From NCBI RefSeq assembly GCF_003860135.1, contig NZ_RQYN01000005.1:62001-126000 (forward strand): a stretch of DNA of 64,000 nt, in the 5' to 3' direction. The notes beneath the pieces were generated by a model. The model ran no database searches and was not told the DNA's origin. It was given only the letters and a program-made list of their open reading frames with translations. Below, piece after piece: positions 1 through 64,000 of this stretch (positions are counted from its first letter, which is position 1; each line of letters begins with the position of its first letter). The DNA comes from Tannerella forsythia (GTDB lineage: Bacteria > Bacteroidota > Bacteroidia > Bacteroidales > Tannerellaceae). A program made the position numbers and the translations under genes.

Positions 1-53
1 AAACACAGACATATTGAAAGCAGAGTGAAAACAAAAAAAACAATGAAATAACC

Positions 54-1256
54 ATGCGCAGTACATTCTCTTTACTACTCTATATCAATCGCAACAAAGT
101 TCGTGCAGACGGTACAACTTCCGTCCTTTGCCGAATCTCCATTGACGGGAAAAGCACGACGATAACCACCGGTATCTCCTGCAAACCCCAACAATGGAAC
201 GCCAAAAATGCAGAGGCCTCAGATACACGGACAAACAACCGTCTGAAGAAATTCCGCAGTAATGCGGAACGGCTTTATGAGGATCTGCTCAAGAAATACG
301 GCGTTGTCAGTGCCGAACTGTTGAAAAACGAAATCGCAGGACATGTCGTAGTCCCCCTTCATTTACTCCGGATGGGAGAAAGAGAAAGAGAACGCCTTGC
401 GATAAGAGCCAAAGAAATAGGCTCAAACTCCACATACAGGAGTTCAAGATATTACCAAAGTTATATTCGCGAGTTTTTGGAGTCAAAAGGCATGAGCGAC
501 ATTGCTTTCTCAGACATCACCGAGGAGTTCGGACGGGAATACAAGGTTTATCTGAAACGATACAAAAACTTCGGAGCATCGCAGACCAACCATTGCCTTT
601 GTTGGCTGAACCGATTAGTTTACCTTGCCGTTGACCATGAGATTATTAGAGCCAATCCATTGGAAGAAGTCGAATATGAGAAGAAGCCACCTGCCAAGCG
701 TATGCATATCAGCAAAGCGGAGTTGAAACAACTGCTGGAACTGAAACTCCCCGACAATGACCCTTTGAAAGAACTGGCTCGACGGACTTTTATCTTCTCC
801 TGTTTTACGGGGCTTGCCTATGTCGATACACAATTGCTTTATCCGCACCACATAGGGAAAACTGCCGAAGGAAGACGTTATATACGGATTAACCGCAGGA
901 AGACAAAGGTAGAGTCATTTATCCCCCTGCATCCGATAGCGGAGCAGATTATCAATCTGTACAACACGACCGATGACACACAACCCGTCTTCCCTCTGCC
1001 AAGCAGGGATATGATGTGGTTTGAAATACACGAACTGGGCGTCATCATCGGGCGCAAGGAGAATCTGTCCTACCATCAAGCCCGGCACAGCTTCGGCTCG
1101 TTTTTGATTTCCGAGGGGATTTGTACGGAGAGCATTGCTAAGATGATGGGGCACGCCTCCATCACCAGCACGCAGACTTATGCGAAGATTTCTGAGAAGA
1201 AAATCTCAGAAGATATGGACAGGCTGATAGAAAGACGAAAGAACAACGAATATTGA
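54..1256 (+). CDS. Tyrosine recombinase / integrase of Bacteroides conjugative-transposon type
   Basis: A 400-residue site-specific recombinase that would integrate and excise a mobile element. The N-terminal ~85 residues look like the arm-DNA-binding domain (LLYINRNKVRADGTTSVLCRI), followed by a SAM-like core-binding domain (about 115-205) and the catalytic domain (about 225-390). Visible catalytic residues are HQAR (H-x-x-R), the H of MMGHAS and the tyrosine of TYAKI near the C-terminus. At the usual first arginine site the sequence is SCFTGLAYVD, so Arg I is replaced by Ala; IntDOT is known to lack Arg I as well. The length is full for the family and the ATG is the first in frame. It heads the accessory region and is followed 6 bp later by a small gene. 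Confidence 0.93.
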   Translation: MRSTFSLLLYINRNKVRADGTTSVLCRISIDGKSTTITTGISCKPQQWNAKNAEASDTRTNNRLKKFRSNAERLYEDLLKKYGVVSAELLKNEIAGHVVVPLHLLRMGERERERLAIRAKEIGSNSTYRSSRYYQSYIREFLESKGMSDIAFSDITEEFGREYKVYLKRYKNFGASQTNHCLCWLNRLVYLAVDHEIIRANPLEEVEYEKKPPAKRMHISKAELKQLLELKLPDNDPLKELARRTFIFSCFTGLAYVDTQLLYPHHIGKTAEGRRYIRINRRKTKVESFIPLHPIAEQIINLYNTTDDTQPVFPLPSRDMMWFEIHELGVIIGRKENLSYHQARHSFGSFLISEGICTESIAKMMGHASITSTQTYAKISEKKISEDMDRLIERRKNNEY

Positions 1257-1262
1257 AACACG

Positions 1263-1625
1263 ATGAAAAGAGAAATCATAACCATCAGGGAGAATGGAGA
1301 AATACATATCCCGACAACTCCCGTATGGATGTCGGCTTGTGAGATAGCCAATCTGCTCGGGGCATTCTCTGGCAAGGTGAACGCACAAATCAAAGCGATA
1401 TTCAAAGAGGGGCTTTTGATGGAGACGGAAGCGATGAAGACAATCCGCTCAGAACGGGGATTTATTGATTTGTACAGTATTGAAATGATAGCAATGCTGT
1501 CGTTTCGTATTGCCACGCCACAGGCAAAGACTTTGCGCAGGTGGATAATCGGCAGGTTTTCTAAGAAGAAAGTTTCCTCCTCACCCATAATCGTCTGCTA
1601 TACCGTCGGCAGACAACATAATTAA
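1263..1625 (+). CDS. Small conserved protein following the integrase, RhuM-like (tentative)
   Basis: A 120-residue protein of unknown function, starting 6 bp after the integrase stop and so probably co-transcribed. The middle (ACEIANLLGAFSGKVNAQIKAI) looks like a helix-turn-helix, and RGFIDLYSIEMIAMLSFRI with a following RRW resembles the N-terminal part of RhuM/KilA-N-like DNA-binding proteins. That resemblance is an inference from pattern only. Small genes of this kind often sit behind integrases in Bacteroides elements, which suggests a regulatory or directionality role, but nothing in the sequence proves it. Confidence 0.65.
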   Translation: MKREIITIRENGEIHIPTTPVWMSACEIANLLGAFSGKVNAQIKAIFKEGLLMETEAMKTIRSERGFIDLYSIEMIAMLSFRIATPQAKTLRRWIIGRFSKKKVSSSPIIVCYTVGRQHN

Positions 1626-1627
1626 GG

Positions 1628-1670
1628 AAAAGCAGGCAGTGAGAGGATAATTTCCCACTGTCTGCTTTTT
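1628..1670 (+). terminator. Rho-independent terminator after the integrase operon
   Basis: AAAGCAGGCAGTG pairs with CACTGTCTGCTTT (12 of 13) across a 14-nt loop and runs into five T. It lies 3 bp after the stop of the 120-residue gene and would end the integrase transcript. Confidence 0.8.
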
Positions 1671-1963
1671 ACTTACTGTACATTCCGTTGTGTCTTGATT
1701 TTGGCGTATGATGAGCCAATGAAGAAAAGTGGTCGAAGAAGCCAACAAATCTTACGTAAGAATCAGAAAAAACTTACGTCACTTTTCTGGAATCTTACGT
1801 CACTTTTTTTTGAGAGTTGCTTTGTCGTGGTCAAAACAAATCGACAATATGACCAAAATCAAGACAACAGAGGCAAACAGTTAAACCCTAACAGAAATAG
1901 ATTAATAAACAGGCAGTAAGACGCATTTATCTCACTGCCTGCCTTAGTGTTTTTGGTAAATGA
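1671..1963. other. Intergenic stretch with CTTACGT direct repeats and a second hairpin
   Basis: No convincing gene. Three CTTACGT copies lie at 1751, 1773 and 1794, spaced 22 and 21 bp; the last two extend to CTTACGTCACTTTT. A hairpin CAGGCAGT/ACTGCCTG (1910-1917, 1934-1941) precedes the convergent SnoaL gene. The 13-mer GCAGGCAGTGAGA at 1632-1644 recurs in inverted orientation at 1930-1942, bracketing the interval. Function unknown; integrase arm sites or a regulator operator are possible. Confidence 0.5.
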
Positions 1964-2368
1964 TCATCCTTGTGCCAGTGCCGTCCAGAAGCGGTCTTCT
2001 TCGTCGATTCGCTCGGAGAACAGCCAGACTTCCTTTATCAGGTCATTATCAAAGCGGAAAAGGTCTACTCCCCTCATCTCCATTGAATGCCCGTTTGCCG
2101 ACACTGCAAATCCAATCGCAGCTACAACCAAATCGCCGTTTCCCGTCACATAATCCACTTGGTCGATAGCGAATGTTCCATTACTCAATTGAGCCATTCT
2201 TCCCAAATGAGCGAAAACATTCTGCTTGCCGTTGTAAACGCCCGACAATGTACCCTTTCCCGGTTGATGCCATATCAAATCATCGGAGAGCAATGCCCCC
2301 ACCGTTTCAAAATCACCCTGTGCCAAAGCGGTGTAAAATTGACGCACTTTTTCGATTTTCTTTTCCAT
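1964..2368 (-). CDS. SnoaL-like / nuclear transport factor 2-fold protein
   Basis: A 134-residue protein of the NTF2-like superfamily. It starts with a helical MEKKIEKVRQFYTALAQGDFETVGALLSDDLIWHQPG segment typical of SnoaL/ketosteroid-isomerase-like small cone-shaped proteins, followed by beta strands ending in GVDLFRFDNDLIKEVWLFSE. Members act on small hydrophobic or polyketide-like substrates, but many are of unknown function; nothing here fixes the substrate. It is divergent from an HxlR regulator, sharing a 133-bp intergenic region, which suggests HxlR control as in many stress- or electrophile-responsive pairs (inference). Confidence 0.85.
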   Translation of the reverse strand: MEKKIEKVRQFYTALAQGDFETVGALLSDDLIWHQPGKGTLSGVYNGKQNVFAHLGRMAQLSNGTFAIDQVDYVTGNGDLVVAAIGFAVSANGHSMEMRGVDLFRFDNDLIKEVWLFSERIDEEDRFWTALAQG

Positions 2369-2399
2369 AAAACTGTATTTTTAATTGTCAGAACCACTG

Positions 2400-2430
2400 C
2401 AAAGTTATACCTTTGCACTACTATCTGCAA
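2400..2430 (-). promoter_or_regulatory. Bacteroidetes-type promoter of the SnoaL-like gene
   Basis: On the minus strand TAACTTTG (2407-2400) matches TAnnTTTG. A TTG at 2430-2428 lies 20 bp upstream as the -33 element. The start codon follows about 30 bp downstream. Confidence 0.6.
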
Positions 2431-2431
2431 G

Positions 2432-2469
2432 TACACACAATATTGTATGATACACACCATATTGTTAGA
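2432..2469. repeat. Two 19-bp tandem direct repeats, candidate HxlR operator
   Basis: TACACACAATATTGTATGA and TACACACCATATTGTTAGA abut each other (16 of 19 identical). Each contains ACAATATTGT or a one-mismatch version of this palindrome. They lie between the divergent SnoaL-like and HxlR genes, just upstream of the SnoaL -33 element. Confidence 0.6.
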
Positions 2470-2501
2470 ATTGCTGATTATCAAGAATAAAAAAGTTTGT
2501 C

Positions 2502-2816
2502 ATGGAGAGAAAGATTTCAGACACAGAATGTCCCGTGCGAAAGTCTATGCAGATTTTTGCAGGTAAATGGACGCTACTCATCATTTTTCAAATCAACCAC
2601 AGGGTAATCCGTTACGGAGAACTCAAACGTGCTATTCCCGGTATCAGCGAGAAGATGCTTATCGACGAGTTGAAATTCTTGTGCGGTAAAGGGCTGATTA
2701 AAAAGAAACAGTATCCCGAAGTACCTCCACGAGTAGAGTACTCCCTCACGCCATTGGGAGAGAAAGTTCTGCCGATTATAGACGAGATTGCCAAGTTCGG
2801 TATGGAGAATTTGTAG
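2502..2816 (+). CDS. HxlR-family winged-helix transcriptional regulator
   Basis: A 104-residue regulator of the HxlR/MarR-like winged-helix type. It has the family signature: CPVRKSMQIFAGKWTLLIIFQ at the N-terminus with a conserved Cys (residue 9), then RYGELKRAIPGISEKMLIDELKFLCGKGLI as the recognition helix region and RVEYSLTPLGEKVLPII as the wing. HxlR proteins often sense electrophiles or oxidants through the N-terminal Cys and control a divergent gene. Here that gene is the SnoaL-like one, and the 19-bp tandem repeats between them are the likely binding site (inference). Confidence 0.93.
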   Translation: MERKISDTECPVRKSMQIFAGKWTLLIIFQINHRVIRYGELKRAIPGISEKMLIDELKFLCGKGLIKKKQYPEVPPRVEYSLTPLGEKVLPIIDEIAKFGMENL

Positions 2817-3039
2817 TCTTACAGATTAGATTTTCAACGTGTGAAGCATAAATTTTCTCTCAAAAAACGGTATTGCCTTCAAAAAAACAAACCGTTTTAC
2901 CTTTTATTGTTGTCGAATATATTATGTTTGTGGCAACAAAGTGTTTTTTCACATGAAAGATAGAGGGCATAGAAAAACGAAACATCAGATTTCGCTTTAT
3001 TCATTTCCTGATACTTTCAGAACATAAGACAATTAAAAT

Positions 3040-3459
3040 ATGTGGTCAAAAACGTATTCTATTACAACTAATGAAGTTACAAAAGAACAAATGTGGAAGC
3101 TATTTGCTGATGTAAATGGCTGGCATACATGGGATAGTGGAGTGGAAAACGCTCAATTGAATGGGCAATTTGAACAAGGCTATCATATTCTTTTGAAACC
3201 TAAAAGCGGTCCGAAGATAAAGATTGTTCTTTCAAAAGTAGTAGAGAAGCAATTGTTTATTACGGCTTCTTCTTTCCCTTTGGGTAAAATCTATCACCAG
3301 CATTTGTTTGAGGAAACCTCTGATGGGTTGAGAATTTCATATACTATCACGGTAAAAGGAGTGTTGAGTTTCTTGTGGGTGAAACTTATTGCCCAAAATC
3401 TGTTCAATTCAATTCCCAAAGATGTTGTAAAACAAATAAACATAGCCAAGACACTATGA
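3040..3459 (+). CDS. SRPBCC-fold (polyketide cyclase/START-like) protein
   Basis: A 139-residue protein of the SRPBCC superfamily. It shows the N-terminal strand, then KEQMWKLFADVNGWHTWDSGVENAQL, the typical 'W-x-x-W' entrance of polyketide cyclase/dehydrase-like proteins, then GPKIKIVLSKVVEK and a long C-terminal helix (LIAQNLFNSIPKDVVKQI). Such proteins bind hydrophobic ligands; the ligand is unknown. The stop codon overlaps the start of the MarR gene (ATGA), so the two are translationally coupled and the MarR protein may respond to the same ligand. Confidence 0.85.
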   Translation: MWSKTYSITTNEVTKEQMWKLFADVNGWHTWDSGVENAQLNGQFEQGYHILLKPKSGPKIKIVLSKVVEKQLFITASSFPLGKIYHQHLFEETSDGLRISYTITVKGVLSFLWVKLIAQNLFNSIPKDVVKQINIAKTL

Positions 3460-3929
3460 ATAAGACAGACATTGTTTTTGGAATCGAAAAGGCAGAAGAG
3501 AGTTCGGGGTTTCTGCTTTGGCAAGTTACAACACTTTGGCAGCGTCGCATAAAGCAATCATTGGATTTATTGGATTTGACGCATACGCAATTCGTTCTAT
3601 TGGCAACTGTAGCTTCACTTTCTCAAAATGGTAATATCGTAACACAGATTGACATTGCAAATCAAAGTAAAACCGATCGTATGATGGTTTCTAAAGTTTT
3701 ACGCACACTACAATCAAAAGGGCTGATAGAGAGAAGAGAGCATAGAACCGATACACGAGCCAAAGAAATAACCATCACTCGAAAAGCCTTAGATCTTGTA
3801 CAAAAAGCGGTAGTTGCAGTGGAGCAAATAGATAGAGAGTTCTTTGGAGTTCTCCGCACCGAGCGAGAAAGATTCAACGACAGTATGCGTCAACTAATCA
3901 AGAATGACATAAGTCGTTCCTCAACGTAA
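3456..3929 (+). CDS. MarR-family transcriptional regulator
   Basis: A 157-residue winged-helix regulator. The start ATG at 3456 is chosen because it overlaps the upstream stop as ATGA and begins the conserved part (MNKTDIVFGIEKAEESSGFLLW); an upstream in-frame ATG lies inside the SRPBCC gene. The MarR core is clear: LTHTQFVLLATVASL, the recognition helix in SKTDRMMVSKVLRTLQSKGLI, the wing ERREHRTDTRAKEITITRKAL, and C-terminal dimerisation helices. It probably represses its own two-gene unit; no operator was recognised. Confidence 0.92.
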   Translation: MNKTDIVFGIEKAEESSGFLLWQVTTLWQRRIKQSLDLLDLTHTQFVLLATVASLSQNGNIVTQIDIANQSKTDRMMVSKVLRTLQSKGLIERREHRTDTRAKEITITRKALDLVQKAVVAVEQIDREFFGVLRTERERFNDSMRQLIKNDISRSST

Positions 3930-3937
3930 CAGACTTC

Positions 3938-4381
3938 ATGAAAATAGAAAGAGTAACCGAAAACAAGAAGCAATTCCTTGACCTGTTATTGTTAGCAGAT
4001 GAATAGGAAGATATGATTGACAAGTACTTGCCAAACGGAGACTTGTTTGCCTTATACGACGATGACTTGAAAAGCATTTGCGTTGTAGTGCCGGTAAGCA
4101 GTAATACCTGTGAACTGAAAAACATAGTGACATACGAGCAGTATCGGGGCAAAGGTTTCGGTAGGAGATTGATAGATTACATTTCCGATTTCTACAAAAA
4201 AGACTATAAGACAATGCTTGTCGGTACAGGCGAAGTTCCTGCAATTCTATCGTTTTATGAAAGTTGTGGCTTTGAAAAGTCTCATCGGATCGAGCATTTC
4301 TTCACGGACAATTACGACCGTCCTATTTTCGAGGGAGATATACGACTTGTAGATATGATTTACCTTAGAAAGAACTTATAA
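3938..4381 (+). pseudogene. GNAT N-acetyltransferase interrupted by an in-frame TAG
   Basis: Reading from ATG 3938 (9 bp after the MarR stop) gives MKIERVTENKKQFLDLLLLADE and then TAG at 4004-4006. The same frame continues without interruption from 4007 to 4381. The second part has the GNAT acetyl-CoA motif A ([17 protein letters not shown], i.e. Q/R-x-x-G-x-G/A) and motif B ([18 protein letters not shown]). Both parts read as one GNAT domain of about 147 residues, so a single substitution (for example CAG or GAG to TAG) has broken it. Translation could restart at ATG 4013 to give 122 residues lacking the first strand and helix; activity is then doubtful. Confidence 0.8.
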
Positions 4382-4383
4382 CA

Positions 4384-4998
4384 ATGGGAATAGACAACAT
4401 ATTAAGCAAGATATTACCAATAGAACATGGCTTTCAGCATATTATTGATGGAGCTGATGAAATCCTTTCTGCATACTCGAAGAAACAATGTTTTGAATTT
4501 GCTCTCGAGTTGTTCAAACACGAAGCCTATCAAGCCCGAATGTTGGCAACAACTATATTGGGCAGATTGGCAACAACGAATAATGATGCACTTCATTTTC
4601 TGAAAGAACAAATAAGTACTGATGAAAATTGGCGTGTGCAGGAAATGCTTGCAAAAGCTTTTGATGAAGTTTGCAAACATAGAGGATATGAAACGTCTTT
4701 ACCACTCATCGAAGAGTGGATAACTGACGATAATCCGAATGTAGTCCGTGCCGTAACAGAGGGGTTGAGGATTTGGACAAGTCGTCCATTCTTCAAAGAA
4801 AACCCATTGATGGCTATTGCTCTAATCGCTAAGCACAAGGGACACGAAAGCGAATATCTTCGGAAATCCGTAGGAAACGCTCTAAGGGATATAAGCAAGA
4901 AGCACGCAGAATTGATACGGCAAGAGGTGGAGCAATGGGATTTATCCAATCCTCGAATTATGTTCACTTATAAACTTGCAGCGAAGTTGTTAAAATGA
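4384..4998 (+). CDS. HEAT-repeat protein, DNA alkylation repair (AlkD)-like
   Basis: A 204-residue all-helical protein of repeated HEAT-like helices (AYQARMLATTILGRLATTNNDALHFLKEQ, NWRVQEMLAKAFDEVCKHRGYETSLPLIEEWITDDNPNVVRAVTEGLRIW). It resembles the AlkD/AlkC DNA glycosylase fold and short HEAT proteins annotated as DNA alkylation repair. The aromatic and acidic catalytic positions of AlkD cannot be assigned with confidence, so the enzyme activity is an inference. It starts 2 bp after the GNAT remnant and overlaps the kinase gene by 4 bp, so these genes form one unit. Confidence 0.75.
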   Translation: MGIDNILSKILPIEHGFQHIIDGADEILSAYSKKQCFEFALELFKHEAYQARMLATTILGRLATTNNDALHFLKEQISTDENWRVQEMLAKAFDEVCKHRGYETSLPLIEEWITDDNPNVVRAVTEGLRIWTSRPFFKENPLMAIALIAKHKGHESEYLRKSVGNALRDISKKHAELIRQEVEQWDLSNPRIMFTYKLAAKLLK

Positions 4999-5531
4999 AT
5001 ATTACAATGAGCAAAGCCATTCTTTTTATTTTTTCTGGACTACCAGCGGTTGGCAAATCCACACTTGCGAGGTTTGTCGCAAAAGAGTTTGGAACGGTTT
5101 ACTTGCGCATTGATACCATAGAACAAGGACTGAAAGACCTATGTCGTATCAGTGTCGAGGGAGAGAGTTACAGATTGGCTTACCGCATGGCAAGCGACAA
5201 TTTGCAACTCAACAGTAATGTCGTGGCTGATAGCTGCAACCCCATCGAATTGACAAGAAGGGAATGGGAAGAGGTTGCCGCTAAGAGTGGTTGCCGTTTC
5301 TTAAATATTGAAATTGTTTGCTCGGACAAGTCGGAACACAAGCAACGAGCAATGCAGAGGATTTCAGAAGTCACAAATATGAAGATACCGATATGGGACG
5401 ACATCGAAAAACGAGAATATCACGAATGGCGAAAAGACCATATTATTATTGACACAGCAGGCAAGACTATTGAACAATGCAAAACTGAACTAAAAACAAA
5501 GATAACCGACAACCATCTTCTTGATGAATAG
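4995..5531 (+). CDS. P-loop kinase-like ATPase (predicted kinase)
   Basis: A 178-residue P-loop protein with Walker A GLPAVGKST at residues 14-22, then LRIDTIEQGL and VVADSCNPIELTRREWEEVA, which match the small predicted-kinase (COG0645-like/Zeta-like AAA_33) family. A lid-like region with basic residues (HKQRAMQRISE) follows. These enzymes phosphorylate small molecules such as aminoglycosides, sugars or nucleosides, but the substrate cannot be read from the sequence. Its start overlaps the stop of the HEAT-repeat gene (ATGA-like coupling). Confidence 0.82.
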   Translation: MNITMSKAILFIFSGLPAVGKSTLARFVAKEFGTVYLRIDTIEQGLKDLCRISVEGESYRLAYRMASDNLQLNSNVVADSCNPIELTRREWEEVAAKSGCRFLNIEIVCSDKSEHKQRAMQRISEVTNMKIPIWDDIEKREYHEWRKDHIIIDTAGKTIEQCKTELKTKITDNHLLDE

Positions 5532-5631
5532 ATTTCAACGATGGCAGGATAAACAGTGAGTAAAGACATCAACAATTAAACAGAAAAGAGTTTGCTTCAT
5601 TAAAATGGAACAAACTCTTTTCCGTTTAGGC

Positions 5632-5730
5632 TTATATACTCCTTTGTTGCATCAACTTGTCCATGTCCCTTGCAATCTTTTGGTCAGTGATTTGAACATA
5701 GATGTGTATGCTGTCTATGGAATGTTGCTT
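5632..5730 (-). pseudogene. C-terminal fragment of a tyrosine recombinase
   Basis: On the minus strand an open stretch ending at TAA 5634-5632 reads KQHSIDSIHIYVQITDQK then IARDMDKLMQQRSI. This is the C-terminus of a Bacteroides integrase, including the active-site tyrosine context (H-x-Y-x-x-I-T-D-x-K-I). No catalytic domain precedes it, so it is a relic of a second integrase. Confidence 0.75.
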
Positions 5731-5801
5731 TAGGGAAAAGGATTAAAGACAATTCGTTTGAATCCCAAAAGAGACTGTATGGAGCTTTTTTTACTCAATT
5801 C

Positions 5802-5833
5802 TTTGAGCTTTTCTTTTGAGTAGTCTATCTTTG
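5802..5833 (+). promoter_or_regulatory. Promoter of the AbiEi gene
   Basis: TTTG (5802-5805) and TATCTTTG (5826-5833) are spaced by 20 bp, matching the Bacteroidetes -33/-7 pattern. Transcription would start just before the palindrome at 5836-5860. Confidence 0.65.
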
Positions 5834-5835
5834 CG

Positions 5836-5860
5836 AATAGTAGCCATTACGGCTACTATT
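5836..5860. promoter_or_regulatory. 10-bp inverted repeat, candidate AbiEi autoregulatory operator
   Basis: AATAGTAGCC and GGCTACTATT form a perfect inverted repeat with a 5-nt spacer, lying between the -7 element and the abiEi start at 5874. AbiEi antitoxins are known to repress their own promoter by binding inverted repeats. Confidence 0.6.
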
Positions 5861-5873
5861 AAAGAATAAGGAA

Positions 5874-6674
5874 ATGGCAGAAAAAGTATTCTCTTATGGT
5901 GATTTTATCAGGCAGGTCTTGTCGGTGGGGCGAATTTCGTTTACCATTGAGGAGGTGATGCAGCAAAGCGGATATGGCAGGAAAATCGTACAGGTCTCCC
6001 TTTCTCGTTTGGCAAGCAAGGGAGAGATTGCACTTATAAGACGAGGCTTTTATGTGATTATTACCCCGGAGTTTTCCCTGCAAAAAAACGTCCCGCCTCT
6101 TATGTATATCGATGATTTGATGAAATACATAGAAAGAGATTATTACGTCTCTCTTCTGTCGGCTGCCGCACTTCACGGGGCTGCCCATCAGCAACCGATG
6201 CGTTTTTTTGTTACTACAGGTATGCCTCCTGTCAGAAACATAGAGAATGACAGGTTGCATATCGCTTTCAACATAAGGAAAGAGTGGGATAATTCTTGTG
6301 TTACACAGATGAAGACCCGAACGGGATATGTGAATGTGTCCACTCCGGAGGCGACAATGCTCGACCTTGTGGAAAACCAACGCACTTTCGGATTGGCACG
6401 GGTTGTCGGTATTATTGATGAATTGTCTGAATGTATCAGCAAATCTTCTTTGCGAAACACCGCAACCTATTACCCTACGGCCATCATACAGCGTTTGGGC
6501 TACATCTTTGAGAGCTTGCCGGGAAAAGCAGACCTGACAAAGGGCTTGGCTTCCGTACTTGCCAAGCGGACTGTATATCCCCAATATTTTTCTCTTTCGG
6601 CAGAGAAGCGTGGCACATTGGACGAAAAATGGAAAGTCATTGTAAACGATGAAATAGAAACAGACGTATTATGA
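5874..6674 (+). CDS. abiEi: Type IV toxin-antitoxin AbiEi-family antitoxin
   Basis: A 266-residue antitoxin/transcription factor. The N-terminal winged helix (SFTIEEVMQQSGYGRKIVQVSLSRLASKGEIALIRRGFY, about 22-62) is the DNA-binding part. The AbiEi C-terminal region follows, with YYVSLLSAAALHGAAHQQP and TPEATMLDLVE typical of the family. In intact systems AbiEi represses the operon and counteracts the nucleotidyltransferase toxin AbiEii. Here the partner toxin gene starts in the usual overlapping position (ATGA at 6671) but ends after 14 codons, so the antitoxin is an orphan. It may still repress its own promoter through the inverted repeat at 5836-5860. Confidence 0.88.
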   Translation: MAEKVFSYGDFIRQVLSVGRISFTIEEVMQQSGYGRKIVQVSLSRLASKGEIALIRRGFYVIITPEFSLQKNVPPLMYIDDLMKYIERDYYVSLLSAAALHGAAHQQPMRFFVTTGMPPVRNIENDRLHIAFNIRKEWDNSCVTQMKTRTGYVNVSTPEATMLDLVENQRTFGLARVVGIIDELSECISKSSLRNTATYYPTAIIQRLGYIFESLPGKADLTKGLASVLAKRTVYPQYFSLSAEKRGTLDEKWKVIVNDEIETDVL

Positions 6675-6715
6675 TACCTCAACGATATATCCTCGAATGG
6701 AAATCCGTAGCCTAA
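6671..6715 (+). pseudogene. Remnant of the AbiEii toxin gene (first 14 codons)
   Basis: ATG 6671 overlaps the abiEi stop as ATGA and encodes MIPQRYILEWKSVA before TAA 6713-6715. This matches the usual start of AbiEii nucleotidyltransferases (MIP-x-x-YI-x-EW). No nucleotidyltransferase motifs follow, so the toxin body has been deleted. Confidence 0.7.
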
Positions 6716-6751
6716 AAGTCCAAAAAGGCACGAAGCCGGACAATGGTGTAA

Positions 6752-6783
6752 GCAATGAAAATCCGTAAACTCATTTTCATTGC
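6752..6783. repeat. 11-bp perfect hairpin downstream of the AbiE remnant
   Basis: GCAATGAAAAT and ATTTTCATTGC are perfect inverted repeats around a 10-nt loop. No T-tract follows, so it is not a classical terminator. It lies at the edge of the deletion that removed the toxin and could be a recombination or protein-binding site. Confidence 0.5.
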
Positions 6784-6864
6784 AGAGCGACCGCCTTTGC
6801 CGCCAATCGCCCTGCTGAAATAAAAATATTTTTAATATGTGAATTACCAATAAGATTAAAGTAT

Positions 6865-7500
6865 ATGTGTCAGCCTGAATTAAGAGATATCGAAAAAGAG
6901 AAAAGAAGACTTGCTTTTGAAAAAGCTCACGAGATTAGGAAGTTTGAAATTGAACTTTATTGGAAACGAACTACTTATTTTTGGGCATTTATAGCCTTTT
7001 CCTTTGGAGCGTATATTGCAGTTGTATCTTCCGAAAGCAAAGAGTTTACCAATAGAGAAAACTACGCTTTCGTTATAACATGTATTGGCTTTATCTTTTC
7101 TCTCAGTTGGTATCTCGTAAATAGAGCCAGCAAGCATTGGCAAACCAATTGGGAGGTGATTATAGATGATTTAGAAGATGAATTCACAGGAGATTTGATG
7201 AAAAGACATATAGAGAATAATAACAAATGGTATGAATTGACATTATCGTATAGATATTCTGTTTCAAGGATCAACCAGATTGTAAGCCTCTTTATTACCA
7301 TTGTATGGGTTATCTTGATGTGTTTTTCTGGTTATCAAATTCTCAGTATTTCCACATTATCCTTATCAGGAAACTGGATGTTTCCTATATTCTTTATTGT
7401 CACAATCGCTTTCTTTGTTATTCTCGTAAAATGGGGAAAGTCTGAAAAGCCAAAGGAAAAGGTTACTCTTAATCGAAAATCGTCCAAAGAATGTTGTTGA
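6865..7500 (+). CDS. Four-helix membrane protein, RipA-like (tentative)
   Basis: A 211-residue inner-membrane protein. Four hydrophobic segments are visible at about 36-55 (YFWAFIAFSFGAYIAVV), 68-86 (FVITCIGFIFSLSWYLV), 138-160 (VSLFITIVWVILMCFSGY) and 171-190 (MFPIFFIVTIAFFVILVKW). A charged N-terminal helix (RDIEKEKRRLAFEKAHEIRKFEIELYWKR) and a soluble loop between helices 2 and 3 (SKHWQTNWEVIIDDLEDEF) complete it. The YWKRTTYFW start is shared by a group of small membrane proteins that I associate with the RipA family, without certainty. It stands alone between the AbiE remnant and an AraC gene. Function unknown. Confidence 0.75.
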   Translation: MCQPELRDIEKEKRRLAFEKAHEIRKFEIELYWKRTTYFWAFIAFSFGAYIAVVSSESKEFTNRENYAFVITCIGFIFSLSWYLVNRASKHWQTNWEVIIDDLEDEFTGDLMKRHIENNNKWYELTLSYRYSVSRINQIVSLFITIVWVILMCFSGYQILSISTLSLSGNWMFPIFFIVTIAFFVILVKWGKSEKPKEKVTLNRKSSKECC

Positions 7501-7526
7501 ACGAAATCATAAAATAATGGAAAGAT

Positions 7527-8376
7527 ATGCTCCGGTTACGCATCTATAGAAGTTCACAGCTCTCAGATTTCGGAGTCTATCTGAAGACTGTTATCTCTCG
7601 GACATCGGCATCTTCGGAAAGATACGCTTTCTCCCATACCGACGACTATTATTTCTTTGGCTTCATAGAGGATGGGCAATGCCGTCTGAATATTGATTTC
7701 GATGAGTACTCTTTCGGGAAAGGAAGTCTGGTAATCATCCGTCCAGGACAGGTACATCGCATCATCGATGCTTCCAACCTTTCTGCAAAATTTCTGGTTA
7801 TCGACTCGGTATTGGTGGATAAGGAGGAAAAAACGAACATTAGAGCGATACGGTCGTCCCCAAATACAACTATCCGACATATCGGAACTGAAACTATTAT
7901 TATCGCTTCTCGACCGCAAAATGGGTTGCATGGAAAATCCATCTGCCAAAGCAGTCGTTCAGCGACTGACCACCGTCATTGTAGGGTTGGTCGTGGAGAA
8001 CGTTGTAAATGCAACGATAGCTCAATCCAAATTGCAGGGGATAGTGACCAGACACAAGGAAATAGTATGGGAATTTCGGGATTCGCTGGAAAGTAATATC
8101 CGAAGCAATCGTTCGCCATCATTCTATGCCGGACGGCTGAACATTACCGTTGCCTACCTGAATGAGGCAGTAAATTCTGTTCTGGGGACAAGTGTGAGCC
8201 ACCATATCCAAAACGAGATTATTTTGCAGGCTAAACGTCAATTGGTCTATACTACAGATTCCGTCAAAGAGATTGCACATAGTTTGGGCTTTAACGATCA
8301 CTCCTACTTCACACGACTGTTTACCAAGGTTGTGGGCATTTCTCCCTCGCTTTTCAGAAGAACTTACCACGAATAG
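7527..8376 (+). pseudogene. AraC-family transcriptional regulator with a frameshift
   Basis: The N-terminal part (7527 to about 7833) encodes a cupin-like sensor domain (SHTDDYYFFGFIEDGQCRLNI, GKGSLVIIRPGQVHRI). The second part, in the +1 frame up to 8376, encodes the linker and the AraC DNA-binding domain (SFYAGRLNITVAYLNEAVNSVLG, DSVKEIAHSLGFNDHSYFTRLFTKVVGISPSLFRR). The frames join at an A6 run at 7828-7833: removing one A gives KEEKRTLERYGRPQ and restores a single protein of about 282 residues. Either a true 1-bp insertion or a homopolymer sequencing error would explain it. It lies just upstream of the MATE gene and probably controlled it. Confidence 0.85.
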
Positions 8377-8401
8377 TGCTATTATAACCGTTGTCCGTCT
8401 A

Positions 8402-8432
8402 TTGTGGCAGCCTGTATTCAACCATACCTTTG
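8402..8432 (+). promoter_or_regulatory. Promoter of the MATE transporter gene
   Basis: TTG (8402-8404) and TACCTTTG (8425-8432) are spaced by 20 bp. The gene starts 41 bp further at ATG 8473. Confidence 0.7.
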
Positions 8433-8472
8433 CAGCGAACTTTATTCACTTAAAAAGATACGGATTATAAGG

Positions 8473-9834
8473 ATGAACAACGCTGTGAATATTTTGCGAG
8501 AAGGAAGTATGATGAAAGCCCTGACAAAGTTGGGGATACCTATTGTCATCGCAATGCTGATTATGGCGATATACAATGTGGTGGACACTTTCTGGGTTGC
8601 ACGTTTGGGAACTCTTCCCGTTGCCGCCGTATCGGTCGTTTTCCCTCTGTCGCTGTTATTTCTCGGGATAGGTTTGATGTTCGGTGTCGGAGGCGGAGTG
8701 TATATATCCCGTCTGTTGGGAGCGAAGCAGATTGTCAAGGCTGGTCAGGTTGCTTCCGTCTCGGTGATTACCTCTGTGATGTTGGCTGCTCTCATTGCCC
8801 TTGTGTGCAATGCGTTCCTGCCGGACATTCTTCTGTTTATGGGAGCAAACGAGGGAATGATACACTTGGCAGAAGCATACGGCAGACTCTTCATCATCAG
8901 TTGTGTCATAGGGGCGTTGAATGTGTCGATGTCCAACATCATTGTTTCACAAGGGGCATCGAAGACATCTGCGTCGGCAATGATTATCGGCTCTGTCGTC
9001 AATGTTGCATTAGACCCCTTGTTTATCTACACTTTCGGCTGGGGCGTGGAAGGTGCGGCATGGGCAACCATTCTTTCAAGAATCATCACGACAGTCATTT
9101 ATATTCGCTTCATCCTCTCGAAAGCAGAGGTAAAAGTGTCGTTTGCCCTGTTCGCTCCCACGATAAGAATGTATGCGGACATCATCAAGATAGGCATCTC
9201 GATGCTCTTTCTGCAATCGCTCCAAACTCTCTCCATCAGTCTGTTGCAGAGAGCAGCTGTGAAATATGGTGCAGAGGCTGTCGCGGCTGTGGGTATAGTC
9301 CTGAAAATCGTCACATTGGGAACAAACGTGGTCTTCGGGTTTGTCAAAGGACTGCAACCGATGGCTGGTTATAACTATGGAGCATGCAATTTCCAAAGGT
9401 TAAAGGAAGCGGTGCGCTGTTCCCTGATACTCACCACCTCGTTTTGTGTACTTTGGAGCATACTCATAATGGTATTTACCTCTCCTGTCATCAGTTGTTT
9501 CGGCAAAGACGAAACAATGCAGGGAATTGCACAAATTGCCCTTAGGGCCAATACGATTATGTTTTTCACTTTCGGCTTCCAGTTTGTGTATTCCACACTA
9601 TATATGGCAATCGGACGGGCAAGGCAGAGTCTTCTGCTCAATATCGGACGGCAAGGGCTGTTTTTTATCCCTGCCATATTGCTGCTCCCATCATATTGGG
9701 GATTGAATGGAGTGCTTTATGCACAGCCAGTAGCCGACGTCTTTGCAACTTTGATGACACTGTTCTTTGCCATTCAAATTCATAGGGAAATACGTCATAA
9801 ATCACATCTCACAACAGAGAATCTACAATGTTGA
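8473..9834 (+). CDS. MATE-family multidrug efflux transporter
   Basis: A 453-residue inner-membrane antiporter of the multidrug and toxic compound extrusion family with about 12 hydrophobic segments. The start MNNAVNILREG at 8473 is preferred over an upstream ATG at 8404 because the promoter -7 element lies at 8425-8432, inside the longer reading frame. Family features are visible: GIPIVIAMLIMAIYNVVDTFWVARLG in helix 1, GGGVYISRLLGAK, SQGASKTSASAMIIGSVVNVALDPLFIY and the second-half FVKGLQPMAGYNYGA motif. Together with the upstream AraC-type regulator it forms a regulator/efflux pair; the substrates are unknown. Confidence 0.94.
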   Translation: MNNAVNILREGSMMKALTKLGIPIVIAMLIMAIYNVVDTFWVARLGTLPVAAVSVVFPLSLLFLGIGLMFGVGGGVYISRLLGAKQIVKAGQVASVSVITSVMLAALIALVCNAFLPDILLFMGANEGMIHLAEAYGRLFIISCVIGALNVSMSNIIVSQGASKTSASAMIIGSVVNVALDPLFIYTFGWGVEGAAWATILSRIITTVIYIRFILSKAEVKVSFALFAPTIRMYADIIKIGISMLFLQSLQTLSISLLQRAAVKYGAEAVAAVGIVLKIVTLGTNVVFGFVKGLQPMAGYNYGACNFQRLKEAVRCSLILTTSFCVLWSILIMVFTSPVISCFGKDETMQGIAQIALRANTIMFFTFGFQFVYSTLYMAIGRARQSLLLNIGRQGLFFIPAILLLPSYWGLNGVLYAQPVADVFATLMTLFFAIQIHREIRHKSHLTTENLQC

Positions 9835-10446
9835 ACATAAAAGATATGATTATGCTAAGACTTACTCAAACGGAAGACTTCAAGACGATGAATTCGTCTT
9901 GCTCTACAAAAGAACAGATACAAAAGGTGTCAGACAACTTTATATTGAAGGTTGTTGCTCTATGTGATACAGAAGAAGATACTGTCTCGTTGTTTCGTAT
10001 TCTCCGCTATACTCGTTTTCGTTTACAAACCTTGCAAGAGAAGTACTTGATGGACGGAGAGGGGAAAAAATGTATTGGAGCTACTCTTTGTCATTGACAC
10101 GGAGCTGGAATTGCTGAAGATGCGAATACAGGGGCTTCTTCCTGCTTTGCCCGTCAAATCAGCCAAGAAACTCCGCTGGACAGGCAAGGCAACAGACTTG
10201 GTGGAACTGCTCTATGCCCTTGACACCTGCAATTGTATCAATAATGGAGAGATTGGCGTAGAGGAACTGGCAGACGCTCTTTCTGAAATCTTCGGTGTGG
10301 AAATCAAGAACTGTTACAACGTATATATGAATATGAAACGTCGCAAAGATGACAGTCGCACCTATTTCCTTGACGAACTTCAAGAGAAACTTAACAGACG
10401 TATGGTGGAAAGCGACTTGAAAGGCGGCAAGTTCAAGAAACAGTAA
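9828..10446 (+). pseudogene. RteC-like regulator with a frameshift
   Basis: The frame from ATG 9828 (overlapping the MATE stop by 7 bp) runs to about 10067. The +1 frame then carries the C-terminal RteC-like domain: TELELLKMRIQGLLP, LRWTGKATDLVELLYALDTCNCINNGEIGVEELADALSEIFGVE. The LRWTG-x-K-x-x-LVEL-x-YAL and IN-NG segments are typical of RteC, which controls excision of CTnDOT-type elements. The frames meet in an A6 run at 10065-10070, and removal of one A gives one protein of about 206 residues. Without the shift only a short C-terminal piece could be made from the TTG at 10075. The family assignment rests on the C-terminal half. Confidence 0.7.
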
Positions 10447-10462
10447 TCGTATTCACAAGGTT

Positions 10463-10505
10463 AATCAGGCTTCCTTAATAAGTAAAAGGGAAGCCTGATT
10501 TTCTT
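10463..10505 (+). terminator. Rho-independent terminator after the RteC-like gene
   Basis: AATCAGGCTTCC and GGAAGCCTGATT form a perfect 12-bp stem with a 14-nt loop, followed by TTCTTTC. It is nearly symmetric and may also serve the convergent MobA-like gene. Confidence 0.85.
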
Positions 10506-10536
10506 TCATAGAGAAATAACAATACACAGTAAAAGG

Positions 10537-10953
10537 CTATTGCCGATGTTGCCATTTCTCTTGAAACTCACGGGTGAGTTGCACGATTTCACCCCCGATT
10601 ATTGCCAATTCAAGCGTCAGTTTCTCCAACTTGGCGAGCATCGCAAAGGCTTTTTTCTCGGTAAAGTTGCTCTTCAAAGCGACAACAGTTTGGTTATAAT
10701 TCACTCCCACACTGCGGAATTGCCCGTACAAAGTCGCCAGTTTCTGGTAATAATCAAGCAGGGAACGATCCACTTTTATCACCCGAAAGGTCTCATTAAA
10801 GACTCTTGCCTTGATGAATAGTGACAGACTTGGTACACCACTTTCCTCTTTCATCGTGAGGAAATGGGCGTATTCTGTCGGCGTGAAATTGACCGAAACA
10901 CGCTTTTCTGTCTTCTCTTTGGAGCGTGCGCTCCGAATGTTCTTCATTTTCAT
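10537..10953 (-). CDS. MobA-like mobilization accessory protein (orphan)
   Basis: A 138-residue protein related to the small Bacteroides mobilization proteins (MobA/BmgB-type relaxosome accessory factors). The N-terminal half (KTEKRVSVNFTPTEYAHFLTMKEESGVPSLSLFIKARVFN) is a ribbon-helix-helix-like DNA-binding segment. The C-terminal half (YYQKLATLYGQFRSVGVNYNQTVVALKSNF) has the conserved G-V-N-YNQ motif of the MobC/MobA family. It would bind oriT and help a relaxase. In complete systems the relaxase gene follows immediately; here the strand ends at the terminator and no relaxase is present, so this is a mobilization remnant. Confidence 0.82.
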   Translation of the reverse strand: MKMKNIRSARSKEKTEKRVSVNFTPTEYAHFLTMKEESGVPSLSLFIKARVFNETFRVIKVDRSLLDYYQKLATLYGQFRSVGVNYNQTVVALKSNFTEKKAFAMLAKLEKLTLELAIIGGEIVQLTREFQEKWQHRQ

Positions 10954-11025
10954 TTCTTACTTTGGATTTTAGTGTTTCACGACATCACCGGCATTTGAGG
11001 CATCGTATTCTCCCTTTCAAGAAAA

Positions 11026-11101
11026 ACGACTTCGGAGTTTTTCAGCCCTCTGCAAGAGCAAGGGTTTTATGCTGCAAAAACGAAGTCGTGCTGCATAAAA
11101 C
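11026..11101. other. Nested inverted repeats upstream of the MobA-like gene, candidate oriT remnant
   Basis: ACGACTTCG (11026-11034) pairs with CGAAGTCGT (11081-11089), and GTTTTATGC (11064-11072) pairs with GCATAAAAC (11093-11101), so two perfect 9-bp inverted repeats interlock. An 11-bp direct repeat CGAAGCCACAA follows at 11251 and 11272. The placement upstream of a mobilization gene fits an oriT region; nicking cannot be shown from sequence. Confidence 0.4.
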
Positions 11102-11615
11102 ATACCTTGCTATTTGCTCCGACGCAAATAAATCCGCCTCGAAAGGCAGTACTTTATCTTCTCGAAATGTATGTTTCAAAGCCATGAAATACCGGCTCAT
11201 CGCTTGGGTGTAAAGTTACGACCTCTTGCCCCCAAAGCCATTAAGAGAGACGAAGCCACAACTAACCAAATCGAAGCCACAAGTACGCACTAATAAAAAG
11301 GGGGTGAAATTGGCTTGAAGGACATCTATATTTGCCCCGTCAGACAGGTGCTCACCGGTAGGAGGGGATACCGACTTCCTCAAGTCTAAACACCTGTTTG
11401 TACCTATTTGAACAGGCAACCAAGGATATGGCAATAGGAATGAGAATGGGCATAGGGCGGCAGCTCCGTATTCACTTGCACAAGTGTACAATGGGAGACG
11501 TGTGGGAGAACGTATGCAAGTATCAACCCCGTCATGTTTTCCGATACTTAAGCAAGGAGGGAAATACCCCACCAAGTAAGGCTCTGTTCCCTTATCGAAG
11601 CCTCCGGCGGTATGC

Positions 11616-11816
11616 CCACATGGAAATATAGCCTATGACAATGCCCGATTGAACACTATCAATGAGAAGTATGTACTGCTTCGTGAGTTCGCCATACCCA
11701 ATGAAGAATGGGCAAGGAAGGCTGATTACATCGAGTTTCTATACACCGATGAAGCGGAACATCAGGAAGAGATACAGAGGATTAGGGATAATCATTGCAG
11801 AAGATTAGGCAGATGA
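11616..11816 (+). pseudogene. C-terminal fragment of an unknown protein
   Basis: An open frame without a credible start reads GNIAYDNARLNTINEKYVLL, then REFAIPNEEWARKADYIEFL, then YTDEAEHQEEIQRIRDNHCR and stops at TGA 11814. The even amino-acid composition and coding-like codons suggest a real protein tail whose 5' part was lost. I do not recognise the family. The preceding stretch 11102-11610 shows no gene I can support. Confidence 0.4.
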
Positions 11817-11833
11817 TACGACTCTACTCAGTC

Positions 11834-12628
11834 TTACTGAGTAGTAAACTTGCATCGAGGATAATTGGAACAACCGTAGAAACTTCCGTATTTCCCATTT
11901 CGCCGTACAAGCGTACCTCCACACTGTGGGCATATACCCGATGAAATTTTTGAATCTGTTCTGTACTTTGCTTCTTTTACGTTGCGAACATGGGTCTTGT
12001 TATCAACTACCTCACGTATGTTCTTTGAAGAAAGACGTTCCACAACTACTTTTATGTCAGTATCGGTAATGTACGATGTTTGATATGCTTGAATTGTGGA
12101 AAGAAGAGCAGTGTCATAAATAACATGGCCTGCAGACGAAACTCTACTAATATCGGCATTCCCAGTGAAAACGACAATGGGGATAACTTTTAGGTAAGGC
12201 CATTCTTTCAGATTCTCCTTAATCCTATACATGTGTCCTACTACCTGTTTTACTGGATTATAGAACTGGTTCTTGGTAACGTAGGTGTATGTCTTCCAAG
12301 GTTTCTTGGGGTAAGTTACTTTAGTCACGATTATCTGTTTCCACTCCTGGATATTATCATTGCCATATATCTCACCTCGATAGTTCTTTGTCTCTATGGC
12401 AAAGACTCCATATTTAGACACTACAATGTGGTCTATTTGTGTCGTGCCATTCGTTGTCTTTAGCATGACATCATCCATCACATGGTATTCGTCTGGTAGT
12501 TGCATGAGAATATCATGAATTCTCATTTCACCTCGCTTTCCCTTTTGTCGAGGGGAGTTATACCACCAACCGAATATGGTTATGGCGATGATAGCGACAA
12601 TGAAAAGTATGGATAGAATTAACTCCAT
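11834..12628 (-). CDS. Membrane-anchored NERD-domain protein with C-terminal zinc ribbon
   Basis: A 264-residue protein, last gene of the defence operon. A transmembrane helix lies at residues 3-22 (LILSILFIVAIIAITIFGWW). A NERD (nuclease-related) domain follows at about 30-150, with GKRGEMRIHDIL, VDHI-like TQIDHIVVSKYGVFAIETKNYRGEIYG (D...E-x-K, the PD-(D/E)xK-like core). A topoisomerase-type zinc ribbon closes it (GICPQCGGTLVRRNGKYGSFYGCSNYPRCKFTTQ: four Cys). The combination implies a nuclease tethered to the inner membrane with a nucleic-acid-binding finger. It starts 3 bp after the preceding 85-residue gene. A role in defence is inferred from the operon. Confidence 0.88.
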   Translation of the reverse strand: MELILSILFIVAIIAITIFGWWYNSPRQKGKRGEMRIHDILMQLPDEYHVMDDVMLKTTNGTTQIDHIVVSKYGVFAIETKNYRGEIYGNDNIQEWKQIIVTKVTYPKKPWKTYTYVTKNQFYNPVKQVVGHMYRIKENLKEWPYLKVIPIVVFTGNADISRVSSAGHVIYDTALLSTIQAYQTSYITDTDIKVVVERLSSKNIREVVDNKTHVRNVKEAKYRTDSKISSGICPQCGGTLVRRNGKYGSFYGCSNYPRCKFTTQ

Positions 12629-12631
12629 GAA

Positions 12632-12889
12632 TCATACAATATAAACGCCCAGAAACTCACACCTCCCAATGTGTTTAGGATCTTCTGTGTATTTCCAATT
12701 GACAGGATTATAGACTTCTTCCACAATACCATTAACGATAGCAAGAACGTGAGTAGCCTTTCGCGCTCGGTTTATATCAACCTTCCAATACTTACGGGTC
12801 ATCTCATAAAGATTCTCCCTTTTTACTTTCCCTACTTTTACACACATGATGCAGTCTTCGGGACTTGGTATAAGTGCTTTCTGATTCAT
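12632..12889 (-). CDS. Small protein with a PUA/ASCH-like look, function unknown
   Basis: An 85-residue protein. ATG 12889 is chosen because it follows the AbiH stop by a single base (TAA-T-ATG); a longer frame would overlap AbiH. The central part (LYEMTRKYWKVDINRARKATHVLAIVNGIVEEVYNPVNW) has the Y-x-x-TR-x-x-WK...A-x-x-VNG-V-x-x-VY pattern that I have seen as a small domain in restriction- and RNA-related proteins. It may be a nucleic-acid or modified-base reader, but this is a guess. Tight packing between AbiH and NERD suggests co-function. Confidence 0.6.
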   Translation of the reverse strand: MNQKALIPSPEDCIMCVKVGKVKRENLYEMTRKYWKVDINRARKATHVLAIVNGIVEEVYNPVNWKYTEDPKHIGRCEFLGVYIV

Positions 12890-12890
12890 A

Positions 12891-13655
12891 TTATTCCCTG
12901 TCATAATGGTTTTCGATATAGTTTTCATTCTTACCGATAGCCAGGAGGATGATGATCATCAGTAGAGGTGTGGCCAATAGGCTCAGGAGCATGACTCGTC
13001 CGGGAAATAGTTTGTTTCTTTCCTCATGATTATATCGCAACTCTGCAATACTCTTTATGTCAAGCCCTATGTCCTCCAATGCTTTCTTTCTCCCTTCCGT
13101 TGAGAAATCCTCTGGGTTGAGGGGGGCTATCATGGCCTTCTGCAACTCTTCTTTGGGCTGGGGCGTACCAATGCTACGAAGATATTCAATGAGTTTATCC
13201 TGTAGGAAAGCTAACTGCTCATTAAGTTCCTTGACTGTATAGCCGTAGTCGGCATTCTCTGTACATCTCTTCAACAATTGATAATAGTTGTTCTCAATGT
13301 CAACCCAGCCTTTGGTTTCAATTGATTGGAGGATTGTTCCAAAGAACGGAGTACTATCAATAGAGAAAGTGTCAGGATGGTTTTGTAGCTCCGTTATCAA
13401 TTCATAGCCAGAACAAGTCTTGTTGCCTCGAATATCTTTGAAATATGAGTTCTGGAAAGCGAACACATTCCAGCAACTTATATGAGTGTCATCTTTGATG
13501 GTCAGTTTGCAAAGACAATCATCGGACACTTTTGAGGTGTTGCCGGCAAAAGCATCAATACGGCTTTCCCAATACCAGTTTATAAAGTCTTTATAACTGG
13601 TTTTGAGGCCATGAGCCATGTCAAAGCCGTTTCCTATGATGACAAGTCTGTTCAT
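12891..13655 (-). CDS. Short AbiH-family protein with C-terminal membrane helix
   Basis: A 254-residue protein whose first ~220 residues match the N-terminal half of AbiH abortive-infection proteins: NRLVIIGNGFDMAHGLKTSYKDFINWYW at the start and TKGWVDIENNYYQLL in the middle. AbiH proteins are usually near 350-400 residues and continue through an FNYT and an HIHG motif. Here both are absent, and after FPGRVMLLS the chain enters a hydrophobic helix (LLATPLLMIIILLAIG) and ends. It is therefore either a truncated AbiH or a membrane-anchored short form. It is 15 bp downstream of the membrane protein gene at 13671-14141 and 1 bp upstream of the 85-residue gene. Confidence 0.8.
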   Translation of the reverse strand: MNRLVIIGNGFDMAHGLKTSYKDFINWYWESRIDAFAGNTSKVSDDCLCKLTIKDDTHISCWNVFAFQNSYFKDIRGNKTCSGYELITELQNHPDTFSIDSTPFFGTILQSIETKGWVDIENNYYQLLKRCTENADYGYTVKELNEQLAFLQDKLIEYLRSIGTPQPKEELQKAMIAPLNPEDFSTEGRKKALEDIGLDIKSIAELRYNHEERNKLFPGRVMLLSLLATPLLMIIILLAIGKNENYIENHYDRE

Positions 13656-13670
13656 TCTTCATTATCGCAA

Positions 13671-14141
13671 TTAAGATAATTGGACATTGAGAATTGTTTC
13701 TCGATTTTTACTGAAGTCATCATTCCATACAATTTTCAACTTGATAAATTCATCATGCCCTTCACACAAAGCAATCCTTTCCTCAACACTGTTTGCTGCA
13801 TTGATTAAATCATATGGTCCCCATTTCTCATGAAAGAATATTAGCCCTTCCAACTTGTCTTGGTCGAGTATTTCAACTCTTACATTCGATGCGTCAGCAG
13901 GGCCTGCATTCACAATCTTAACGATTGAATTTGACTTGCTTCTATAAGCGTTACACTTGATATCTGCCTGAAGTTCTTTCGCCTCAGCTTTCTGCAACTG
14001 GCGAATTTGAAGATCGTTCAAGCGTTTCTCTTGTAACTTCAACTTGCGGTCATGTCGCAAGTATGCAAAAACACCACCAGTTATTCCTAAAGCAGAAAGA
14101 ATCAGTCCGCCCCAATCTTTTACAAATTCAATCCAATCCAT
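13671..14141 (-). CDS. Membrane-anchored protein with coiled coil and beta-rich tail, unknown
   Basis: A 156-residue protein. A single hydrophobic helix lies at residues 10-27 (GGLILSALGITGGVFAYL). A basic coiled coil follows (RHDRKLKLQEKRLNDLQIRQLQKAEAKELQADI), then a beta-sandwich-like C-terminal domain (SIVKIVNAGPADASNVRVEIL ... FIKLKIVWNDD). The N-G-x-A-x-A-x-NV-x-V pattern resembles Ig-like domains found behind single membrane helices in small uncharacterised bacterial proteins. It sits between the zinc ribbon gene (2-bp gap) and AbiH (15-bp gap) in the defence operon. No catalytic motif was seen. Confidence 0.7.
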   Translation of the reverse strand: MDWIEFVKDWGGLILSALGITGGVFAYLRHDRKLKLQEKRLNDLQIRQLQKAEAKELQADIKCNAYRSKSNSIVKIVNAGPADASNVRVEILDQDKLEGLIFFHEKWGPYDLINAANSVEERIALCEGHDEFIKLKIVWNDDFSKNRETILNVQLS

Positions 14142-14143
14142 AT

Positions 14144-14416
14144 TTACTTTATTTTGATATGTTTGTTACCTTTGAAAGCCTTCTTAAGCTGGTCTTTGAT
14201 GTAAGATGCAGCATCTTTCTGCATTTCTTCCTTGACCTCATCAAAGGCTTCTTGGTTGAGTTCTTTCAATTCCTCAATACCACCAAAGTATTCTCTATTA
14301 CAGAATGTACATTTGATATATGATTTGTCATCATTGAACTCAAATTGATCTTCATAGCCACATGTGGCGCAGCGAAGACGTATCTCATAACTATCTTTAA
14401 GTTTATTATTAGTCAT
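14144..14416 (-). CDS. Small zinc-ribbon protein, unknown
   Basis: A 90-residue protein with two CxxC pairs (RCATCGYEDQFEFNDDKSYIKCTFCNREYFGG), typical of a zinc ribbon, followed by a long charged amphipathic helix (EELKELNQEAFDEVKEEMQKDAASYIKDQLKKAFKGNKHIKIK). The start overlaps the HsdS stop by 8 bp, so translation is coupled. It may be an adaptor binding nucleic acid or another operon protein; no family name can be given. Confidence 0.7.
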   Translation of the reverse strand: MTNNKLKDSYEIRLRCATCGYEDQFEFNDDKSYIKCTFCNREYFGGIEELKELNQEAFDEVKEEMQKDAASYIKDQLKKAFKGNKHIKIK

Positions 14417-16262
14417 TTATAACATCAGGTGCAAAACCGTTCTCGCGCATCCATTGGATAGCGTTTAACCAACGTTCTTTTGATATTCGCTTCTTCGATT
14501 CATGCCAGTTGTTCAGCACCTCATTCACGATATCGGCATCTGTGAAAGTCTTGTTGCTGTTTAGAAAATCCTCCCATGCACTATAGAGCGTGGCAACGAT
14601 TTCACACCGCTCTGTGTTTTGCGTCTTGAACGTATCAATGATTTTTTCGAATGTGGGCAAAACTGCAGAAAAGTATTTATCAAAATACGTTTTATGCTTG
14701 CCACGGTTTTGCATTGGCACATATCTGTTCCCTTTCTCTGTCCGTCTCACCTCAAACCATTTCTGCTTTTTCAACTGGCTGTCAATAGAGCGTAATGCTC
14801 TGTTGTCATACGGACCAGCTGCATCTCGATGATAGTGAGAGCCTATGTCTATACGGCAAAGACGTTCTGTGAGGAACAGCATTTTCTCCATCTTCACATG
14901 TCCAAATGTCGGTTCTTCACATAGCCTATCTGCAATCTCTGCCGCCAAAACGCTTCTTCGGAAATGTACATTTGCCGTTGTGGTATTCGTTCTGGCTACT
15001 GTGTTTACCAGCCTTATCTTACCAGTAAGCAACTGCTGCATCATGCCTTGCTTAATGGCGGTGTATTTGTCTCGCTTGGCTTCGAGAGCAGAGATTTCGT
15101 TGTCCATTGAAGAAAGGACTAAAGCGATGGCGGATTGCTCTTGTAATGAAGTTGGTGCATATAGCAATACGTTGGCAACTTTTTCTTTATTAAGGTTCTG
15201 TACGCTGCTACCAGCCGCCATTGATACATATTGGTTCATAACGGCATCCGAACAAAGGATATAATACAAGAACTGCATATCGTAAGCCTCTTGATAGTCT
15301 TGTATAACAAGCCATCCGTCATGAATACAACCATCTATATCCAATATATAAGGTCTTCCAAAGCTCATAGAGTTAGAGAGAATAAAGTCACCCTTCTTCA
15401 CTTGACGAGTTTTAGATAAACCCTCTTTTTTGATTTTCTCAGCAGCTTTACGGAGGTACTTATCTTCGGGCTTCACATCACCGATTTTTATCCAATTTAA
15501 CCCATCTTGACTGTCAGTAATATAGTCCTCAATAGGACGTGGTGATCCTCCACGAAGAATTGTAGCATCTTCACCAAGTTTTTTCTCCTCCCACGGCACA
15601 GTGAATCCTTTGAGGCGTTTCTTGCCTGTAAGGAGTTGCTGCATGGCACCTTGCTTGATGGCTCGCTTCTTCTCAATCAGCTTACCCAATTCTGCTATTA
15701 AGGCATCAACATTTGAAAGTGCAGTTGCTATACGAGTTTGCTCAGATTTATCCTTTGGATAGATCAATTGGAATTTCACAAAATCCTTTTGATACAAATG
15801 ATTTATTGTAGAACCTGCAGTAAGCTGGTCAATAAATGATTTGAACCATATTGACTTAAATATCCATGACAAATAGGCTTGATTAACTGCATTTTCTTGT
15901 TTCGATCTAACTACGAAAACACCGCTATTGAGCGTTCCAGGTCCAGGAATACTATTAAGGAAGGCTACTTTTCCTATTGTTCCATCTTTAGAAATAAGGA
16001 CATCACCTTCTTTAATTTGGATATTTGTATCTTGGTCATATCTCCATTTGCTTACATAGCAACAATTTTTCCAATCGATATATCCATCTTTGAAATCCGT
16101 TCCAGTAATCAGAATATAGTCGCCCTGTGGCAAATATTCACCTGTGGTTAATCCTTGCCATCCAATTCTTGCTTTAAGGGTACACAATTTATCTATGTTG
16201 GTTGCCTCCCAATCCACAGGAATCCTTCCTACCTCTGTATCTTTGAATCTTGTTTCAATCAT
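14409..16262 (-). CDS. hsdS: Type I restriction-modification specificity subunit with extra C-terminal domain
   Basis: A 617-residue HsdS. The start MIETRFKDTEVGRIPVDW is chosen because ATG 16262 overlaps the DUF1016 stop by 4 bp and begins the classical HsdS entry. Two target-recognition domains (about 1-180 and 220-380) are each followed by a conserved helix ending in IKQGAMQQLLTGKKRL and IKQGMMQQLLTGKIRL. They set the two halves of the DNA recognition site. Ordinary HsdS proteins end near residue 420; this one has about 200 more residues (HFRRSVLAAEIADRLCE, FGHVKMEKMLFLTERLCRI, HRDAAGPYDNRALRSIDSQL), resembling a Panacea-type helical domain. Confidence 0.93.
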   Translation of the reverse strand: MIETRFKDTEVGRIPVDWEATNIDKLCTLKARIGWQGLTTGEYLPQGDYILITGTDFKDGYIDWKNCCYVSKWRYDQDTNIQIKEGDVLISKDGTIGKVAFLNSIPGPGTLNSGVFVVRSKQENAVNQAYLSWIFKSIWFKSFIDQLTAGSTINHLYQKDFVKFQLIYPKDKSEQTRIATALSNVDALIAELGKLIEKKRAIKQGAMQQLLTGKKRLKGFTVPWEEKKLGEDATILRGGSPRPIEDYITDSQDGLNWIKIGDVKPEDKYLRKAAEKIKKEGLSKTRQVKKGDFILSNSMSFGRPYILDIDGCIHDGWLVIQDYQEAYDMQFLYYILCSDAVMNQYVSMAAGSSVQNLNKEKVANVLLYAPTSLQEQSAIALVLSSMDNEISALEAKRDKYTAIKQGMMQQLLTGKIRLVNTVARTNTTTANVHFRRSVLAAEIADRLCEEPTFGHVKMEKMLFLTERLCRIDIGSHYHRDAAGPYDNRALRSIDSQLKKQKWFEVRRTEKGNRYVPMQNRGKHKTYFDKYFSAVLPTFEKIIDTFKTQNTERCEIVATLYSAWEDFLNSNKTFTDADIVNEVLNNWHESKKRISKERWLNAIQWMRENGFAPDVIND

Positions 16263-17392
16263 TTGCTTATCTCCTTTAACAGAAAGTCTTGTAGTGTTTT
16301 CTTGTCTGGTAGCGAAAGCATGTAAGTGGACACAAACAGGTTGTTGTCCAAACCAGCCAGAGCGTACTCCACCATCTTGTCGCCTTTGCGAGTGCAAAGC
16401 AGAATACCCACAGGAGGATTGTCCCCTGGATTCATCTCGTTCTCCCTGAAATATGAGACGTAGGCATTAAGCTGACTGAGGTCGGCATGGCGGAACTCGT
16501 CGTCTTTCAGTTCGATGATGACATTGCAGTGTAAGATACGATTGTAGAACACCAAGTCGGCAAAGTAGTATTCATCGTCGATAATCATCCTCTTCTGCCG
16601 CGCCTCAAAGCAAAATCCCTTGCCCATTTCGAGCAAGAACTCTTGCAGATGCCCTATCAAGGCATTCTCCAAATCGCTTTCTGTAAACGCTTCGGGGCGC
16701 AAGCCAAGAAACTCAAACGAGAATGGATCTCTGATGGTAAGAACTGGCGATGTGTTAACTTCTGTCCTTTCCAACAAGAGTTCAGGCTTTTCACTCACTC
16801 CTGCACGGAAGTAGAGGTTTGTCGAGATTTGTCTGCGTAGCTCTTTTACACTCCAACAGCAACGGACACACTCTGTTTCGTAGAAAAAACGTGCTAAAGA
16901 ATCATCAACTGTCAACAGTTCAACGATATGGGAAAAGGATAGATTAGACATCAACTTTTCTGCCGGTGTAGTGAATTTATCCGACGCCGTCGGACTTTTC
17001 TCCACAGATTTCTCCGATGCTGTCGGAGAAATGGCAGTCAAGTAGTTTTTTATTTGAGGATAAGTCAAATAGAACTTACGACCATTTGTGAGCAATGTTT
17101 CATTGATTCCCCTTTTGTTCACACGCTCAGCCAAACGCTTTAGCAGACGGTCGCCATACTTAGCGCGGTCATTGCCATGCTGCTCATACTCCACAATATA
17201 GAATCCAATGACATAGTTTCTTATCGTAGCAAAACGGTTTATCGCTTTAACGGTTGCCGAATAGGCGGAATCGTGCAACTGCAACACCAGTTCAGACAGA
17301 TGCTCGAATGAAAACGCCGTCTCATCTGCCCAATTTTCTGGCAAGTTATATAGAACAGTTATTTCTGTATGTTTTGTTTTTTTCTTGTCCAT
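16259..17392 (-). CDS. DUF1016/YhcG-family PD-(D/E)xK nuclease
   Basis: A 377-residue protein of the YhcG family often found inside type I restriction operons. The N-terminal DUF1016 domain (about 30-130) has YSATVKAINRFATIRNYVIGFYIVEYEQHG and RAKYGDRLLKRLAE. A linker carries two SPTAS-x-K repeats. The C-terminal half holds the nuclease core: FADLVFYN...CNVIIELKDDEFRHADLSQLNAYVSYF (D...E-x-K...Q). It probably works in DNA or RNA processing; its exact role in type I systems is not settled. It lies 13 bp after hsdM and overlaps hsdS by 4 bp. Confidence 0.93.
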   Translation of the reverse strand: MDKKKTKHTEITVLYNLPENWADETAFSFEHLSELVLQLHDSAYSATVKAINRFATIRNYVIGFYIVEYEQHGNDRAKYGDRLLKRLAERVNKRGINETLLTNGRKFYLTYPQIKNYLTAISPTASEKSVEKSPTASDKFTTPAEKLMSNLSFSHIVELLTVDDSLARFFYETECVRCCWSVKELRRQISTNLYFRAGVSEKPELLLERTEVNTSPVLTIRDPFSFEFLGLRPEAFTESDLENALIGHLQEFLLEMGKGFCFEARQKRMIIDDEYYFADLVFYNRILHCNVIIELKDDEFRHADLSQLNAYVSYFRENEMNPGDNPPVGILLCTRKGDKMVEYALAGLDNNLFVSTYMLSLPDKKTLQDFLLKEISK

Positions 17393-17405
17393 ATAAAAAT
17401 ATGAT

Positions 17406-19835
17406 TTACAAGATGAATCCCATCTCTTTGAGTGAACGAAGGACCTCCTGTTCCAAATCGTTCACTTTGCCCTCGGTTGCGCCTAGTGTCACCTCATAAC
17501 GCTCGGCAAGGGAGGTTACGTCGCTTGTTATCTGGTGTGTGACGTTTTGCATCAAGGCTTCGCAACCACCTACAACACTTGCAAGCCACTTACGTTCAAC
17601 CACAAGCGTCTTGATTTCATCCTCTTTCATGGCGGCATACTTCGCTACAACTGACTCCGTAAGTTCGGTGCGCTTCTGCTTCCATTGGGAAACATAACCC
17701 TCCTTCTTTGTATAAGTAGATTCCCAAAGCTTCAGGATTTCCAAGTCCTCCTTGGTCGTACCATCCGTCTTTGCATTCTTGACTGCTTTCTTTACATCAG
17801 CAATCTTCACATTGGCAGGCTTGTCTTCTTCGTCATCATCGTTGAAACGGAATACATCGGTATTCGACTCCACAAGGTCGGACAATTCCTGTTGTAGGCT
17901 CTCTATAGAAGACGACAATTCAGCAATCTCTTTGGTCTCGGCTGTGAAGTATTCAGCAAGCACGATGCTGACAGGCACGAGGTCGCAAACTATCTCGTCG
18001 TACATGATAGCCTTCTTCTTGTCGCCTTTGCCCGACTTTGTAGCTCGCACTTCCGGAAATGTCCACCCATCGTTAGCAATCATGTAGCTGTCATCCTGCA
18101 TCACGTCTGCCCAGTAGTTGAGCAATACATCATAGACTTCGTAGGCATCCACCAGGCCGCTGTGGTCTTTTGCCTTGTCAAGTAACGACTCTGACCATTT
18201 GGCAATCAGCTCCATGGGGCGTGCGCCCTGACCGACGGCTTTCATCTGTGGCATAATCTCTGCTTTCCATTCATTCAGAAGTGCAGAGAACCGACCATTC
18301 TGCGAGACGTAAGAAGGATCTTTCTCTATTGTTTGAGCTATGTCTGCCTTTACGGGCTTCAGGCTATAGTAACCATTTGCCGTACAGTTGAAAAGGCTGA
18401 CCTTCAATGAAGGACAGGCATTCCAGTACGTTTTCATCCCGTCCACATCGTGGGCAGGAAGTCCTCCATGCAAATGAGCCTCGATGTCATGCTGAATCTC
18501 AGTGTCCTTTGGCTGTATGTATCGGGGAATGTTCAGATTGTAGTCATTACGCTCTATCTCATCCCATTCTACAAGACGGCAATAGTGGTCAATGGCCTCT
18601 TGTGCATCCCAAGCATCCACGATGCGCTTGATGTCTTGCTCGCGCAGACGGTTCTTTGCTCCGTCCTTCTTGAAGCCATCTTTTGCATCTATGAAGAAGA
18701 TACCCTTGCGACTATCCTTATTTTTCTTGTCGATGATAATAATGGAAGCAGGAATGCCTGTACCAAAGAAAATGTTTGGCGGCAATCCAATAATTCCCTT
18801 GATATAGTGCTGTTTGACAATATGTTTGCGGATATCGTATTCTGCGTTGCCACGGAAAAGAACACCATGAGGCAGGATGCAAGCGCCACGTCCTTCATCA
18901 GTCTTCATGGAGGCAATGAGGTGAAGCAAGAAAGCGTAGTCGCCACACTTGGCAGGTGGTAACAAGTTAGCGGTCCAGCGGTTATACAGGTCATTCTCCA
19001 TGCCCGATGCCAGCCAGTTCTTCATAGAGAAAGGAGGGTTGGCTACGCACACATCAAAAGTGCTGACCATACCATACTGCTTGAACTGTGGGTCGGCTAA
19101 CGTGTCGCCCACCTTGATATCGGCACTGCTGATACCGTGAAGCAACATGTTCAGCTTAGCCAATGCCGCCGTACTGCTGTCTTTCTCCTGTCCGAAGATA
19201 GACACACGGGGATTGCTGGCTTCAGCCAAGGCACGAAGCAACAAAGAACCAGAGCCACAAGTAGGGTCATAGATGGTATGCTCGGCACGGTCGAGTTCAT
19301 CGATGCGAAGGAGCTTTGCCATCACACGACTTACCTCGGCAGGTGTATAGAACTGTCCCTTACTCTTACCGCTCTCGGCAGCAAAGTTCTTCATCAGATA
19401 TTCATATGCATCACCCAGAAGGTCATCATCAGCAGCACGGTTATGCGAGAAGTCGAGTGCATCATTTTCAAATACGCCGATAAGCTTTGACAAGGTATCA
19501 ACCATCGTGCGTCCACTGCCCAGTTTTGTGGGGTCGTTGAAGTTAGGCAGCGCAAGGTCACCAATCTGTCGGGCATTCATTTCCTTGATGGCCTCCAGTT
19601 TGGTATTCATCTTCTCGCCAATCTTATCCTCCTGTTTCAGAGCCACGAAATCCTTGAAGCTACAACCCTCTGGTACTCTAAGACGGAAGCCTGGCTGACC
19701 AGCCTTGTCAGAGAGATACTTCACGAACAAGACTATCAGCACGTAATCCTTGTACTGACTGGCATCCATTGAGCCGCGAAGTGCATTACACGACTCCCAG
19801 AGTGCGCTGTATAACTGTGATTTCTTTATTGCCAT
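17406..19835 (-). CDS. hsdM: Type I restriction-modification DNA methyltransferase subunit
   Basis: An 809-residue N6-adenine methyltransferase that modifies host DNA as part of the HsdMS or HsdRMS complex. The N-terminal HsdM helical domain (LWESCNALRGSMDASQYKDYVLIVLFVKYLSDK) precedes the catalytic domain with SAM motif I DPTCGSGSLLLRA and motif IV NPPF (CVANPPFSMKNW). A long C-terminal part (about 600-809) is rich in charged helices (ELSSSIESLQQELSDLVESN) and makes this protein longer than the usual ~500 residues; it resembles the longer HsdM class. It starts 5 bp after the DUF262 gene. Confidence 0.96.
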   Translation of the reverse strand: MAIKKSQLYSALWESCNALRGSMDASQYKDYVLIVLFVKYLSDKAGQPGFRLRVPEGCSFKDFVALKQEDKIGEKMNTKLEAIKEMNARQIGDLALPNFNDPTKLGSGRTMVDTLSKLIGVFENDALDFSHNRAADDDLLGDAYEYLMKNFAAESGKSKGQFYTPAEVSRVMAKLLRIDELDRAEHTIYDPTCGSGSLLLRALAEASNPRVSIFGQEKDSSTAALAKLNMLLHGISSADIKVGDTLADPQFKQYGMVSTFDVCVANPPFSMKNWLASGMENDLYNRWTANLLPPAKCGDYAFLLHLIASMKTDEGRGACILPHGVLFRGNAEYDIRKHIVKQHYIKGIIGLPPNIFFGTGIPASIIIIDKKNKDSRKGIFFIDAKDGFKKDGAKNRLREQDIKRIVDAWDAQEAIDHYCRLVEWDEIERNDYNLNIPRYIQPKDTEIQHDIEAHLHGGLPAHDVDGMKTYWNACPSLKVSLFNCTANGYYSLKPVKADIAQTIEKDPSYVSQNGRFSALLNEWKAEIMPQMKAVGQGARPMELIAKWSESLLDKAKDHSGLVDAYEVYDVLLNYWADVMQDDSYMIANDGWTFPEVRATKSGKGDKKKAIMYDEIVCDLVPVSIVLAEYFTAETKEIAELSSSIESLQQELSDLVESNTDVFRFNDDDEEDKPANVKIADVKKAVKNAKTDGTTKEDLEILKLWESTYTKKEGYVSQWKQKRTELTESVVAKYAAMKEDEIKTLVVERKWLASVVGGCEALMQNVTHQITSDVTSLAERYEVTLGATEGKVNDLEQEVLRSLKEMGFIL

Positions 19836-19840
19836 ATTTA

Positions 19841-21880
19841 TTACTCACTTTCTAAGAGTGTCTTAAATTCAACGCTTATGTTTTGTTCTTCTTGTAGCGA
19901 GGCAAAGAAGCCAAAGTCTATTGCGTTCTTTGCTTGCATAACATCTGCAAATTCTTGTGTTGTTGTAGTAACTGGTATGGTTCCCGACAAGGCTTGCATC
20001 GCTGTGGGATTAGGGATGTTCCTCACTACTGTCAAGCGATAGCGAGTAATTCCATTACCAATTACTTTGTCAAGAGTGATGCTTTCCTTGCCTTTCTTGC
20101 CATAAAGCATACGTTCTTCTTGCTCAACCTCAGTTACGCTACTTACAAGGTTCTGACTGAAGAATGCCATCAGACGATTGCACACTTCATCGCGCCGATG
20201 CTCTATATCCTCTGGCAACCAATCATGCTTCAGATGATTGGTTGCCAAGTCTTGTACTTCTTTGACGTGAGAAACGATATAATATCGCTTTTTCTCGCCA
20301 AAATAGCCGTTTCCTGCACGAATGTTCGGATGCTTCTCGAAAGGTATTTTGTTGCCGATGCTCTCTAAATGTTCCTCTGCTGCTTCACGTGTCCAGCCAG
20401 CATAGTTGGCTTGCTTCCATCGTTTCGGAAGAATATGCTCAATCTCCAATTTTCCCGTAAATAATTTGCTTTCAACGTCGTAAAGATAAGCAGCAAGGAG
20501 TATAATGCTCTTAACGACTTTACTTCTTGTGCGCGATGCACGTTCTATCAGACTGTTAAAGTCTATCGGCATGATATTCTGGAATACAGTATCGCCATTG
20601 TGATAGATGTCAATGCAGAACTTATAAGTCGGTGGTTTGACAGCATTGACCTGTGGCTTGATTATAAACTGAACCAACATGTACGACAGCAAGCCACGCA
20701 TGAATTTTTCTATGCGTGTTTTGAAATTATCTTCGCCTCGATGTTTGATATAGAACACACTGACAACACAACGCCAATAGTCATTGGGGAAGTTTACCAA
20801 ACAATGAATGTACTTGATAGCTTCTAACGTGTAGTACTCGTTTCCTTCGTCAAACTCGCCTACATTGTCGTAGGTGTTCACCCAGAACCTTGCCAAGTCT
20901 TTGATGTCCTCAAAGAAATTGTCCTTATGAAGTTCGTCATATTTGTAATTGTCGCCAGCATAAAACTTGCGAAGTCCTTTCTCATTATCTGTTATATTGT
21001 CCCTGGCACGAATAACGTGCATGTAGAAACGGAACATGTCGTTTATGGTCAGACCGCTGTCCTCGACAAGTTCTTCAAGGTTTTTCCATTCATCGGTAAA
21101 GGCAGACTTCTCTTCGGGTGTCCTTAACTTCTTATACAATTCTGCTTTAAATATATCAGAATCTGACAATGGAAGACCTCGATTATTCAGTGTACTAAAA
21201 ATTGTCAGGGCTGAATTGAGGTCTTCGCATTCAATCGGAAACACGATGCAGTCGTTTAGAATGGTAAGACACAACTCTTTCCACATCATCGTGTTTTCTG
21301 CAGCAAACTTCTCACACTGGTTAAAGAAATAGGTATAATTCTTTGCGTAGGCTGATTTGCTGTCACGTTTCTCTCCTGTACAAAGGATATTCTTGAAGTC
21401 TTCATTATCCTTGTCGAGAGCTACACGACTGTCAATCTTCAGTAAGGTTCTGTCCTTTACCTTACGCGACATCTTGTCAACTTTCCAAATGCATGGTTCT
21501 ATCTGTTGCATCAGTCCTTCGATGTCTTCATCGTTCGGCCATTCTTCTTTCATTTTTTCAAGCTTCAGATAGAATGCACGTAGCAATAGCATCAATGATG
21601 TCATACGTTGTTGTCCATCTATGATATTGATTTCATTCTTATTTGCTTCGTCGGTATAGGTAACTATGGTGCCGATGAAGTACTCCTTTGGTGCATCTTC
21701 GTTTTTTCGTTTCTCATTGAAAAAGTTTTTGATGTCCGTCCAAAGAGTATCACACTCATTTTCACCCCAACGGTAAGGGCGTTGATATTCGGGTATCACA
21801 TAAAGCCTATCCTTATTCGTTGAATCGGACATACTCAGCAAAGATGCTATATTTTTTCTACTTACTTGTAATTCTGCCAT
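19841..21880 (-). CDS. DUF262/DUF1524 protein, GmrSD-like type IV restriction enzyme
   Basis: A 679-residue single-chain GmrSD-like nuclease. ATG 21880 (MAELQVSRKNIASLLS) lies 16 bp after hsdR; a longer frame would run into hsdR. The DUF262 half has EYQRPYRWGENECDTLW and the nucleotide-binding IIDGQQRMTSL motif. The C-terminal DUF1524 half has the HNH-type LEIEHILPKRW and ESIGN segments. GmrSD enzymes use NTP to cut DNA with modified bases such as glucosylated hydroxymethylcytosine. Placed between hsdR and hsdM, it could target phages whose modified DNA escapes the type I enzyme (inference). Confidence 0.92.
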   Translation of the reverse strand: MAELQVSRKNIASLLSMSDSTNKDRLYVIPEYQRPYRWGENECDTLWTDIKNFFNEKRKNEDAPKEYFIGTIVTYTDEANKNEINIIDGQQRMTSLMLLLRAFYLKLEKMKEEWPNDEDIEGLMQQIEPCIWKVDKMSRKVKDRTLLKIDSRVALDKDNEDFKNILCTGEKRDSKSAYAKNYTYFFNQCEKFAAENTMMWKELCLTILNDCIVFPIECEDLNSALTIFSTLNNRGLPLSDSDIFKAELYKKLRTPEEKSAFTDEWKNLEELVEDSGLTINDMFRFYMHVIRARDNITDNEKGLRKFYAGDNYKYDELHKDNFFEDIKDLARFWVNTYDNVGEFDEGNEYYTLEAIKYIHCLVNFPNDYWRCVVSVFYIKHRGEDNFKTRIEKFMRGLLSYMLVQFIIKPQVNAVKPPTYKFCIDIYHNGDTVFQNIMPIDFNSLIERASRTRSKVVKSIILLAAYLYDVESKLFTGKLEIEHILPKRWKQANYAGWTREAAEEHLESIGNKIPFEKHPNIRAGNGYFGEKKRYYIVSHVKEVQDLATNHLKHDWLPEDIEHRRDEVCNRLMAFFSQNLVSSVTEVEQEERMLYGKKGKESITLDKVIGNGITRYRLTVVRNIPNPTAMQALSGTIPVTTTTQEFADVMQAKNAIDFGFFASLQEEQNISVEFKTLLESE

Positions 21881-21896
21881 TTTATCTGTTATTATG

Positions 21897-24800
21897 TTAT
21901 GAGTTTTGTGAAGCGAGACGGTAAATCTCATAGATGTCCTGTTCGCAAAATGATGGGAACATAGCTTGCAGGTCGTCACGCAAGTCCCAACTGGCATTGC
22001 TGTCGGAATCTTGCCAATTAGCCCCTGCATTGCGATAGATGAAATCGTCAATCTTCTTTATGATTTCAATTACCTCGTTGTCATCCGCAGGAGCGTTCCA
22101 TGCAGTACGGTTATTCCATAAAGCCTTGCTACGCTTGTTACTAAGTCCATTTGGCGCATCACTACCATGCTTGATTGCTTTTATATGCTCAATGAGTGCC
22201 TTTATTCTCTCTTTGGCGGTAGCATTGCTTTCCCTCAGTTGGTCGAGCAATGCCTGTAACCTCTCACTGAAAGCTCGTTGCTCTTCCTCGTCACCGCTAT
22301 TCCAGTCGGTATTGACACGGCGAGCCTTACCCTCAATGACTTCGGCTGCTCCATTGGCATTGCCTCCTGCTTGACGGATGGCTTCATCAGCAGCCTTGTC
22401 GGTGTCTGTAGTATCATTGATAAGGTCGAGGAAAGAGAAGTCGGCAGATGCTTCCACCAAAGTCTCAGCATCCTCCGCACGGATATGCTGGTCAAGAAGC
22501 TGTCGCATATCGGGGTCAAGAGTGCGTGGATCGAAGTCGTCACCAGATTTCTGGCGCACCTTGCGCTGTATGGTTCCTGCCTCTCGGGAGAGTGAGGCAA
22601 AGCGTTCTATCTGCTCAGGCGTGAAATCTGTCTGGCAGAAATAGTCGGACATATTGTTATATGCTGTGACCATGCCACCTGTGATGCTGTACATGAGGTT
22701 TCGGCGGCATTGTGCAGGGTCTTCACCTTCCAGTTCGGCTACATAATACTCCGTAAGCGGTTCCAATTCTGTAAGTCCCTTACTTTCCCAGATGGCTTTC
22801 AGTCCTTCATAGGCTTCTGTTGCAGCCTTCAGTTTTTCTTTGCATTTATTGACAACACCATCGAGCAATCCTTCTACATCGACACCATCGAGACCAGAGA
22901 AGCCTTCGCCGTCGTTGAACTTGACAACGGCATCTTCAATGCTGTCGAACAGATTCTTGAAACTGATGATACGGCCAAATTCCTTGTGTGTTTTGACTAT
23001 CACGTTGCCTTCCTCGTCTTTGATGTCCTCGCCAAGTCGGTTCACACGGCATACTGCCTGGAACAAAGTATGGTCTTTAATCTCATTGTCGATATAAAGG
23101 ACGGTGGCACATGGGGCATCGAAGCCAGTGAGCAGCTTGTTTACCACAATGAGCAGCTTCATCTGTGCAGGACGCTTGATGAAGAGGTTCTTTGCCCACT
23201 TCTCATAGTCATCAGCATTATTGATACCATCACCAGCATCTTTGAACGACTGCTTTGCCCAGTCATACTTGAATTTAGCCTCCGTTTCCTTGCTCGTGTC
23301 AGCCGAATCGTTGGCAATATCACTGTCCATTGGGTCATAGCTCGTTACTACTGCAACACGCCCTCTGAGCAGAGTGTTGCTGCTGTCTTGAGTAAAGAAC
23401 TTGTAGTATCTGTAAGCCTGATAGATTGAACCAGCCACCAACATGGCATTACTCCAATCATGCTTCAACAGACCAAAACCAACATCGTCAAGGATGCTGT
23501 AGCCGATACGCTCGATACGCTCCTTTGTAGAATAAACCTTTTCCAAGGTTGCCCATCGGTCTTCTACCATTCTGCATTGCTCATCAGACAGCTCACGTCC
23601 TGCTGTCAATGCAGCCAGTTTCTGGTCAACTTTCTGTTTGTTGGCAAGCTGTTGCTCTACGTTGCGGTATTCATATTGCAGGTCGAGGATAACCCTGTCT
23701 TCCACGGCCTGTTTGTGCAAATACTTGTGGATATATGGGCCAAAGGTACGTTCAGACATGCTCTTGATGCGGTTATACATATCGCCCTTGTCTTTCTTCA
23801 GGAGAGGCGTGCCAGTGAAACCGATGAGCATAATCTCCTTACCCATGATGGCTCGCATGGCTTCGTGAAGGCGACCGCTCTGTGTGCGGTGGCATTCATC
23901 GACAAAGACAAAGATGTTGTCACCCTTCACACTGAAGTTGTCGCCATATTTCTGTGTGATAATGGCTTGCAGTTCATTAAGGTATTCATCCAGACTAACC
24001 TTTGTTCCCGATTCGTCTTTCTCGGCTTCATCCTCAGATCCGTTTGCACCGAACTTGTGGATGAGTGAGCAGATGAGCCATTCTTCACCTTTATTAAGCG
24101 TGTCGAGAAGGTCGCTGCTTGAAGTAGCCTGATGAAGCGTGTTGCCTCCTTTTATGAATGTTCCTGCCAACTGCAGGTCAAGTTCTTTGCGATCAGTAAT
24201 GACCACGACACGAGGATTCTTATAATTACGACGTATATAGGATGCCAAAGCAACCATCGTAAGACTCTTGCCAGAACCTTGCGAATGCCAGATAACACCG
24301 CTTTCCTTCTTTGGCATACGTGCCACCGCTGCTTTGATAGCATATATCTGATGTGGGCGTAACACTTTCTTGATGCCGCCATCATTCAGTACACCATAGC
24401 GGAAGAAGAACATAAAGTTCTCTTTGTTGAAGAACATCATGTATGACTCTTGCTCTGTCAACACATCACCCAGTTTGTTGGTGTCGCGCTTCCATTTACA
24501 CCAGAACTTTAACGGAGTTCCGACAGTACCATAGCGGAACTCCACGCCATCGTTGGAAGCTATGGTAAATTGTGTTGTGGTAAAGAAGGATGGTATGAAA
24601 TCTCTTTCGTTTGATAAGTGCTGCTTGATACCTTCTTCATAATTGACAAGACTGCGCTTCAGTTCAATGACCGCCAAGGCTATGCCGTTCACATAGACAA
24701 CGATGTCTGGACGCTTGTTCTTTCCCAACAAGGGGTCAATGTAACTGACCTCTTCGGCTATGGCAAAGTTATTGTTGGCAAAGTCCTTGAAGTCAAACAG

Positions 24801-25178
24801 CATCACGTCCTCGTGGTTTGACTCTGGGTCTGGTTGTGACTTGATGCCCATCATCAAGGTGTCATACAGGTCTGTATTGCACTGCATCAGACCGCTCATC
24901 TTGGCATTTCCAAGTCTGGCTTTGCTTTTTAGCTGAAATAGGACATCTTCTATCTGCCGTTCCGTGTATTTCGGCGTTTTGTCCTTTTTCTTCTGGGCTT
25001 TCAGGAACTTGCGCACCTCATCATCAAGGATGGGCGAGTTTTGCTTACCCAAACTGTTGACTATCTCGCCTTTGGCATATTGCCAGTTGCCGAGATACTT
25101 GTAACCAAGTTCGTCTTGAAACCTCCTAACGAGCTTGTTCTGATATTCTCTTTCCCTTTGTTCTTGATAAGTTGCCAT
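21897..25178 (-). CDS. hsdR: Type I restriction endonuclease subunit (translocating helicase/nuclease)
   Basis: A 1093-residue motor and nuclease subunit. The N-terminal PD-(D/E)xK nuclease has RPDIVVYVNGIALAVIELK. The SF2 helicase motor follows with Walker A HSQGSGKSLTMVAL, motif II VDECHRTQ, motif III IGFTGTPL and C-terminal helicase motifs (LLIVVNKLLTGFDAP, QAVCRVNRLG). The C-terminal coupling helices end the protein. It cuts unmodified DNA after translocation with HsdM and HsdS. It starts 4 bp after the metallopeptidase gene and precedes the DUF262 gene by 16 bp. Confidence 0.96.
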   Translation of the reverse strand: MATYQEQREREYQNKLVRRFQDELGYKYLGNWQYAKGEIVNSLGKQNSPILDDEVRKFLKAQKKKDKTPKYTERQIEDVLFQLKSKARLGNAKMSGLMQCNTDLYDTLMMGIKSQPDPESNHEDVMLFDFKDFANNNFAIAEEVSYIDPLLGKNKRPDIVVYVNGIALAVIELKRSLVNYEEGIKQHLSNERDFIPSFFTTTQFTIASNDGVEFRYGTVGTPLKFWCKWKRDTNKLGDVLTEQESYMMFFNKENFMFFFRYGVLNDGGIKKVLRPHQIYAIKAAVARMPKKESGVIWHSQGSGKSLTMVALASYIRRNYKNPRVVVITDRKELDLQLAGTFIKGGNTLHQATSSSDLLDTLNKGEEWLICSLIHKFGANGSEDEAEKDESGTKVSLDEYLNELQAIITQKYGDNFSVKGDNIFVFVDECHRTQSGRLHEAMRAIMGKEIMLIGFTGTPLLKKDKGDMYNRIKSMSERTFGPYIHKYLHKQAVEDRVILDLQYEYRNVEQQLANKQKVDQKLAALTAGRELSDEQCRMVEDRWATLEKVYSTKERIERIGYSILDDVGFGLLKHDWSNAMLVAGSIYQAYRYYKFFTQDSSNTLLRGRVAVVTSYDPMDSDIANDSADTSKETEAKFKYDWAKQSFKDAGDGINNADDYEKWAKNLFIKRPAQMKLLIVVNKLLTGFDAPCATVLYIDNEIKDHTLFQAVCRVNRLGEDIKDEEGNVIVKTHKEFGRIISFKNLFDSIEDAVVKFNDGEGFSGLDGVDVEGLLDGVVNKCKEKLKAATEAYEGLKAIWESKGLTELEPLTEYYVAELEGEDPAQCRRNLMYSITGGMVTAYNNMSDYFCQTDFTPEQIERFASLSREAGTIQRKVRQKSGDDFDPRTLDPDMRQLLDQHIRAEDAETLVEASADFSFLDLINDTTDTDKAADEAIRQAGGNANGAAEVIEGKARRVNTDWNSGDEEEQRAFSERLQALLDQLRESNATAKERIKALIEHIKAIKHGSDAPNGLSNKRSKALWNNRTAWNAPADDNEVIEIIKKIDDFIYRNAGANWQDSDSNASWDLRDDLQAMFPSFCEQDIYEIYRLASQNS

Positions 25179-25182
25179 AGTC

Positions 25183-25869
25183 CTATAGTGGGAATTCGTT
25201 TAATTGTTCTTTTATCTTTTGCCATCCAGGAAGATAAGTTCCAAGGATATGCTTGAATTTGTTTGTATGATTCTGCTCTATGAGGTGAGTAAGTTCATGG
25301 GCTACCACATATTCTATGCAGTTCAATGGTTTCTTAGCCAACTGTAGATTGAACATTATCTTTCCAGTATCTTTGTGGCACTTGCCCCAACTTGAAGTCA
25401 TCTGCTGAATAGTCCATTCTGCGACCTTAACATCAAGTATTTTCTCCCATTTAGTCACATACAATTCGAAGGTTGGAGTAATTTGTTCCTTATACCAGTT
25501 CCAAAGTACATTTGCAATGCTTTCCTTTGTGGTACGTTCATAGACATATACATTGATATAGTCGCCCAGAATATCGACATGGAAGGTACAGGTGTTGTCC
25601 CTGATAACCTTCAGACGATAAAGTTCACCTTTGTAGTAATGGGCTTCACCAGACACATATTCGCGCTTATCTTGAAATGTGTAGGATGTAGTCTCTTTGC
25701 GCTTCTGTACGAGCCATACCCATTTCTTTAGGACAAAGAGCTTAATCTGCTCATCAGTGTATGACTGTGGAGCAGACACATGAACCCTTCCATCGGGTGG
25801 ATAGACCGCCAAATGGAGGTTCTTAATGGGCTTACGCTCAACTTCTATATCAACACCATTTACTACCAT
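25183..25869 (-). CDS. YgjP-like (DUF45) zinc metallopeptidase
   Basis: A 228-residue protein of the YgjP/SprT-like family that commonly accompanies hsdR. The zinc site is visible as VVAHELTHLIEQNHTNKF (HExxH plus a downstream His), preceded by WGKCHKDTGKIMFNLQLAKKPLNCIEY. The N-terminal half is beta-rich (KNLHLAVYPPDGRVHVSAP). Its substrate in restriction systems is not known; proteolytic control of HsdR is a speculation that fits the tight linkage (4-bp gap to hsdR, 3-bp gap from the regulator). Confidence 0.92.
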   Translation of the reverse strand: MVVNGVDIEVERKPIKNLHLAVYPPDGRVHVSAPQSYTDEQIKLFVLKKWVWLVQKRKETTSYTFQDKREYVSGEAHYYKGELYRLKVIRDNTCTFHVDILGDYINVYVYERTTKESIANVLWNWYKEQITPTFELYVTKWEKILDVKVAEWTIQQMTSSWGKCHKDTGKIMFNLQLAKKPLNCIEYVVAHELTHLIEQNHTNKFKHILGTYLPGWQKIKEQLNEFPL

Positions 25870-25872
25870 GTC

Positions 25873-26103
25873 TCACTTTGATTTTTGCGACAACAAATAT
25901 GATTTGTACTCGCGCACAATCAATTCCTTAATGTCAACTTCAAGCAAGTCGGCAATCTTCAAAAGGCTTGGAAGGTCAGGCTGAGAAGAATTGGTACACC
26001 ATTTTGAAACGGTGGATGGTGTTACCCCCATCTGCTCAGATAGCCATTTGTTGGTTCGCTTCTTTTCAACCAATACCAACTTGATACGATTTACATCTTC
26101 CAT
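25873..26103 (-). CDS. Xre-type helix-turn-helix regulator of the defence operon
   Basis: A 76-residue Cro/C1-type DNA-binding protein, first gene of the operon. The helix-turn-helix is NKWLSEQMGVTPSTVSKWCTNSSQPDLPSLLKIADLLEVDIKELI (about 18-62). It resembles control (C) proteins of restriction systems in size and position. The palindrome at 26130-26146 lies directly beside the promoter -7 element and is the likely operator, suggesting autorepression and delayed expression of the restriction genes. Confidence 0.92.
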   Translation of the reverse strand: MEDVNRIKLVLVEKKRTNKWLSEQMGVTPSTVSKWCTNSSQPDLPSLLKIADLLEVDIKELIVREYKSYLLSQKSK

Positions 26104-26122
26104 ATATCTCAGTTTAATGCCA

Positions 26123-26146
26123 CAAAGTTAGTGAAATTATTTCACT
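26123..26146 (-). promoter_or_regulatory. Promoter -7 element and palindromic operator of the defence operon
   Basis: TAACTTTG on the minus strand (26130-26123) matches TAnnTTTG. Immediately upstream is a 17-bp palindrome AGTGAAATTATTTCACT (26130-26146, odd centre at 26138). A bound regulator would cover the space between -7 and -33. No convincing -33 TTTG was found 19-21 bp upstream. Confidence 0.7.
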
Positions 26147-26193
26147 TTCTCATAATCTTACACAAAACATTAAGCTAAATTGCTTAATTTTAT

Positions 26194-26932
26194 GATATTG
26201 TTAAATTGCTATAGTTTTTGTAACTTTGCAATAAAAAACTATGGATTGTCCAAGATGCGGAAGTTTAAACCATCGCAAAGATGGCGTTGTCGGTGGTCGT
26301 CAGCGACATTATTGTAAAGATTGCCAATATCGTTACACAGTAGAAAAGAAATCGGATGTTAAGTCCTCACAAATTCGCCGTATGGCTTTGGAGATGTATT
26401 TGGAGGGTTTGGGGTTTAGGGCTATTGGTCGCATATTAAAAATAAGTCATGTCACGGTTTATTATTGGGTAAAGGAATGGGGTGAAAACGTGTCGCTTCC
26501 TCAAAAAGAAAAATGTGTCGATATTGTGGAATTAGATGAAATGCATACTTACGTGGGTTCAAAAAAAAACTACCGTTTGATATGGATTGCTGTTGATAGA
26601 CTTGGAAAAAGGTTTATCTCTTTTGTCTGTGGGGACAGAAGCACAAAGACAGGCTTAAAACTATGGAAACGGGTGCAGGAAATTTCTGTTTGTTTTTATT
26701 GCTCTGATTGTTGGAAAAGTTATGCGGAAATTATCCCTCCAAAAAAAACATATTCAAACAAAAGCAGAAACTTACACCGTAGAGAGTTACAATAGCAGAG
26801 TCAGGCATTATTTGGCAAGATTTAAGCGAAAAACAAAATGTTACACCAAAACTGAACATATGATAGAAAAATCTCTAAAGTTACTCTTTTTGAAACTTAA
26901 TAATGAATTAACTATATTAGTTTAACAATCCC
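26194..26932 (+). mobile_element. IS1-family insertion sequence with 8-bp target duplication
   Basis: A 739-bp element. Ends are imperfect inverted repeats: GATATTGTTAAATTGCTATAG on the left (split here as GATATTGTTAAA + TTGCTATAG) and GGGATTGTTAAA + CTAATATAG as the reverse complement on the right. It is flanked by AATTTTAT at 26186-26193 and 26933-26940, a perfect 8-bp direct duplication, as expected for IS1-type insertion. It contains one transposase gene and lies about 50 bp upstream of the defence operon promoter. Confidence 0.88.
26241..26925 (+). pseudogene. IS1-family transposase split by a +1 frame change in an A8 run
   Basis: The N-terminal part has the InsA-like zinc finger (MDCPRCGSLNHRKDG...RHYCKDCQYRY) and helix-turn-helix (FRAIGRILKISHVTVYYWVKEWG). 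The InsB-like DDE part follows (VDIVELDEMHTYVGSKKNYRLIWIAVDR, DRSTKTGLKLW, YCSDCWKSYAEIIPPKK). The frame then ends in a nonsense tail, while the +1 frame continues correctly (HIQTKAETYTVESYNSRVRHYLARFKRKTKCYTK). The junction is an A8 run at 26741-26748; seven A would give one intact protein of about 228 residues. Transcriptional slippage on A8 could restore it, or the copy is dead, or the base is a sequencing error. Confidence 0.85.
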
Positions 26933-26940
26933 AATTTTAT

Positions 26941-27909
26941 ATTTTCCATCTTCTTTGTTATCTTTGAATTGCTTATTTAAAGCGGTAATGTTATTACTGG
27001 TATTCTAAAACATAAAATTTCCACATCCCAAAGATTGCCTGTCTGGTGACACATAAACATTGGTACGATTGACTAAGCAAACAGCCATCAACATAAAGTT
27101 GACAGCCGTTTTTTCATTCAGAGTTGTCTTGAATTATTAACTGACATTGTAACACGGCTACTTAGCGCATCCGAATGAGGAATTTTCCCACACATATCTC
27201 TGCCAGCCAAAGCCAAATGCTTGCGCCCCAAAGGAGAGACTCTGCGAGTGCAAGTGCCACCCAAATTGATATTTTGTATCTCAGTTTCATCTTGTCTGAT
27301 TTTTTTGATTTTATGCGGATTTCAGAGGTGAGAGAGTTGAGTTTCAACTTTCTTTTCCCTGCTTCTCGCATATCCGACATTTTTTTATGCGTCTTTCCGT
27401 CGGGTCGGTCGTTTTCGTTTCAGTGGCGTAAAAAGGTAGGGCTTAGGACAAACAAGGTTTTACGGCGAGAATACTACCTGCAATGAAATGGAAGTGTGGA
27501 GATTGTCGTCTAAACGGCTTGCCGCCCCGACCTTTTTTGGTCCGTAAAAGTCCGGAACTACCTTTGCAGCTGACAACGAACAACCGATTCCGACATGATA
27601 CACGGGCATAAGTGGAGGATGGGTAAGGAGAGAAGCAGGGCGAAAACAAAAAAACGCAGTCTTCGGAGACTACATTTATCATAAGAATAGAATACCCGGA
27701 AAACAAAAAGCAACCCCAATGGACAGCCTTACGAAAATAACTCAGAGAAAATTCTTTTTTCTCACGATATACTCTTATCTTTGCAACAAACAAAGTGGTT
27801 CTTTGAAATGGCAAAACAAGGTAGAGTATAGAAGCTCGCTGGTTTCCTTATTGTTACCTCCCTTTATTGATAAACAATATAATCAGTTGATTATTTGATA
27901 TTTATAGAA
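26941..27909. other. Gene-poor stretch between the IS element and the truncated integrase
   Basis: About 970 bp with no reading frame I can support; the open frames lack family features and have erratic composition. A terminator-like imperfect hairpin with a T6 tract is seen near 27085-27118 (AACAGCC..TCAAC / GTTGA..AGCCGTT then T). A short perfect stem AGTCT-TCGG-AGACT is seen near 27657-27673. Probably a scar region from past insertions and deletions. Confidence 0.5.
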
Positions 27910-28962
27910 TTACCTATGCTTTGCCATATGAAATGTCAAATCTTTGTTGATACCACATAGAGTTCCTATTTCTTTTAGATAGGCATTCATTTTCTGATTG
28001 CTCAAAACCGGCAATATCCTGTTGTCGGGTAATCTGCCCTCATACTTCTCCAATATTTTTTTTGGTATATCAAGTAACGGGATAGAAAACGACACATCTG
28101 TTTTTTCTCTCTTCCCGATTATCCACAAGTTGCCATCAAATGAAGTGCGGATATTCTCTTTTCTTAAATTTTTCACGTCAATATATGCTAAACCGCAGAA
28201 ACAAGAGAAAATGAAGATATCACGTACCTGTTCCAAACGCTTGGTAGAGAATTTTTTCATTGCTATGGCCGTAACCTCTTCCTGCGAGAGGTAACCTCTA
28301 TCTACCTTTTTCAAACGTATCTTATAGTTCGCGAAAGGATCTGCTTTAATCCATCCGTTGTTTTTGGCTATGATGATTATGCGTTTAAAAAACTGCATGA
28401 ATTTGGCGGTAGTATTCGGATTACATCCGCAAGAAGTCAATAAATAGACTTCGAAATCCATCAGGAAAAGATGATTGATCTCTTTGAGGGCGATGTCATT
28501 CAAATGATATTTCTCTTTGACGAAGTTACTAAGACGTTTCCTTGCTACTTCATATTTCTGGTAAGTAGCCTTAGATTTGTTTATACCAACAAGCTTGGCT
28601 ACATCTTCATTGTGTTTCTTGAACATTTCCAGAAGCATTTGTTGCTTGAGCTCAACTCCAAAGAAAATGTTTTTAATACGATCCGGTGTAACGGAGCTTT
28701 CACGCTCCTGAAGTTCTCGATAGATTTTTGTCATAGTAGCCTTAATGCTATCAAGGATGGCATTAAGTTCTATCACTTCTTGTGTTCTTCCGACAGCCTT
28801 GCCCGCTTTGGCGTCCCAAATTTCGGGGGAGACCTCTACTTTTGCTCCGAACTGTACAGCTTGTCCATTGACTGTAATTCGTCCCATAATGGGCATTTTC
28901 CCATTTGCTTTAATAGCACTACTTTTGCCATAGAAAAGGATGTTGAATGTACTTTTTCTCAT
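27910..28962 (-). pseudogene. C-terminally truncated tyrosine recombinase beside tRNA-Ser
   Basis: A 350-residue integrase-like protein with intact arm-binding (MRKSTFNILFYGKSSAIKANGK), core-binding and most of the catalytic domain (FIFSCFCGLAYIDVKNL, again Ala at the usual Arg I site). It stops right after DLTFHMAKHR, i.e. just past the H-x-x-[RK]-H box. The remaining ~50 residues with the second His and the nucleophilic Tyr are missing, so it cannot catalyse recombination alone. Its start faces the tRNA-Ser gene and the att-like repeats at 29056-29108, as expected for the integrase of the island that used this tRNA site. Confidence 0.87.
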
Positions 28963-29055
28963 AACTCAAAATTTAATTTCAAAATTAGTTTCAATAATCA
29001 AATTATGAGATATATAAGGGCTGCCTATTCCAGACAAAACACGGCCAAATTCAGA

Positions 29056-29108
29056 CAATTCGTAACCTATTTTGCTTTTTGAGGAGTAGGTTACGAATTG
29101 GTTACGAA
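29056..29108. other. att-like site: 14-bp perfect inverted repeat plus GGTTACGAA direct repeat
   Basis: CAATTCGTAACCTA (29056-29069) and TAGGTTACGAATTG (29087-29100) are perfect inverted repeats with a 17-nt spacer. GGTTACGAA occurs at 29089-29097 and again at 29100-29108. The site lies between the truncated integrase and tRNA-Ser, where an island end is expected. Integrase core/arm sites are the likeliest reading; a bound regulator of int is an alternative. Confidence 0.55.
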
Positions 29109-29161
29109 ACCATGTCCTTTTTTGGCTTATCAGTGACTTTAAGTGGAACCCATACTATATG

Positions 29162-29196
29162 AAAAAAGTCCCACAAATCAATGATTTGTAGGACTT
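29162..29196 (-). terminator. Rho-independent terminator of tRNA-Ser
   Basis: On the minus strand AAGTCC-ACAAATCA pairs with TGATTTGT-GGACTT around a tight loop, with one mismatch, and runs into T6. It lies 37 bp beyond the 3' end of the tRNA. Confidence 0.8.
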
Positions 29197-29232
29197 GTCT
29201 TGCTTTTGACCTTTTTTGTCTTAGTCTTCCGG

Positions 29233-29319
29233 CGGAAAGCGAGGGATTCGAACCCCCGGTACAGTTGCCCGTACACCGCATTTCGAGTGCGGCCCATTCG
29301 ACCACTCTGGCAGCTTTCC
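29233..29319 (-). tRNA. tRNA-Ser (anticodon CGA)
   Basis: An 87-nt class II tRNA. The acceptor stem GGAAAGC/GCTTTCC closes it, the anticodon arm is CCGCA-CTCGAAA-TGCGG with anticodon CGA (reads UCG), a long variable arm (GTGTACGGGCAACTGTACC) marks tRNA-Ser, and the T-arm is GGGGGTTCGAATCCCTC. CCA is not encoded (GCCG follows). It forms the boundary between the accessory island and the core genes. Confidence 0.95.
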
Positions 29320-29506
29320 TTCCTTTTCTAAAGGACGCGCAAAGGTAATATGTTTTTCAGAAAATACAAAAAACGAAATAAATTTACTTGTCGGTCCCCT
29401 TTTTCGCTCTTTCTGGAATTGGGGCTTTTCTTACGCCTTCTTTGTTGTCTCTGAAATGCTTGTCTTTATTTTGCGATTTTTAGAGCGGATAATGTAAAAG
29501 TTTTAC

Positions 29507-29514
29507 TATTTTTG
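29507..29514 (+). promoter_or_regulatory. Candidate -7 element of the dnaN operon
   Basis: TATTTTTG matches TAnnTTTG and lies 54 bp before the dnaN start. A matching -33 TTTG at 19-21 bp is not obvious. Confidence 0.4.
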
Positions 29515-29568
29515 CTCGACTTATCAAACAGACAAAATAATATTAACTATAAGAAAATATAAACCGTT

Positions 29569-30693
29569 ATGAAATTTGATGTATCAAGTTCCGCGTTGTT
29601 GACACGCTTGCAGTCGATCAGTAAAGTGATTGCTTCGAAAAATACGCTGCCTATCTTAGACAGTTTCTTGTTTCAGTTGGAGGGCAATAAACTGACGATT
29701 ACGGCTTCCGATGTGGAAACTCGTCTGGTGACAACCGTCGATGTGATGAATGCCAGCGGAAGCGGTCTGTTTGCTGTTTCTGCCAAGATTCTCTTAGAGC
29801 CGTTGAAAGAATTGCCGGAACAACCACTTGTGTTTGAGATCAACGATGATAACTTGTCGACCGTTGTGCGTTACGAGAACGGGAAGTATGAATTTATCGG
29901 CCAGCGTGGTGATACATATCCTCAACAAAAACCGTTGGGCGAAAACGCCGTAGACCTCACCATGGAGTCGCAGGTATTGTTGAATGGTATCGCGCGGGCG
30001 TTTTTTGCTACGGCCGACGACGAACTTCGTCCGGTGATGAACGGAATCTACTTTGATATTCAGACCGATAATCTGACGTTTGTCGCTTCGGATGGTCATA
30101 AACTGGTGCGGTTGCGTAATCTGGCTGTCAGATCGGAAGGGCGTGCTTCGTTTATTTTGCCGAAGAAGCCGGCAAATTTATTAAAGGCTTTATTACCTAA
30201 GAATACCGATCCGGTCAAGATCGCGTTCGATGAAAATAATGCTTATGTGAAGACGGCTAATTTCGAGATGGTCTGCCGTTTGATAGAAGGGCGTTATCCG
30301 AACTACAACAGCGTGATTCCGCAAGATAATCCCAACAAAGTCACGGTCGATCGCGTATCGCTGCTGACGGCCTTGAAGCGCGTATCCGTTTCTTCCAATC
30401 CGGCCAGCGGTCTCGTTAAGTTACAGCTTTCGAAAGATGCCATGATGATTTCGGCACAGGATATTGACTTTTCTACTTCGGCCGAAGAACGGGTGATGTG
30501 TCAATATGAAGGAATGGATTTGAGCATCGGATTCAAAGGGACCTTTTTGATCGAGATATTAAGCAACATCAACTCGGGCGAAATTGTGCTGGAATTGGCT
30601 GATCCGTCTCGCGCCGGAGTGATTGTACCGGTGGAAAACGAATCGGATGAAGAACTCCTGATGTTGCTCATGCCGATGGTCTTGAACGATTAA
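29569..30693 (+). CDS. dnaN: DNA polymerase III subunit beta (sliding clamp)
   Basis: A 374-residue protein with three consecutive clamp domains, typical length for the family. It forms the ring that tethers the replicative polymerase to DNA. Recognisable segments are KNTLPILDSFLFQLEGNKLTITASDVE near the start, FVASDGHKLVRL in the second domain and the C-terminal LLMLLMPMV, which forms part of the partner-binding pocket end (usually MPMR-like). An exonuclease gene follows 11 bp downstream, and coaBC, DUF4835 and recN come next, a cluster conserved in Bacteroidales. Confidence 0.97.
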   Translation: MKFDVSSSALLTRLQSISKVIASKNTLPILDSFLFQLEGNKLTITASDVETRLVTTVDVMNASGSGLFAVSAKILLEPLKELPEQPLVFEINDDNLSTVVRYENGKYEFIGQRGDTYPQQKPLGENAVDLTMESQVLLNGIARAFFATADDELRPVMNGIYFDIQTDNLTFVASDGHKLVRLRNLAVRSEGRASFILPKKPANLLKALLPKNTDPVKIAFDENNAYVKTANFEMVCRLIEGRYPNYNSVIPQDNPNKVTVDRVSLLTALKRVSVSSNPASGLVKLQLSKDAMMISAQDIDFSTSAEERVMCQYEGMDLSIGFKGTFLIEILSNINSGEIVLELADPSRAGVIVPVENESDEELLMLLMPMVLND

Positions 30694-30704
30694 ATCACGA
30701 TTAC

Positions 30705-31466
30705 ATGCAGCTCAATTTAGCCAATCCGCTGGTGTTTTTCGACTTGGAAACTACCGGTGTGAATATCTGTAAAGACCGGATTGTCGAAATTTCGTATTTG
30801 AAAATTTCGCCGAACGGAAAAGAAGAAGGGAAAACCCGGCGCATCAATCCGGGAATGCCGATCCCACCGGAGGCAACGGCCATACATGGCATTACGGACG
30901 AGGATGTGAAGGATTGCCCGACCTTCAAAGAGATTGCCAAATCGCTGGCGTCGCAGATCGAAGGGTGCGACTTGGCCGGATTTAATTCGAACCGTTTCGA
31001 TATACCGCTGTTGGCCGAAGAATTTTTGCGTGCGAATGTGAATATTGATTTGTCCAAACGTAAGTTTGTCGATGTACAGACCATCTTTCACAAGATGGAA
31101 CAGCGCACGTTGCAGGCTGCCTACAAATTCTACTGCGACAAAGAGTTGGATGACGCGCATAGCGCCGAGGCCGACACGAAAGCGACGTATGAGGTCTTGA
31201 AAGCTCAGTTAGACCGCTATCCCGATTTGAAGAACGATGTGAAATTTCTTTCCGAGTATTCGAGTTTTACGAACAATGTCGATTTCGCCGGACGGATGAT
31301 ATATAACGACAAAGGCGAAGAAGTGATCAACTTCGGGAAGTATAAAGGACGTTTGGTGACGGACGTGCTGCAAACCGATCCGGGATATTATGCATGGATT
31401 ATGGGCGGGGATTTTCCGCTCAACACGAAGCAGAAACTGACGGAGATCCGGATGAGGATGAAGTAG
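30705..31466 (+). CDS. 3'-5' exonuclease, DnaQ-like, with C-terminal DUF3820-like domain
   Basis: A 253-residue exonuclease of the DEDDh group. Motif Exo I is VFFDLETTGVN (D-x-E), Exo II is CDLAGFNSNRFDIPLL, and Exo III is DAHSAEADTKATYEVL (H-x5-D). It resembles the epsilon proofreading subunit of DNA polymerase III. The C-terminal ~45 residues (INFGKYKGRLVTDVLQTDPGYYAWIM) form a DUF3820-like domain seen behind such exonucleases in Bacteroidetes. It is 11 bp after dnaN, so a role in replication or repair is likely. Confidence 0.92.
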   Translation: MQLNLANPLVFFDLETTGVNICKDRIVEISYLKISPNGKEEGKTRRINPGMPIPPEATAIHGITDEDVKDCPTFKEIAKSLASQIEGCDLAGFNSNRFDIPLLAEEFLRANVNIDLSKRKFVDVQTIFHKMEQRTLQAAYKFYCDKELDDAHSAEADTKATYEVLKAQLDRYPDLKNDVKFLSEYSSFTNNVDFAGRMIYNDKGEEVINFGKYKGRLVTDVLQTDPGYYAWIMGGDFPLNTKQKLTEIRMRMK

Positions 31467-31518
31467 CGACAAATCACCGACAAAGATAATAAGAAGCAAA
31501 GCTGTACGTTGTAAACGT

Positions 31519-32724
31519 ATGCGAGGAAAAAAAATCATATTAGGCATAACAGGCGGTATTGCCGCCTATAAGGCCGCTTATCTGATCCGTGCTTTGGTGA
31601 AGGAAGGGGCGGAGGTGCAGGTGGTGATGACGCCGGCCGCGAAAGAATTTATCACGCCTCTGACCTTGGCCACGTTGAGCCGTAAGCCGGTTATCAGTGA
31701 GTTTTTCTCTAACCGCGACGGATCGTGGAACAGCCATGTCGATTTGGGATTGTGGGCCGACGCGATGCTTATCGCCCCGGCTACGGCTTCGACGATCGGG
31801 AAGATGGCGAACGGCGTAGCGGATAATATGCTGGTGACGACGTACCTCTCGTGCAAGGCGCCTGTTTTTATCGCTCCGGCGATGGACTTGGATATGTTTG
31901 CTCATCCGTCGACGCAGCAAAATCTGGCCCGTTTACGTTCGTACGGTAATCATATCATCGAACCGGGCGAAGGCGAATTGGCCAGTCAGTTAGTCGGCAA
32001 GGGACGGATGCGCGAGCCCGACGAGATTGTCCGTGTGCTGGCTGCTTTCTTTGTCGCCTCGAATGATTTGCAAGGGAAAACGATCCTGATCACGGCCGGC
32101 CCTACCTACGAGAAAATCGATCCCGTACGTTTTATCGGCAACTACTCTTCGGGAAAGATGGGCTTCGCGTTGGCCGAGGCGTGCGCGCGAAGAGGCGCGA
32201 AGGTACGATTGATTGCCGGGCCTGTTTCGTTGAAAGTAGATCATCCCAACATCCTGCGGACAGACGTCGAGTCGGCCGATGAGATGTATGAAGCGACGGT
32301 GTCGGCTTTCTCCGATGCGGAGATCGCGATTCTTTCGGCGGCGGTGGCCGATTATCGTCCGGCGGAGGCAGCGTCGCAGAAGATCAAGCGCGAAGGACGG
32401 GAGGCGCTCTCGTTATCGTTGGTGCGCAACAGGGATATTGCGGCCGTGTTGGGCGAGAGGAAACGTGCCGGGCAGTATGTAGTGGGCTTCGCCTTGGAAA
32501 CGAACGACGCCGTGGCGCATGCGAAGGAAAAATTGGCGCGAAAAAAGCTCGACATGATTGTGCTGAACTCGCTTCAGGAAGAAGGGGCGGGCTTCGCGTG
32601 CGATACGAACAAAATTACCGTGATCGACCGTGAGGGGCAGATGACCGACTTTCCGCTGAAAGATAAAAAAGCCGTGGCCGACGATATCTTAGATTGTCTG
32701 AAAACGTTAATAACAAAGGGATGA
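31519..32724 (+). CDS. coaBC: Bifunctional phosphopantothenoylcysteine decarboxylase/phosphopantothenate-cysteine ligase
   Basis: A 401-residue coenzyme A biosynthesis enzyme. The N-terminal flavin-dependent CoaC domain has GITGGIAAYKAAYLIRALVKEGA, IAPATASTIGKMANGVADNML and the substrate-clamp APAMDLDMF. The C-terminal CoaB domain starts at ILITAGPTYEKIDPVRFIGNYSSGKMGFALA and contains LSAAVADYRP and the KIKR segment. The position of the usual PAMN asparagine is Asp here (PAMD), a small deviation worth noting. The stop overlaps the DUF4835 start (ATGA). Confidence 0.96.
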   Translation: MRGKKIILGITGGIAAYKAAYLIRALVKEGAEVQVVMTPAAKEFITPLTLATLSRKPVISEFFSNRDGSWNSHVDLGLWADAMLIAPATASTIGKMANGVADNMLVTTYLSCKAPVFIAPAMDLDMFAHPSTQQNLARLRSYGNHIIEPGEGELASQLVGKGRMREPDEIVRVLAAFFVASNDLQGKTILITAGPTYEKIDPVRFIGNYSSGKMGFALAEACARRGAKVRLIAGPVSLKVDHPNILRTDVESADEMYEATVSAFSDAEIAILSAAVADYRPAEAASQKIKREGREALSLSLVRNRDIAAVLGERKRAGQYVVGFALETNDAVAHAKEKLARKKLDMIVLNSLQEEGAGFACDTNKITVIDREGQMTDFPLKDKKAVADDILDCLKTLITKG

Positions 32725-33626
32725 ACAGAAGAAAGAAGTGGCTTGTCTGTCTGTTGGCAACGCTGGCGTTAAGCGGCTGGTCGCAGGTATCCGAACTGAA
32801 TGCGAAGCTATCGATCAACAGCAGTAAGGTACAGGGCACGAACAAGGAAGTTTTCAACACCTTGCAGAGGGCGTTGAACGAGTTTATCAATAATAAGAAA
32901 TGGACGAACGCCAAATTTTCGCCCAATGAACGAATCGACTGTACGTTTACGATGATTGTCAATACGCAGGAAGATAATCGCTTCAGTTGCGAGTTGCAAG
33001 TACAGGCGCGTCGTCCGGTTTATAATTCGTCTTACGCGACTACGATTTTTAACTTCCGCGACACGCAGCTCGATTTCCAATATATGGAGAACGAGCCGTT
33101 GGAGTTTTCGGAAACGACGTTACAGAGTAACCTGACGGCAACGATCGTCTTTTATATTTATGTGATTCTGGGCATCGATTTCGACGGTTTTTCGCCCAAG
33201 GGCGGGAGTGTTTTTTTCCAGCAGGCGCAGCAGATTCTGACGTTGGCGCAGTCCGAACCGTCGTGGAACGGTTGGAAGGCGTTTGAGAACGACCGCAACC
33301 GTCATGCGTTGATTACGGCGCTGACCGAGAATCAGAGCGAGGGGTACCGTCAGTTCTGGTACGATTATCATCGCAAGGGGCTGGATGAGATGGCGGCCAA
33401 CGCCGATCGCGGACGGACGAATATCCTTGAGGCGTTGCCCGCTTTGGCGGCGTACAAGAGTGCGCGCCCCACTTCCATCCTGCTGCAAGTTTTTTCCGAT
33501 ACGAAACTGGATGAGCTGGTGGCCATCTACTCCAAAGCCACGACGCAGGAGAAGCAAGCCGGCTATAAAACCTTGTCGAACCTCTATCCGGGCCAGACGA
33601 ACCGGCTCGAATCGCTTAGAAATTAA
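32721..33626 (+). CDS. DUF4835 family secreted protein
   Basis: A 301-residue exported protein conserved in Bacteroidetes between coaBC and recN. The start ATG 32721 overlaps the coaBC stop; a longer frame would lie inside coaBC. A signal peptide is clear (MNRRKKWLVCLLATLALSGWSQ). The body has the family hallmarks FNTLQRALNEFINNKKWTNAKFSPNERIDCTF and DFQYMENEPLEFSETTLQSNLTATIVFYIYVILG. The function is unknown; in some Bacteroidetes the family is linked to the cell envelope. Only 3 bp separate it from recN. Confidence 0.93.
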   Translation: MNRRKKWLVCLLATLALSGWSQVSELNAKLSINSSKVQGTNKEVFNTLQRALNEFINNKKWTNAKFSPNERIDCTFTMIVNTQEDNRFSCELQVQARRPVYNSSYATTIFNFRDTQLDFQYMENEPLEFSETTLQSNLTATIVFYIYVILGIDFDGFSPKGGSVFFQQAQQILTLAQSEPSWNGWKAFENDRNRHALITALTENQSEGYRQFWYDYHRKGLDEMAANADRGRTNILEALPALAAYKSARPTSILLQVFSDTKLDELVAIYSKATTQEKQAGYKTLSNLYPGQTNRLESLRN

Positions 33627-33629
33627 CGT

Positions 33630-35294
33630 ATGCTTCAATCGCTTTTTATACGAAACTTCGTCTTGATAGACGAACTCCATATTCGCTTTGACGAAGGCTT
33701 TTCGGTCGTGACCGGCGAAACGGGAGCCGGAAAGTCCATTATTCTCGGGGCGTTGGCGCTCGTGCTGGGACAGCGCGCCGATTCGAAGAGCATTCAGTCC
33801 GGCGCGGATAAATGTGTCGTCGAGGCCGTGTTCGACGTCTCGGCTTATCGGCTCGAAGACTTTTTCCGGTCGCATGATCTGGAGTATGACGCGGAGAATT
33901 GCATCTTGCGCCGCGAGCTGATGAGCAGCGGCAAGTCACGCGCGTTCATCAACGATACGCCGGCTCCGCTCTCGGTAGTCAAGGCTTTGGGCGACCGGCT
34001 CATCGATGTGCATTCGCAGCATCAGAATCTTTTGCTGGCCGATACGCAGTTTCAGATGAACGTGGTCGATATCATGGCCAAAACGGAGCCTTTGCTGGTC
34101 GATTATCGGCGGGAATATGATCGTTATCAATCCGTCGTACGACAGTTGGACGAGCTGGAAGCGTTGGCGGCCAAGAGCCGGCAGGACGAGGATTATCTGC
34201 GTTTTCAGGTCGAAGAATTACGCACGGCGCAGTTGACGGCCGGCGAACAGGAAGAGCTGGAGGCCGAACTGGAAACGCTCTCGCATACGGAAGAGATCAA
34301 GTCGGCGTTGTATAAAGTCACCGACAGCCTGATCGGAGAGGAGAGGGGCGTGGTGCAGCAGCTGAAAGGGGCGCTTCATGATGTCGAAGCGTTAGAAGCG
34401 TACTTCCCGAAGGCGAAAGACTTTGCCGAGCGCTTGCGTTCGGCATGGACGGACATGTCCGATCTGGCATCGGAGACGGATGTGTTGAAGGAAGACGTGG
34501 AGTTCGACCCGAATCGTTTGGAGTGGGTCAACGAGCGACTGAACACGATTTATTCGTTGCAGCAGAAACACCGTGTGCCGTCGGTCGAGGAGCTGCTGGC
34601 GTTACAGCAGCGGTTTACGACGCAACTCTCGGCCATCGATTCGTTCGACGAGCAGATGGAGGCGCTCACGAAGCAGCGCGAAACGATTTACGAGGCGTTG
34701 ATGGTACAGGCCGGCGCGCTGACGGCTCGACGCCGTGAGGCGGCCGCCGAGATAGAACGGCAGCTTGTCGACCGGATGGTGCTGCTGGGCATGCCCAATA
34801 CCCGCTTCGGGATCGAGCTGGCACAGAAAGAAAAGCCGTCGGCCGACGGCATCGACGAGGTTCGTTTCCTTTTTTCGGCCAATAAGAACGAAGCGCTCAA
34901 ACCGGTGGCGCAGACGGCCTCCGGCGGCGAAATCTCCCGCCTGATGTTGTGCATCAAGGCCATGATTGCCGGTTTTGCCGCGTTGCCGGCCATCATCTTC
35001 GACGAGATCGATACGGGCGTATCGGGCGAGATTGCCGATAAAATGGCCGACATCATGCAGGATCTCGGACAAAAGATGCAGGTGATCACGATTACGCATC
35101 TGCCGCAGATCGCGGCCAAAGGACGGGCGCATTATTTCGTCTACAAGGAAGATACGGCCGAACGGACGTTGACGCGCATCCGTCCGCTGACGACCGAAGA
35201 GCGCGTCAACGAAGTGGCGCGGATGCTCAGCGGAGCGTCGCTGACCGACGCCGCCGTGGCGAACGCGAGGGCGTTGTTGCAAAAAGAAAAATAA
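33630..35294 (+). CDS. recN: DNA repair protein RecN
   Basis: A 554-residue SMC-like ATPase in double-strand-break repair. Walker A GETGAGKSIILGAL is near the N-terminus, the signature ASGGEISRLMLCIKA and Walker B PAIIFDEIDTGVSGEIADKM near the C-terminus, with a coiled coil (about 155-350) between them. The length is normal for RecN. It follows DUF4835 by 3 bp and precedes rlmB by 12 bp. The codon use in this stretch is visibly more GC-rich than in the accessory island. Confidence 0.97.
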   Translation: MLQSLFIRNFVLIDELHIRFDEGFSVVTGETGAGKSIILGALALVLGQRADSKSIQSGADKCVVEAVFDVSAYRLEDFFRSHDLEYDAENCILRRELMSSGKSRAFINDTPAPLSVVKALGDRLIDVHSQHQNLLLADTQFQMNVVDIMAKTEPLLVDYRREYDRYQSVVRQLDELEALAAKSRQDEDYLRFQVEELRTAQLTAGEQEELEAELETLSHTEEIKSALYKVTDSLIGEERGVVQQLKGALHDVEALEAYFPKAKDFAERLRSAWTDMSDLASETDVLKEDVEFDPNRLEWVNERLNTIYSLQQKHRVPSVEELLALQQRFTTQLSAIDSFDEQMEALTKQRETIYEALMVQAGALTARRREAAAEIERQLVDRMVLLGMPNTRFGIELAQKEKPSADGIDEVRFLFSANKNEALKPVAQTASGGEISRLMLCIKAMIAGFAALPAIIFDEIDTGVSGEIADKMADIMQDLGQKMQVITITHLPQIAAKGRAHYFVYKEDTAERTLTRIRPLTTEERVNEVARMLSGASLTDAAVANARALLQKEK

Positions 35295-35306
35295 ACCGAA
35301 AGAGAG

Positions 35307-36050
35307 ATGAGTGATAAAGACATGATATTCGGCATTCGTGCCGTGATGGAGGCGATACAGGCCGGCCGCGAGGTAGACAAGATTATGGTGAAAAAAGACT
35401 TGCAGGGCGACCTGATCCGCGAGCTGGGCGAGCTGCTCAAGGGACGGATGGTGCCGGTGCAACGGGTGCCGGTGGAGCGGTTGAACCGCATCACGCGGAA
35501 GAACCATCAGGGGGTGATCGCGTTTGTTTCGGCCGTGACGTATCACCGGCTCGAAGACATCATTCCTTTTGTGTTCGAGCAGGGGCGAGACCCGTTCATC
35601 GTGTTGCTCGACGGAGTGACCGACGTGCGCAATTTCGGGGCGATAGCCCGCACGTGCGAGTGTGCCGGGGTCGACGCGCTGGTTATCCCGTCGGAAGGGA
35701 GCGTTTCGGTCACGGCCGATGCGATGAAGACTTCGGCCGGGGCGCTCAACGTGTTGCCCGTATGCAAGGAGCGCACCATTCATCAGGCCATTCGATTTTT
35801 GAAAGACAGCGGGGTGAAGGTGTTTGCCGCTACCGAGAAGGCCTCGGCAAGTTATACCGAGGTGTCGTACGACGGGCCGGTGGCCCTTGTGATGGGCGCG
35901 GAAGATACGGGTGTTTCGGCGGCGAACCTGCGCGTCTGCGACGAGATGATCCGGATCCCGCAGGTTGGCTCCATTGCTTCGCTCAATGTGTCGGTCGCTA
36001 CCGGGGTGATGCTCTTCGAAGCCCTCCGACAACGCTCCGAACGGAAATAA
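35307..36050 (+). CDS. rlmB: 23S rRNA (guanosine-2251 2'-O)-methyltransferase
   Basis: A 247-residue SpoU/TrmH-type methyltransferase that modifies G2251 in the 50S P-loop. The N-terminal substrate-binding domain (MIFGIRAVMEAIQAGREVDKIMVKKD) is followed by the trefoil-knot domain with motif 1 VTDVRNFGAIARTCECAGVDALVIP, motif 2 ALVMGAEDTGVS and motif 3 RIPQVGSIASLNVSVATGVMLFEALR. The length matches RlmB. It is the last gene of the dnaN cluster. Confidence 0.95.
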   Translation: MSDKDMIFGIRAVMEAIQAGREVDKIMVKKDLQGDLIRELGELLKGRMVPVQRVPVERLNRITRKNHQGVIAFVSAVTYHRLEDIIPFVFEQGRDPFIVLLDGVTDVRNFGAIARTCECAGVDALVIPSEGSVSVTADAMKTSAGALNVLPVCKERTIHQAIRFLKDSGVKVFAATEKASASYTEVSYDGPVALVMGAEDTGVSAANLRVCDEMIRIPQVGSIASLNVSVATGVMLFEALRQRSERK

Positions 36051-36097
36051 TCAATTACGAATTACGGATTACGAATTACGAACGCCTCGGCTGTCCG

Positions 36098-36331
36098 AAC
36101 GCAAATAACGCAAATGGCGCAAATCAACGCAAATTAAAACTTGTGTTCCTTGTCATAAACTTGTGCCCCTTGCGGTTCTGACTGCTGACCGCTGAAAACA
36201 GATAGCTAACGAACAATTACGAATTACGAACGCAAATAACGCAAATGGGCGCAAATCAACGCAAATTAAAACTTGTGTTCCTTGTCATAAACTTGTGCCC
36301 CTTGTGGTTCTGACCGCTGACCGCTGAAAAC
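36098..36331. repeat. Two ~102-bp intergenic direct repeats
   Basis: Copies at 36098-36199 and 36229-36331 are almost identical. Each starts AACGCAAATAACGCAAATG and ends CTGACCGCTGAAAAC, and contains internal CGCAAAT reiterations. Both are preceded by GAATTACGAATTACGAA-type repeats (36051-36083, 36215-36230). The rest of the interval 36051-36429 carries no gene. This looks like a noncoding repeat family. Confidence 0.8.
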
Positions 36332-36429
36332 TAAACAATCCCATTGCAAAAGGGGGAATGTCATCCCGACAGCCCCCTCTCTGAAAAATATGAAAAGCTC
36401 TTTTATATAAACCTTCATGAAACCTCGTT

Positions 36430-37251
36430 TTATGTCGCCTGCGGCGTTTCACTGCCGCCGCCGTCTTCGGCCGGAGGATTTTGCGGATCGGGTGCCGGCG
36501 GTTCCGGCTCGGGCGATCCTCCTTTCGACCGCCGTCGGGCGATCGTCTCCTGCAACTGACGGCTCAGCGCGTTCACCCGGTCGATGACGCCGCCCAGCTC
36601 TTCGGCCTTTACAATATCGTGCGTGATCAGCTCGTTGACCTGATACAGGGCGCCGATGCCGCCGATCAGGGAGCGGAACGCCTCGTCCACCTTCGGACGG
36701 ATCGCCTTCATGTTGTCGCGCTCGTAACGCTCCAGCTTCTCGCCCGAACGCATGCCGTACAGCGTGTTGAATTCGTTGTTGGCTTTGTCGAGCATCTCGA
36801 CCGGCCCTTGCAGATCGAGCAAATGCACGTCGTCGCGATAATCCTCACCCAGCAAATCCTGCGTCAGGTTCGTCACCAAGGCCGTATTTTCGGCAAACGG
36901 TTGTTGGTTGGCCAGCCGGTACGGTTTCAGGGCGAACGAGAGGCGTTCGGCCGCGGCGCGTTTTTCGGGCACGGGATGATACAGTCCGCTGTCGATCATT
37001 TGTCGCACGAAGACGAACAGGTCGTCGCGTTTGCGGTCGCATTCCTCGATTTCTTTCGTCTTGGCATACGCCTGATTCTGCTTGTAGGCCCGGTCTTCTT
37101 CGGCAAACAGCGTAGTGTACGTCGTGCGTAGCGGCGAGAGCAGATACTGCGTCGCGAATCCTTCACTGATGATGCCCAATACATCGTTATGATACTGATA
37201 ATGCTCTCCGTTGCGAGCATTGTTTAGATTGATTTTGATGAATTCTTTCAT
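36430..37251 (-). CDS. DUF6261-like hypothetical protein with proline-rich tail
   Basis: A 273-residue, mostly helical cytosolic protein found in Bacteroidales. It starts MKEFIKINLNNARNGEHYQYHNDVLGII and continues with helices rich in Glu, Arg and Leu (FVRQMIDSGLYHPVPEKRAAAERLSFALKPY). The C-terminal ~30 residues are Pro/Glu-rich (SPEPEPPAPDPQNPPAED). The DUF6261 name is from memory of similar proteins and is tentative. It stands alone, and its upstream region carries the array of six palindromes at 37303-37505. Function unknown. Confidence 0.75.
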   Translation of the reverse strand: MKEFIKINLNNARNGEHYQYHNDVLGIISEGFATQYLLSPLRTTYTTLFAEEDRAYKQNQAYAKTKEIEECDRKRDDLFVFVRQMIDSGLYHPVPEKRAAAERLSFALKPYRLANQQPFAENTALVTNLTQDLLGEDYRDDVHLLDLQGPVEMLDKANNEFNTLYGMRSGEKLERYERDNMKAIRPKVDEAFRSLIGGIGALYQVNELITHDIVKAEELGGVIDRVNALSRQLQETIARRRSKGGSPEPEPPAPDPQNPPAEDGGGSETPQAT

Positions 37252-37302
37252 GATGTGTAAACTTTAAGCGTTTTTCAATTTTTGAATTTGTTAAAAAATA
37301 CG

Positions 37303-37505
37303 TTCAGAAAGTTCTGAAACCTTGCCGATGAACTTTTTTATACTTTCAGAAAGTTCTGAAACCTTCCCAATGAACATTTTTGTGCTTTCAGAAGGTTCTG
37401 AAAGCTTTCAGAAGGTTCTGAAACCTTGCCGATGAACTTTTTTATACTTTCAGAAGGTTCTGAAACCTTGCCGACGAACTTTTTTACCTTTCAGAGAGTT
37501 CTGAA
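37303..37505. repeat. Array of six TTCAGAANGTTCTGAA palindromes with 42-bp period
   Basis: Copies of the 16-bp element begin at 37303, 37345, 37387, 37407, 37449 and 37490 (spacings 42, 42, 20, 42, 41). Variants are TTCAGAAAGTTCTGAA, TTCAGAAGGTTCTGAA and TTCAGAGAGTTCTGAA. Between them recurs ACCTTGCCGATGAACTTTTTT with small changes. The array lies upstream of the DUF6261-like gene, in the divergent interval 37252-37763 that has no gene. Confidence 0.9.
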
Positions 37506-37719
37506 TGATCTTTTGCTAATGAAAGCTGCTAAAACTCTCTGAATGCTTTTCCTGCCTTTTCTTCGACCGTTTCTCCCGCTTGGCGAAACGTGTCGCGGCC
37601 GGTTTTCGTGTTTCTCCTCCTTTCTTTTGTCCGGTCGCGGGGGTAAAGATACATATTTCTGCGGATATATTATACAATGTATAAAAAAAATAACAGGGTG
37701 GCGGCATTTTTTTGTTTGT

Positions 37720-37759
37720 CGGGCGAAGAAATGCCAATAAAATATAATATCTTCGCCCG
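37720..37759. repeat. 10-bp inverted repeat just upstream of a small membrane protein gene
   Basis: CGGGCGAAGA (37720-37729) and TCTTCGCCCG (37750-37759) are perfect inverted repeats with a 20-nt AT-rich loop. The ATG at 37764 follows 4 bp later, so an RNA hairpin would abut the start codon and could control translation. Confidence 0.6.
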
Positions 37760-37763
37760 CAAA

Positions 37764-37958
37764 ATGGGAAAAAGAAAAATCATCTTACGGATATTGTCGG
37801 TGTTAATCGTGCTGATTGGCGTGGCGAGCGCGGTCGCTTACTTCGTGTTGCGCCCGGAGAAAGAATGGATGGCGTTTTATGTACTCTGCTGCGGCGGAGT
37901 CTTGATCGTCAATCTGATTCTGATGATGATTTTCGCCGCTAAAAATATCCGGAAATAA
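37764..37958 (+). CDS. Small membrane protein with two transmembrane helices
   Basis: A 64-residue protein. ATG 37764 is chosen because it lies just beyond the inverted repeat and starts a clean N-terminus (MGKRKIILRILSVLIVLIGVASAVAYFVL). Two hydrophobic helices are seen at about 8-27 and 37-57 (FYVLCCGGVLIVNLILMMIFAA), with a short loop RPEKEW between them. No family is recognised. It is 12 bp upstream of the GH16 lipoprotein gene and so probably shares its transcript. Confidence 0.7.
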   Translation: MGKRKIILRILSVLIVLIGVASAVAYFVLRPEKEWMAFYVLCCGGVLIVNLILMMIFAAKNIRK

Positions 37959-37970
37959 AAAAACACTGGT

Positions 37971-38762
37971 ATGACGAAACGTGTACTTTGCGCTTTAGGG
38001 CTTGTTGCTGTGGTCATGCTCGCCTGTACGGCTTGTTCGGAGAAGGTGGATGACTCGTGGCAGTTGGTGTGGGAAGAAAATTTCGACGGCGATACGTTCG
38101 ACTCGTCGCGCTGGAGTAAAATTCCGCGCGGAAAATCGGACTGGAATAATTATATGAGCGACTTCGATTCGTGCTATCACGTGGGCGGCGGACTGCTTAC
38201 GCTGCGGGGACTGAACAATTACAGCCTGCCCGAAGATACGGCCCGATTCCTCACCGGCGGACTGTATACGAAAAACAAGGTCGGTTTCGCTCACGGACGC
38301 CTCGAAATCCATGCCAAGCTGGGGAACGCCACGGGCGCGTGGCCGGCTTTCTGGCTTCTTCCGTTCGACGGGGCGCAATGGCCCGGAGGCGGCGAAATCG
38401 ATATCATGGAGCGGCTCAATGATGAGGGGATCGCCTACCAGACCGTCCATTCGCATTACACGCACGTGCTGAAGGAAACGTATCCGCCTAAAGGAGCTAC
38501 CGGCGCCATTCGGGCGGACGATTACAATACGTACGCCGTCGAACTGTATCCCGACAGCGTTTCGTTCTACATCAATAACCATCATACGTTTACCTATCCC
38601 CGCATCGAAACGGACAAGGAGGGACAATTTCCGTTCGACCGCGAGTTTTACCTGCTGCTCGACATGCAGCTGGGCGGACAATGGGTGGGGCGTGTCGAGC
38701 CGGCTCATCTGCCGGTCGAGATGCAAATCGACTGGGTGCGCTTTTATCAAAAACGAAAATAA
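37971..38762 (+). CDS. Glycoside hydrolase family 16 lipoprotein
   Basis: A 263-residue secreted beta-glucanase-like enzyme. The lipoprotein signal peptide ends in LACTACSE (two possible lipobox cysteines). The GH16 beta-jelly-roll covers the rest. The catalytic motif is GGEIDIMERL (E-x-D-x-x-E), preceded by GAWPAFWLLP and followed by VHSHYTH. Family members cut beta-1,3/1,4-glucans, laminarin, agarose or related polymers; the exact substrate cannot be told. It is 3 bp upstream of the DUF5020 gene. Confidence 0.94.
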   Translation: MTKRVLCALGLVAVVMLACTACSEKVDDSWQLVWEENFDGDTFDSSRWSKIPRGKSDWNNYMSDFDSCYHVGGGLLTLRGLNNYSLPEDTARFLTGGLYTKNKVGFAHGRLEIHAKLGNATGAWPAFWLLPFDGAQWPGGGEIDIMERLNDEGIAYQTVHSHYTHVLKETYPPKGATGAIRADDYNTYAVELYPDSVSFYINNHHTFTYPRIETDKEGQFPFDREFYLLLDMQLGGQWVGRVEPAHLPVEMQIDWVRFYQKRK

Positions 38763-38765
38763 ACA

Positions 38766-39458
38766 ATGAAAACGATCATCAAACACGGGCTGCTGGGCGC
38801 AGCCCTTTTGCTTTGCGGAGCATTACAGGCACAGAACGTGCAGGTGCATTACGACTTCGGACGGGCCACGAACGACAAGTTAGGCAGCCGCCCGCTTTGG
38901 ACTACGACCGTCGAAATGTTTAAACCCGACAAATGGGGCAGTACGTTCTTCTTTGTCGATATGGATTACAAGTCGGACGGCGTGGCTTCGGCCTATTGGG
39001 AAATCAGCCGCGAACTGAAATTCTGGAAAGGCCCGATCTCGGCGCATCTCGAATATAACGGCGGACTGCCGTTCGTTAAAAACGCGTATCTGGCCGGCCC
39101 TACGTACAGCTACAATAACGCTCAGTTCACACGCGGGTTTACGCTCTCGGCCCTGTATAAATACATCCAGAAAGCCAACGAACCGAATAACTTTCAGCTG
39201 ACGGCCACGTGGTACCTCCATTTTGCCGACGGAAAATGCAGTTTCATGGGATTTGCCGACTGGTGGCGCGAACCGAGTGCCGTGGGCGAGTTCGTGTTCC
39301 TGAGCGAACCGCAGTTCTGGGTCAACCTGAACCGGTTCAAAGGCGTCGACGAAAAATTTAACCTCAGCTTAGGCAGTGAAGTCGAAGTCAGTTACGATTT
39401 CGCCGGGCGCGACGGCCTCTTCGTGATTCCTACGCTGGCTATGAAATGGAGCTTCTAA
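38766..39458 (+). CDS. DUF5020 family outer-membrane protein, Tsx-like channel
   Basis: A 230-residue protein with a signal peptide (MKTIIKHGLLGAALLLCGALQAQ) and alternating beta strands typical of a small outer-membrane barrel: VHYDFGRATNDKLGSRPLWTTTVEMFKPDKWGSTFFFVDMDYKSDG. It ends in aromatic MKWSF, a usual C-terminus for beta barrels. DUF5020 proteins resemble the nucleoside channel Tsx. A purine permease follows 28 bp downstream, which supports uptake of nucleosides or bases through this pair (inference). Confidence 0.88.
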   Translation: MKTIIKHGLLGAALLLCGALQAQNVQVHYDFGRATNDKLGSRPLWTTTVEMFKPDKWGSTFFFVDMDYKSDGVASAYWEISRELKFWKGPISAHLEYNGGLPFVKNAYLAGPTYSYNNAQFTRGFTLSALYKYIQKANEPNNFQLTATWYLHFADGKCSFMGFADWWREPSAVGEFVFLSEPQFWVNLNRFKGVDEKFNLSLGSEVEVSYDFAGRDGLFVIPTLAMKWSF

Positions 39459-39486
39459 ACCGTAACAAAATAATGATTTTACAGCT

Positions 39487-40776
39487 ATGAACTTATCCAA
39501 ACTCTTCGGGTTCGATCCTCGAACCATGAATGTCAAAACAGAAATACTCGCGGGAATCACGACGTTCCTGACCATGGCCTATATCCTGGCCGTGAATCCG
39601 AATATTCTCGGATCGGTAGGGATGGACAAAGGCGCCGTCTTTACGACTACCGCCATCGTGGCCGTGCTGGCTACGCTCGTCATGGCGCTCTACGCCAAAA
39701 TGCCGTTCGCGCTGGCGCCCGGCATGGGACTTAACGCCTTCTTCGCCTATACGGTCTGCATGACGATGGGCTACAGTTGGCAGTTTGCTCTGGCGGCTGT
39801 CTTTATCGAAGGATTGATTTTTATTCTGCTCACGGTAACGAACCTGCGCGATATGATCGTCCATGCCATCCCGGCTTCGCTCCGTAATGCCATCGGGCCG
39901 GGAATCGGATTGTATATCGCTTTCATCGGGCTGAAAAACGGCGGCGTGATCGTGCATAGCGACGCGACGTTCGTGACGTTGGGTACGATCACCCACGGGG
40001 CCGGTCTGCTCTCGGTCATCGGGATCGTGCTGACCAGCGTGCTGCTGATTCTCAATGTGCGCGGCGCCCTGCTGCTCGGTATCCTCGGTACCGCCCTGAT
40101 CGGCATCCCCATGGGACTGACCGTGTACGGCGGCGTGACGAGCATCCCGCCTTCCATCGCGCCGATTGCCTTTCAGTTCGACTTTTCTCAGCTCTTTACG
40201 ATCGATATGCTGATCGTCATCTTTACGTTCCTCTTTATCGATATGTTCGATACGATCGGTACCTTGGTGGGCGTGTCGACGAAGGCCGGGATGATCAAAG
40301 ACGGTAAAGTGCCCCGCCTCCGGAAAGCCTTTATGGCCGATGCGCTCGGCACGACTTTCGGGGCCCTGCTGGGCTCGAGTACGGTAACGACCTACGTCGA
40401 AAGCGCTTCGGGTGTGGCGCAGGGCGGACGCTCCGGACTGACGGCCTTCATCACGGCCGTCTGCTTTGCCGCGGCCTTGCTCTTCGCACCGATTTTTCTG
40501 GCGATTCCCGGAGCGGCCACGTGCCCCGTGCTCGTCATTGTCGGGTTGTTTATGCTCAGCCCCATCAAAGATATCGACTTCGAAGACTATTCCGAAGCGA
40601 TTCCGGCGTTTATATGTCTTATCCTCATGCCGCTCACGTATAGCATCTCGGACGGTATCCTGATCGGTATCATCAGCTACGTGCTGTTGAACCTGCTCGG
40701 CCGGAAATACCGGAAGCTGACCCCGGCCATGTACGTGCTGGCTGTACTGTTTGTGCTGAAGTATATTTTTATTTGA
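39487..40776 (+). CDS. NCS2-family purine (guanine/hypoxanthine) permease
   Basis: A 429-residue inner-membrane transporter of the AzgA-like NCS2 group with about 12-14 helices. Characteristic segments are TEILAGITTFLTMAYILAVNPNILG, FALAPGMGLNAFFAYTVC and FLFIDMFDTIGTLVGVSTKAGM, then ALLGSSTVTTYVESASGVAQGGRSGLTAF. It imports purine bases by proton symport. Downstream of a Tsx-like barrel gene, it suggests a small nucleobase uptake unit. Confidence 0.95.
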   Translation: MNLSKLFGFDPRTMNVKTEILAGITTFLTMAYILAVNPNILGSVGMDKGAVFTTTAIVAVLATLVMALYAKMPFALAPGMGLNAFFAYTVCMTMGYSWQFALAAVFIEGLIFILLTVTNLRDMIVHAIPASLRNAIGPGIGLYIAFIGLKNGGVIVHSDATFVTLGTITHGAGLLSVIGIVLTSVLLILNVRGALLLGILGTALIGIPMGLTVYGGVTSIPPSIAPIAFQFDFSQLFTIDMLIVIFTFLFIDMFDTIGTLVGVSTKAGMIKDGKVPRLRKAFMADALGTTFGALLGSSTVTTYVESASGVAQGGRSGLTAFITAVCFAAALLFAPIFLAIPGAATCPVLVIVGLFMLSPIKDIDFEDYSEAIPAFICLILMPLTYSISDGILIGIISYVLLNLLGRKYRKLTPAMYVLAVLFVLKYIFI

Positions 40777-40795
40777 GAAGAGCTCTCCCCGGAAG

Positions 40796-41890
40796 CTATT
40801 CCGGCTTCAGATAACACCATACCGGGTAATGGTCTGAGAGCTTGACCCGATCGACGGTCGCCCGGTAGGCCGTCATATTGGGCGAATGTAAGATATGATC
40901 GATGCGGAACCAAAACATGTTTTCGTTATAACTTACGCCCACACCCCGCCCCGATTCGACGTATGCATCCCGCAGCGGTCCTTGTATCCTTCTGCGGGCA
41001 TACGAGATCGGCGTGTCGTTGAAGTCGCCGCATACGATGAGGTAGTCTCCTTGCAACGCTTCGATTTCGTCGGCAATGATGTCGGCCTGTTCCGCCCGGA
41101 TGCGGAAAGCTTCTCCCATCTTCTGCTGTAAAGATCCGCGGATATTGTCGAATGTACCCGTATTGGCGTTGCGGATAAAGTCGGAATATTTCGAACGGTC
41201 TTCGACCGTAAACTTGAACGACTCTAAATGATTGTTCATCACAATCAGTTTCTTGCCTTTCACATTGAGCTCATGCACGGCCGATCCGTTGAACGAACTG
41301 TCGTAACGTATCTTTCGGGAGCCGCGTATCGGATATTTCGAATAAATGGCCAGTCCCGTTGTATAATGCGGATAATGAACGAGCGGTACGTGGAAATGAT
41401 AAGGATACATGCTTAGCGCGCGGGCAATTTTGTTTTCGGTCAGAATGTCCGTATGTCCTTCCAGATATTCCTGCATACAGACAATATCCGCGCCCGATTC
41501 GGCAATATACCGAATGATTGGGTTGGGCTGCTCGGTGGTATGATCTTTATATCCGAAACACATGACATTATACGTTAATACCTTGATCATCTCTTCGCGA
41601 GGCGGCTGCTTCACCTGTAAATGAAACGGTATGTATTGCTTGATCGGTTTCCAGCAGACCAGAAAGGAGCATAAGACCACGAAGGCATGGTTCCATTTGC
41701 GCGTGATGCTCCAGAGAAGCAGAAAACCGACGTTGAGGAACAGAAAAAGAGGAAAAGCCAGTCCCAGATAAGCGAACAGCAAATGATCGGCAGGCGACAC
41801 CATGTCGGAGAAAGCCGATAGGAGAAGCAGGAGAACGACACCGCCGTTGAGGACGGCAAGAAGGCTATGTATCCACCGGAGCGCTTTCAT
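40796..41890 (-). CDS. Membrane-anchored endonuclease/exonuclease/phosphatase-fold protein
   Basis: A 364-residue protein. Three hydrophobic helices lie in the first ~85 residues (LLAVLNGGVVLLLLLSAFSDM, LLFAYLGLAFPLFLFLNVGFLLLW, FVVLCSFLVCW). The EEP catalytic domain follows: VLTYNVMCFGY, ADIVCMQEYLEG, NNHLESFKF, VCGDFNDTPISYAR and KLSDHYPVWCYLKP, with all key residues (N, E, D-x-N, D-H). Such proteins cleave phosphodiesters; nuclease, phosphatase or sphingomyelinase-like activity is possible. It is 2 bp after a rhomboid gene, and convergent with the NCS2 permease. Confidence 0.92.
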   Translation of the reverse strand: MKALRWIHSLLAVLNGGVVLLLLLSAFSDMVSPADHLLFAYLGLAFPLFLFLNVGFLLLWSITRKWNHAFVVLCSFLVCWKPIKQYIPFHLQVKQPPREEMIKVLTYNVMCFGYKDHTTEQPNPIIRYIAESGADIVCMQEYLEGHTDILTENKIARALSMYPYHFHVPLVHYPHYTTGLAIYSKYPIRGSRKIRYDSSFNGSAVHELNVKGKKLIVMNNHLESFKFTVEDRSKYSDFIRNANTGTFDNIRGSLQQKMGEAFRIRAEQADIIADEIEALQGDYLIVCGDFNDTPISYARRRIQGPLRDAYVESGRGVGVSYNENMFWFRIDHILHSPNMTAYRATVDRVKLSDHYPVWCYLKPE

Positions 41891-41892
41891 TT

Positions 41893-42777
41893 CTACTTCT
41901 TGCTGGCGTCGAACAATGCTTTTTTCTCCTCGGACGAAAGGCTTTCGTAGCCGGAACGTTTCAGCTTGTCCAAGATCGCGTCCAACGCTTGCGATTCGGC
42001 CTGTTTGCGTGCACGGTACTCCTGATCCGTCTCAGGCCGCCGTCCGTAGGTTACTTTCATCCGCGGCGGGCGTCTCTTTCTTACATTGACTATCCGGTCG
42101 ATCAAACGGTTCAGATAAACCGTCAAATCTTTTCCCTGCTTGAGTCGGAAAGCGAACAGCATCCCCCACAACGCTCCTCCGATGTGGGCGATATGTCCGC
42201 CGGCATTGTCGGAAGTGATCGACAGAAAATCGATGATGAAGGCGAAGAAGGCAAGGTAGATCAGGCGTATCCGTCCGATAAACATCAGCTGGAGTTCGTA
42301 ATCTTTCCGGTAGAACGAGACGGCGAAGACAATGGCCATGACCGAAGCCGAAGCGCCCATCAGAAAAGCGATCGTTTCCCTGTTTCGGAAATACGGAAAA
42401 AAATGATACGCCAGCATGTACATCAAGGCGCCGGCTATCCCGCCCGAAATATACACGCCCGCTAACTGACGCCCATTGAAAAACTCCATCGCGATACGGC
42501 CGAACCAGTATAACCACAGCATGTTGAACAACAGATGTAGGAAGTCGGTATGCAGGAACATATACGTAACGAATGTCCACGGTCTGTAGAGAAGTATCGC
42601 GAACGAAGAGGGAAGTTGCAGATAGGAGAGAAAGGCTGTGGAGTCGATCTCGAAGAGTTGCAGGCAAACAATCGCCAGCCGGACAAGCAGAAATATCCCT
42701 ACATTAATATATATAAGTTTCGTAAGAATATTTCCTTCCGCAAACGACTGCTTGATTCTAATAAAAAAATTGTCCAT
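41893..42777 (-). CDS. Rhomboid-family intramembrane serine protease (second copy)
   Basis: A 294-residue rhomboid with six transmembrane helices. The catalytic serine is in FLMGASASVMAIVFA (GxSx) and the histidine in GGHIAHIGGALWG; WR-like FVTYMFLHTDFLHLLFNMLWLYWFG is the family-specific loop. The C-terminal cytosolic tail (about 225-294) is basic and ends with SYESLSSEEKKALFDASKK, similar to other Bacteroidales rhomboids. Substrates are unknown. Its start overlaps the upstream rhomboid gene by 20 bp. Confidence 0.94.
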   Translation of the reverse strand: MDNFFIRIKQSFAEGNILTKLIYINVGIFLLVRLAIVCLQLFEIDSTAFLSYLQLPSSFAILLYRPWTFVTYMFLHTDFLHLLFNMLWLYWFGRIAMEFFNGRQLAGVYISGGIAGALMYMLAYHFFPYFRNRETIAFLMGASASVMAIVFAVSFYRKDYELQLMFIGRIRLIYLAFFAFIIDFLSITSDNAGGHIAHIGGALWGMLFAFRLKQGKDLTVYLNRLIDRIVNVRKRRPPRMKVTYGRRPETDQEYRARKQAESQALDAILDKLKRSGYESLSSEEKKALFDASKK

Positions 42778-43468
42778 GGTCTCTATTTTTCTTTTTCCAA
42801 TACAGAATCAGGAAGAATCCGAATAGCATCCCTCCCAAATGGGCAAAGTGAGCCACATTGTCGTTACTGAAATTAGAGACTCCCATAAACAACTCGATCA
42901 GTCCATAGCCGATTACGAAATACTTGGCTTTAATGGGGATCGGTATAAACATGAGATACAACGGAGCATTGGGGAAAAGCATGCCGAAAGCGAGCAAAAT
43001 ACCGAACACGGCTCCGGAGGCTCCGATCGTTACGAGGGCGCTTACTCCGGGATCCATCGCTATTTGTTGTGAAATACTGATGCCATTTGATACGGCTAAC
43101 GAATGAATCTGATAGAGCCAGGTCAACTCCTGTACAAGGGCTGCACCGATACCCGTCACCAGATAGAAGGTCAGAAAGCGTTTCGGTCCCCAAGTGACTT
43201 CCAAGATTCGTCCGAACATGAAAACGGCGAACATGTTGAAGAAAATATGTCCGAACGAACCGGTATCATGCATGAACATGTATGTGATCAACTGATACAA
43301 TTTGAAGTCTTTAGTCCCGGGAAAATGAAGTCCCAACCAGTCGATCAGATGGATGCCGAGTTTGGGTAATACCAAGGTCGCCAGCCAACACAGAGCGTTA
43401 ATTATAATTAAATTCTGAGTCACCGGAGGGATGCTTTGAGTTAGTCCGAATCTGTTTTGCATTGTCAT
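42758..43468 (-). CDS. Rhomboid-family intramembrane serine protease (first copy)
   Basis: A 236-residue rhomboid. I choose ATG 43468 (MTMQNRFGLTQ); a longer frame would start on the promoter -7 element at 43494-43487 (TATTTTTG on the minus strand). The catalytic serine lies in TIGASGAVFGILLAFG and the histidine in VAHFAHLGGMLFGFF; YMFMHDTGSFGHIFFNMFAVFMFG is the conserved helix-2 region. This gene, the next rhomboid and the EEP gene form one operon, an arrangement conserved next to HU in Bacteroidales. Confidence 0.92.
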   Translation of the reverse strand: MTMQNRFGLTQSIPPVTQNLIIINALCWLATLVLPKLGIHLIDWLGLHFPGTKDFKLYQLITYMFMHDTGSFGHIFFNMFAVFMFGRILEVTWGPKRFLTFYLVTGIGAALVQELTWLYQIHSLAVSNGISISQQIAMDPGVSALVTIGASGAVFGILLAFGMLFPNAPLYLMFIPIPIKAKYFVIGYGLIELFMGVSNFSNDNVAHFAHLGGMLFGFFLILYWKKKNRDHGQFFY

Positions 43469-43565
43469 CTGTTTCTTGTTTTGAGGCAAAAATAATGTAT
43501 ATTTTTGGCTTTCGCATCGGATTTTACCGGAAAATTGTACTTTCTCGAAAAAAAACGTTCCATAA

Positions 43566-43597
43566 TTGTTGGTAGTCGAATTTTCAAACTATATTTG
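43566..43597 (+). promoter_or_regulatory. Promoter of the HU gene
   Basis: TTGTTG (43566-43571) and TATATTTG (43590-43597) match the Bacteroidetes -33/-7 pattern with 18-bp spacing. An AT-rich leader of about 70 nt follows before ATG 43675. Confidence 0.7.
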
Positions 43598-43674
43598 AGG
43601 CCTGAAATAAAGTAAAAAGATGGAACAGATAGATTATTGATTAATACTTTTTATTATTTTTAAATTACAACATT

Positions 43675-43947
43675 ATGAACAAAACAGAGTTTATTGATGC
43701 TGTTGCCGCAAAAGCAGGCTTAAGCAAAGTCGATGGAAAAAAGGCTGTTGAAGCTATGATTAAAACGATTCAAGACGAGATGAAGAAAGGCGAAAAAGTG
43801 TCCATTTTAGGATTCGGTTCTTTCTCGGTCGTAAAAAAAGCCGCTCGCAAAGGGGTAAATCCGCAGACAAAGAAAGCGATTAACATCCCGGCTCGTCAGG
43901 TTGTTAAATTCAAACCGGGTGCAAGCTTGGCTCAAGTAACCAAGTAA
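43675..43947 (+). CDS. HU-family nucleoid DNA-binding protein
   Basis: A 90-residue HU protein, full length for the family. It begins MNKTEFIDAVAAKAGLSKVDGKKAVEAMI and contains the beta-arm FGSFSVVKKAARKGVNPQTKKAINIPARQVVKFKPG, where the usual R-x-x-R-N-P motif is replaced by KKAARKGVNP. It bends and compacts DNA and may help recombination. It is a single-gene unit with its own promoter and terminator. Confidence 0.97.
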   Translation: MNKTEFIDAVAAKAGLSKVDGKKAVEAMIKTIQDEMKKGEKVSILGFGSFSVVKKAARKGVNPQTKKAINIPARQVVKFKPGASLAQVTK

Positions 43948-43970
43948 GACAACGTTTATTTTTACTGAAG

Positions 43971-44009
43971 AAAAAGCTACTCTGTAAATTATGGACAGGG
44001 TAGCTTTTT
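43971..44009 (+). terminator. Rho-independent terminator of the HU gene
   Basis: AAAAAGCTAC and GTAGCTTTTT form a perfect 10-bp outer stem, with CTGT/ACAG extending it inward. It is followed by GTTTTC and is symmetric enough to act in both directions. Confidence 0.85.
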
Positions 44010-44099
44010 GTTTTCAGAGTTTTCAGAAAAAATATGTTTGTCGATAAAACAAAAAAGTAACCTGACGTCCGGTCTCGATGGAAAGACGTTATGTCTTCG

Positions 44100-44453
44100 T
44101 TACTCTTCGAGTATGACCGATGCGCTTTTTACTTCACCTCCCAGAGGAGGAGATTGCTTCGAAATCTTCAATGTAAATCCGGAAAGTTCGGGAAAATGTG
44201 TTTTTAACGCTTTCAGAATCCGTCCGGCTACATGCTCGAGCAGTTGCGATGGAATAGCCATTTCGGCTTTTACGAGTTCATATACTTCCGCATAACTGAC
44301 CGTATCGGCCAAATTGTCGGTTTGTAGAGACTTGAAGTGCGACATCGAAAAAGACAGATCAACCACAAATACTCCTCCTACCCGTGTTTCCTGCGGCAAA
44401 ACCCCGTGATACGCATGAAATATCATGCCTTGCAATTCGATTTTTCCTTTCAT
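44100..44453 (-). CDS. folB: Dihydroneopterin aldolase
   Basis: A 117-residue enzyme of folate synthesis that converts dihydroneopterin to 6-hydroxymethyldihydropterin. The start MKGKIELQGMIFHAYHG (ATG 44453) matches the family; the longer frame adds ten unconserved residues. Conserved features are the FHAYHGVLPQE substrate-binding segment, LADTVSYAEVYELVK and the C-terminal ISKQSPPLGGEVKSASVILE (KxxPP...G). The protein assembles as an octamer in known members. Confidence 0.94.
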   Translation of the reverse strand: MKGKIELQGMIFHAYHGVLPQETRVGGVFVVDLSFSMSHFKSLQTDNLADTVSYAEVYELVKAEMAIPSQLLEHVAGRILKALKTHFPELSGFTLKISKQSPPLGGEVKSASVILEE

Positions 44454-44542
44454 TCTTGTTAATTTGTCTGTAAAAATAAGCAAAAAAACTTTCTTTGAAA
44501 AGAATAATATCTATATTTGCGACAAACCAAATTAAAAAAAAC

Positions 44543-44962
44543 ATGGTACGCACAAAAAATGAAGAAATACCCATTAGCAGCGGAGGAGTACATAACGTAT
44601 TAGCTGCCGGAACAATTGTGACAGGAAGCATCGCTTCGGATTCCGATTTTCGTTTGGACGGACGGATCGAAGGCGATATCAATTGTAAAGGAAAAATCGT
44701 CATCGGTCCCAAAGGCAGTATCGTAGGGAATATCATTTCGGATAATGCCGAAATCTTGGGCGATGTGGAAGGTTCGATTCGCATCAAGGAAAAGCTGGTA
44801 TTTAAATCTACCGCTATCATCAAAGGGGATATTTTTACACAGACGCTCGAAATCGAACCGGGTGCTCACTTCAACGGAACGTGTACGATGTCCGGTAAGA
44901 GCCAAATGGACGGAATGCAGGCTCCCGGAAATAAAAAAGCCAACGTCACTCCAATCAAGTGA
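44543..44962 (+). CDS. Bactofilin (polymer-forming cytoskeletal protein)
   Basis: A 139-residue bactofilin. ATG 44543 (MVRTKNEEIPISSGG) begins the conserved protein; a longer frame adds residues that overlap the promoter. The central beta-helix repeats are clear: GTIVTGSIASDSDFRLDGRIEGDINCKGKIVIGPKGSIVGNIISDNAEILGDVEGSI, with the LDG-x-IEGD signature. The flanks are short and disordered. Bactofilins polymerise without nucleotide and act in cell shape or wall assembly. TATATTTG at 44512-44519 is a possible -7 element. Confidence 0.94.
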   Translation: MVRTKNEEIPISSGGVHNVLAAGTIVTGSIASDSDFRLDGRIEGDINCKGKIVIGPKGSIVGNIISDNAEILGDVEGSIRIKEKLVFKSTAIIKGDIFTQTLEIEPGAHFNGTCTMSGKSQMDGMQAPGNKKANVTPIK

Positions 44963-47648
44963 TTGTATTTGTGCGATGACTCTTTGAGAGCATCGCACGA
45001 ATTTTTTGGTTGAAATCGGAGGCTTTCAAAAGCTGTTCGAGAGGGATATGTATGCGGTAGCGCCAATAATGATTCGGGTCTGCCGGGATATTGATACGCT
45101 CTTGTCGGGCATCTTTCCGTCTCAATTCATGGTCCATGGCCAACCAATCCTGCAAGGGAAGGATGGTCAACATGGAGTGTGCATACAGGTGTTCCGTGAT
45201 TATTTGCTCGGCTATTTCAGGTGTACATTCTGCCGTTGTCGATTCGGATCCTTTTAAGACAAACTGAGCATATCGTCGCGTACGTTCCGGTTCTTCTTCC
45301 CACCATGTACGCAAAGGGCTCATATCGTGTGTCGAAGTTGTGCAGACAGAGTAGTAGGGAACCGCTTTCAAGTCGGTAAATTCTTGCCCGAATGCTTTGG
45401 ATATGCGACCTAATTCGAGGCTCAGGATGTGCAGGTCTTCCATTACTTCTTGTACGGAATCGGGAATCATCCCTAAATCTTCTCCGCACACCAACATCTC
45501 TGTCGTCGCAACTAAGGGACGGAGCCTGTTTAACGCCGTTGCTTTCCAGAAGTCATGATGCCGTACGTAAAAAAAGTAAGCGTAGAGTTTGTCGAAAGCA
45601 CTTTGCTCGGCTTCCGTCAATTCCTGATACCGGTATGATTGAGAGGCTGAGATACGCGGATGATATTTTCCCGGCTCGTAGGGGTCTTCCAGAAAAAGCA
45701 CTTCATTGGCGAGTGCATAGAGGCCGGATTCGATTTGACGGGATACTCTATCTTCATGCCCTTCGAAGATCGATTGTATCTTTCGTTGGGTATCGCAAAA
45801 CGGATTCAGGATCATGTGCTCCGCATCAATAGGGGAGAGGTAGTGGTCGATAACAACTTCCGTTTGCTCACCGAATAATTCCGACAGGTATTTCCGGTGA
45901 ATGACCGCTGACGTAAATTCTTTTTTGAACGTCAGACCGTACGATGCGATTTCAGCCACGGTCAACGGCAAAGCCGGTCGGAAGTGTCCGCACAACCCTT
46001 GTACGTAATCGAGCGGAATTTCCCAGATACGAAAGAACCCGAGGATATGATCGATACGAAAACTGTCGAAATAATCGCTCATCTTACCGAAGCGCTTCTT
46101 CCACCACGTGAATCCGTCTTCTTCCATGATCTCCCAATTATAGGTGGGGAAAGACCAGTTTTGCCCCATGGCCGAGAAATCATCGGGAGGGGCGCCCGCT
46201 TGACCGTTCATATTAAAGTTGCGGGTGTCTGTCCATGCTTCCACGCTCGTTCGGTGAATGCCGATCGGCAGATCACCTTTCAGGATGATTCCTTTCTCAC
46301 GAGCATAGTTGGAAACAGTTTGAAATTGTGTATGCAGGACGTATTGCTGGAAATAGATGAATGAAATTTCGGGATAAGCAGAACCGTTTTCCGCAGATAG
46401 TTTTTCAATCCGGAACGGACTGTATATCGCGTCTTTTCCCCATTTTGAGTAATCGGCCGTATGATATTGGTCACGTAAATAACAAAACGCTGCGTATGGA
46501 ATCAGCCATTTCTGATTGTCTGCCCGGAAACGTTTGAAATCGTTGCTCGACAAAATGGCTGCACCTTCCTGTTCGAAGAAGGCGCGGCAATACGCTGTTT
46601 TATAATGTTCAACCGCTTCGTAATCGACTTCTTCCTTTTCATTGAGAACAATCTGTTTTTCCCGAAAATAGGCCATCCGTTCCGAATCGTTAAGTATCCC
46701 CATGTCGTATAGCGAGATATACATCGGGTGCAGGGCATAAATCGAGATGGCGCTGTAAGGATAAGAGTCTCTCCACGTATGCGTACGGGTGGTGTCATTC
46801 ATCGGGAGCACTTGAATGATACATTGCTGTGTCTGCTCCGCCCAGTCGATCAATAATCGGAGATCATGGAGGTCGCCCACTCCGAAGCTTTGTTCGGATC
46901 GTAACGAAAAAACAGGGATGACGGTCCCTGCTCCTTTCCATTCGGGCAAATCTTCACGATACGGATATTCTGAAATCACCGTGACCTCATATGTTTCTGA
47001 AGGTTCCTTTGTCAGCAAACGATTATCTCCTTTTTCCCAATGGCAGACCTGTTTCGCTTCATCACAAACGAAAAATTTGTACTCAAACGGAAAACGAATC
47101 TCATTAGCATTGAGGCAAACTTCCCATTCGGCAGCACCGGAGGGACGTAGAAGTTTCGCTTGCGTTGTATCCCAATGTCCCAGACAAGCTTGATTGCCGG
47201 TAAGAGCTACCTGCTGATTCTTTTGCACCCGAGGATTCGGGATTCGGATGATCAAGCTTCGATCGGGCTGCTCGTGAGTGGGTTCAGACGCGTTGTGAGC
47301 GAACAAATTTTGCGTAAATGCCGAAGTATACAGCACGATATTCTTCGGTTCTTCACGCCAATAGTCATACAGACAGTAACTTGATGCAGTACGGTCAAAA
47401 ACGATGCGGTGTTTTCGGTTCCACGGTTCGGTAGCTACTTTGCCGTCTACATCTGTCAGTATATAGTGATACTCGATTTCGGTGATCTCGTCGGGTAGCT
47501 CAAGTTGCAACGACCAATGTTCACCGTCCGTGCAATCCATCTCTTTCGCCATGACCGGCTCGCCACCACCCAATTCGGGAATGGAGCCACACACGCGCAT
47601 CTTCTGCTGCGGGCACGTCCGATAACCGATATGGAAGGATATGTTCAT
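44955..47648 (-). CDS. malQ: 4-alpha-glucanotransferase with two N-terminal starch-binding modules
   Basis: An 897-residue GH77 enzyme that rearranges alpha-1,4-glucans. Two CBM20-like modules (about 1-105, MNISFHIGYRTCPQQKMRVCGSIPELG; and 128-235, QVALTGNQACLGHWDTTQAKLL) precede the GH77 barrel. Catalytic landmarks are FDSFRIDHILGFFRIWEIP (nucleophile Asp), LVCGEDLGMIPDSV (acid/base Glu) and STHDMSPLRTWWEE. The length and the two CBMs fit the long DPE2-like type common in Bacteroidales. Its 3' end overlaps the bactofilin gene by 8 bp (convergent). Confidence 0.95.
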   Translation of the reverse strand: MNISFHIGYRTCPQQKMRVCGSIPELGGGEPVMAKEMDCTDGEHWSLQLELPDEITEIEYHYILTDVDGKVATEPWNRKHRIVFDRTASSYCLYDYWREEPKNIVLYTSAFTQNLFAHNASEPTHEQPDRSLIIRIPNPRVQKNQQVALTGNQACLGHWDTTQAKLLRPSGAAEWEVCLNANEIRFPFEYKFFVCDEAKQVCHWEKGDNRLLTKEPSETYEVTVISEYPYREDLPEWKGAGTVIPVFSLRSEQSFGVGDLHDLRLLIDWAEQTQQCIIQVLPMNDTTRTHTWRDSYPYSAISIYALHPMYISLYDMGILNDSERMAYFREKQIVLNEKEEVDYEAVEHYKTAYCRAFFEQEGAAILSSNDFKRFRADNQKWLIPYAAFCYLRDQYHTADYSKWGKDAIYSPFRIEKLSAENGSAYPEISFIYFQQYVLHTQFQTVSNYAREKGIILKGDLPIGIHRTSVEAWTDTRNFNMNGQAGAPPDDFSAMGQNWSFPTYNWEIMEEDGFTWWKKRFGKMSDYFDSFRIDHILGFFRIWEIPLDYVQGLCGHFRPALPLTVAEIASYGLTFKKEFTSAVIHRKYLSELFGEQTEVVIDHYLSPIDAEHMILNPFCDTQRKIQSIFEGHEDRVSRQIESGLYALANEVLFLEDPYEPGKYHPRISASQSYRYQELTEAEQSAFDKLYAYFFYVRHHDFWKATALNRLRPLVATTEMLVCGEDLGMIPDSVQEVMEDLHILSLELGRISKAFGQEFTDLKAVPYYSVCTTSTHDMSPLRTWWEEEPERTRRYAQFVLKGSESTTAECTPEIAEQIITEHLYAHSMLTILPLQDWLAMDHELRRKDARQERINIPADPNHYWRYRIHIPLEQLLKASDFNQKIRAMLSKSHRTNTIT
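44971..45008 (+). terminator. Terminator of the bactofilin gene lying inside the malQ 3' end
   Basis: GTGCGATG and CATCGCAC form an 8-bp stem with a 12-nt loop, followed by GAATTTTTT. It overlaps the coding sequence of the convergent malQ gene. Confidence 0.75.
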
Positions 47649-47659
47649 CGATCAAATGT

Positions 47660-50197
47660 CTATCCGCAACGTGAGGCACCGCAGTTTTTGCAGATCAGGC
47701 AGCCTTCCTGATAAACGAGCGTCTCGTAGTCGCAGTTCGGACATTTTTGTCCTTTCAGCTCCGTGCCGTTGGGCAGGTATTTTTTCAATGCGCGTGCCAC
47801 GCCGTTTTTCCACGTGTTAATCGATTCATTATTCAGTTCCATCTCCTGCACCAGCTTGATGACTTGACTGATGGGCATGCCATAGCGTAAAACACCCGAT
47901 ATCAATTTGGCGTAATTCCAGTATTCGGGTTCGAATTTGCTGTCCAGTCCTTCGAGCGTCATCTTAAAACCACGCTTGTTCTTAAACTGAAAATCGTAAT
48001 GCTTGCGTCCGTCCGCGTCGTAGCTTTTGATGATGCTTCCTTTTTCTACCGTTTTCGGTAGCATGATGCCTTCTTCGTCATCGGCCAGACCGGTAAAGAT
48101 TTCGTAGGGACGTCCGTTCATCAATCCGACGAAGGCGATCCATTTTTCACGATTGTTTTGGAACTTCACCACATCGGCTTCCAGCTCCTGCGGACGTGTC
48201 GAGACAATGACCGGAGGCTCCATGCAGTCTTCACTTTTCTTTTTCTTCTTTTCTGTCGACAGCAATACGCCCGAACGTGATCCGTCTCGATAAACCGTGC
48301 ACCCTTTGCATCCTGAACGCCATGCTTCTACATATAATTTATCGACCATTTCTTCCGATACGTCGTTCGGCAGATTGATCGTTACGCTAATCGAATGATC
48401 GACCCATTTTTGGATACGTCCCTGCATCCGTACTTTCTGTACCCAGTCCACATCGTTCGATGTCGCTTTGTAATAAGGAGAGTGTGCAACGAGATTGTCA
48501 ATTTCCTCGGCGCTGTATTTTTTTGTAGCCGAATATCCGTTAGCCAGCATCCACGTGACGAATTTATGATGAAAGACGACGTATTCTTCGAAGGCATCGC
48601 CCGTTTCGTCGACGTAATCTATGTGCACATCGGCGTCGTTCGGATTTACTTTGCGCCGACGTTTGTAGACCGGTAGAAATACGGGTTCAATTCCTGAAGT
48701 CGTCTGGGTCATCAGACTAGTTGTACCGGTTGGTGCAATGGTCAGACACGCGATGTTACGGCGTCCGTATTTTACCATATCGTCATATAAGGCCGGGGAT
48801 TCTTGTTTTAAACGTAAGATAAACGGATTGCATTCTTCGCGTTTGGCGTCGTATATTTTGAATGCTCCGCGCTCTTTGGCCATCTCGACCGATGATCCAT
48901 AAGCGGCCAACGCCAGCGTTTTCTGAATTTTTTCTGCGAAGTCGGTTGCTTCTTCCGTTCCGTAGCGGAGGTTTAAGGCGGCCAACATATCGCCTTCGGC
49001 CGTGATTCCGACACCCGTACGCCTTCCGGCCAGTGTCTTTCGCTGAATTTTCTGCCACAGTTCACGTTCTGTACGCTTGATATCCTCTCCTTCCGGGTCG
49101 GAGGCAATCTTTTCCAGAATCTTTTCAATCTTTTCCGATTCCAGATCGATAATGTCGTCCATGATACGTTGTGCCAGCGCAACGTGTTTCTTAAACAAAT
49201 CGAAGTCGAAATATGCATCCTTGCTGAACGGGTTCACAACATACGAGTAGAGGTTGATCGCCAGTAGTCGGCAGCTATCATACGGACAAAGCGGTATTTC
49301 GCCACACGGATTAGTTGAAACTGTGCGGAAGCCCAAATCGGCATACGAATCGGGTACTGATTCTCTAAGAATCGTATCCCAGAATAATACGCCCGGTTCG
49401 GCGGATTTCCATGCATTATGAATGATTTTTTTCCATAGCGACCTCGCGTCGATGAGCTTCGTCACCATCGGGTCATCTCCGGCAATCGGATATTGCTGGT
49501 GATACATCGCACCGCTCACTACCGCTTCCATAAATTCGTCGTCGATTTTGACCGATACGTTCGCGCCTGTTACTTTACCTTCCGTCATTTTTGCATCGAT
49601 AAATGATTCGGCATCGGGGTGTTTGATGGAAACACTTAACATCAAAGCTCCGCGACGTCCGTCCTGAGCGACTTCGCGTGTCGAATTCGAATACCGTTCC
49701 ATAAAAGGTACGAGTCCTGTGGAAGTCAAGGCGGAGTTTTTTACGGGCGATCCTTTCGGGCGGATATGCGATAAGTCGTGCCCGACGCCTCCTCGGCGTT
49801 TCATCAGCTGCACCTGCTCTTCATCGATACGAATCACTGCACCATACGAATCGGCACTACCTTCTACACCGACTACGAAGCAGTTTGACAATGAGGCGAT
49901 CTGAAAATCGTTGCCGATGCCTGTCATCGGGCTTCCCTGTGGTACAATGTACCGGAAATGATCGAAGAGTTCAAACAACTCCTGCTCCGACAACGGATTC
50001 GGATATTTCGCTTCTATACGGGCTATTTCTCTGGCCAGACGGCGGTGCATGTCTGTGGGCGTTTGTTCGTAAATGTTTCCGAATGCATCTTTCAACGCAT
50101 ATTTGTTCACCCAAACCTTCGCTGCCAATTCATCACCTGTAAAGTAATCTAACGAGGCCTGGTAAGCATCGTCGAATGTGTACGTTTTTAAGCCCAT
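47660..50197 (-). CDS. nrdJ: Adenosylcobalamin-dependent (class II) ribonucleotide reductase
   Basis: An 845-residue enzyme that makes deoxynucleotides without oxygen, using B12. Landmarks are SLSNCFVVGVEGSADSYGAVIRIDEEQVQLMKRRGGVGHDLSHIRP, the active-site STNPCGEIPLCPYDSCRLLAINLYS, and the thiyl-radical Cys region IACLTIAPTGTTSLMTQTTSGIEPVF. The C-terminus is a zinc finger (GQKCPNCDYETLVYQEGCLICKNCGASRCG), as in the NrdJ/'TSCPD'-containing long class II enzymes. It is monocistronic with a -7-like TACTTTTG at 50240-50233 on the minus strand. Confidence 0.95.
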   Translation of the reverse strand: MGLKTYTFDDAYQASLDYFTGDELAAKVWVNKYALKDAFGNIYEQTPTDMHRRLAREIARIEAKYPNPLSEQELFELFDHFRYIVPQGSPMTGIGNDFQIASLSNCFVVGVEGSADSYGAVIRIDEEQVQLMKRRGGVGHDLSHIRPKGSPVKNSALTSTGLVPFMERYSNSTREVAQDGRRGALMLSVSIKHPDAESFIDAKMTEGKVTGANVSVKIDDEFMEAVVSGAMYHQQYPIAGDDPMVTKLIDARSLWKKIIHNAWKSAEPGVLFWDTILRESVPDSYADLGFRTVSTNPCGEIPLCPYDSCRLLAINLYSYVVNPFSKDAYFDFDLFKKHVALAQRIMDDIIDLESEKIEKILEKIASDPEGEDIKRTERELWQKIQRKTLAGRRTGVGITAEGDMLAALNLRYGTEEATDFAEKIQKTLALAAYGSSVEMAKERGAFKIYDAKREECNPFILRLKQESPALYDDMVKYGRRNIACLTIAPTGTTSLMTQTTSGIEPVFLPVYKRRRKVNPNDADVHIDYVDETGDAFEEYVVFHHKFVTWMLANGYSATKKYSAEEIDNLVAHSPYYKATSNDVDWVQKVRMQGRIQKWVDHSISVTINLPNDVSEEMVDKLYVEAWRSGCKGCTVYRDGSRSGVLLSTEKKKKKSEDCMEPPVIVSTRPQELEADVVKFQNNREKWIAFVGLMNGRPYEIFTGLADDEEGIMLPKTVEKGSIIKSYDADGRKHYDFQFKNKRGFKMTLEGLDSKFEPEYWNYAKLISGVLRYGMPISQVIKLVQEMELNNESINTWKNGVARALKKYLPNGTELKGQKCPNCDYETLVYQEGCLICKNCGASRCG

Positions 50198-50552
50198 ATT
50201 TTCTTTATTTATTTGTTGTGTTCTTTAGGCGGCAAAAGTAGTTATTCTTTATTTTCTTTGCTAAATTATTCCATGAAAAAAGATGTGGGTGTTGATAAGT
50301 TTTCTGATTGTGTTTTTTAAAATGTATTATATGAGTGTTTTGTATTTCTTTGGTGGGTAAAAAGTTTTCCAAAAAGAAAAATATAGTGAAGCGTGCAGTG
50401 ATCTAAATGGTCTAACTTTGTTTATGTACGCATTGCTTTTTTGCAACATGTCTCTCCATGGTAAAAATAAGATTTTACTTATGAAAAGAAAGGAGGGGTA
50501 TGGTGGATTTATTTCGATGGAGTGGTTGGCTCAATGTCTGTCATAATTTACA
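50198..50552. other. Intergenic region between nrdJ and the ferredoxin gene
   Basis: It holds the nrdJ -7-like element (50240-50233, minus) and, on the plus strand, TAACTTTG at 50413-50420 followed directly by a 40-codon frame (50424-50546, MYALLFCNMSLHGKNK...). That frame has no family features and I do not call it a gene. No cobalamin riboswitch was recognised. Confidence 0.4.
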
Positions 50553-50591
50553 AGAAAAACGTAGAGTATGGAATGAATCGCATACTCTACG
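50553..50591 (-). terminator. Rho-independent terminator of the ferredoxin gene
   Basis: On the minus strand CGTAGAGTATG and CATACTCTACG form a perfect 11-bp stem with a 10-nt loop and run into TTTTTC. Confidence 0.9.
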
Positions 50592-50619
50592 CTTTGATTT
50601 TTTAGCTTTTCTTCTTTGA

Positions 50620-50790
50620 TTAAGCCCCCGGGCTGATTGCACCCGTCGGACATGCTTCTGCGCATGTTCCACAATCGGTGCATACTTCCGGATCGATGCG
50701 GTAGATATCTCCCTCAGAGATTGCTTCCACCGGACATTCATCAATACATGTACCACATGCAATACAATCTTCGCTAATTACGTAAGCCAT
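50620..50790 (-). CDS. Small 2x[4Fe-4S] ferredoxin
   Basis: A 56-residue electron carrier. It reads MAYVISEDCIACGTCIDECP, then VEAISEGDIYRIDPEVCTDC, then GTCAEACPTGAISPGA. Both CxxCxxCxxxCP clusters are complete, so it should bind two [4Fe-4S] centres. It would serve anaerobic electron transfer such as pyruvate:ferredoxin oxidoreductase. It is a single-gene unit with a strong terminator 29 bp downstream. Confidence 0.96.
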   Translation of the reverse strand: MAYVISEDCIACGTCIDECPVEAISEGDIYRIDPEVCTDCGTCAEACPTGAISPGA

Positions 50791-50942
50791 TTTCTTTTAT
50801 TTTTTAAAGTTAAAACAATGCAAAAGTAAACGATTCTTCCGATTAAAAAAAATGTTTGTCTCTTTTTTTATTCTCTTTTTATTATTTCCTTTGTCGCAAT
50901 AACTTTTTTCTTCTTCCGTTATTCATACAAATTAAAAGTAAA

Positions 50943-51659
50943 TTGAGACGAACTATATTGATTATATTATGGGTATGTTTTTGGGCTGCTTCGTGTCTTT
51001 ATGCTCAACGACAAAGACCGAAGAACCAGCCGTATGCCGATATGAAGCGGTATCATTTCGGGTTTCATGTCGGGATGCATACGCAAGATTTGATTTTAAC
51101 GCATTCGGGGGTGACGACGTCTGACGGCAAAACGTGGTTTGCCGAAATACCGTCTTATTCGCCGGGATTCAGCGTTGGGGTCATCGGCAATTTATATATC
51201 AATCAATATTTGAATCTGCGTTTTACGCCGACCGTTCACTTTGGCGATAAGAAGTTTGCTTTTATTGACGCGCGAGCTTCCGATTCTCAGGCTACGTTTA
51301 CCACTTCGATCCGATCGAATTATCTTGCCTTGCCGTTAGATCTGAAATATACGGCGATGCGACTTAATAACTACCGTCCTTATTTGCTTGGCGGTGTCTT
51401 TACCAGTTTTGACATGGGGCGTAAAAAAGAAACTCCGGTCTTGCTAAAGCCATTGGATTATGGAGTAGAAGTTGGCTTCGGATGTGATATTTATTTGCCT
51501 TATTTCAAGCTTTGTCCCGAGCTGAAGTTTTGTTTCGGACTGGCCGATGTCCTGCAAAAAGACCGTCGTGATTTGATCAGCGAGCCGGATCGGGTGTATA
51601 CTGAGGCGCTATCGAAAGCTACTTCACGTTTGATCGTACTGACATTCAACTTTGAATAA
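50943..51659 (+). CDS. porT: PorT-like outer-membrane protein of the type IX secretion system
   Basis: About 239 residues if translation starts at TTG 50943 (LRRTILIILWVCFWAASCLYAQ, a good signal peptide); an in-frame ATG lies at 50856 but adds 29 unlikely residues. The mature part is a beta barrel: YADMKRYHFGFHVGMHTQDLILTHSG, FSVGVIGNLYINQYLNLRFTPTVHFGDKKF, NYRPYLLGGVFTSFDMGRK. These match PorT, needed for export of T9SS cargo in Porphyromonas and relatives. It ends with LTFNFE. The 3' end overlaps cdsA by 14 bp. Confidence 0.85.
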   Translation: MRRTILIILWVCFWAASCLYAQRQRPKNQPYADMKRYHFGFHVGMHTQDLILTHSGVTTSDGKTWFAEIPSYSPGFSVGVIGNLYINQYLNLRFTPTVHFGDKKFAFIDARASDSQATFTTSIRSNYLALPLDLKYTAMRLNNYRPYLLGGVFTSFDMGRKKETPVLLKPLDYGVEVGFGCDIYLPYFKLCPELKFCFGLADVLQKDRRDLISEPDRVYTEALSKATSRLIVLTFNFE

Positions 51660-52497
51660 AGACTCTTAGATAGAGCCAAATAACCGGAGTGGCCAGCATC
51701 ATACTGTCGAAGCGGTCTAGTACGCCACCGTGTCCCGGAAGGAGTGTCCCGGAATCTTTGACGCCATAGGTTCGTTTAATCAGAGATTCAACCAGATCTC
51801 CCCATGTGCCGAATACAACGATAATCGTTGCGAAAGCCATCCAGTGATACCCACTCACCACAGGATAAAAATAAGCCAATGTCAACGCTGCAATCCATGC
51901 AATGACAAGCCCCCCGGCAAATCCTTCCCATGATTTCAACGGAGAAACACGCGGGAACATACGTCGTTTGCCGAATGTCGTGCCCACCAAATAAGCCCCG
52001 GTGTCATTGAGCCAGATAAAAAGAAAGATAAACAACCCATAATAAGGGAAGTATGTCTTATTTATCGGATCGAACACAACAAAATTGAGCATGGAAAAGA
52101 GCCCGGCACCATAAAACTGAGAAAAGAGTGTCGTTGCCCACCGGTTTACCGGATTTTCTTTTTTGTGATATAGGCCCGCGATTAAGATGAAAATCAGAAA
52201 AAGCAAATATGGCGCATAGATTAGTTCTGAGGCTTGTCCGCTCGCATAGAAAAAAGAGGCCGCAAAAAGATACATCCCCCCGGCGATTTCCAACCATCGG
52301 GAGAGGGCATTTTTATGATGAGGGGTAGAGATTTCTGCATCATTATTATGTCGGATAAGTGAGTGAAGCTCGTGCAGGGAAAGGCCTACAACAAGCATAA
52401 ACAACGCGAGGAAAGCATAGGGATGTAGCGTCATCGCAAGTACGATGACGGCTACATACACAATTCCGGTTACTGTTCTGATGAATAATTTTTTCAA
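51646..52497 (-). CDS. cdsA: Phosphatidate cytidylyltransferase (CDP-diglyceride synthase)
   Basis: A 283-residue inner-membrane enzyme making CDP-diacylglycerol from phosphatidic acid and CTP. It has about eight hydrophobic helices and the CDS signature near the C-terminus: SLIKRTYGVKDSGTLLPGHGGVLDRFDSMM. It is 13 bp downstream of ftsH in the same orientation, a common Bacteroidetes order (rsfS-ftsH-cdsA). Confidence 0.96.
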   Translation of the reverse strand: MKKLFIRTVTGIVYVAVIVLAMTLHPYAFLALFMLVVGLSLHELHSLIRHNNDAEISTPHHKNALSRWLEIAGGMYLFAASFFYASGQASELIYAPYLLFLIFILIAGLYHKKENPVNRWATTLFSQFYGAGLFSMLNFVVFDPINKTYFPYYGLFIFLFIWLNDTGAYLVGTTFGKRRMFPRVSPLKSWEGFAGGLVIAWIAALTLAYFYPVVSGYHWMAFATIIVVFGTWGDLVESLIKRTYGVKDSGTLLPGHGGVLDRFDSMMLATPVIWLYLRVFIQS

Positions 52498-52510
52498 AGC
52501 ACAGCGTCTT

Positions 52511-54511
52511 TTAAAAGCCTACTTCCGTTTCCGTATGTTGAACCGATTCCGGAATAGGAGACGACTGGTTTGTGGAACCATCCTGTTGCTCCATGATTTC
52601 CTGTGAGCGAGAAACCCAAGGGCGTTTTCCGAAAATCGCCTCCAAATCTTCCGAATAGATCACTTCGGCTACCAGCAGTTTTTCAGCCAATTGATTGTGT
52701 TGAGCCGCGTGCTCGGTCAAAATACGTTTGGCACGTTCGAACTGCGAGTTAATCATGCTTTGTACTTCCTTATCGATCAGTTGTGCCGTTTCTTCACTGT
52801 AAGGTTTGGTAAAGCCCCATTCCTGCCCTGTGGAATCGTAATAATTCAGGTTAGGCAGTCGTTCGCTCATGCCAAAATAGGTGACCATCGCGTATGCCTG
52901 TTTGGTAACACGCTCCAGATCGTTCGAAGCTCCGGTAGAGATTTCGCCGAGGAAAACTTCTTCTGCCGCGCGCCCGCCAAGCGTCGCACACATCTCGTCT
53001 AATAGTTGCTCACGTGTAGTAATCTGCCGTTCTTCCGGTAGATACCATGCGGCTCCAAGTGCTTTTCCTCTAGGTACGATGGTCACTTTAACGAGAGGAT
53101 TGGCGTGTTCCAGCAACCAGCTGATGGAGGCATGGCCGGCCTCGTGGTAGGCGATGCTTTTACGTTCCTTTGCTGTCGTAATTCTGGTTCGTTTTTCCAG
53201 ACCACCCACGATCCGGTCGACGGCATTCATAAAATCTTCTTTCTGCACGAAACTTTTACCGTTTCTTGCTGCAATCAGGGCTGCTTCGTTGCATACGTTT
53301 GCAATATCTGCTCCCGAGAAGCCCGGTGTTTGGCGTGCCAGAAAATCGGTATCGACCGATGAATCGATTTTAATCGGTCGAAGATGTACGCCGAAGATTT
53401 CTTTTCGTTCGTTCAAGTCGGGCAGTTCGACATGAATTTGACGGTCGAAGCGTCCCGCGCGCAATAGCGCTTTGTCGAGCACATCGGCGCGGTTCGTAGC
53501 AGCGAGGATGATCACGCCGCTGTTCGAACCGAAGCCGTCCATTTCGGTCAGCAGCTGGTTCAGTGTACTTTCACGTTCGTCATTGCTTGTCATATTGGCA
53601 TTCTTTCCGCGAGCCCGTCCTACGGCGTCGATCTCGTCGATAAATACGATACAAGGAGCTTTTTCTTTCGCCTGACGGAATAAGTCGCGCACACGCGATG
53701 CCCCGACACCGACAAACATTTCCACAAAATCCGAGCCGGAGAGGGAGAAAAACGGTACATGCGCTTCGCCGGCTACTGCTTTGGCTAAAAGCGTTTTTCC
53801 TGTTCCCGGAGGGCCTACCAACAAAGCTCCTTTGGGAATTTTTCCGCCTAATTCGGTATATTTTCCCGGATTTTTCAGGAACGAGACGATTTCTTCTACT
53901 TCCTGTTTGGCTTCGACAAGTCCGGCCACGTCTTTAAATGTCACTTTGACATGCGAATTTTTGTCGAAAAGCTGCGCCTTTGATTTTCCTACGCTGAAAA
54001 CGCCGCCCGGTCCTCCGGCTGCTCCCCCTGCCATGCGACGCATAAAGAACAGCCACAGTAAAATGATGATAATGAAAGGCCCGATGGATACGAGCAAGTT
54101 CCATAGCGTATCATCTCCTTCCTTGAAACTTAACTGTGCCGAGATTTGCTTCTCGGCCACCATTTTGTCGTAAAAATCCGAGAACTTATCGGCCGAAGGG
54201 ATTTTGACATATACCTTTGCTTCCGTTCCGAACTGTTCTTCTTCACGGGTGAAAATTCGTTTCCGGTGGTCACTCTTGACAGTAGCCTCCAAAAGGTTTT
54301 TACGATTGTGGACGACCATTTTATCGAATACGTTGTCGGCAGCTAACTGCTGAAATTCGGTCCATCCCAACTCTTTCGAAGCCGAGAAATCATTCATCAG
54401 ATATAGTCCCATCAACGCGACAAAAACAATTCCGTACATCCAATACAGGTTGAAACGGAATTTAGGCTTGTTGCCGCTATCGTTTTTCGGCAAATTATTT
54501 TTTTCTTCCAT
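52511..54511 (-). CDS. ftsH: ATP-dependent zinc metalloprotease FtsH
   Basis: A 666-residue membrane AAA+ protease. Two transmembrane helices (about 22-40 and 138-158) flank a periplasmic domain. The AAA domain has Walker [15 protein letters not shown], Walker [12 protein letters not shown] and the second region of homology [21 protein letters not shown]. The protease domain has the zinc site [12 protein letters not shown]. The C-terminal tail is Gln/Ser-rich. FtsH degrades unassembled membrane proteins and short-lived regulators. It lies between rsfS and cdsA. Confidence 0.98.
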
Positions 54512-54535
54512 ACATTATATATCAAACCGAAACGT

Positions 54536-54895
54536 TCAGTCTAAATCGGGAATGGCTTTAATCTTCGAATCGGCCCATAGATTTTCCAGATTATAGAACG
54601 ATCGTTGTTCGGGCATAAAGATATGAACAAGAACCGTGCCATAATCCATCCCAATCCATTGTGCATTTCGGTTGCCATCCATCGAGAGTGGTTTCTCGCC
54701 GGCATCTGTGCGGACGATGTCCCAAACGGAGTCGGAGAGTGACGATACTTGTGTCGGGCTGTTCCCTTCACAAATGACCATATATTCGCAAATCGCTCCC
54801 GATAATTGACTCATATCTACTGTAACGATTCGTTTTCCTTTTTTTTCTTGCAGGCCTTTAACGACCGCATTGACAAGTGTTTTTGTTTGATTCAT
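54536..54895 (-). CDS. rsfS: Ribosomal silencing factor RsfS
   Basis: A 119-residue protein that binds uL14 and blocks 50S-30S joining in starved cells. The start ATG 54895 (MNQTKTLVNAVVKGLQEKKGKRIVTVDMSQ) fits the family; the longer frame runs through the promoter region and part of tRNA-Gln on the other strand. Conserved segments are AICEYMVICEGNSPTQVSSLSDSV and NAQWIGMDYGTVLVHIFMPEQRSFYNLENLW. It is 25 bp upstream of ftsH. Confidence 0.95.
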   Translation of the reverse strand: MNQTKTLVNAVVKGLQEKKGKRIVTVDMSQLSGAICEYMVICEGNSPTQVSSLSDSVWDIVRTDAGEKPLSMDGNRNAQWIGMDYGTVLVHIFMPEQRSFYNLENLWADSKIKAIPDLD

Positions 54896-55007
54896 TCTTG
54901 CTTTTTTCAATTCTGCGGGACAAATATAAGTCATTATTTTTTGGCGGGAAAAAAAATATATGTAATTTTGCACCCGGAAAGAAGAGAAACTCTTTCCTAC
55001 TTCCCAT

Positions 55008-55078
55008 TGTTCTATGGTGTAATGGTAGCACAACAGATTCTGGTCCTGTTTGTCTAGGTTCGAATCCTAGTAGAACAA
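55008..55078 (+). tRNA. tRNA-Gln (anticodon CTG)
   Basis: A 71-nt tRNA. The acceptor stem is TGTTCTA/TAGAACA, the D-arm contains GGTGTAATGGTAGCAC, the anticodon arm is AACAG-A-TTCTGGT... with anticodon CTG and an A·C pair at the top of the loop, and the T-arm is CTAGGTTCGAATCCTAG. CCA is not encoded. It is transcribed divergently from rsfS. Confidence 0.92.
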
Positions 55079-55110
55079 CAATGAAATGTTACATGTTTCA
55101 TTGTTTTCAT
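55077..55110 (+). terminator. Terminator of tRNA-Gln
   Basis: AACAATGAAA and TTTCATTGTT form a perfect 10-bp stem with a 9-nt loop, followed by TTCATTCTT. The stem begins at the tRNA 3' end. Confidence 0.7.
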
Positions 55111-55142
55111 TCTTCCCTCTCTTTTTCGAATATAAAGTGTTT

Positions 55143-56276
55143 CTACACTTTCAGAAAGATTTGCTTCCGATATAAAAAGTAAAGGAATAGCCAGCAGGCA
55201 GCGATGTATCCGCAACCGTTGAGAATATTTTCCCATACTTCAGGAAATTTGGCGGCAAGTCCTGCAATAAAAAAGTCGGAAATGTGTTGAAAGTCGATGA
55301 TACGTTGCGCGAGGTAAATGGTGATCGAGTTCATACCAATAACCCTGAAAAACAACGTCCAGCGTCGATAACCTTCTACATCGATGATATAATAAAACAG
55401 CGCGAACATGATCAGCGAATAGCCGGCCAAAACACAGACAAAACTACTTGTCCAAAGTTGCTTGTTGATAGGAAAAACCGTATCCCAGAGGTAGCCGATA
55501 AGCATCAGTACGATGCCGGCAGCAAGCATATAGAGCGACTTCTTATAGCCTGAAATTTTCTTTTCCGGGCTTTTGACGAACTTTCCGGTTAACATTCCGA
55601 GCAGAGCTGTCACAATGGCAGGAAAGGTGCTTAATATTCCTTCGGGATCAAAGTAATTATCGCCGTAGATTAATTTACCCGGAAGCATGATACGATCTAT
55701 CGTTCCGACCAAATTGTGTTCGAACGAGAATGGATCATCTCCTTCCGGCACAAGCCACAGTAGCAACCAATAGCCGATCAGAATGACCGTTGAAATGACA
55801 GTTAGCATTTTCGGTCTGAATTTCATAAAGAGCAGTGCGGCAAACATCCATGCCAATCCGATCCGTCCAAGTACACTTGCGCAGCGCAGATCATAAAAGT
55901 TCCAGTTGAACAGTCCGTTATAAACCATGCCGAGCAGTACGAGTATGAGACCGCGTTTTACAACTTTCAAGGTGATCTGTTTTTCTGTGTGTTTACTGGC
56001 GCGTTGTTTGGCGAGTGAGAACGGAAAGGAAATGCCCGCAATGAAAAGGAATAAGGGGAAAATGGTGTCGTGGTGTACCCAACCGTGCCATTCTACATGT
56101 TCCATTTGTCGAGCCATCCACTCGGCTGTTTCGGTACCCGGCCACGGTCGAGAGAAGGCCTGAATCAGGTCGGCCAGTCCCATGATAAAAAGCATATCGA
56201 AGCCTCGTAGCGCGTCAAGTGAGAGCAAACGCTCTTTTTTATTTATCTCTGCTGTCATGTTCTTTGTATGATTCAA
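55143..56276 (-). CDS. DUF5009 / heparan-alpha-glucosaminide N-acetyltransferase-like membrane protein
   Basis: A 377-residue inner-membrane protein with about ten helices. The N-terminal RLLSLDALRGFDMLFIMGLADLI carries the conserved S-L-D-x-x-RG motif, followed by HGWVHHDTIFPLFLFIAGISFPFSL with the D-x-x-F-P-x-F-LF-x-x-G pattern and a conserved His. Members resemble human HGSNAT, which acetylates glucosamine ends across a membrane; the bacterial substrate is unknown. MTAEINKKERLLSLD (ATG 56258) is an alternative start. A -7-like TATTTTTG lies at 56301-56294 on the minus strand. Confidence 0.9.
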   Translation of the reverse strand: MNHTKNMTAEINKKERLLSLDALRGFDMLFIMGLADLIQAFSRPWPGTETAEWMARQMEHVEWHGWVHHDTIFPLFLFIAGISFPFSLAKQRASKHTEKQITLKVVKRGLILVLLGMVYNGLFNWNFYDLRCASVLGRIGLAWMFAALLFMKFRPKMLTVISTVILIGYWLLLWLVPEGDDPFSFEHNLVGTIDRIMLPGKLIYGDNYFDPEGILSTFPAIVTALLGMLTGKFVKSPEKKISGYKKSLYMLAAGIVLMLIGYLWDTVFPINKQLWTSSFVCVLAGYSLIMFALFYYIIDVEGYRRWTLFFRVIGMNSITIYLAQRIIDFQHISDFFIAGLAAKFPEVWENILNGCGYIAACWLFLYFLYRKQIFLKV

Positions 56277-56301
56277 CGTTCATTTTGAAGATGCAAAAAT
56301 A

Positions 56302-56675
56302 ATTCTTTTTCTGTAATGCTTTTTTGGGGAGAGTATTTTTACCAGAGTTTTTTAGAACTCTTTTTTTGTTTTGTAGTGCTTGTTTAGTATGGATATAGTT
56401 TGACTTTATGAGTCGTTTGTTTTTGTTGTGGTAGCAGGGTCAAGAAGCGCAACTGATTATTGTCTCTGTTTTTTATTCTGGCTTGCGGATGAAAATATTC
56501 GTGAGTCTGGAAGTTACAGAGCAGAGTCTGTCTTTCGTTTTTTTGTGGTTATTGTTGAAGTTTTCACTATTTTGTTCACGTTTCAGAATAACTTGCGCCT
56601 GAATGACGGTATAATTGATAATTTATCTATCTTTGTCGCATTGAATTTATGGAGTTTAGTAATCAGGCGATAGAA
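56302..56675. other. Intergenic region with a plus-strand -7 element
   Basis: No gene seen. TATCTTTG at 56628-56635 matches TAnnTTTG and would start transcription near 56642. This places the start of the next gene at ATG 56676 rather than at ATG 56649. Confidence 0.5.
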
Positions 56676-57131
56676 ATGAAAAGTTATACATTACTTTTAT
56701 TGCTTTTATTGCCTTGTTTTGCAGGAAAAAGTTATGCACAATCGTTGTATGACAAGCAAGGACGGGTAATAGCAACAAAAATAAACAACGAACAAATCAA
56801 TGTTACCGGATCAACCTTTCTGATTGAAGAGGGGCGAATGATTGAAGTGTTGGACGGAGCGCGTCGCGAAGATTTGGGCATTAATTATATCCGTCAGCCG
56901 GATAGCAACCGGATAGAATACATTAACAAGGAAAGCCAATTAGTGGGTTACTATGTTCCTTCGGAAAATCGATTTTATCGTGTAGAAATCCGAAGCGGTA
57001 AGGTTGATCACGTAGCTTTGCTATACGAAGGGCAGGTGTATACGTTGGATGAGAAGCCTTCTTTTCGTATAGATGCAGGTTTCCCGCCCGAGTGGGTAGG
57101 TTATGTAGTGTTCTTTTTTCTGGGATATTAA
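56676..57131 (+). CDS. Exported hypothetical protein, possible beta-flower fold
   Basis: A 151-residue protein with a signal peptide (MKSYTLLLLLLLPCFAGKSYAQ). The mature part is a series of short beta hairpins (SLYDKQGRVIATKINNEQINV, IEYINKESQLVGYYVPSENRFYRVEIRSGKVDHVALLYEGQVYTL). It resembles four-fold beta-flower proteins of Bacteroidetes, a tentative match. The C-terminus is hydrophobic (WVGYVVFFFLGY). It lies 40 bp upstream of the giant surface-protein gene in the same direction and may share its export or regulation. Confidence 0.65.
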   Translation: MKSYTLLLLLLLPCFAGKSYAQSLYDKQGRVIATKINNEQINVTGSTFLIEEGRMIEVLDGARREDLGINYIRQPDSNRIEYINKESQLVGYYVPSENRFYRVEIRSGKVDHVALLYEGQVYTLDEKPSFRIDAGFPPEWVGYVVFFFLGY

Positions 57132-57171
57132 ATTTACTACATACACAAACTAAAATAATCGATGAATAATA

Positions 57172-60100
57172 ATGAAAGAAAATAACGTTATTCGACGAAG
57201 GTGGAATACCTTCACTGTTTCCATAGCAGAGTATGCGCATAAAAATATGCTGCGTTTCTGGCTGATGGCGTGTCTTATATTATGCTCTGGTACCGGAATA
57301 TGGGCGCAGAGTGCTCAAGTAATCAATCCATCCGGAGGAACCGGATTAAATGATGGGCTGAAAATTCAGGTAAATACAAATGGAGCGTTAGCAGTTTATC
57401 GAAATAATATGGCTCAGTATTGTTGTTCGAATGTTTGGCCAAATGGTGCTACGGGGGGAGTGCCTCTAACATTCCGTTTCAGTAAGGGGAATTCATATAA
57501 TACATCAACAGCAACTTTGACCGCTTGCTCTACGACCCCTGTACAACAGAATGGCAATACGTATACGACCAGTATTACCGGATGGGTGCGGTCTACTATC
57601 TCATCGGATTTGTTCTATGTGACAATCAATGTGACTTATACGCATCCCAATAACTATTTCTATGTAGATTATTTTGTAAGAGCAGCTTCTAATTTGTCTG
57701 CTTCTGGAGAGAATCAACTTTTACATCTCTATTTATCTCATGATACTTATATTTTGGGAAAAGACGGCTCACGAGGCTATCGTTCAATAAACGGCACCGG
57801 TGAGCTTATAGGAAACTACCGGTCAGAAACAGACAGAGGTAGCTGTGGTGGTGGAGAAAATAATCCGACATATCCTTCCACTCACGGTTTTAAAACAAAA
57901 AACGGATTCCGAAGCTATTATACCGGATCTTATAGTTCTCGTAATAATATAGGTTCAGATATTAAATTGACGAATACAATCAATACGACGTGTGTAGATG
58001 ACGGAGTTGCCGTAGAGTTTACTATTGGGCCTTTTACTTCTGCCGGACAAGTATTTGCCAAGCAGGTGTTGCACGGTTACGGAAACAATCAAGGAGAATT
58101 TGATACTACACCGGTGAATGATCCTTCGGTTTCCGGATTATCTTCTTCAGCGGTAACTGTTGAACTTACCTCCAATGCCTATTCCGAACCGGAAGGAAAC
58201 AGCGATCATACAACCAATACGGTCAAAATCCGTGTCAGTGGGGGGCGGTTAACTCAGGATCAGGTATGCAATTTTACGTTGCATAACGGTACCGCCCAGC
58301 AAGGTCCTCATTATACTTATGTGAAAGGGGTTACTATTCCTGCCGGAGATTATAGTACAGCGAAAGAAATAACCCTGAATAATATCACGATCAAAGGCAA
58401 TACCGAATGTAATACTGACCGTACTTTCCAAATATCGATTGATGATCCCGGACAATGCAATGATTTGATACAAAAAAGTCCCACAAATAATCGGGCAACT
58501 ATTACGATTCAGGATGATGAAGTTCGTCCTACGATTACGACGAACTTGCCGAATCTGGAATATCATTACGGACAGAATGTGCCTGCCGTAACGTTTGCAA
58601 CGAATCCGTCGAACGCAACTGTGAGTTGGACAAACTCGAATACGAGCATCGGTCTGAATTCTTCTTCCGGAAATGGGAATTTGCCTTCGTTTATTGCGAA
58701 AAACGAGAGTACGGCTCCGATCACGGCTACGATTACCGCTACCCCGCAAGGTGCTTGTCCCGGAACGCCCAAGACATTTACAATCAAGGTACATCCCAAG
58801 CTTAAAATTACATACGAATATAATGGAGGAACAGCGCCGACTATATCCAATCCGACGACTTTCTTATATGATCAGTCGGTGACGATTGATAACGAGCCGA
58901 CACGCAAAGGATATACATTTAAGGGATGGACGTGTCAGGAGCTGAATATTACAACCCCGGCAAAACCGTTTGTTATTCCCGCTCGTACGGATAAGAACCT
59001 TACACTTCGTGCCGACTGGGGGCTTGACAACTATACCATTACGTATACGCTCAATGGTGGAGTAGAGCAAGACGGAGGGAACCCAACGTTATATGACGTG
59101 AACACGCCGAGCTTCTCGCTGAAGGCTCCCAGAAAGCCCGGCTTTACTTTTACGGGCTGGACGGGTAGCAACGGGACATCTCCCAATACTTCGGTCTCGA
59201 TCCCTCAAGGATCTACCGGGAATAAAAATTATACTGCTAACTGGACGGAAAATACGTATACGATTTCGTATAATTACAATTCCGGTAATGCTCCGGCTTC
59301 ACCGAATAAAGCCCAATATAAGATTACGGAGGTGCCTTTTGATATTAATTCTACGGCTACCGCGAATCAGCCTACCCGTACCGGCTATGATTTTACCGGT
59401 TGGACTGGGCCTAATGCTACTTCGGCTACAAAAACCGTACATGTAACGAATGCCGTATTCGTGTCTTCTGGAGATCCTCAAAACTTGTCGTATCTGGCTA
59501 ATTGGGTGCCGATCAATTATACGTTGACTTATCATCTGAACGGAGGAACGGCGTCCAATCCGGCGGACTATACCATCGAATCGCCCGAACTGAGCTTGAA
59601 CAGGCCTACCCGTTCGGGATATACGTTTACCGGCTGGACCGGAACGGGGCTAAGCGGTCAAGTGATGGATGTGAAGATTCCGCGAGGCTCGACCGGAAAT
59701 CGCGAATATACGGCTAATTGGACGCCGATTAATTATACCATTACGTATAAGGATGGTTCGGCTAATATTACCGTTCCGGGAGCGCCGACGCAATTCAATG
59801 ATCCGCAGTTGCCGCTTACCATTAACAATGAACCGACCAAACCGGGTTGGACGTTTACCGGCTGGACGGGCGGTGCCGGAGCTGATGGTGGAAAAGTGAT
59901 TACTATCCCCGACAACACGCATGCAAATCAGATATATACGGCCACGTGGAATCCGATAACCTATACGATTACATTCAATCCGAATGATGGGGTGAATCCC
60001 GCTATTCAGCCGGAATGGACAAGTTACGATATGTCCAAGTTGCCGCTGAGTGGCGTCAGTGTGACACCTACACGTACAGGATATACCTTTAACGGATGGA

Positions 60101-63100
60101 CAGGCCACGGTCTGACGAATCATAAGGCTCCGTTCTCGATTGCCTCTACGACAAACGGGGTGCCCGGTAATTTAACTTATACGGCACAATGGATTCTGGA
60201 TACGTATAACTTGAGTTATGATTTAGGAGGAGGAGCAGTTGCGACCGCGAATCCTACGACGTATACCTATACGACGCAAACGATTACGCTCACAAATCCT
60301 ACACGTAAGGGCTATACGTTTGCCGGCTGGACCGGAACGGATATTACGGGAACGAGCATGTCGGTACAGATTCCGCAGGGATCTGTCGGGCATCGTTCGT
60401 ATACGGCAACGTGGACGGCCGACAGATATACGATTTCCTACAATCTGGCCGAAGGGATGGTGACTACGGCGAACCCGGATGAATATTATGTCACAACCCC
60501 TACGATTACGCTTAATAATCCGAGTCGTTCGGGCTATACGTTTGCTGGCTGGACGGGAACGGGTATTACCGGTTCGTCTACGTCGGTGCAGATTCCGTTA
60601 GGCTCTACCGGAGACCGGACCTATACGGCCACATGGACTCCAATTACGTATACAATTAAATATGTAGATGATAACGGAACGACAGAGTTGCCTGCCGGAG
60701 CACTATCGGCCGGAGCTCCCACACAGTTTGACGACACAGAGTTGCCGAAGGCTTTTACCGTAACAGCGACTAAAGCGGGTTGGACATTCGAAGGATGGGA
60801 GCAAGGAGCCGGAGCCGGGGGGACACCTGATGTGACGATTCCGAAAGCAGCCGCTTCTCACGCCCATCAGACGTACAAAGCGAAATGGACGGTGATAAAT
60901 TACGATATTACGTATTCACTCGACGGTGGAACTGTCGGGGCGTCTGCTAACCCTTCGACTTATCAGGTGACTTCTGCTCCAATCACGTTGACTCCTCCTA
61001 CCAAGTCGGGTTACACGTTTGCCGGCTGGACCGGTACGGACCTTGGTGGCCCGACTTTGAATGTGACAATTCCGACCGGCTCTACGGGGGCGCGTTCGTA
61101 TACTGCTACGTGGACTCCTGTTACTTATACGATAAAGTATGTTGACGATAACGGCACGACGCCACTTACGACGGTATCCGCCGGCGCACCCACGCAGTTT
61201 GACGATACGCAGCTTCCGAAAACATTTCATGTAACGGCTACTAAGCCCGGTTGGACATTTGTCGGTTGGACGGGGGGTGCCGGAGCAAGCGGAAGCCAGG
61301 CTATTACAATCGCAAAAGAGTCGGCTTCGCATGCTGATCAGACTTATCGGGCGATCTGGACGGCCGATGATTATACGATTACATTCAATGCGAACGGAGG
61401 AACGAATCCTACGATTCCCATTAATCTGGCCGGTTACAAGATGACGACTTTGCCGCTTACTGCGAACGTGATACCTACTCGTACGGGTTATACGTTTGCC
61501 GGTTGGACAGGTCACGGACAGACGAATCAGACGGCTCCGTTTACGATTGCCTCGACGACAGCCGGTGTTCCCGGTGATCTGGTTTATACTGCCGGTTGGA
61601 ATATCATTACCTATAATATCAGTTACGACCTCGACGGAGGAACGGTGGCGGGTAATCCTGCAACGTATCAGGTTACCGACAATGATATTACCCTGACGAA
61701 TCCCACGAAGCCGGGTTGGACATTTGTCGGCTGGACGGGCACAGAGTTGGCGTCTGCCAGCCAGTCTGTAACGATCCCGCAAGGTTCGACCGGAAACAGA
61801 AGTTATAAGGCTACGTGGTCGGCTAATGCCTATACGATTACCTTCGATCCGAATCAGGGCGTGAATCCGACGAATATACCGACGCAATGGTTAGGGTATA
61901 ATATGACGGATTTGCCTTTGAATAATATCAGCGTGACTCCTACCCGTCTGGGATATGATTTTACCGGTTGGACAGGTCCGGGACAGACGAATCAGACAGC
62001 GCCTTTCAGCATTACGGATGCTACTCCCACCGTGCCGGGCAATCTGGTTTACGTGGCCGGCTGGAATATCATTACCTATAATATAACGTATACACTGGAT
62101 GGAGGAACAGTTACTCCGACGAATCCTGCGTCTTATCAGGTAACGACTCCGGCCATTACGCTGAACAACCCGACCCGCACGGGATATACGTTTGCCGGTT
62201 GGACAGGAACAGACTTGACTGCTCCGTCTACATCGGTGACGATTCCTACCGGTTCTATCGGACAGCGGGATTATACGGCTACATGGTCGGAAAACGGATA
62301 TACCATTACGTATAACCTGAATAACGGAACGGCATCGGCTACACCGAACAAGGCAACGTTTAAGATTACGGATGTACCGTTTACCGTTAACACGACCGCT
62401 TCAGCCAACCAGCCGACGCGTACGGGGTATGACTTTACGGGTTGGACAGGACACGACTTAACCGTCGCGAACAAGACCATCAATGTGCAGGCCAGTACGT
62501 TCTCTACACCGGGAACACCCGAGAACCTGACGTATACGGCCAATTGGAATCCGATTACGTATGCGATCCATTATACGTTGGAGAATGGAACGGCAGGGGC
62601 CGGTCATGTTACGTCCTACACGATTGAGTCTCCTACATTTAATTTGGTGCCTCCGACACGGAGCGGTTGGACGTTCGTGGGGTGGACCGGTAGTAACGGT
62701 TCCGTACCGCAAACCACCGTTACGGTTCCTCAGGGCACGACCGGCGAATTGAACTATACCGCCAATTGGAGTGCCAATGCTTACACGATTACGTTCGATC
62801 CGAATAATGGCGTGAATCCGACTATTCCGTCTAATTTAGCCGGATATAATGTTACGGATTTGCCTCTTGACGTAGACTTGACCCCGACCCGCTTAGGATA
62901 TACCTTCAAGGGCTGGACCGGGCACGGACTGCCGGGTACGACGGATCCGTTCCGGATCGACAACACGATGCCTGGGGTGCCGGGTAACCTGACTTTTACG
63001 GCTACGTGGGAGTTAGACAATTATACCTTGCATTATCATTTGGGCGGAGGTGTTCATGTGCCGGGAAATCCATCTAGTTATAACGTGACCCAGTTGCCGG

Positions 63101-64000
63101 TCGATGTGGTAACCGAACCGACCCATCTCGACCCGAATACCGTCTTTATCGGATGGACGTGCCGCGAAATGCCGACGGTTCCGATGACGCTGGCATTTAC
63201 GATTCCCGATCAAACGACCGGCGAACTGAACTTCGATGCACATTGGACCAAGAGCCTGCACAGTCTGAACAACAACCATCCGGGCAATATCAACGATACG
63301 CTGTTTGTTTGTGAGGGGCCCCGTAAATTGTATGGCGACCCGCAAGGAAAATCTTGGCAATGGATATTACCCGACGGTCAAATACTGACAACCATGAACA
63401 TCGATGCGAAGAAATCCGGACGTTATGTGTGCAGCACAAACTATGGAACGAAGATCATCAATGACACATTGCATGTTTACTTCCTGATGGAAAACAATCG
63501 TTCTTCGATCCGTTATATTACGACGACAGGGGCTAAATTGAACCGCGCACAGGAATTTGTGCTCGATATTCCGCGCGAGATGTGGCCGCATGTTACTTCG
63601 AACTGGAGTGTTTCCGGAGGAGGAGTGATCCGAAAATCTTCGGCCGATTCGCTGATGGTTACTTGGGGCACGATGGGTGACAAGTCGGTTACCGTCGATG
63701 TGACCTTTACGTATGCCGGTATCCGATGCAGCAAGCGATTATCGACGAATATCCAGATCGGTCAGCGTTCGCTTGGGTTCTTTGTCGATCACCGGGCGAC
63801 GGGAGGACGGAAAGACGGCTCCTCTTGGCAAGATGCTTTCCTGACCATTACTGACGCGCTTGCACGTGCGACGGTGGGCGACCGTATCTGGGTGGCCAAA
63901 GGAACGTATCAGCCGGTGTCCGGACGATCTTTCGATATCCTGCAAGACAGTATCGAGATTTATGGCGGTTTCGAAGGGACGGAAGAATATCTGTATCAAC
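57172..64000 (+). CDS. Giant exported repeat protein (Calx-beta, Ig-like, InlB B-repeats, beta-helix), 3' end outside window
   Basis: An uninterrupted frame of at least 2,276 codons that runs off the window. The N-terminus MKENNVIRRRWNTFTVSIAE is followed by a hydrophobic export signal (MLRFWLMACLILCSGTGIWAQ), an extended signal peptide. Residues about 30-310 are beta-rich and unassigned. A Calx-beta-like domain follows (about 325-450, EPEGNSDHTTNTVKIRVSGG ... TIQDDE), then an Ig-like domain (about 453-543). Nineteen InlB-type B-repeats cover about 544-2025. Two Ig/PKD-like domains come next, and from ~2204 a parallel beta-helix start (DGSSWQDAFLTITDALARA..GDRIWVAKGTYQP). It is probably a surface adhesin exported by Sec and possibly anchored through type IX secretion; the C-terminal sorting domain would lie beyond the window. 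Confidence 0.9.
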   Translation, partial: MKENNVIRRRWNTFTVSIAEYAHKNMLRFWLMACLILCSGTGIWAQSAQVINPSGGTGLNDGLKIQVNTNGALAVYRNNMAQYCCSNVWPNGATGGVPLTFRFSKGNSYNTSTATLTACSTTPVQQNGNTYTTSITGWVRSTISSDLFYVTINVTYTHPNNYFYVDYFVRAASNLSASGENQLLHLYLSHDTYILGKDGSRGYRSINGTGELIGNYRSETDRGSCGGGENNPTYPSTHGFKTKNGFRSYYTGSYSSRNNIGSDIKLTNTINTTCVDDGVAVEFTIGPFTSAGQVFAKQVLHGYGNNQGEFDTTPVNDPSVSGLSSSAVTVELTSNAYSEPEGNSDHTTNTVKIRVSGGRLTQDQVCNFTLHNGTAQQGPHYTYVKGVTIPAGDYSTAKEITLNNITIKGNTECNTDRTFQISIDDPGQCNDLIQKSPTNNRATITIQDDEVRPTITTNLPNLEYHYGQNVPAVTFATNPSNATVSWTNSNTSIGLNSSSGNGNLPSFIAKNESTAPITATITATPQGACPGTPKTFTIKVHPKLKITYEYNGGTAPTISNPTTFLYDQSVTIDNEPTRKGYTFKGWTCQELNITTPAKPFVIPARTDKNLTLRADWGLDNYTITYTLNGGVEQDGGNPTLYDVNTPSFSLKAPRKPGFTFTGWTGSNGTSPNTSVSIPQGSTGNKNYTANWTENTYTISYNYNSGNAPASPNKAQYKITEVPFDINSTATANQPTRTGYDFTGWTGPNATSATKTVHVTNAVFVSSGDPQNLSYLANWVPINYTLTYHLNGGTASNPADYTIESPELSLNRPTRSGYTFTGWTGTGLSGQVMDVKIPRGSTGNREYTANWTPINYTITYKDGSANITVPGAPTQFNDPQLPLTINNEPTKPGWTFTGWTGGAGADGGKVITIPDNTHANQIYTATWNPITYTITFNPNDGVNPAIQPEWTSYDMSKLPLSGVSVTPTRTGYTFNGWTGHGLTNHKAPFSIASTTNGVPGNLTYTAQWILDTYNLSYDLGGGAVATANPTTYTYTTQTITLTNPTRKGYTFAGWTGTDITGTSMSVQIPQGSVGHRSYTATWTADRYTISYNLAEGMVTTANPDEYYVTTPTITLNNPSRSGYTFAGWTGTGITGSSTSVQIPLGSTGDRTYTATWTPITYTIKYVDDNGTTELPAGALSAGAPTQFDDTELPKAFTVTATKAGWTFEGWEQGAGAGGTPDVTIPKAAASHAHQTYKAKWTVINYDITYSLDGGTVGASANPSTYQVTSAPITLTPPTKSGYTFAGWTGTDLGGPTLNVTIPTGSTGARSYTATWTPVTYTIKYVDDNGTTPLTTVSAGAPTQFDDTQLPKTFHVTATKPGWTFVGWTGGAGASGSQAITIAKESASHADQTYRAIWTADDYTITFNANGGTNPTIPINLAGYKMTTLPLTANVIPTRTGYTFAGWTGHGQTNQTAPFTIASTTAGVPGDLVYTAGWNIITYNISYDLDGGTVAGNPATYQVTDNDITLTNPTKPGWTFVGWTGTELASASQSVTIPQGSTGNRSYKATWSANAYTITFDPNQGVNPTNIPTQWLGYNMTDLPLNNISVTPTRLGYDFTGWTGPGQTNQTAPFSITDATPTVPGNLVYVAGWNIITYNITYTLDGGTVTPTNPASYQVTTPAITLNNPTRTGYTFAGWTGTDLTAPSTSVTIPTGSIGQRDYTATWSENGYTITYNLNNGTASATPNKATFKITDVPFTVNTTASANQPTRTGYDFTGWTGHDLTVANKTINVQASTFSTPGTPENLTYTANWNPITYAIHYTLENGTAGAGHVTSYTIESPTFNLVPPTRSGWTFVGWTGSNGSVPQTTVTVPQGTTGELNYTANWSANAYTITFDPNNGVNPTIPSNLAGYNVTDLPLDVDLTPTRLGYTFKGWTGHGLPGTTDPFRIDNTMPGVPGNLTFTATWELDNYTLHYHLGGGVHVPGNPSSYNVTQLPVDVVTEPTHLDPNTVFIGWTCREMPTVPMTLAFTIPDQTTGELNFDAHWTKSLHSLNNNHPGNINDTLFVCEGPRKLYGDPQGKSWQWILPDGQILTTMNIDAKKSGRYVCSTNYGTKIINDTLHVYFLMENNRSSIRYITTTGAKLNRAQEFVLDIPREMWPHVTSNWSVSGGGVIRKSSADSLMVTWGTMGDKSVTVDVTFTYAGIRCSKRLSTNIQIGQRSLGFFVDHRATGGRKDGSSWQDAFLTITDALARATVGDRIWVAKGTYQPVSGRSFDILQDSIEIYGGFEGTEEYLYQ
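58801..63249 (+). repeat. Nineteen InlB-type B-repeats (Listeria/Bacteroides repeat)
   Basis: Units of about 69-85 residues, each of the form Y-x-I-x-Y...GG/NG...P-T-R-x-G-Y-T-F-x-G-W-T-G...Y-x-A-x-W. Four subtypes can be told apart by their loops: A (IPQGSTG-x-R), B (YVDDNGTT..PTQFDD), C (F-x-PN-x-GVNP..GVPGNL) and D (NPNKA..PFTVNTTA). The unit order from the second repeat is A D A B C A A B A B C A C A D A C A. The DNA copies are similar enough to recombine. Confidence 0.88.

Follow-up and report, generated by a model that had tools for sequence, protein, structure and literature searches.

Restriction enzymes of the GmrSD and McrBC types are both established as attacking modified DNA (e.g. 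PMC12707154), and GmrSD enzymes embedded in type I restriction-modification (RM) operons have been published (Machnicka 2015, PMC4619093). TgvAB is embedded in the type I RM operon of VPI-2 in Vibrio cholerae (PMC11411939), and RloF of Campylobacter jejuni is cited as a further GmrSD-family gene inside a type I operon (PMC11411939, PMC4619093). The RRDM island of enteropathogenic E. coli has the gene order RptR-HsdM-HsdS-DarTG-HsdR-M48 (PMC12255303). CMoRE is a GIY-YIG nuclease specific for 5hmC and 5ghmC, in which the modification is sensed by the C-terminal domain (PMC12923530). Here, we analysed a stretch of 64,000 nucleotides from Tannerella forsythia (assembly GCF_003860135.1, contig NZ_RQYN01000005.1, positions 62,001-126,000), hereafter referred to as the window. 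Twelve co-directional open reading frames (ORFs) run on its minus strand from position 26103 to 11834. We are fairly confident that this locus is a Bacteroidales type I RM operon linked to a YgjP/M48 metallopeptidase, which serves as a platform on which other defence genes are assembled. Most likely, a single XRE-type repressor controls two functions, type I restriction of unmethylated DNA and, independently of it, the cutting of DNA with modified bases.

Gene content and promoter of the operon

The ORF positions bear out the tight, single-strand arrangement described in the initial annotation. The gaps range from -8 to +16 bp and are, from the first gene to the last, +3, +4, +16, +5, +13, -4, -8, +2, +15, +1 and +3; chance is ruled out for such a tightly packed run. 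The gene families named there are confirmed by Pfam, which recognises HTH_3, YgjP, HsdR, GmrSD_N with GmrSD_C, HsdM, DUF1016 with the YhcG nuclease, HsdS and, in the last gene, NERD with a topoisomerase-type zinc ribbon. NCBIfam also supports them, and the catalytic motifs of YgjP, HsdR, GmrSD, HsdM, DUF1016 and NERD are intact. The twelve genes are not, however, one fixed system.

The type I core is complete. HsdR (21897..25178, minus strand, as are all genes of the run), of 1093 residues, comprises HSDR_N, SWI2_SNF2 and T1R_D3, scores above the TIGR00348 cut-off and has an intact nuclease (PD..ELK) and SF2 motor (GSGKS). HsdM (17406..19835; 809 residues), an N6-methyltransferase, has the NPPF motif, matches PF02384 with E=1e-103 and is above the cut-off of TIGR00497. 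HsdS (14409..16262; 617 residues; Methylase_S, E=1e-27), which starts at the ATG at 16262, has two intact target-recognition domains and a C-terminal extension of about 200 residues that resembles the C-terminus of an HsdM model. Together, these three proteins would methylate host DNA and cleave unmethylated DNA. Upstream of hsdR lies a YgjP-like metallopeptidase gene (25183..25869; 228 residues; PF01863, E=6e-57), with the motif HELTH. The slot between hsdM and hsdS is occupied by a DUF1016/YhcG PD-(D/E)XK nuclease (16259..17392; 377 residues; D..ELK), identified by Pfam and as the PADLOC candidate PDC-S02, which is probably a second cargo nuclease. A literature search found no papers joining DUF1016 with hsdR.

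The first gene, reg (25873..26103), encodes a 76-residue XRE-family helix-turn-helix regulator (HTH_3, E=4e-10; PDB 3bs3, E=1.2e-20). It is 97% identical in the homologous operon of a sister species, L055. Its PDB matches are the XRE-type structures 3bs3 and 3omt, and RptR (9R2Z) is not among them, so that its identification as RptR was rejected. Upstream of reg there is a perfect 17-bp palindrome, AGTGAAATAATTTCACT (26130..26146), which begins 43 nt from the gene in both the window and L055 and is probably the reg operator. It abuts a -7 box of the Bacteroides-type pattern TAnnTTTG, which reads TAACTTTG in the window and TACCTTTG in L055, differing at free positions only. The reg promoter region has no TAGCTA repeats, and the palindrome found there is different from them. 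The Bacteroides-type promoter pattern occurs only once inside the run, within hsdR. We infer a single promoter with autorepression by reg: the small XRE-type repressor probably binds the palindrome and would thereby control the gene run. The proposal of one regulated system is supported for the type I and GmrSD-like genes, which lie in one run and probably share one promoter, but not for the downstream tail as a member. Further upstream is an IS1-like element (26194..26932, plus strand), flanked by an 8-bp duplication, AATTTTAT, and absent in L055.

Probable assembly from separately moving parts

The search yielded a single close homologue of the operon, L055, from genome G471 of the same genus. 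It shares nine of the twelve genes and keeps their order, reg-YgjP-hsdR-hsdM-DUF1016-hsdS-Zn-mem-abiH, with a DNA identity to the window of 87-91% over most of the operon length. A second contig of the same genome, L122, carries p85, NERD, MobC, RteC and a MATE gene, ordered as in the downstream flank of the window. Since L122 has this flank in order, both contigs probably represent the same chromosomal site as the window operon. Both end inside one gene, termed gene X, apparently split by a mobile element, and we infer that they join there. The dN/dS ratios between window and sister are 0.02-0.09 for reg, YgjP, HsdR, HsdM, DUF1016 and mem; by this measure, purifying selection on the shared core appears mostly strong. 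Synonymous divergence is uneven along the run: it is 0.87 for HsdR, 0.71 for YgjP, 0.49 for HsdM and 0.45 for the MATE flank, and 0.30 for DUF1016, 0.21 for mem, 0.14 for Zn, 0.02 for NERD and 0.00 for p85. This suggests that blocks were swapped at different times. Furthermore, the first target-recognition domain of HsdS cannot be aligned between the window and L055, as expected if the specificity of HsdS was swapped.

One difference from L055 is the GmrSD-like gene (19841..21880), which encodes a protein of 679 residues and starts at the ATG at 21880, not at the longest-ORF start. The protein is composed of a DUF262 domain (PF03235, E=3e-39) with the QR, DGQQR and FxxxN motifs of the family, present as QRPYRW, DGQQR and FSTLN, and of a DUF1524 domain (PF07510, E=1e-11) with EHxxP, present as EHILP; its best PADLOC match is HEC-06. 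The earlier claim that a type I system and a GmrSD enzyme dependent on modified DNA share one gene run is supported. In L055, about 20 bp separate the hsdR stop from the hsdM start, with no gene between them, and the window ORF sits exactly at this place. Xylanibacter brevis (L002) has a protein that shares 90% identity over 679 residues; its gene lies inside a type III operon, in a run with type III-like methyltransferases and a helicase-endonuclease of the Res type. Two Prevotella-type metagenome-assembled genomes (L003 and L004) have proteins that are 79-81% identical and lie between type I hsdS and hsdR genes, in operons in which HsdR shares only 24% identity with its window counterpart. 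The DNA homology of the cassette covers the ORF and reaches no further than 18 bp upstream of it. These similar proteins and the ORF-bounded homology indicate that the gene moves from one restriction operon to another, unrelated one as a single ORF. More distantly related genes adjoin type I genes on an Enterococcus faecium plasmid (L088) and lie without flanking restriction genes on a Lactiplantibacillus plasmid (L087). Judged by its family membership, the protein encoded by this exact one-ORF cassette would act on its own and cleave DNA that contains modified cytosines, and it would cover phages that escape type I cutting.

We read 16 distant relatives of the window type I operon, 15 of which have a visible gap between hsdS and hsdR and are informative for this slot. 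YgjP adjoins hsdR in all 16, with one gene between them in L069. Five of the 15 slots hold DUF262 genes by Pfam (L061, L062, L066, L068 and L069), and another two (L067 and L071) hold an McrB-like ATPase with an McrC; the two McrC proteins are 72% identical. Thus, modification-dependent restriction genes of the GmrSD or McrBC type occupy seven of the 15 slots, which makes such an enzyme a recurrent cargo. For scale, the genomes of ten relatives (about 28.5 Mb) contain seven GmrSD_N matches, while the hsdS-hsdR gaps sum to about 32 kb. The embedded GmrSD-like gene had been taken as a non-standard part, a view that neither this tally nor the published RloF and TgvAB loci support. Other cargo comprises a PDC-S02 nuclease (L060), a PLD-like protein (L062) and a deaminase/ATPase (L059). 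The hsdM-hsdS slot, which has DUF1016 in the window, contains Fic (L058), ORF6N (L069) and RhuM (L071) in relatives. A modification-dependent enzyme is thus present in almost half of the type I relatives that we examined, and the idea that unmodified and modified phage DNA are covered in a complementary way becomes testable.

It could also be argued that the genes have nothing in common but a hot spot, with separate transcription and no cooperation, their spacing being a matter of compact packing. The mosaic divergence along the run would fit this, as would the mobile-element remnants that flank it, which consist of a truncated integrase, MobC, a truncated RteC and the IS1-like element; no tRNA-Ser attachment-site repeat delimiting an integrated element was found in the window beyond chance. 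We nevertheless consider such a passive island unlikely, given that genes overlap by 4 and 8 bp, that the cassette entered precisely between one stop codon and the next start codon, and that the interior has a single promoter-like pattern. A type I operon that takes up cargo is the reading we prefer, and the sister operon serves as its control: it shows how layered restriction loci are assembled, with a single-ORF enzyme swapped into type I and type III cores.

The downstream tail

The tail begins with two small genes. Zn (14144..14416) encodes a 90-residue CxxC zinc-ribbon protein, with a weak match to ECs_2282_CxxC that is below the cut-off, and is 94% identical in L055. The second, mem (13671..14141), encodes 156 residues with one probable N-terminal membrane helix and no Pfam match above the cut-off; it is 95.5% identical in L055. 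In a class sample of 395 genomes, the search for mem relatives retrieved no more than mem itself and one match at chance level, and neither mem nor AbiH has a match in plasmids. Zn and mem could be components of a functional system with another partner.

The next ORF is a composite. Its first segment (12982..13655) corresponds to residues 1-225 of a 379-residue abiH gene and matches positions 1-107 of the 260 of the Pfam AbiH profile; this match covers residues 4-178 only and does not amount to a full-length AbiH domain. The gene has its full length in L055 (379 residues) and in L110. The window abiH remains in register with that of L055 up to the sequence TGCTCCTGAG (12982..12991), after which it continues as the end of gene X. 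These 10 bp are present at both parental sites, namely at L055:805-814 in abiH and at L122:521-530 in gene X. The remaining segment (12891..12981) consists of the last 29 codons of gene X, which encodes a membrane protein, fused in frame and with the same ending as gene X of L126 and L122; the intact form has 230 residues in L126, and a C-terminal part of 160 residues is found in L122. Because the 10 bp occur at both sites, the ORF is most simply explained as an in-frame AbiH(1-225)::X(29 residues) chimera, made by a short-homology deletion.

The part lost from AbiH is the C-terminal third, with the regions FGYGDE, GHSCGxSDRTLL and SIKPFY, and it is the best conserved part in an alignment of eight AbiH sequences. 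Its identity is 56-60%, compared with 29-39% for the N-terminal part (G433, G444 and G423). In this genome, the abortive-infection part has probably been inactivated by the deletion that joined abiH and gene X, and the suggestion that the infected cell is killed by AbiH as the last step of the defence is not supported. It would be most improbable that the chimera is instead a new, functional, membrane-anchored short AbiH. The in-frame fusion, the probable membrane helix at its end and a dN/dS of 0.20 for the retained AbiH part would suit such a protein; what it has lost, however, is what the family conserves best. A caution follows for similar operons, in which "abortive" genes may be dead.

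The 85-residue protein p85 (12632..12889) is a 3'-truncated relative of the sensing domain of CMoRE, also known as PD-T4-3 (PADLOC PD-T4-3, E=5e-9; PDB 9u7u, E=1.4e-5), and it aligns to the C-terminal domain of that enzyme in 9u7u. It lacks the last 25 or so residues kept by its relatives, as does the copy in the sister genome, and is for this reason probably a remnant. The "short AbiH" and "85-residue protein" of the initial annotation thus exist as ORFs, but both are truncated genes and not genuine small ones. Stand-alone homologues of p85, with 109-119 residues, are found in several Bacteroidales (L123, L139, L140, L141 and L143). Another of 110 residues occurs together with gene X in L126, an unverified record of short length that also contains genes of the mobilisation type. 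By sequence, the homologues in L120, L121, L146 and L147 are fused to GIY-YIG. No match to p85 was found in viral contigs. A profile of seven members of the p85 family matches CMoRE with E=7e-9. An AlphaFold model was made from an alignment headed by the full-length relative in L139 and has a moderate pLDDT of 72; CMoRE takes ranks 1-4 in Foldseek, followed weakly by YTH, ASCH and VcaM4I domains, which are modification readers or their relatives, and this fold evidence pertains to the relative and not to p85 itself. By sequence, then, p85 has the C-terminal modification-sensing domain of CMoRE, while the N-terminal GIY-YIG nuclease is absent from p85 and its stand-alone relatives.

The last gene (11834..12628) encodes a NERD nuclease-related protein of 264 residues (PF08378, E=1e-26; motif D..ETK) with a C-terminal topoisomerase-type zinc ribbon (PF01396, E=9e-16). 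Relatives of NERD are present in 1600 plasmid records. For the window, the reading of p85 and NERD as the two halves of an intact modification-dependent enzyme was rejected, since p85 is without the 25 or so C-terminal residues that its relatives keep. With low confidence, we propose that the stand-alone homologues of about 110 residues are an undescribed Bacteroidales family of small readers of DNA modification, which would act in trans with a neighbouring nuclease as split, modification-dependent restriction systems; candidate partners are two DUF262-like proteins in L143. As part of the same proposal, it is doubtful, though conceivable, that NERD was the partner in the ancestor of the window locus, p85 being what is left of the reader.

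Zn-mem-abiH would form a downstream cargo block common to the window and the sister species, with X-reader-NERD coming next. None of the 15 informative relatives has the Zn-mem-abiH-p85-NERD tail. Its parts occur independently elsewhere: a 72% identical AbiH lies without this operon in a conjugative-element setting (L110), another AbiH directly follows a different HsdR (L111), gene X and the reader are together in L126, and NERD is on plasmids. Homologous operons without the tail, and tail genes found independently, had been named beforehand as evidence against the tail belonging to one system. A single layered system in which type I restriction, GmrSD and then an AbiH/NERD suicide step are all needed together is highly improbable: the tight spacing, the single orientation and the nine genes kept in order, probably at the same site, in the sister species are outweighed by the lack of GmrSD in L055, the truncated AbiH and p85, the distribution of the tail and the different block histories implied by the synonymous divergence.

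Comparison with described loci

The window operon resembles the TgvAB and RloF loci, in which GmrSD-family genes within a type I operon are read as complementing it, so that both modified and unmodified phage DNA are covered. However, TgvAB is a two-protein system located between hsdS and hsdR, while the window has a single DUF262-DUF1524 protein between hsdR and hsdM. Unlike either of these loci, the window operon also contains DUF1016 and the tail. With the RRDM island it shares a small autoregulator in first position, a type I core, a metallopeptidase gene and another embedded defence system. The regulators are different, RptR with TAGCTA in RRDM and an XRE-type protein with a 17-bp palindrome in the window operon; by sequence, the first gene of this operon is no RptR homologue. 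Its cargo is GmrSD and DUF1016, and the gene order is permuted, with YgjP before hsdR.

The GmrSD-like protein has the domains and motifs of the type IV enzymes HEC-06, BrxU and Eco94GmrSD, and differs from them by about 100 additional C-terminal residues. p85 and its intact relatives share the sequence of the C-terminal 5hmC-sensing domain with CMoRE, and one relative shares its predicted fold; unlike CMoRE, p85 stands alone without a GIY-YIG nuclease, and the window copy is truncated. By analogy, the window locus would work like the RloF, TgvAB and RRDM loci, and such stacking of defence genes has been described before. What is new is the movement of the cassette between operons of type I and type III, together with the tally of the cargo slots and the putative stand-alone reader family.

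Mobile elements around the operon

The flanks of the operon carry mobile-element remnants, namely a truncated tyrosine integrase (27910-28962) beside a tRNA-Ser (29231-29319), a truncated RteC (10075-10446) and a MobC gene (10537-10953). A tRNA-end repeat for this tRNA-Ser was sought in the window and was not found. An IS1-like element (26194-26932), with an 8-bp target duplication (AATTTTAT), adjoins the operon promoter on its upstream side and is absent from the sister species. In the sister genome, gene X, the membrane protein whose last 29 codons are fused to the window abiH, seems to be interrupted by a mobile element at contig ends (L055:1-318 and L122:1-621), with the inverted end sequence TTAAGGAGCGACTAC.

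Additions to the type I operons

The window HsdS has an extra C-terminal stretch of ~200 amino acids (residues ~420-617; 14409-15005), which is matched by an HsdM model in PADLOC. This extension is also found in the sister operon, L055, and apparently in the relatives L056 and L058; the other relatives lack it. Two related operons hold an McrBC pair in the hsdS-hsdR slot (L067:6401-9725 and L071:11534-14644); their McrC proteins are 72% identical, and the host operons come from different families of the class.

Stand-alone homologues of the CMoRE sensing domain

The paper on CMoRE (PD-T4-3; PMC12923530) reported no homologues of its 5hmC-sensing domain. In Bacteroidales, we found a family of stand-alone proteins of ~110-119 amino acids that are homologous to this domain. 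Homologues are encoded in the window (12632-12889, the truncated 85-residue protein) and at L123:8889-9248, L126:2337-2669, L139:1721-2080, L140:4513-4842, L141:1164-1502 and L143:4561-4911. At L143, the homologue follows, after 13 bp, two genes that, judged by eye, are DUF262-like in appearance.

Follow-up and report, generated by a model that had tools for sequence, protein, structure and literature searches.

Fibrillar adhesins are long surface proteins in which a tandem stalk carries a non-repeat N-terminal domain and the C-terminal end provides surface attachment (PMC8286594). In Periscope Proteins (SasG, Rib, Sgo_0707), a series of similar folded domains carries an N-terminal domain; the number of domains in the series differs between relatives, and they are encoded by long, highly identical DNA repeats (PMC8201768). 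The B repeat of Listeria InlB, present in a single copy beside a leucine-rich domain, is a beta-grasp-like domain (PMC8900821). Tannerella forsythia exports BspA, TfsA, TfsB and the KLIKK proteases by type IX secretion (T9SS). Proteomics of a T9SS signal-peptidase mutant showed that other tail-bearing surface proteins are lost from the outer membrane (PMC8869499), which indicates that the route works in this species.

We analysed a stretch of 64,000 nucleotides of a Tannerella genome (hereafter the window), handled here as a relative of T. forsythia; all comparisons are between species, with one genome each. Close to its end starts a gene which a sequence-only reading had described as coding for a giant adhesin-like protein with ordered InlB-type repeats. 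We conclude that its product is probably a T9SS-exported fibrillar adhesin, in which a head confined to Tannerella would sit on a stalk of presumed beta-grasp domains.

The giant gene and the parts of its product

The reading frame starting at 57,172 had been noted as open at the window end (ORF 57172..63999). In the assembly it is complete, with the stop 1,328 bases beyond the window and no internal stops, and yields a predicted protein of 2,718 residues (~293 kDa). Among named genomes, the locus is found in Tannerella sp. S17M_Sa_42 (L031, 2,722 residues, ~90% identical) and T. forsythia ATCC 43037 (L032, 2,402 residues). G numbers denote genomes of the genus, of which G025 and G026 agree with L031 and L032, respectively, in their protein. 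The gene is under purifying selection (dN/dS ~0.1 against each of these two species), and the frames of its orthologues are open throughout, which together make a sequencing artefact unlikely. For G030, a single-contig member of the genus, the matches listed cover only the C-terminal part of the protein; the giant gene is thus probably not universal in Tannerella. The parts of the protein are a signal peptide, a head, a Calx-beta and an Ig-like domain, 19 repeats, an Ig-like region, a beta-helix-like region, a further domain and a T9SS tail, in this order:

57172..64000 in the window, then to C161:127328 (window equivalent 65,328), plus strand: giant surface protein gene, 2,718 codons in total (ORF list, assembly extension)
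57172..57306, plus strand: signal peptide with a long N-region, residues 1-45 (by eye)
57307..58131, plus strand: N-terminal head domain, residues 46-320 (275 residues), without known family
58204..58518, plus strand: Calx-beta domain, residues 345-449 (PF03160, E 1.9e-6)
58534..58797, plus strand: Ig-like domain, residues 455-542 (aBig_2 in four of eight members)
58798..63246, plus strand: 19 InlB-type repeats (PF09479; found by motif, array profile, Pfam and TIGR02543)
63247..63756, plus strand: post-stalk Ig-like region, residues 2026-2195 (domain type by inspection)
63757..64000, plus strand: beta-helix-like region, residues 2196-2555, of which only the start lies in the window
C161:127105-127325, beyond the window, plus strand: T9SS tail, residues ~2645-2718 (in-genome tail profile)

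The signal peptide was assigned from a hydrophobic stretch and an AxA-type site, both kept in the orthologues. Its N-region is unusually long, with ~25 residues before the hydrophobic part; G025, T. forsythia and G022 share this shape, G003 does not. The head had no match in Pfam or in a profile search of the PDB, and neither search found a known adhesive domain in it. By sequence it is confined to Tannerella within the genomes covered, with no match in 294 others of the Bacteroidales, and a phylum-wide search with the head profile gave matches only in the adjoining Ig-like part. The Calx-beta domain is present in all eight aligned members, and the Ig-like domain is of a kind widespread in Bacteroidota. 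AlphaFold models of the N-terminal part with two repeats (pLDDT 37, alignment of three sequences) and of the C-terminal part (pLDDT 35, two sequences) were too poor to use; in the former, a low-confidence model, the head is all-beta.

The post-stalk Ig-like region is common to other long surface proteins of the genome (paralogues C113, C58, C172). The beta-helix-like region was recognized from a match to choice_anch_Q below the cut-off (E 0.005), and a PDB search with the C-terminal part gave nothing better than E 0.03. The C-terminal 680 residues (L009:6265-8325, beyond the window) have counterparts of ~40% identity in no fewer than three further long proteins (C113, C58, C172) of this genome, where they follow differing N-terminal parts in the manner of a reused anchor module. 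O-glycosylation of the T. forsythia type occurs at the motif D[ST][AILMTV]. This motif is absent from the repeat array (58798-63246) in all five species, and four sites after the stalk lie in matching places in each of the five.

A T9SS C-terminal domain, which the sequence-only reading had suggested looking for beyond position 64,000, is indeed found there. A profile of 13 other tails of this genome, some of them weak TIGR04183 matches themselves, detects it with an E-value of 7.6e-16; among 569 decoys (500 shuffles and the ends of 69 window ORFs), the lowest E-value was 0.16. The general tail model TIGR04183 stays below its curated cut-off (E 0.02 in one search, E 0.065 at C161:127176-127298 in another). 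The secretion machinery is present in the genome (SprA 2880 bits, PorU 1108 bits, GldM 469 bits, PorT 253 bits). The giant protein is most likely a T9SS cargo, predicted to be anchored at the surface. Among the tail-bearing proteins listed as detected in T. forsythia outer membranes (PMC8869499), none has ~2,400 residues. The window itself carries a PorT/SprT gene (NF052311, E 1.7e-75) at 50856-51659, ~5.5 kb upstream of the giant gene.

Immediately upstream of the giant gene lies a small gene, preceded by a promoter-like motif:

56628..56635, plus strand: TATCTTTG, a TAnnTTTG match ~40 bases before the ATG at 56,676, without a clear -33 element
56676..57131, plus strand: gene for a small secreted protein of 151 residues (ORF; signal peptide by eye)

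The small protein had no match in Pfam or NCBIfam. The gene for it is present as a single copy in 7 of the 46 relatives searched; here, 40 bases separate its end from the giant gene. The two are immediate neighbours, with the small gene upstream, in this genome, G025, T. forsythia and G003, and in G022 one other gene lies between them; the remaining neighbours differ. The two genes are predicted to share an operon, which we consider likely. TAnnTTTG is the -7 promoter motif of Bacteroidota; TATCTTTG is suggestive of a putative promoter of the small gene, and the 40 bases between the two genes showed no such motif. In G022, the intervening gene (L035:3776-5524) codes for a secreted protein of 582 residues with a degenerate metalloprotease-like motif and leucine-rich-like repeats. 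In G024, the contig stops just inside the gene for a secreted protein that follows the small gene, and in G009 the small gene has no giant neighbour.

The repeat array in five Tannerella species

The nineteen InlB-type repeats were recovered both by motif and by the array's own profile. PF09479 matches 18 stretches with 338 bits against a curated cut-off of 27 (E 2.9e-103), and TIGR02543 matches 19 stretches (E 3.5e-219). The repeat profile also reaches the InlB B repeat in PDB 2y5p (E 5.6e-4); the model of R01-R02 was too poor to judge the beta-grasp-like fold. From R01 to R19, the order is E A D A B C A A B A B C A C A D A C E'. Average clustering recovers the four loop subtypes proposed earlier (A with eight copies, B with three, C with four and D with two), to which R01 and R19 have to be added as two further, distinct end types. 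The subtypes differ mainly in loops, with a mean identity of 55% within and 35% between them. Three segments of the array matter for what follows:

59722..60414, plus strand: first B-C-A block, R05-R07 (repeat alignment, clustering)
60637..62064, plus strand: variable central segment R09-R14, six repeats here and two (B, C) in T. forsythia (cross-species repeat comparison)
61114..61818, plus strand: second B-C-A block, R11-R13, inside R09-R14 (repeat alignment, clustering)

The two occurrences of B-C-A, and of D-A near both ends (R03-R04 and R16-R17), are as the sequence-only reading had described them. When the end repeats were kept fixed and the inner 17 permuted, the probability of two B-C-A was 0.035, of two D-A 0.21 and of both 0.006, values that are flattered because the pattern was picked by eye after the order had been seen. 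The subtype order is mildly, not overwhelmingly, non-random.

Growth by block duplication, which had been read from this order, is not cleanly borne out by the B-C-A pair of this genome: the blocks are not mutual best matches, the best partners by clustering being R07-R08, R11-R09, R12-R14 and R13-R15, and the pair is no clean duplicate. Tandem Repeats Finder found no array here, because the copies are too diverged. Across species, the idea is supported. With the array profile, we counted 19 repeats in this genome, G025 and G003, and 15 in T. forsythia (G026) and G022. T. forsythia and G022 both have two B-C-A blocks, and in G022 each repeat of one block has its best match in the corresponding repeat of the other, and vice versa (58, 75 and 76% protein identity), so that block duplication is well supported in that species. 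In G003, one subtype makes up most of the centre, with DNA identities of up to 90% between copies. R01 and R19, at the two ends, hold their places in all five species; the arrays thus vary in the centre and are constant at the ends.

The T. forsythia counterparts of R01-R08 and R15-R19 have 77-94% identity. In DNA, the best T. forsythia matches of R09-R14 are 63-74% identical, those of the other repeats 83-89%, except for R19 (74%). A recent insertion of four repeats as the cause of 19 versus 15 was rejected, R10 and R12-R14 having no T. forsythia counterpart above ~68% DNA identity. In G025, the repeats pair one-to-one with those of this genome in the same order (86-96% protein identity, ~90% over the whole protein). 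The sequence-only reading had named identical number and order in distant strains as evidence against itself, and G025 comes close to this, as a sister species represented by one genome.

The N-terminal parts of the protein have different affinities. At three-way informative sites, the head groups this genome with G025 at 163 and with T. forsythia at 44, whereas the Calx-beta and Ig-like part does so at 44 and 95, respectively. Fisher's test of this contrast (P 1e-18) overstates the case because the sites are not independent; synonymous divergence agrees with it. The simplest reading would be an exchange between species near residue 320.

The role of the stalk and the history of the array

The architecture of signal peptide, N-terminal domain, Calx-beta domain, 19 repeats and T9SS tail bears out the description as a giant adhesin-like protein; adhesion itself, like the stalk role, the binding by the head and a partner role of the small protein, is something we infer. 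The protein would enter the periplasm by the Sec route, its C-terminal domain would steer it through the SprA channel, and PorU would cut off the tail and fix the protein on the outer surface. The 19 InlB-type domains, presumably of beta-grasp fold, would then form a stalk, which at a few nanometres per domain may be tens of nanometres long and would keep the head away from the cell, plausibly past an S-layer like that of T. forsythia, which is ~22 nm thick (PMC3354324). The head would bind host or bacterial partners. The stalk may have changed through occasional gain, loss or replacement of multi-repeat blocks in its centre, with both ends fixed; in this lineage, the copies would since have diverged and the array have become stable.

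A more far-reaching version is tentative, and we think it rather less probable than not: the head would found a new adhesive domain family with the small secreted protein as its dedicated partner, and the gene would be a mosaic whose head and central stalk segments were swapped between Tannerella species by recombination, and not by slippage inside the array.

The array may exceed a spacer role, since InlB-type repeats can bind partners themselves. The repeats could even be the active part, many domains binding ligands with avidity and the subtype order reflecting different partners instead of spacing. In Listeria, the one B repeat of InlB contributes to MET signalling, and a ligand groove has been proposed for it (PMC8900821); that the subtypes differ mainly in loops and correspond one-to-one between the sister species would also fit. 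Against this, species differ freely in how many repeats the centre has and of which subtypes, and the centre of G003 is mostly of one subtype, as expected for a spacer. We therefore regard binding by the repeats as the main function as unlikely.

Less likely still, the subtype order would result from selection for unlike neighbouring domains, which would counter misfolding, and not from block duplication. Multidomain proteins usually show low identity between adjacent domains (PMC8201768). In this genome and in G025, neighbouring repeats have a mean identity of 37% compared to 40% in shuffles (P = 0.04), and repeats two apart are more alike (P = 0.015). However, the effect is not significant in T. 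forsythia or G022 and is reversed in G003, the neighbours R07 and R08 are 66% identical, and duplication of two-repeat units (such as A-B or C-A) would give equal alternation.

The repeat copies had also been proposed as material for length variation by recombination. This fails in this genome. The repeats are 38-68% identical in DNA, and different repeats share exact stretches of 23 bp at most, both here and in G025, which is no longer than in synonymous-codon shuffles of the array (mean longest match 19, range up to 29). The supported case for recombination-prone copies is G003, where sequence comparison gives 29 exact matches of at least 25 bp between repeats, the longest of 95 bp. Its centre of ~11 similar, recently amplified repeats (L036) is the best candidate for real length variation. 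A Periscope-type protein, changing its repeat number fast through recombination between copies, agrees with the different numbers between species and with the matches in G003, but is very improbable here given repeat DNA of at most 68% identity, no exact match of 25 bp or more and the same 19 repeats one-to-one in G025. An ordered array need not mean ongoing length variation: the order is the same in the sister species, and the copies have drifted too far apart in DNA.

Comparison with known systems

In the literature on InlB-type repeats in Tannerella or in connection with T9SS, we found no mention of the giant protein. Two details appear to be new here, the conserved small secreted gene upstream and the indications that species have exchanged segments of the gene. 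The protein, which has a long stalk and a T9SS tail and is represented by an orthologue in the periodontal T. forsythia, joins the candidate adhesins, and the head without known family, the conserved small gene for a putative partner and the differences in stalk length between species offer leads.

The protein resembles fibrillar adhesins (PMC8286594) in its length, in its non-repeat N-terminal domain, in its predicted C-terminal surface attachment and in its tandem stalk domains, here 19 repeats. It differs from them in that it has no recognised adhesive domain, a T9SS tail instead of a sortase motif, and a stalk of the InlB type. With Periscope Proteins (PMC8201768), it shares the arrangement of an N-terminal domain followed by a row of like domains, and a repeat number that differs between relatives (15 to 19 between species, one genome per species). 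Yet its repeat DNA is strongly diverged and the array of the sister species has identical number and order, long and near-identical copies being found only in the G003 orthologue. By profile, the repeats form one family with the Listeria InlB B repeat (PF09479; PDB 2y5p), whereas 19 of them occur here, without a leucine-rich domain and in a protein of Gram-negative export. With the T9SS cargo of T. forsythia, the giant protein has the secretion route and the tail family in common; the passenger is different, and the tail ends in KVMVE, not in KLIKK.
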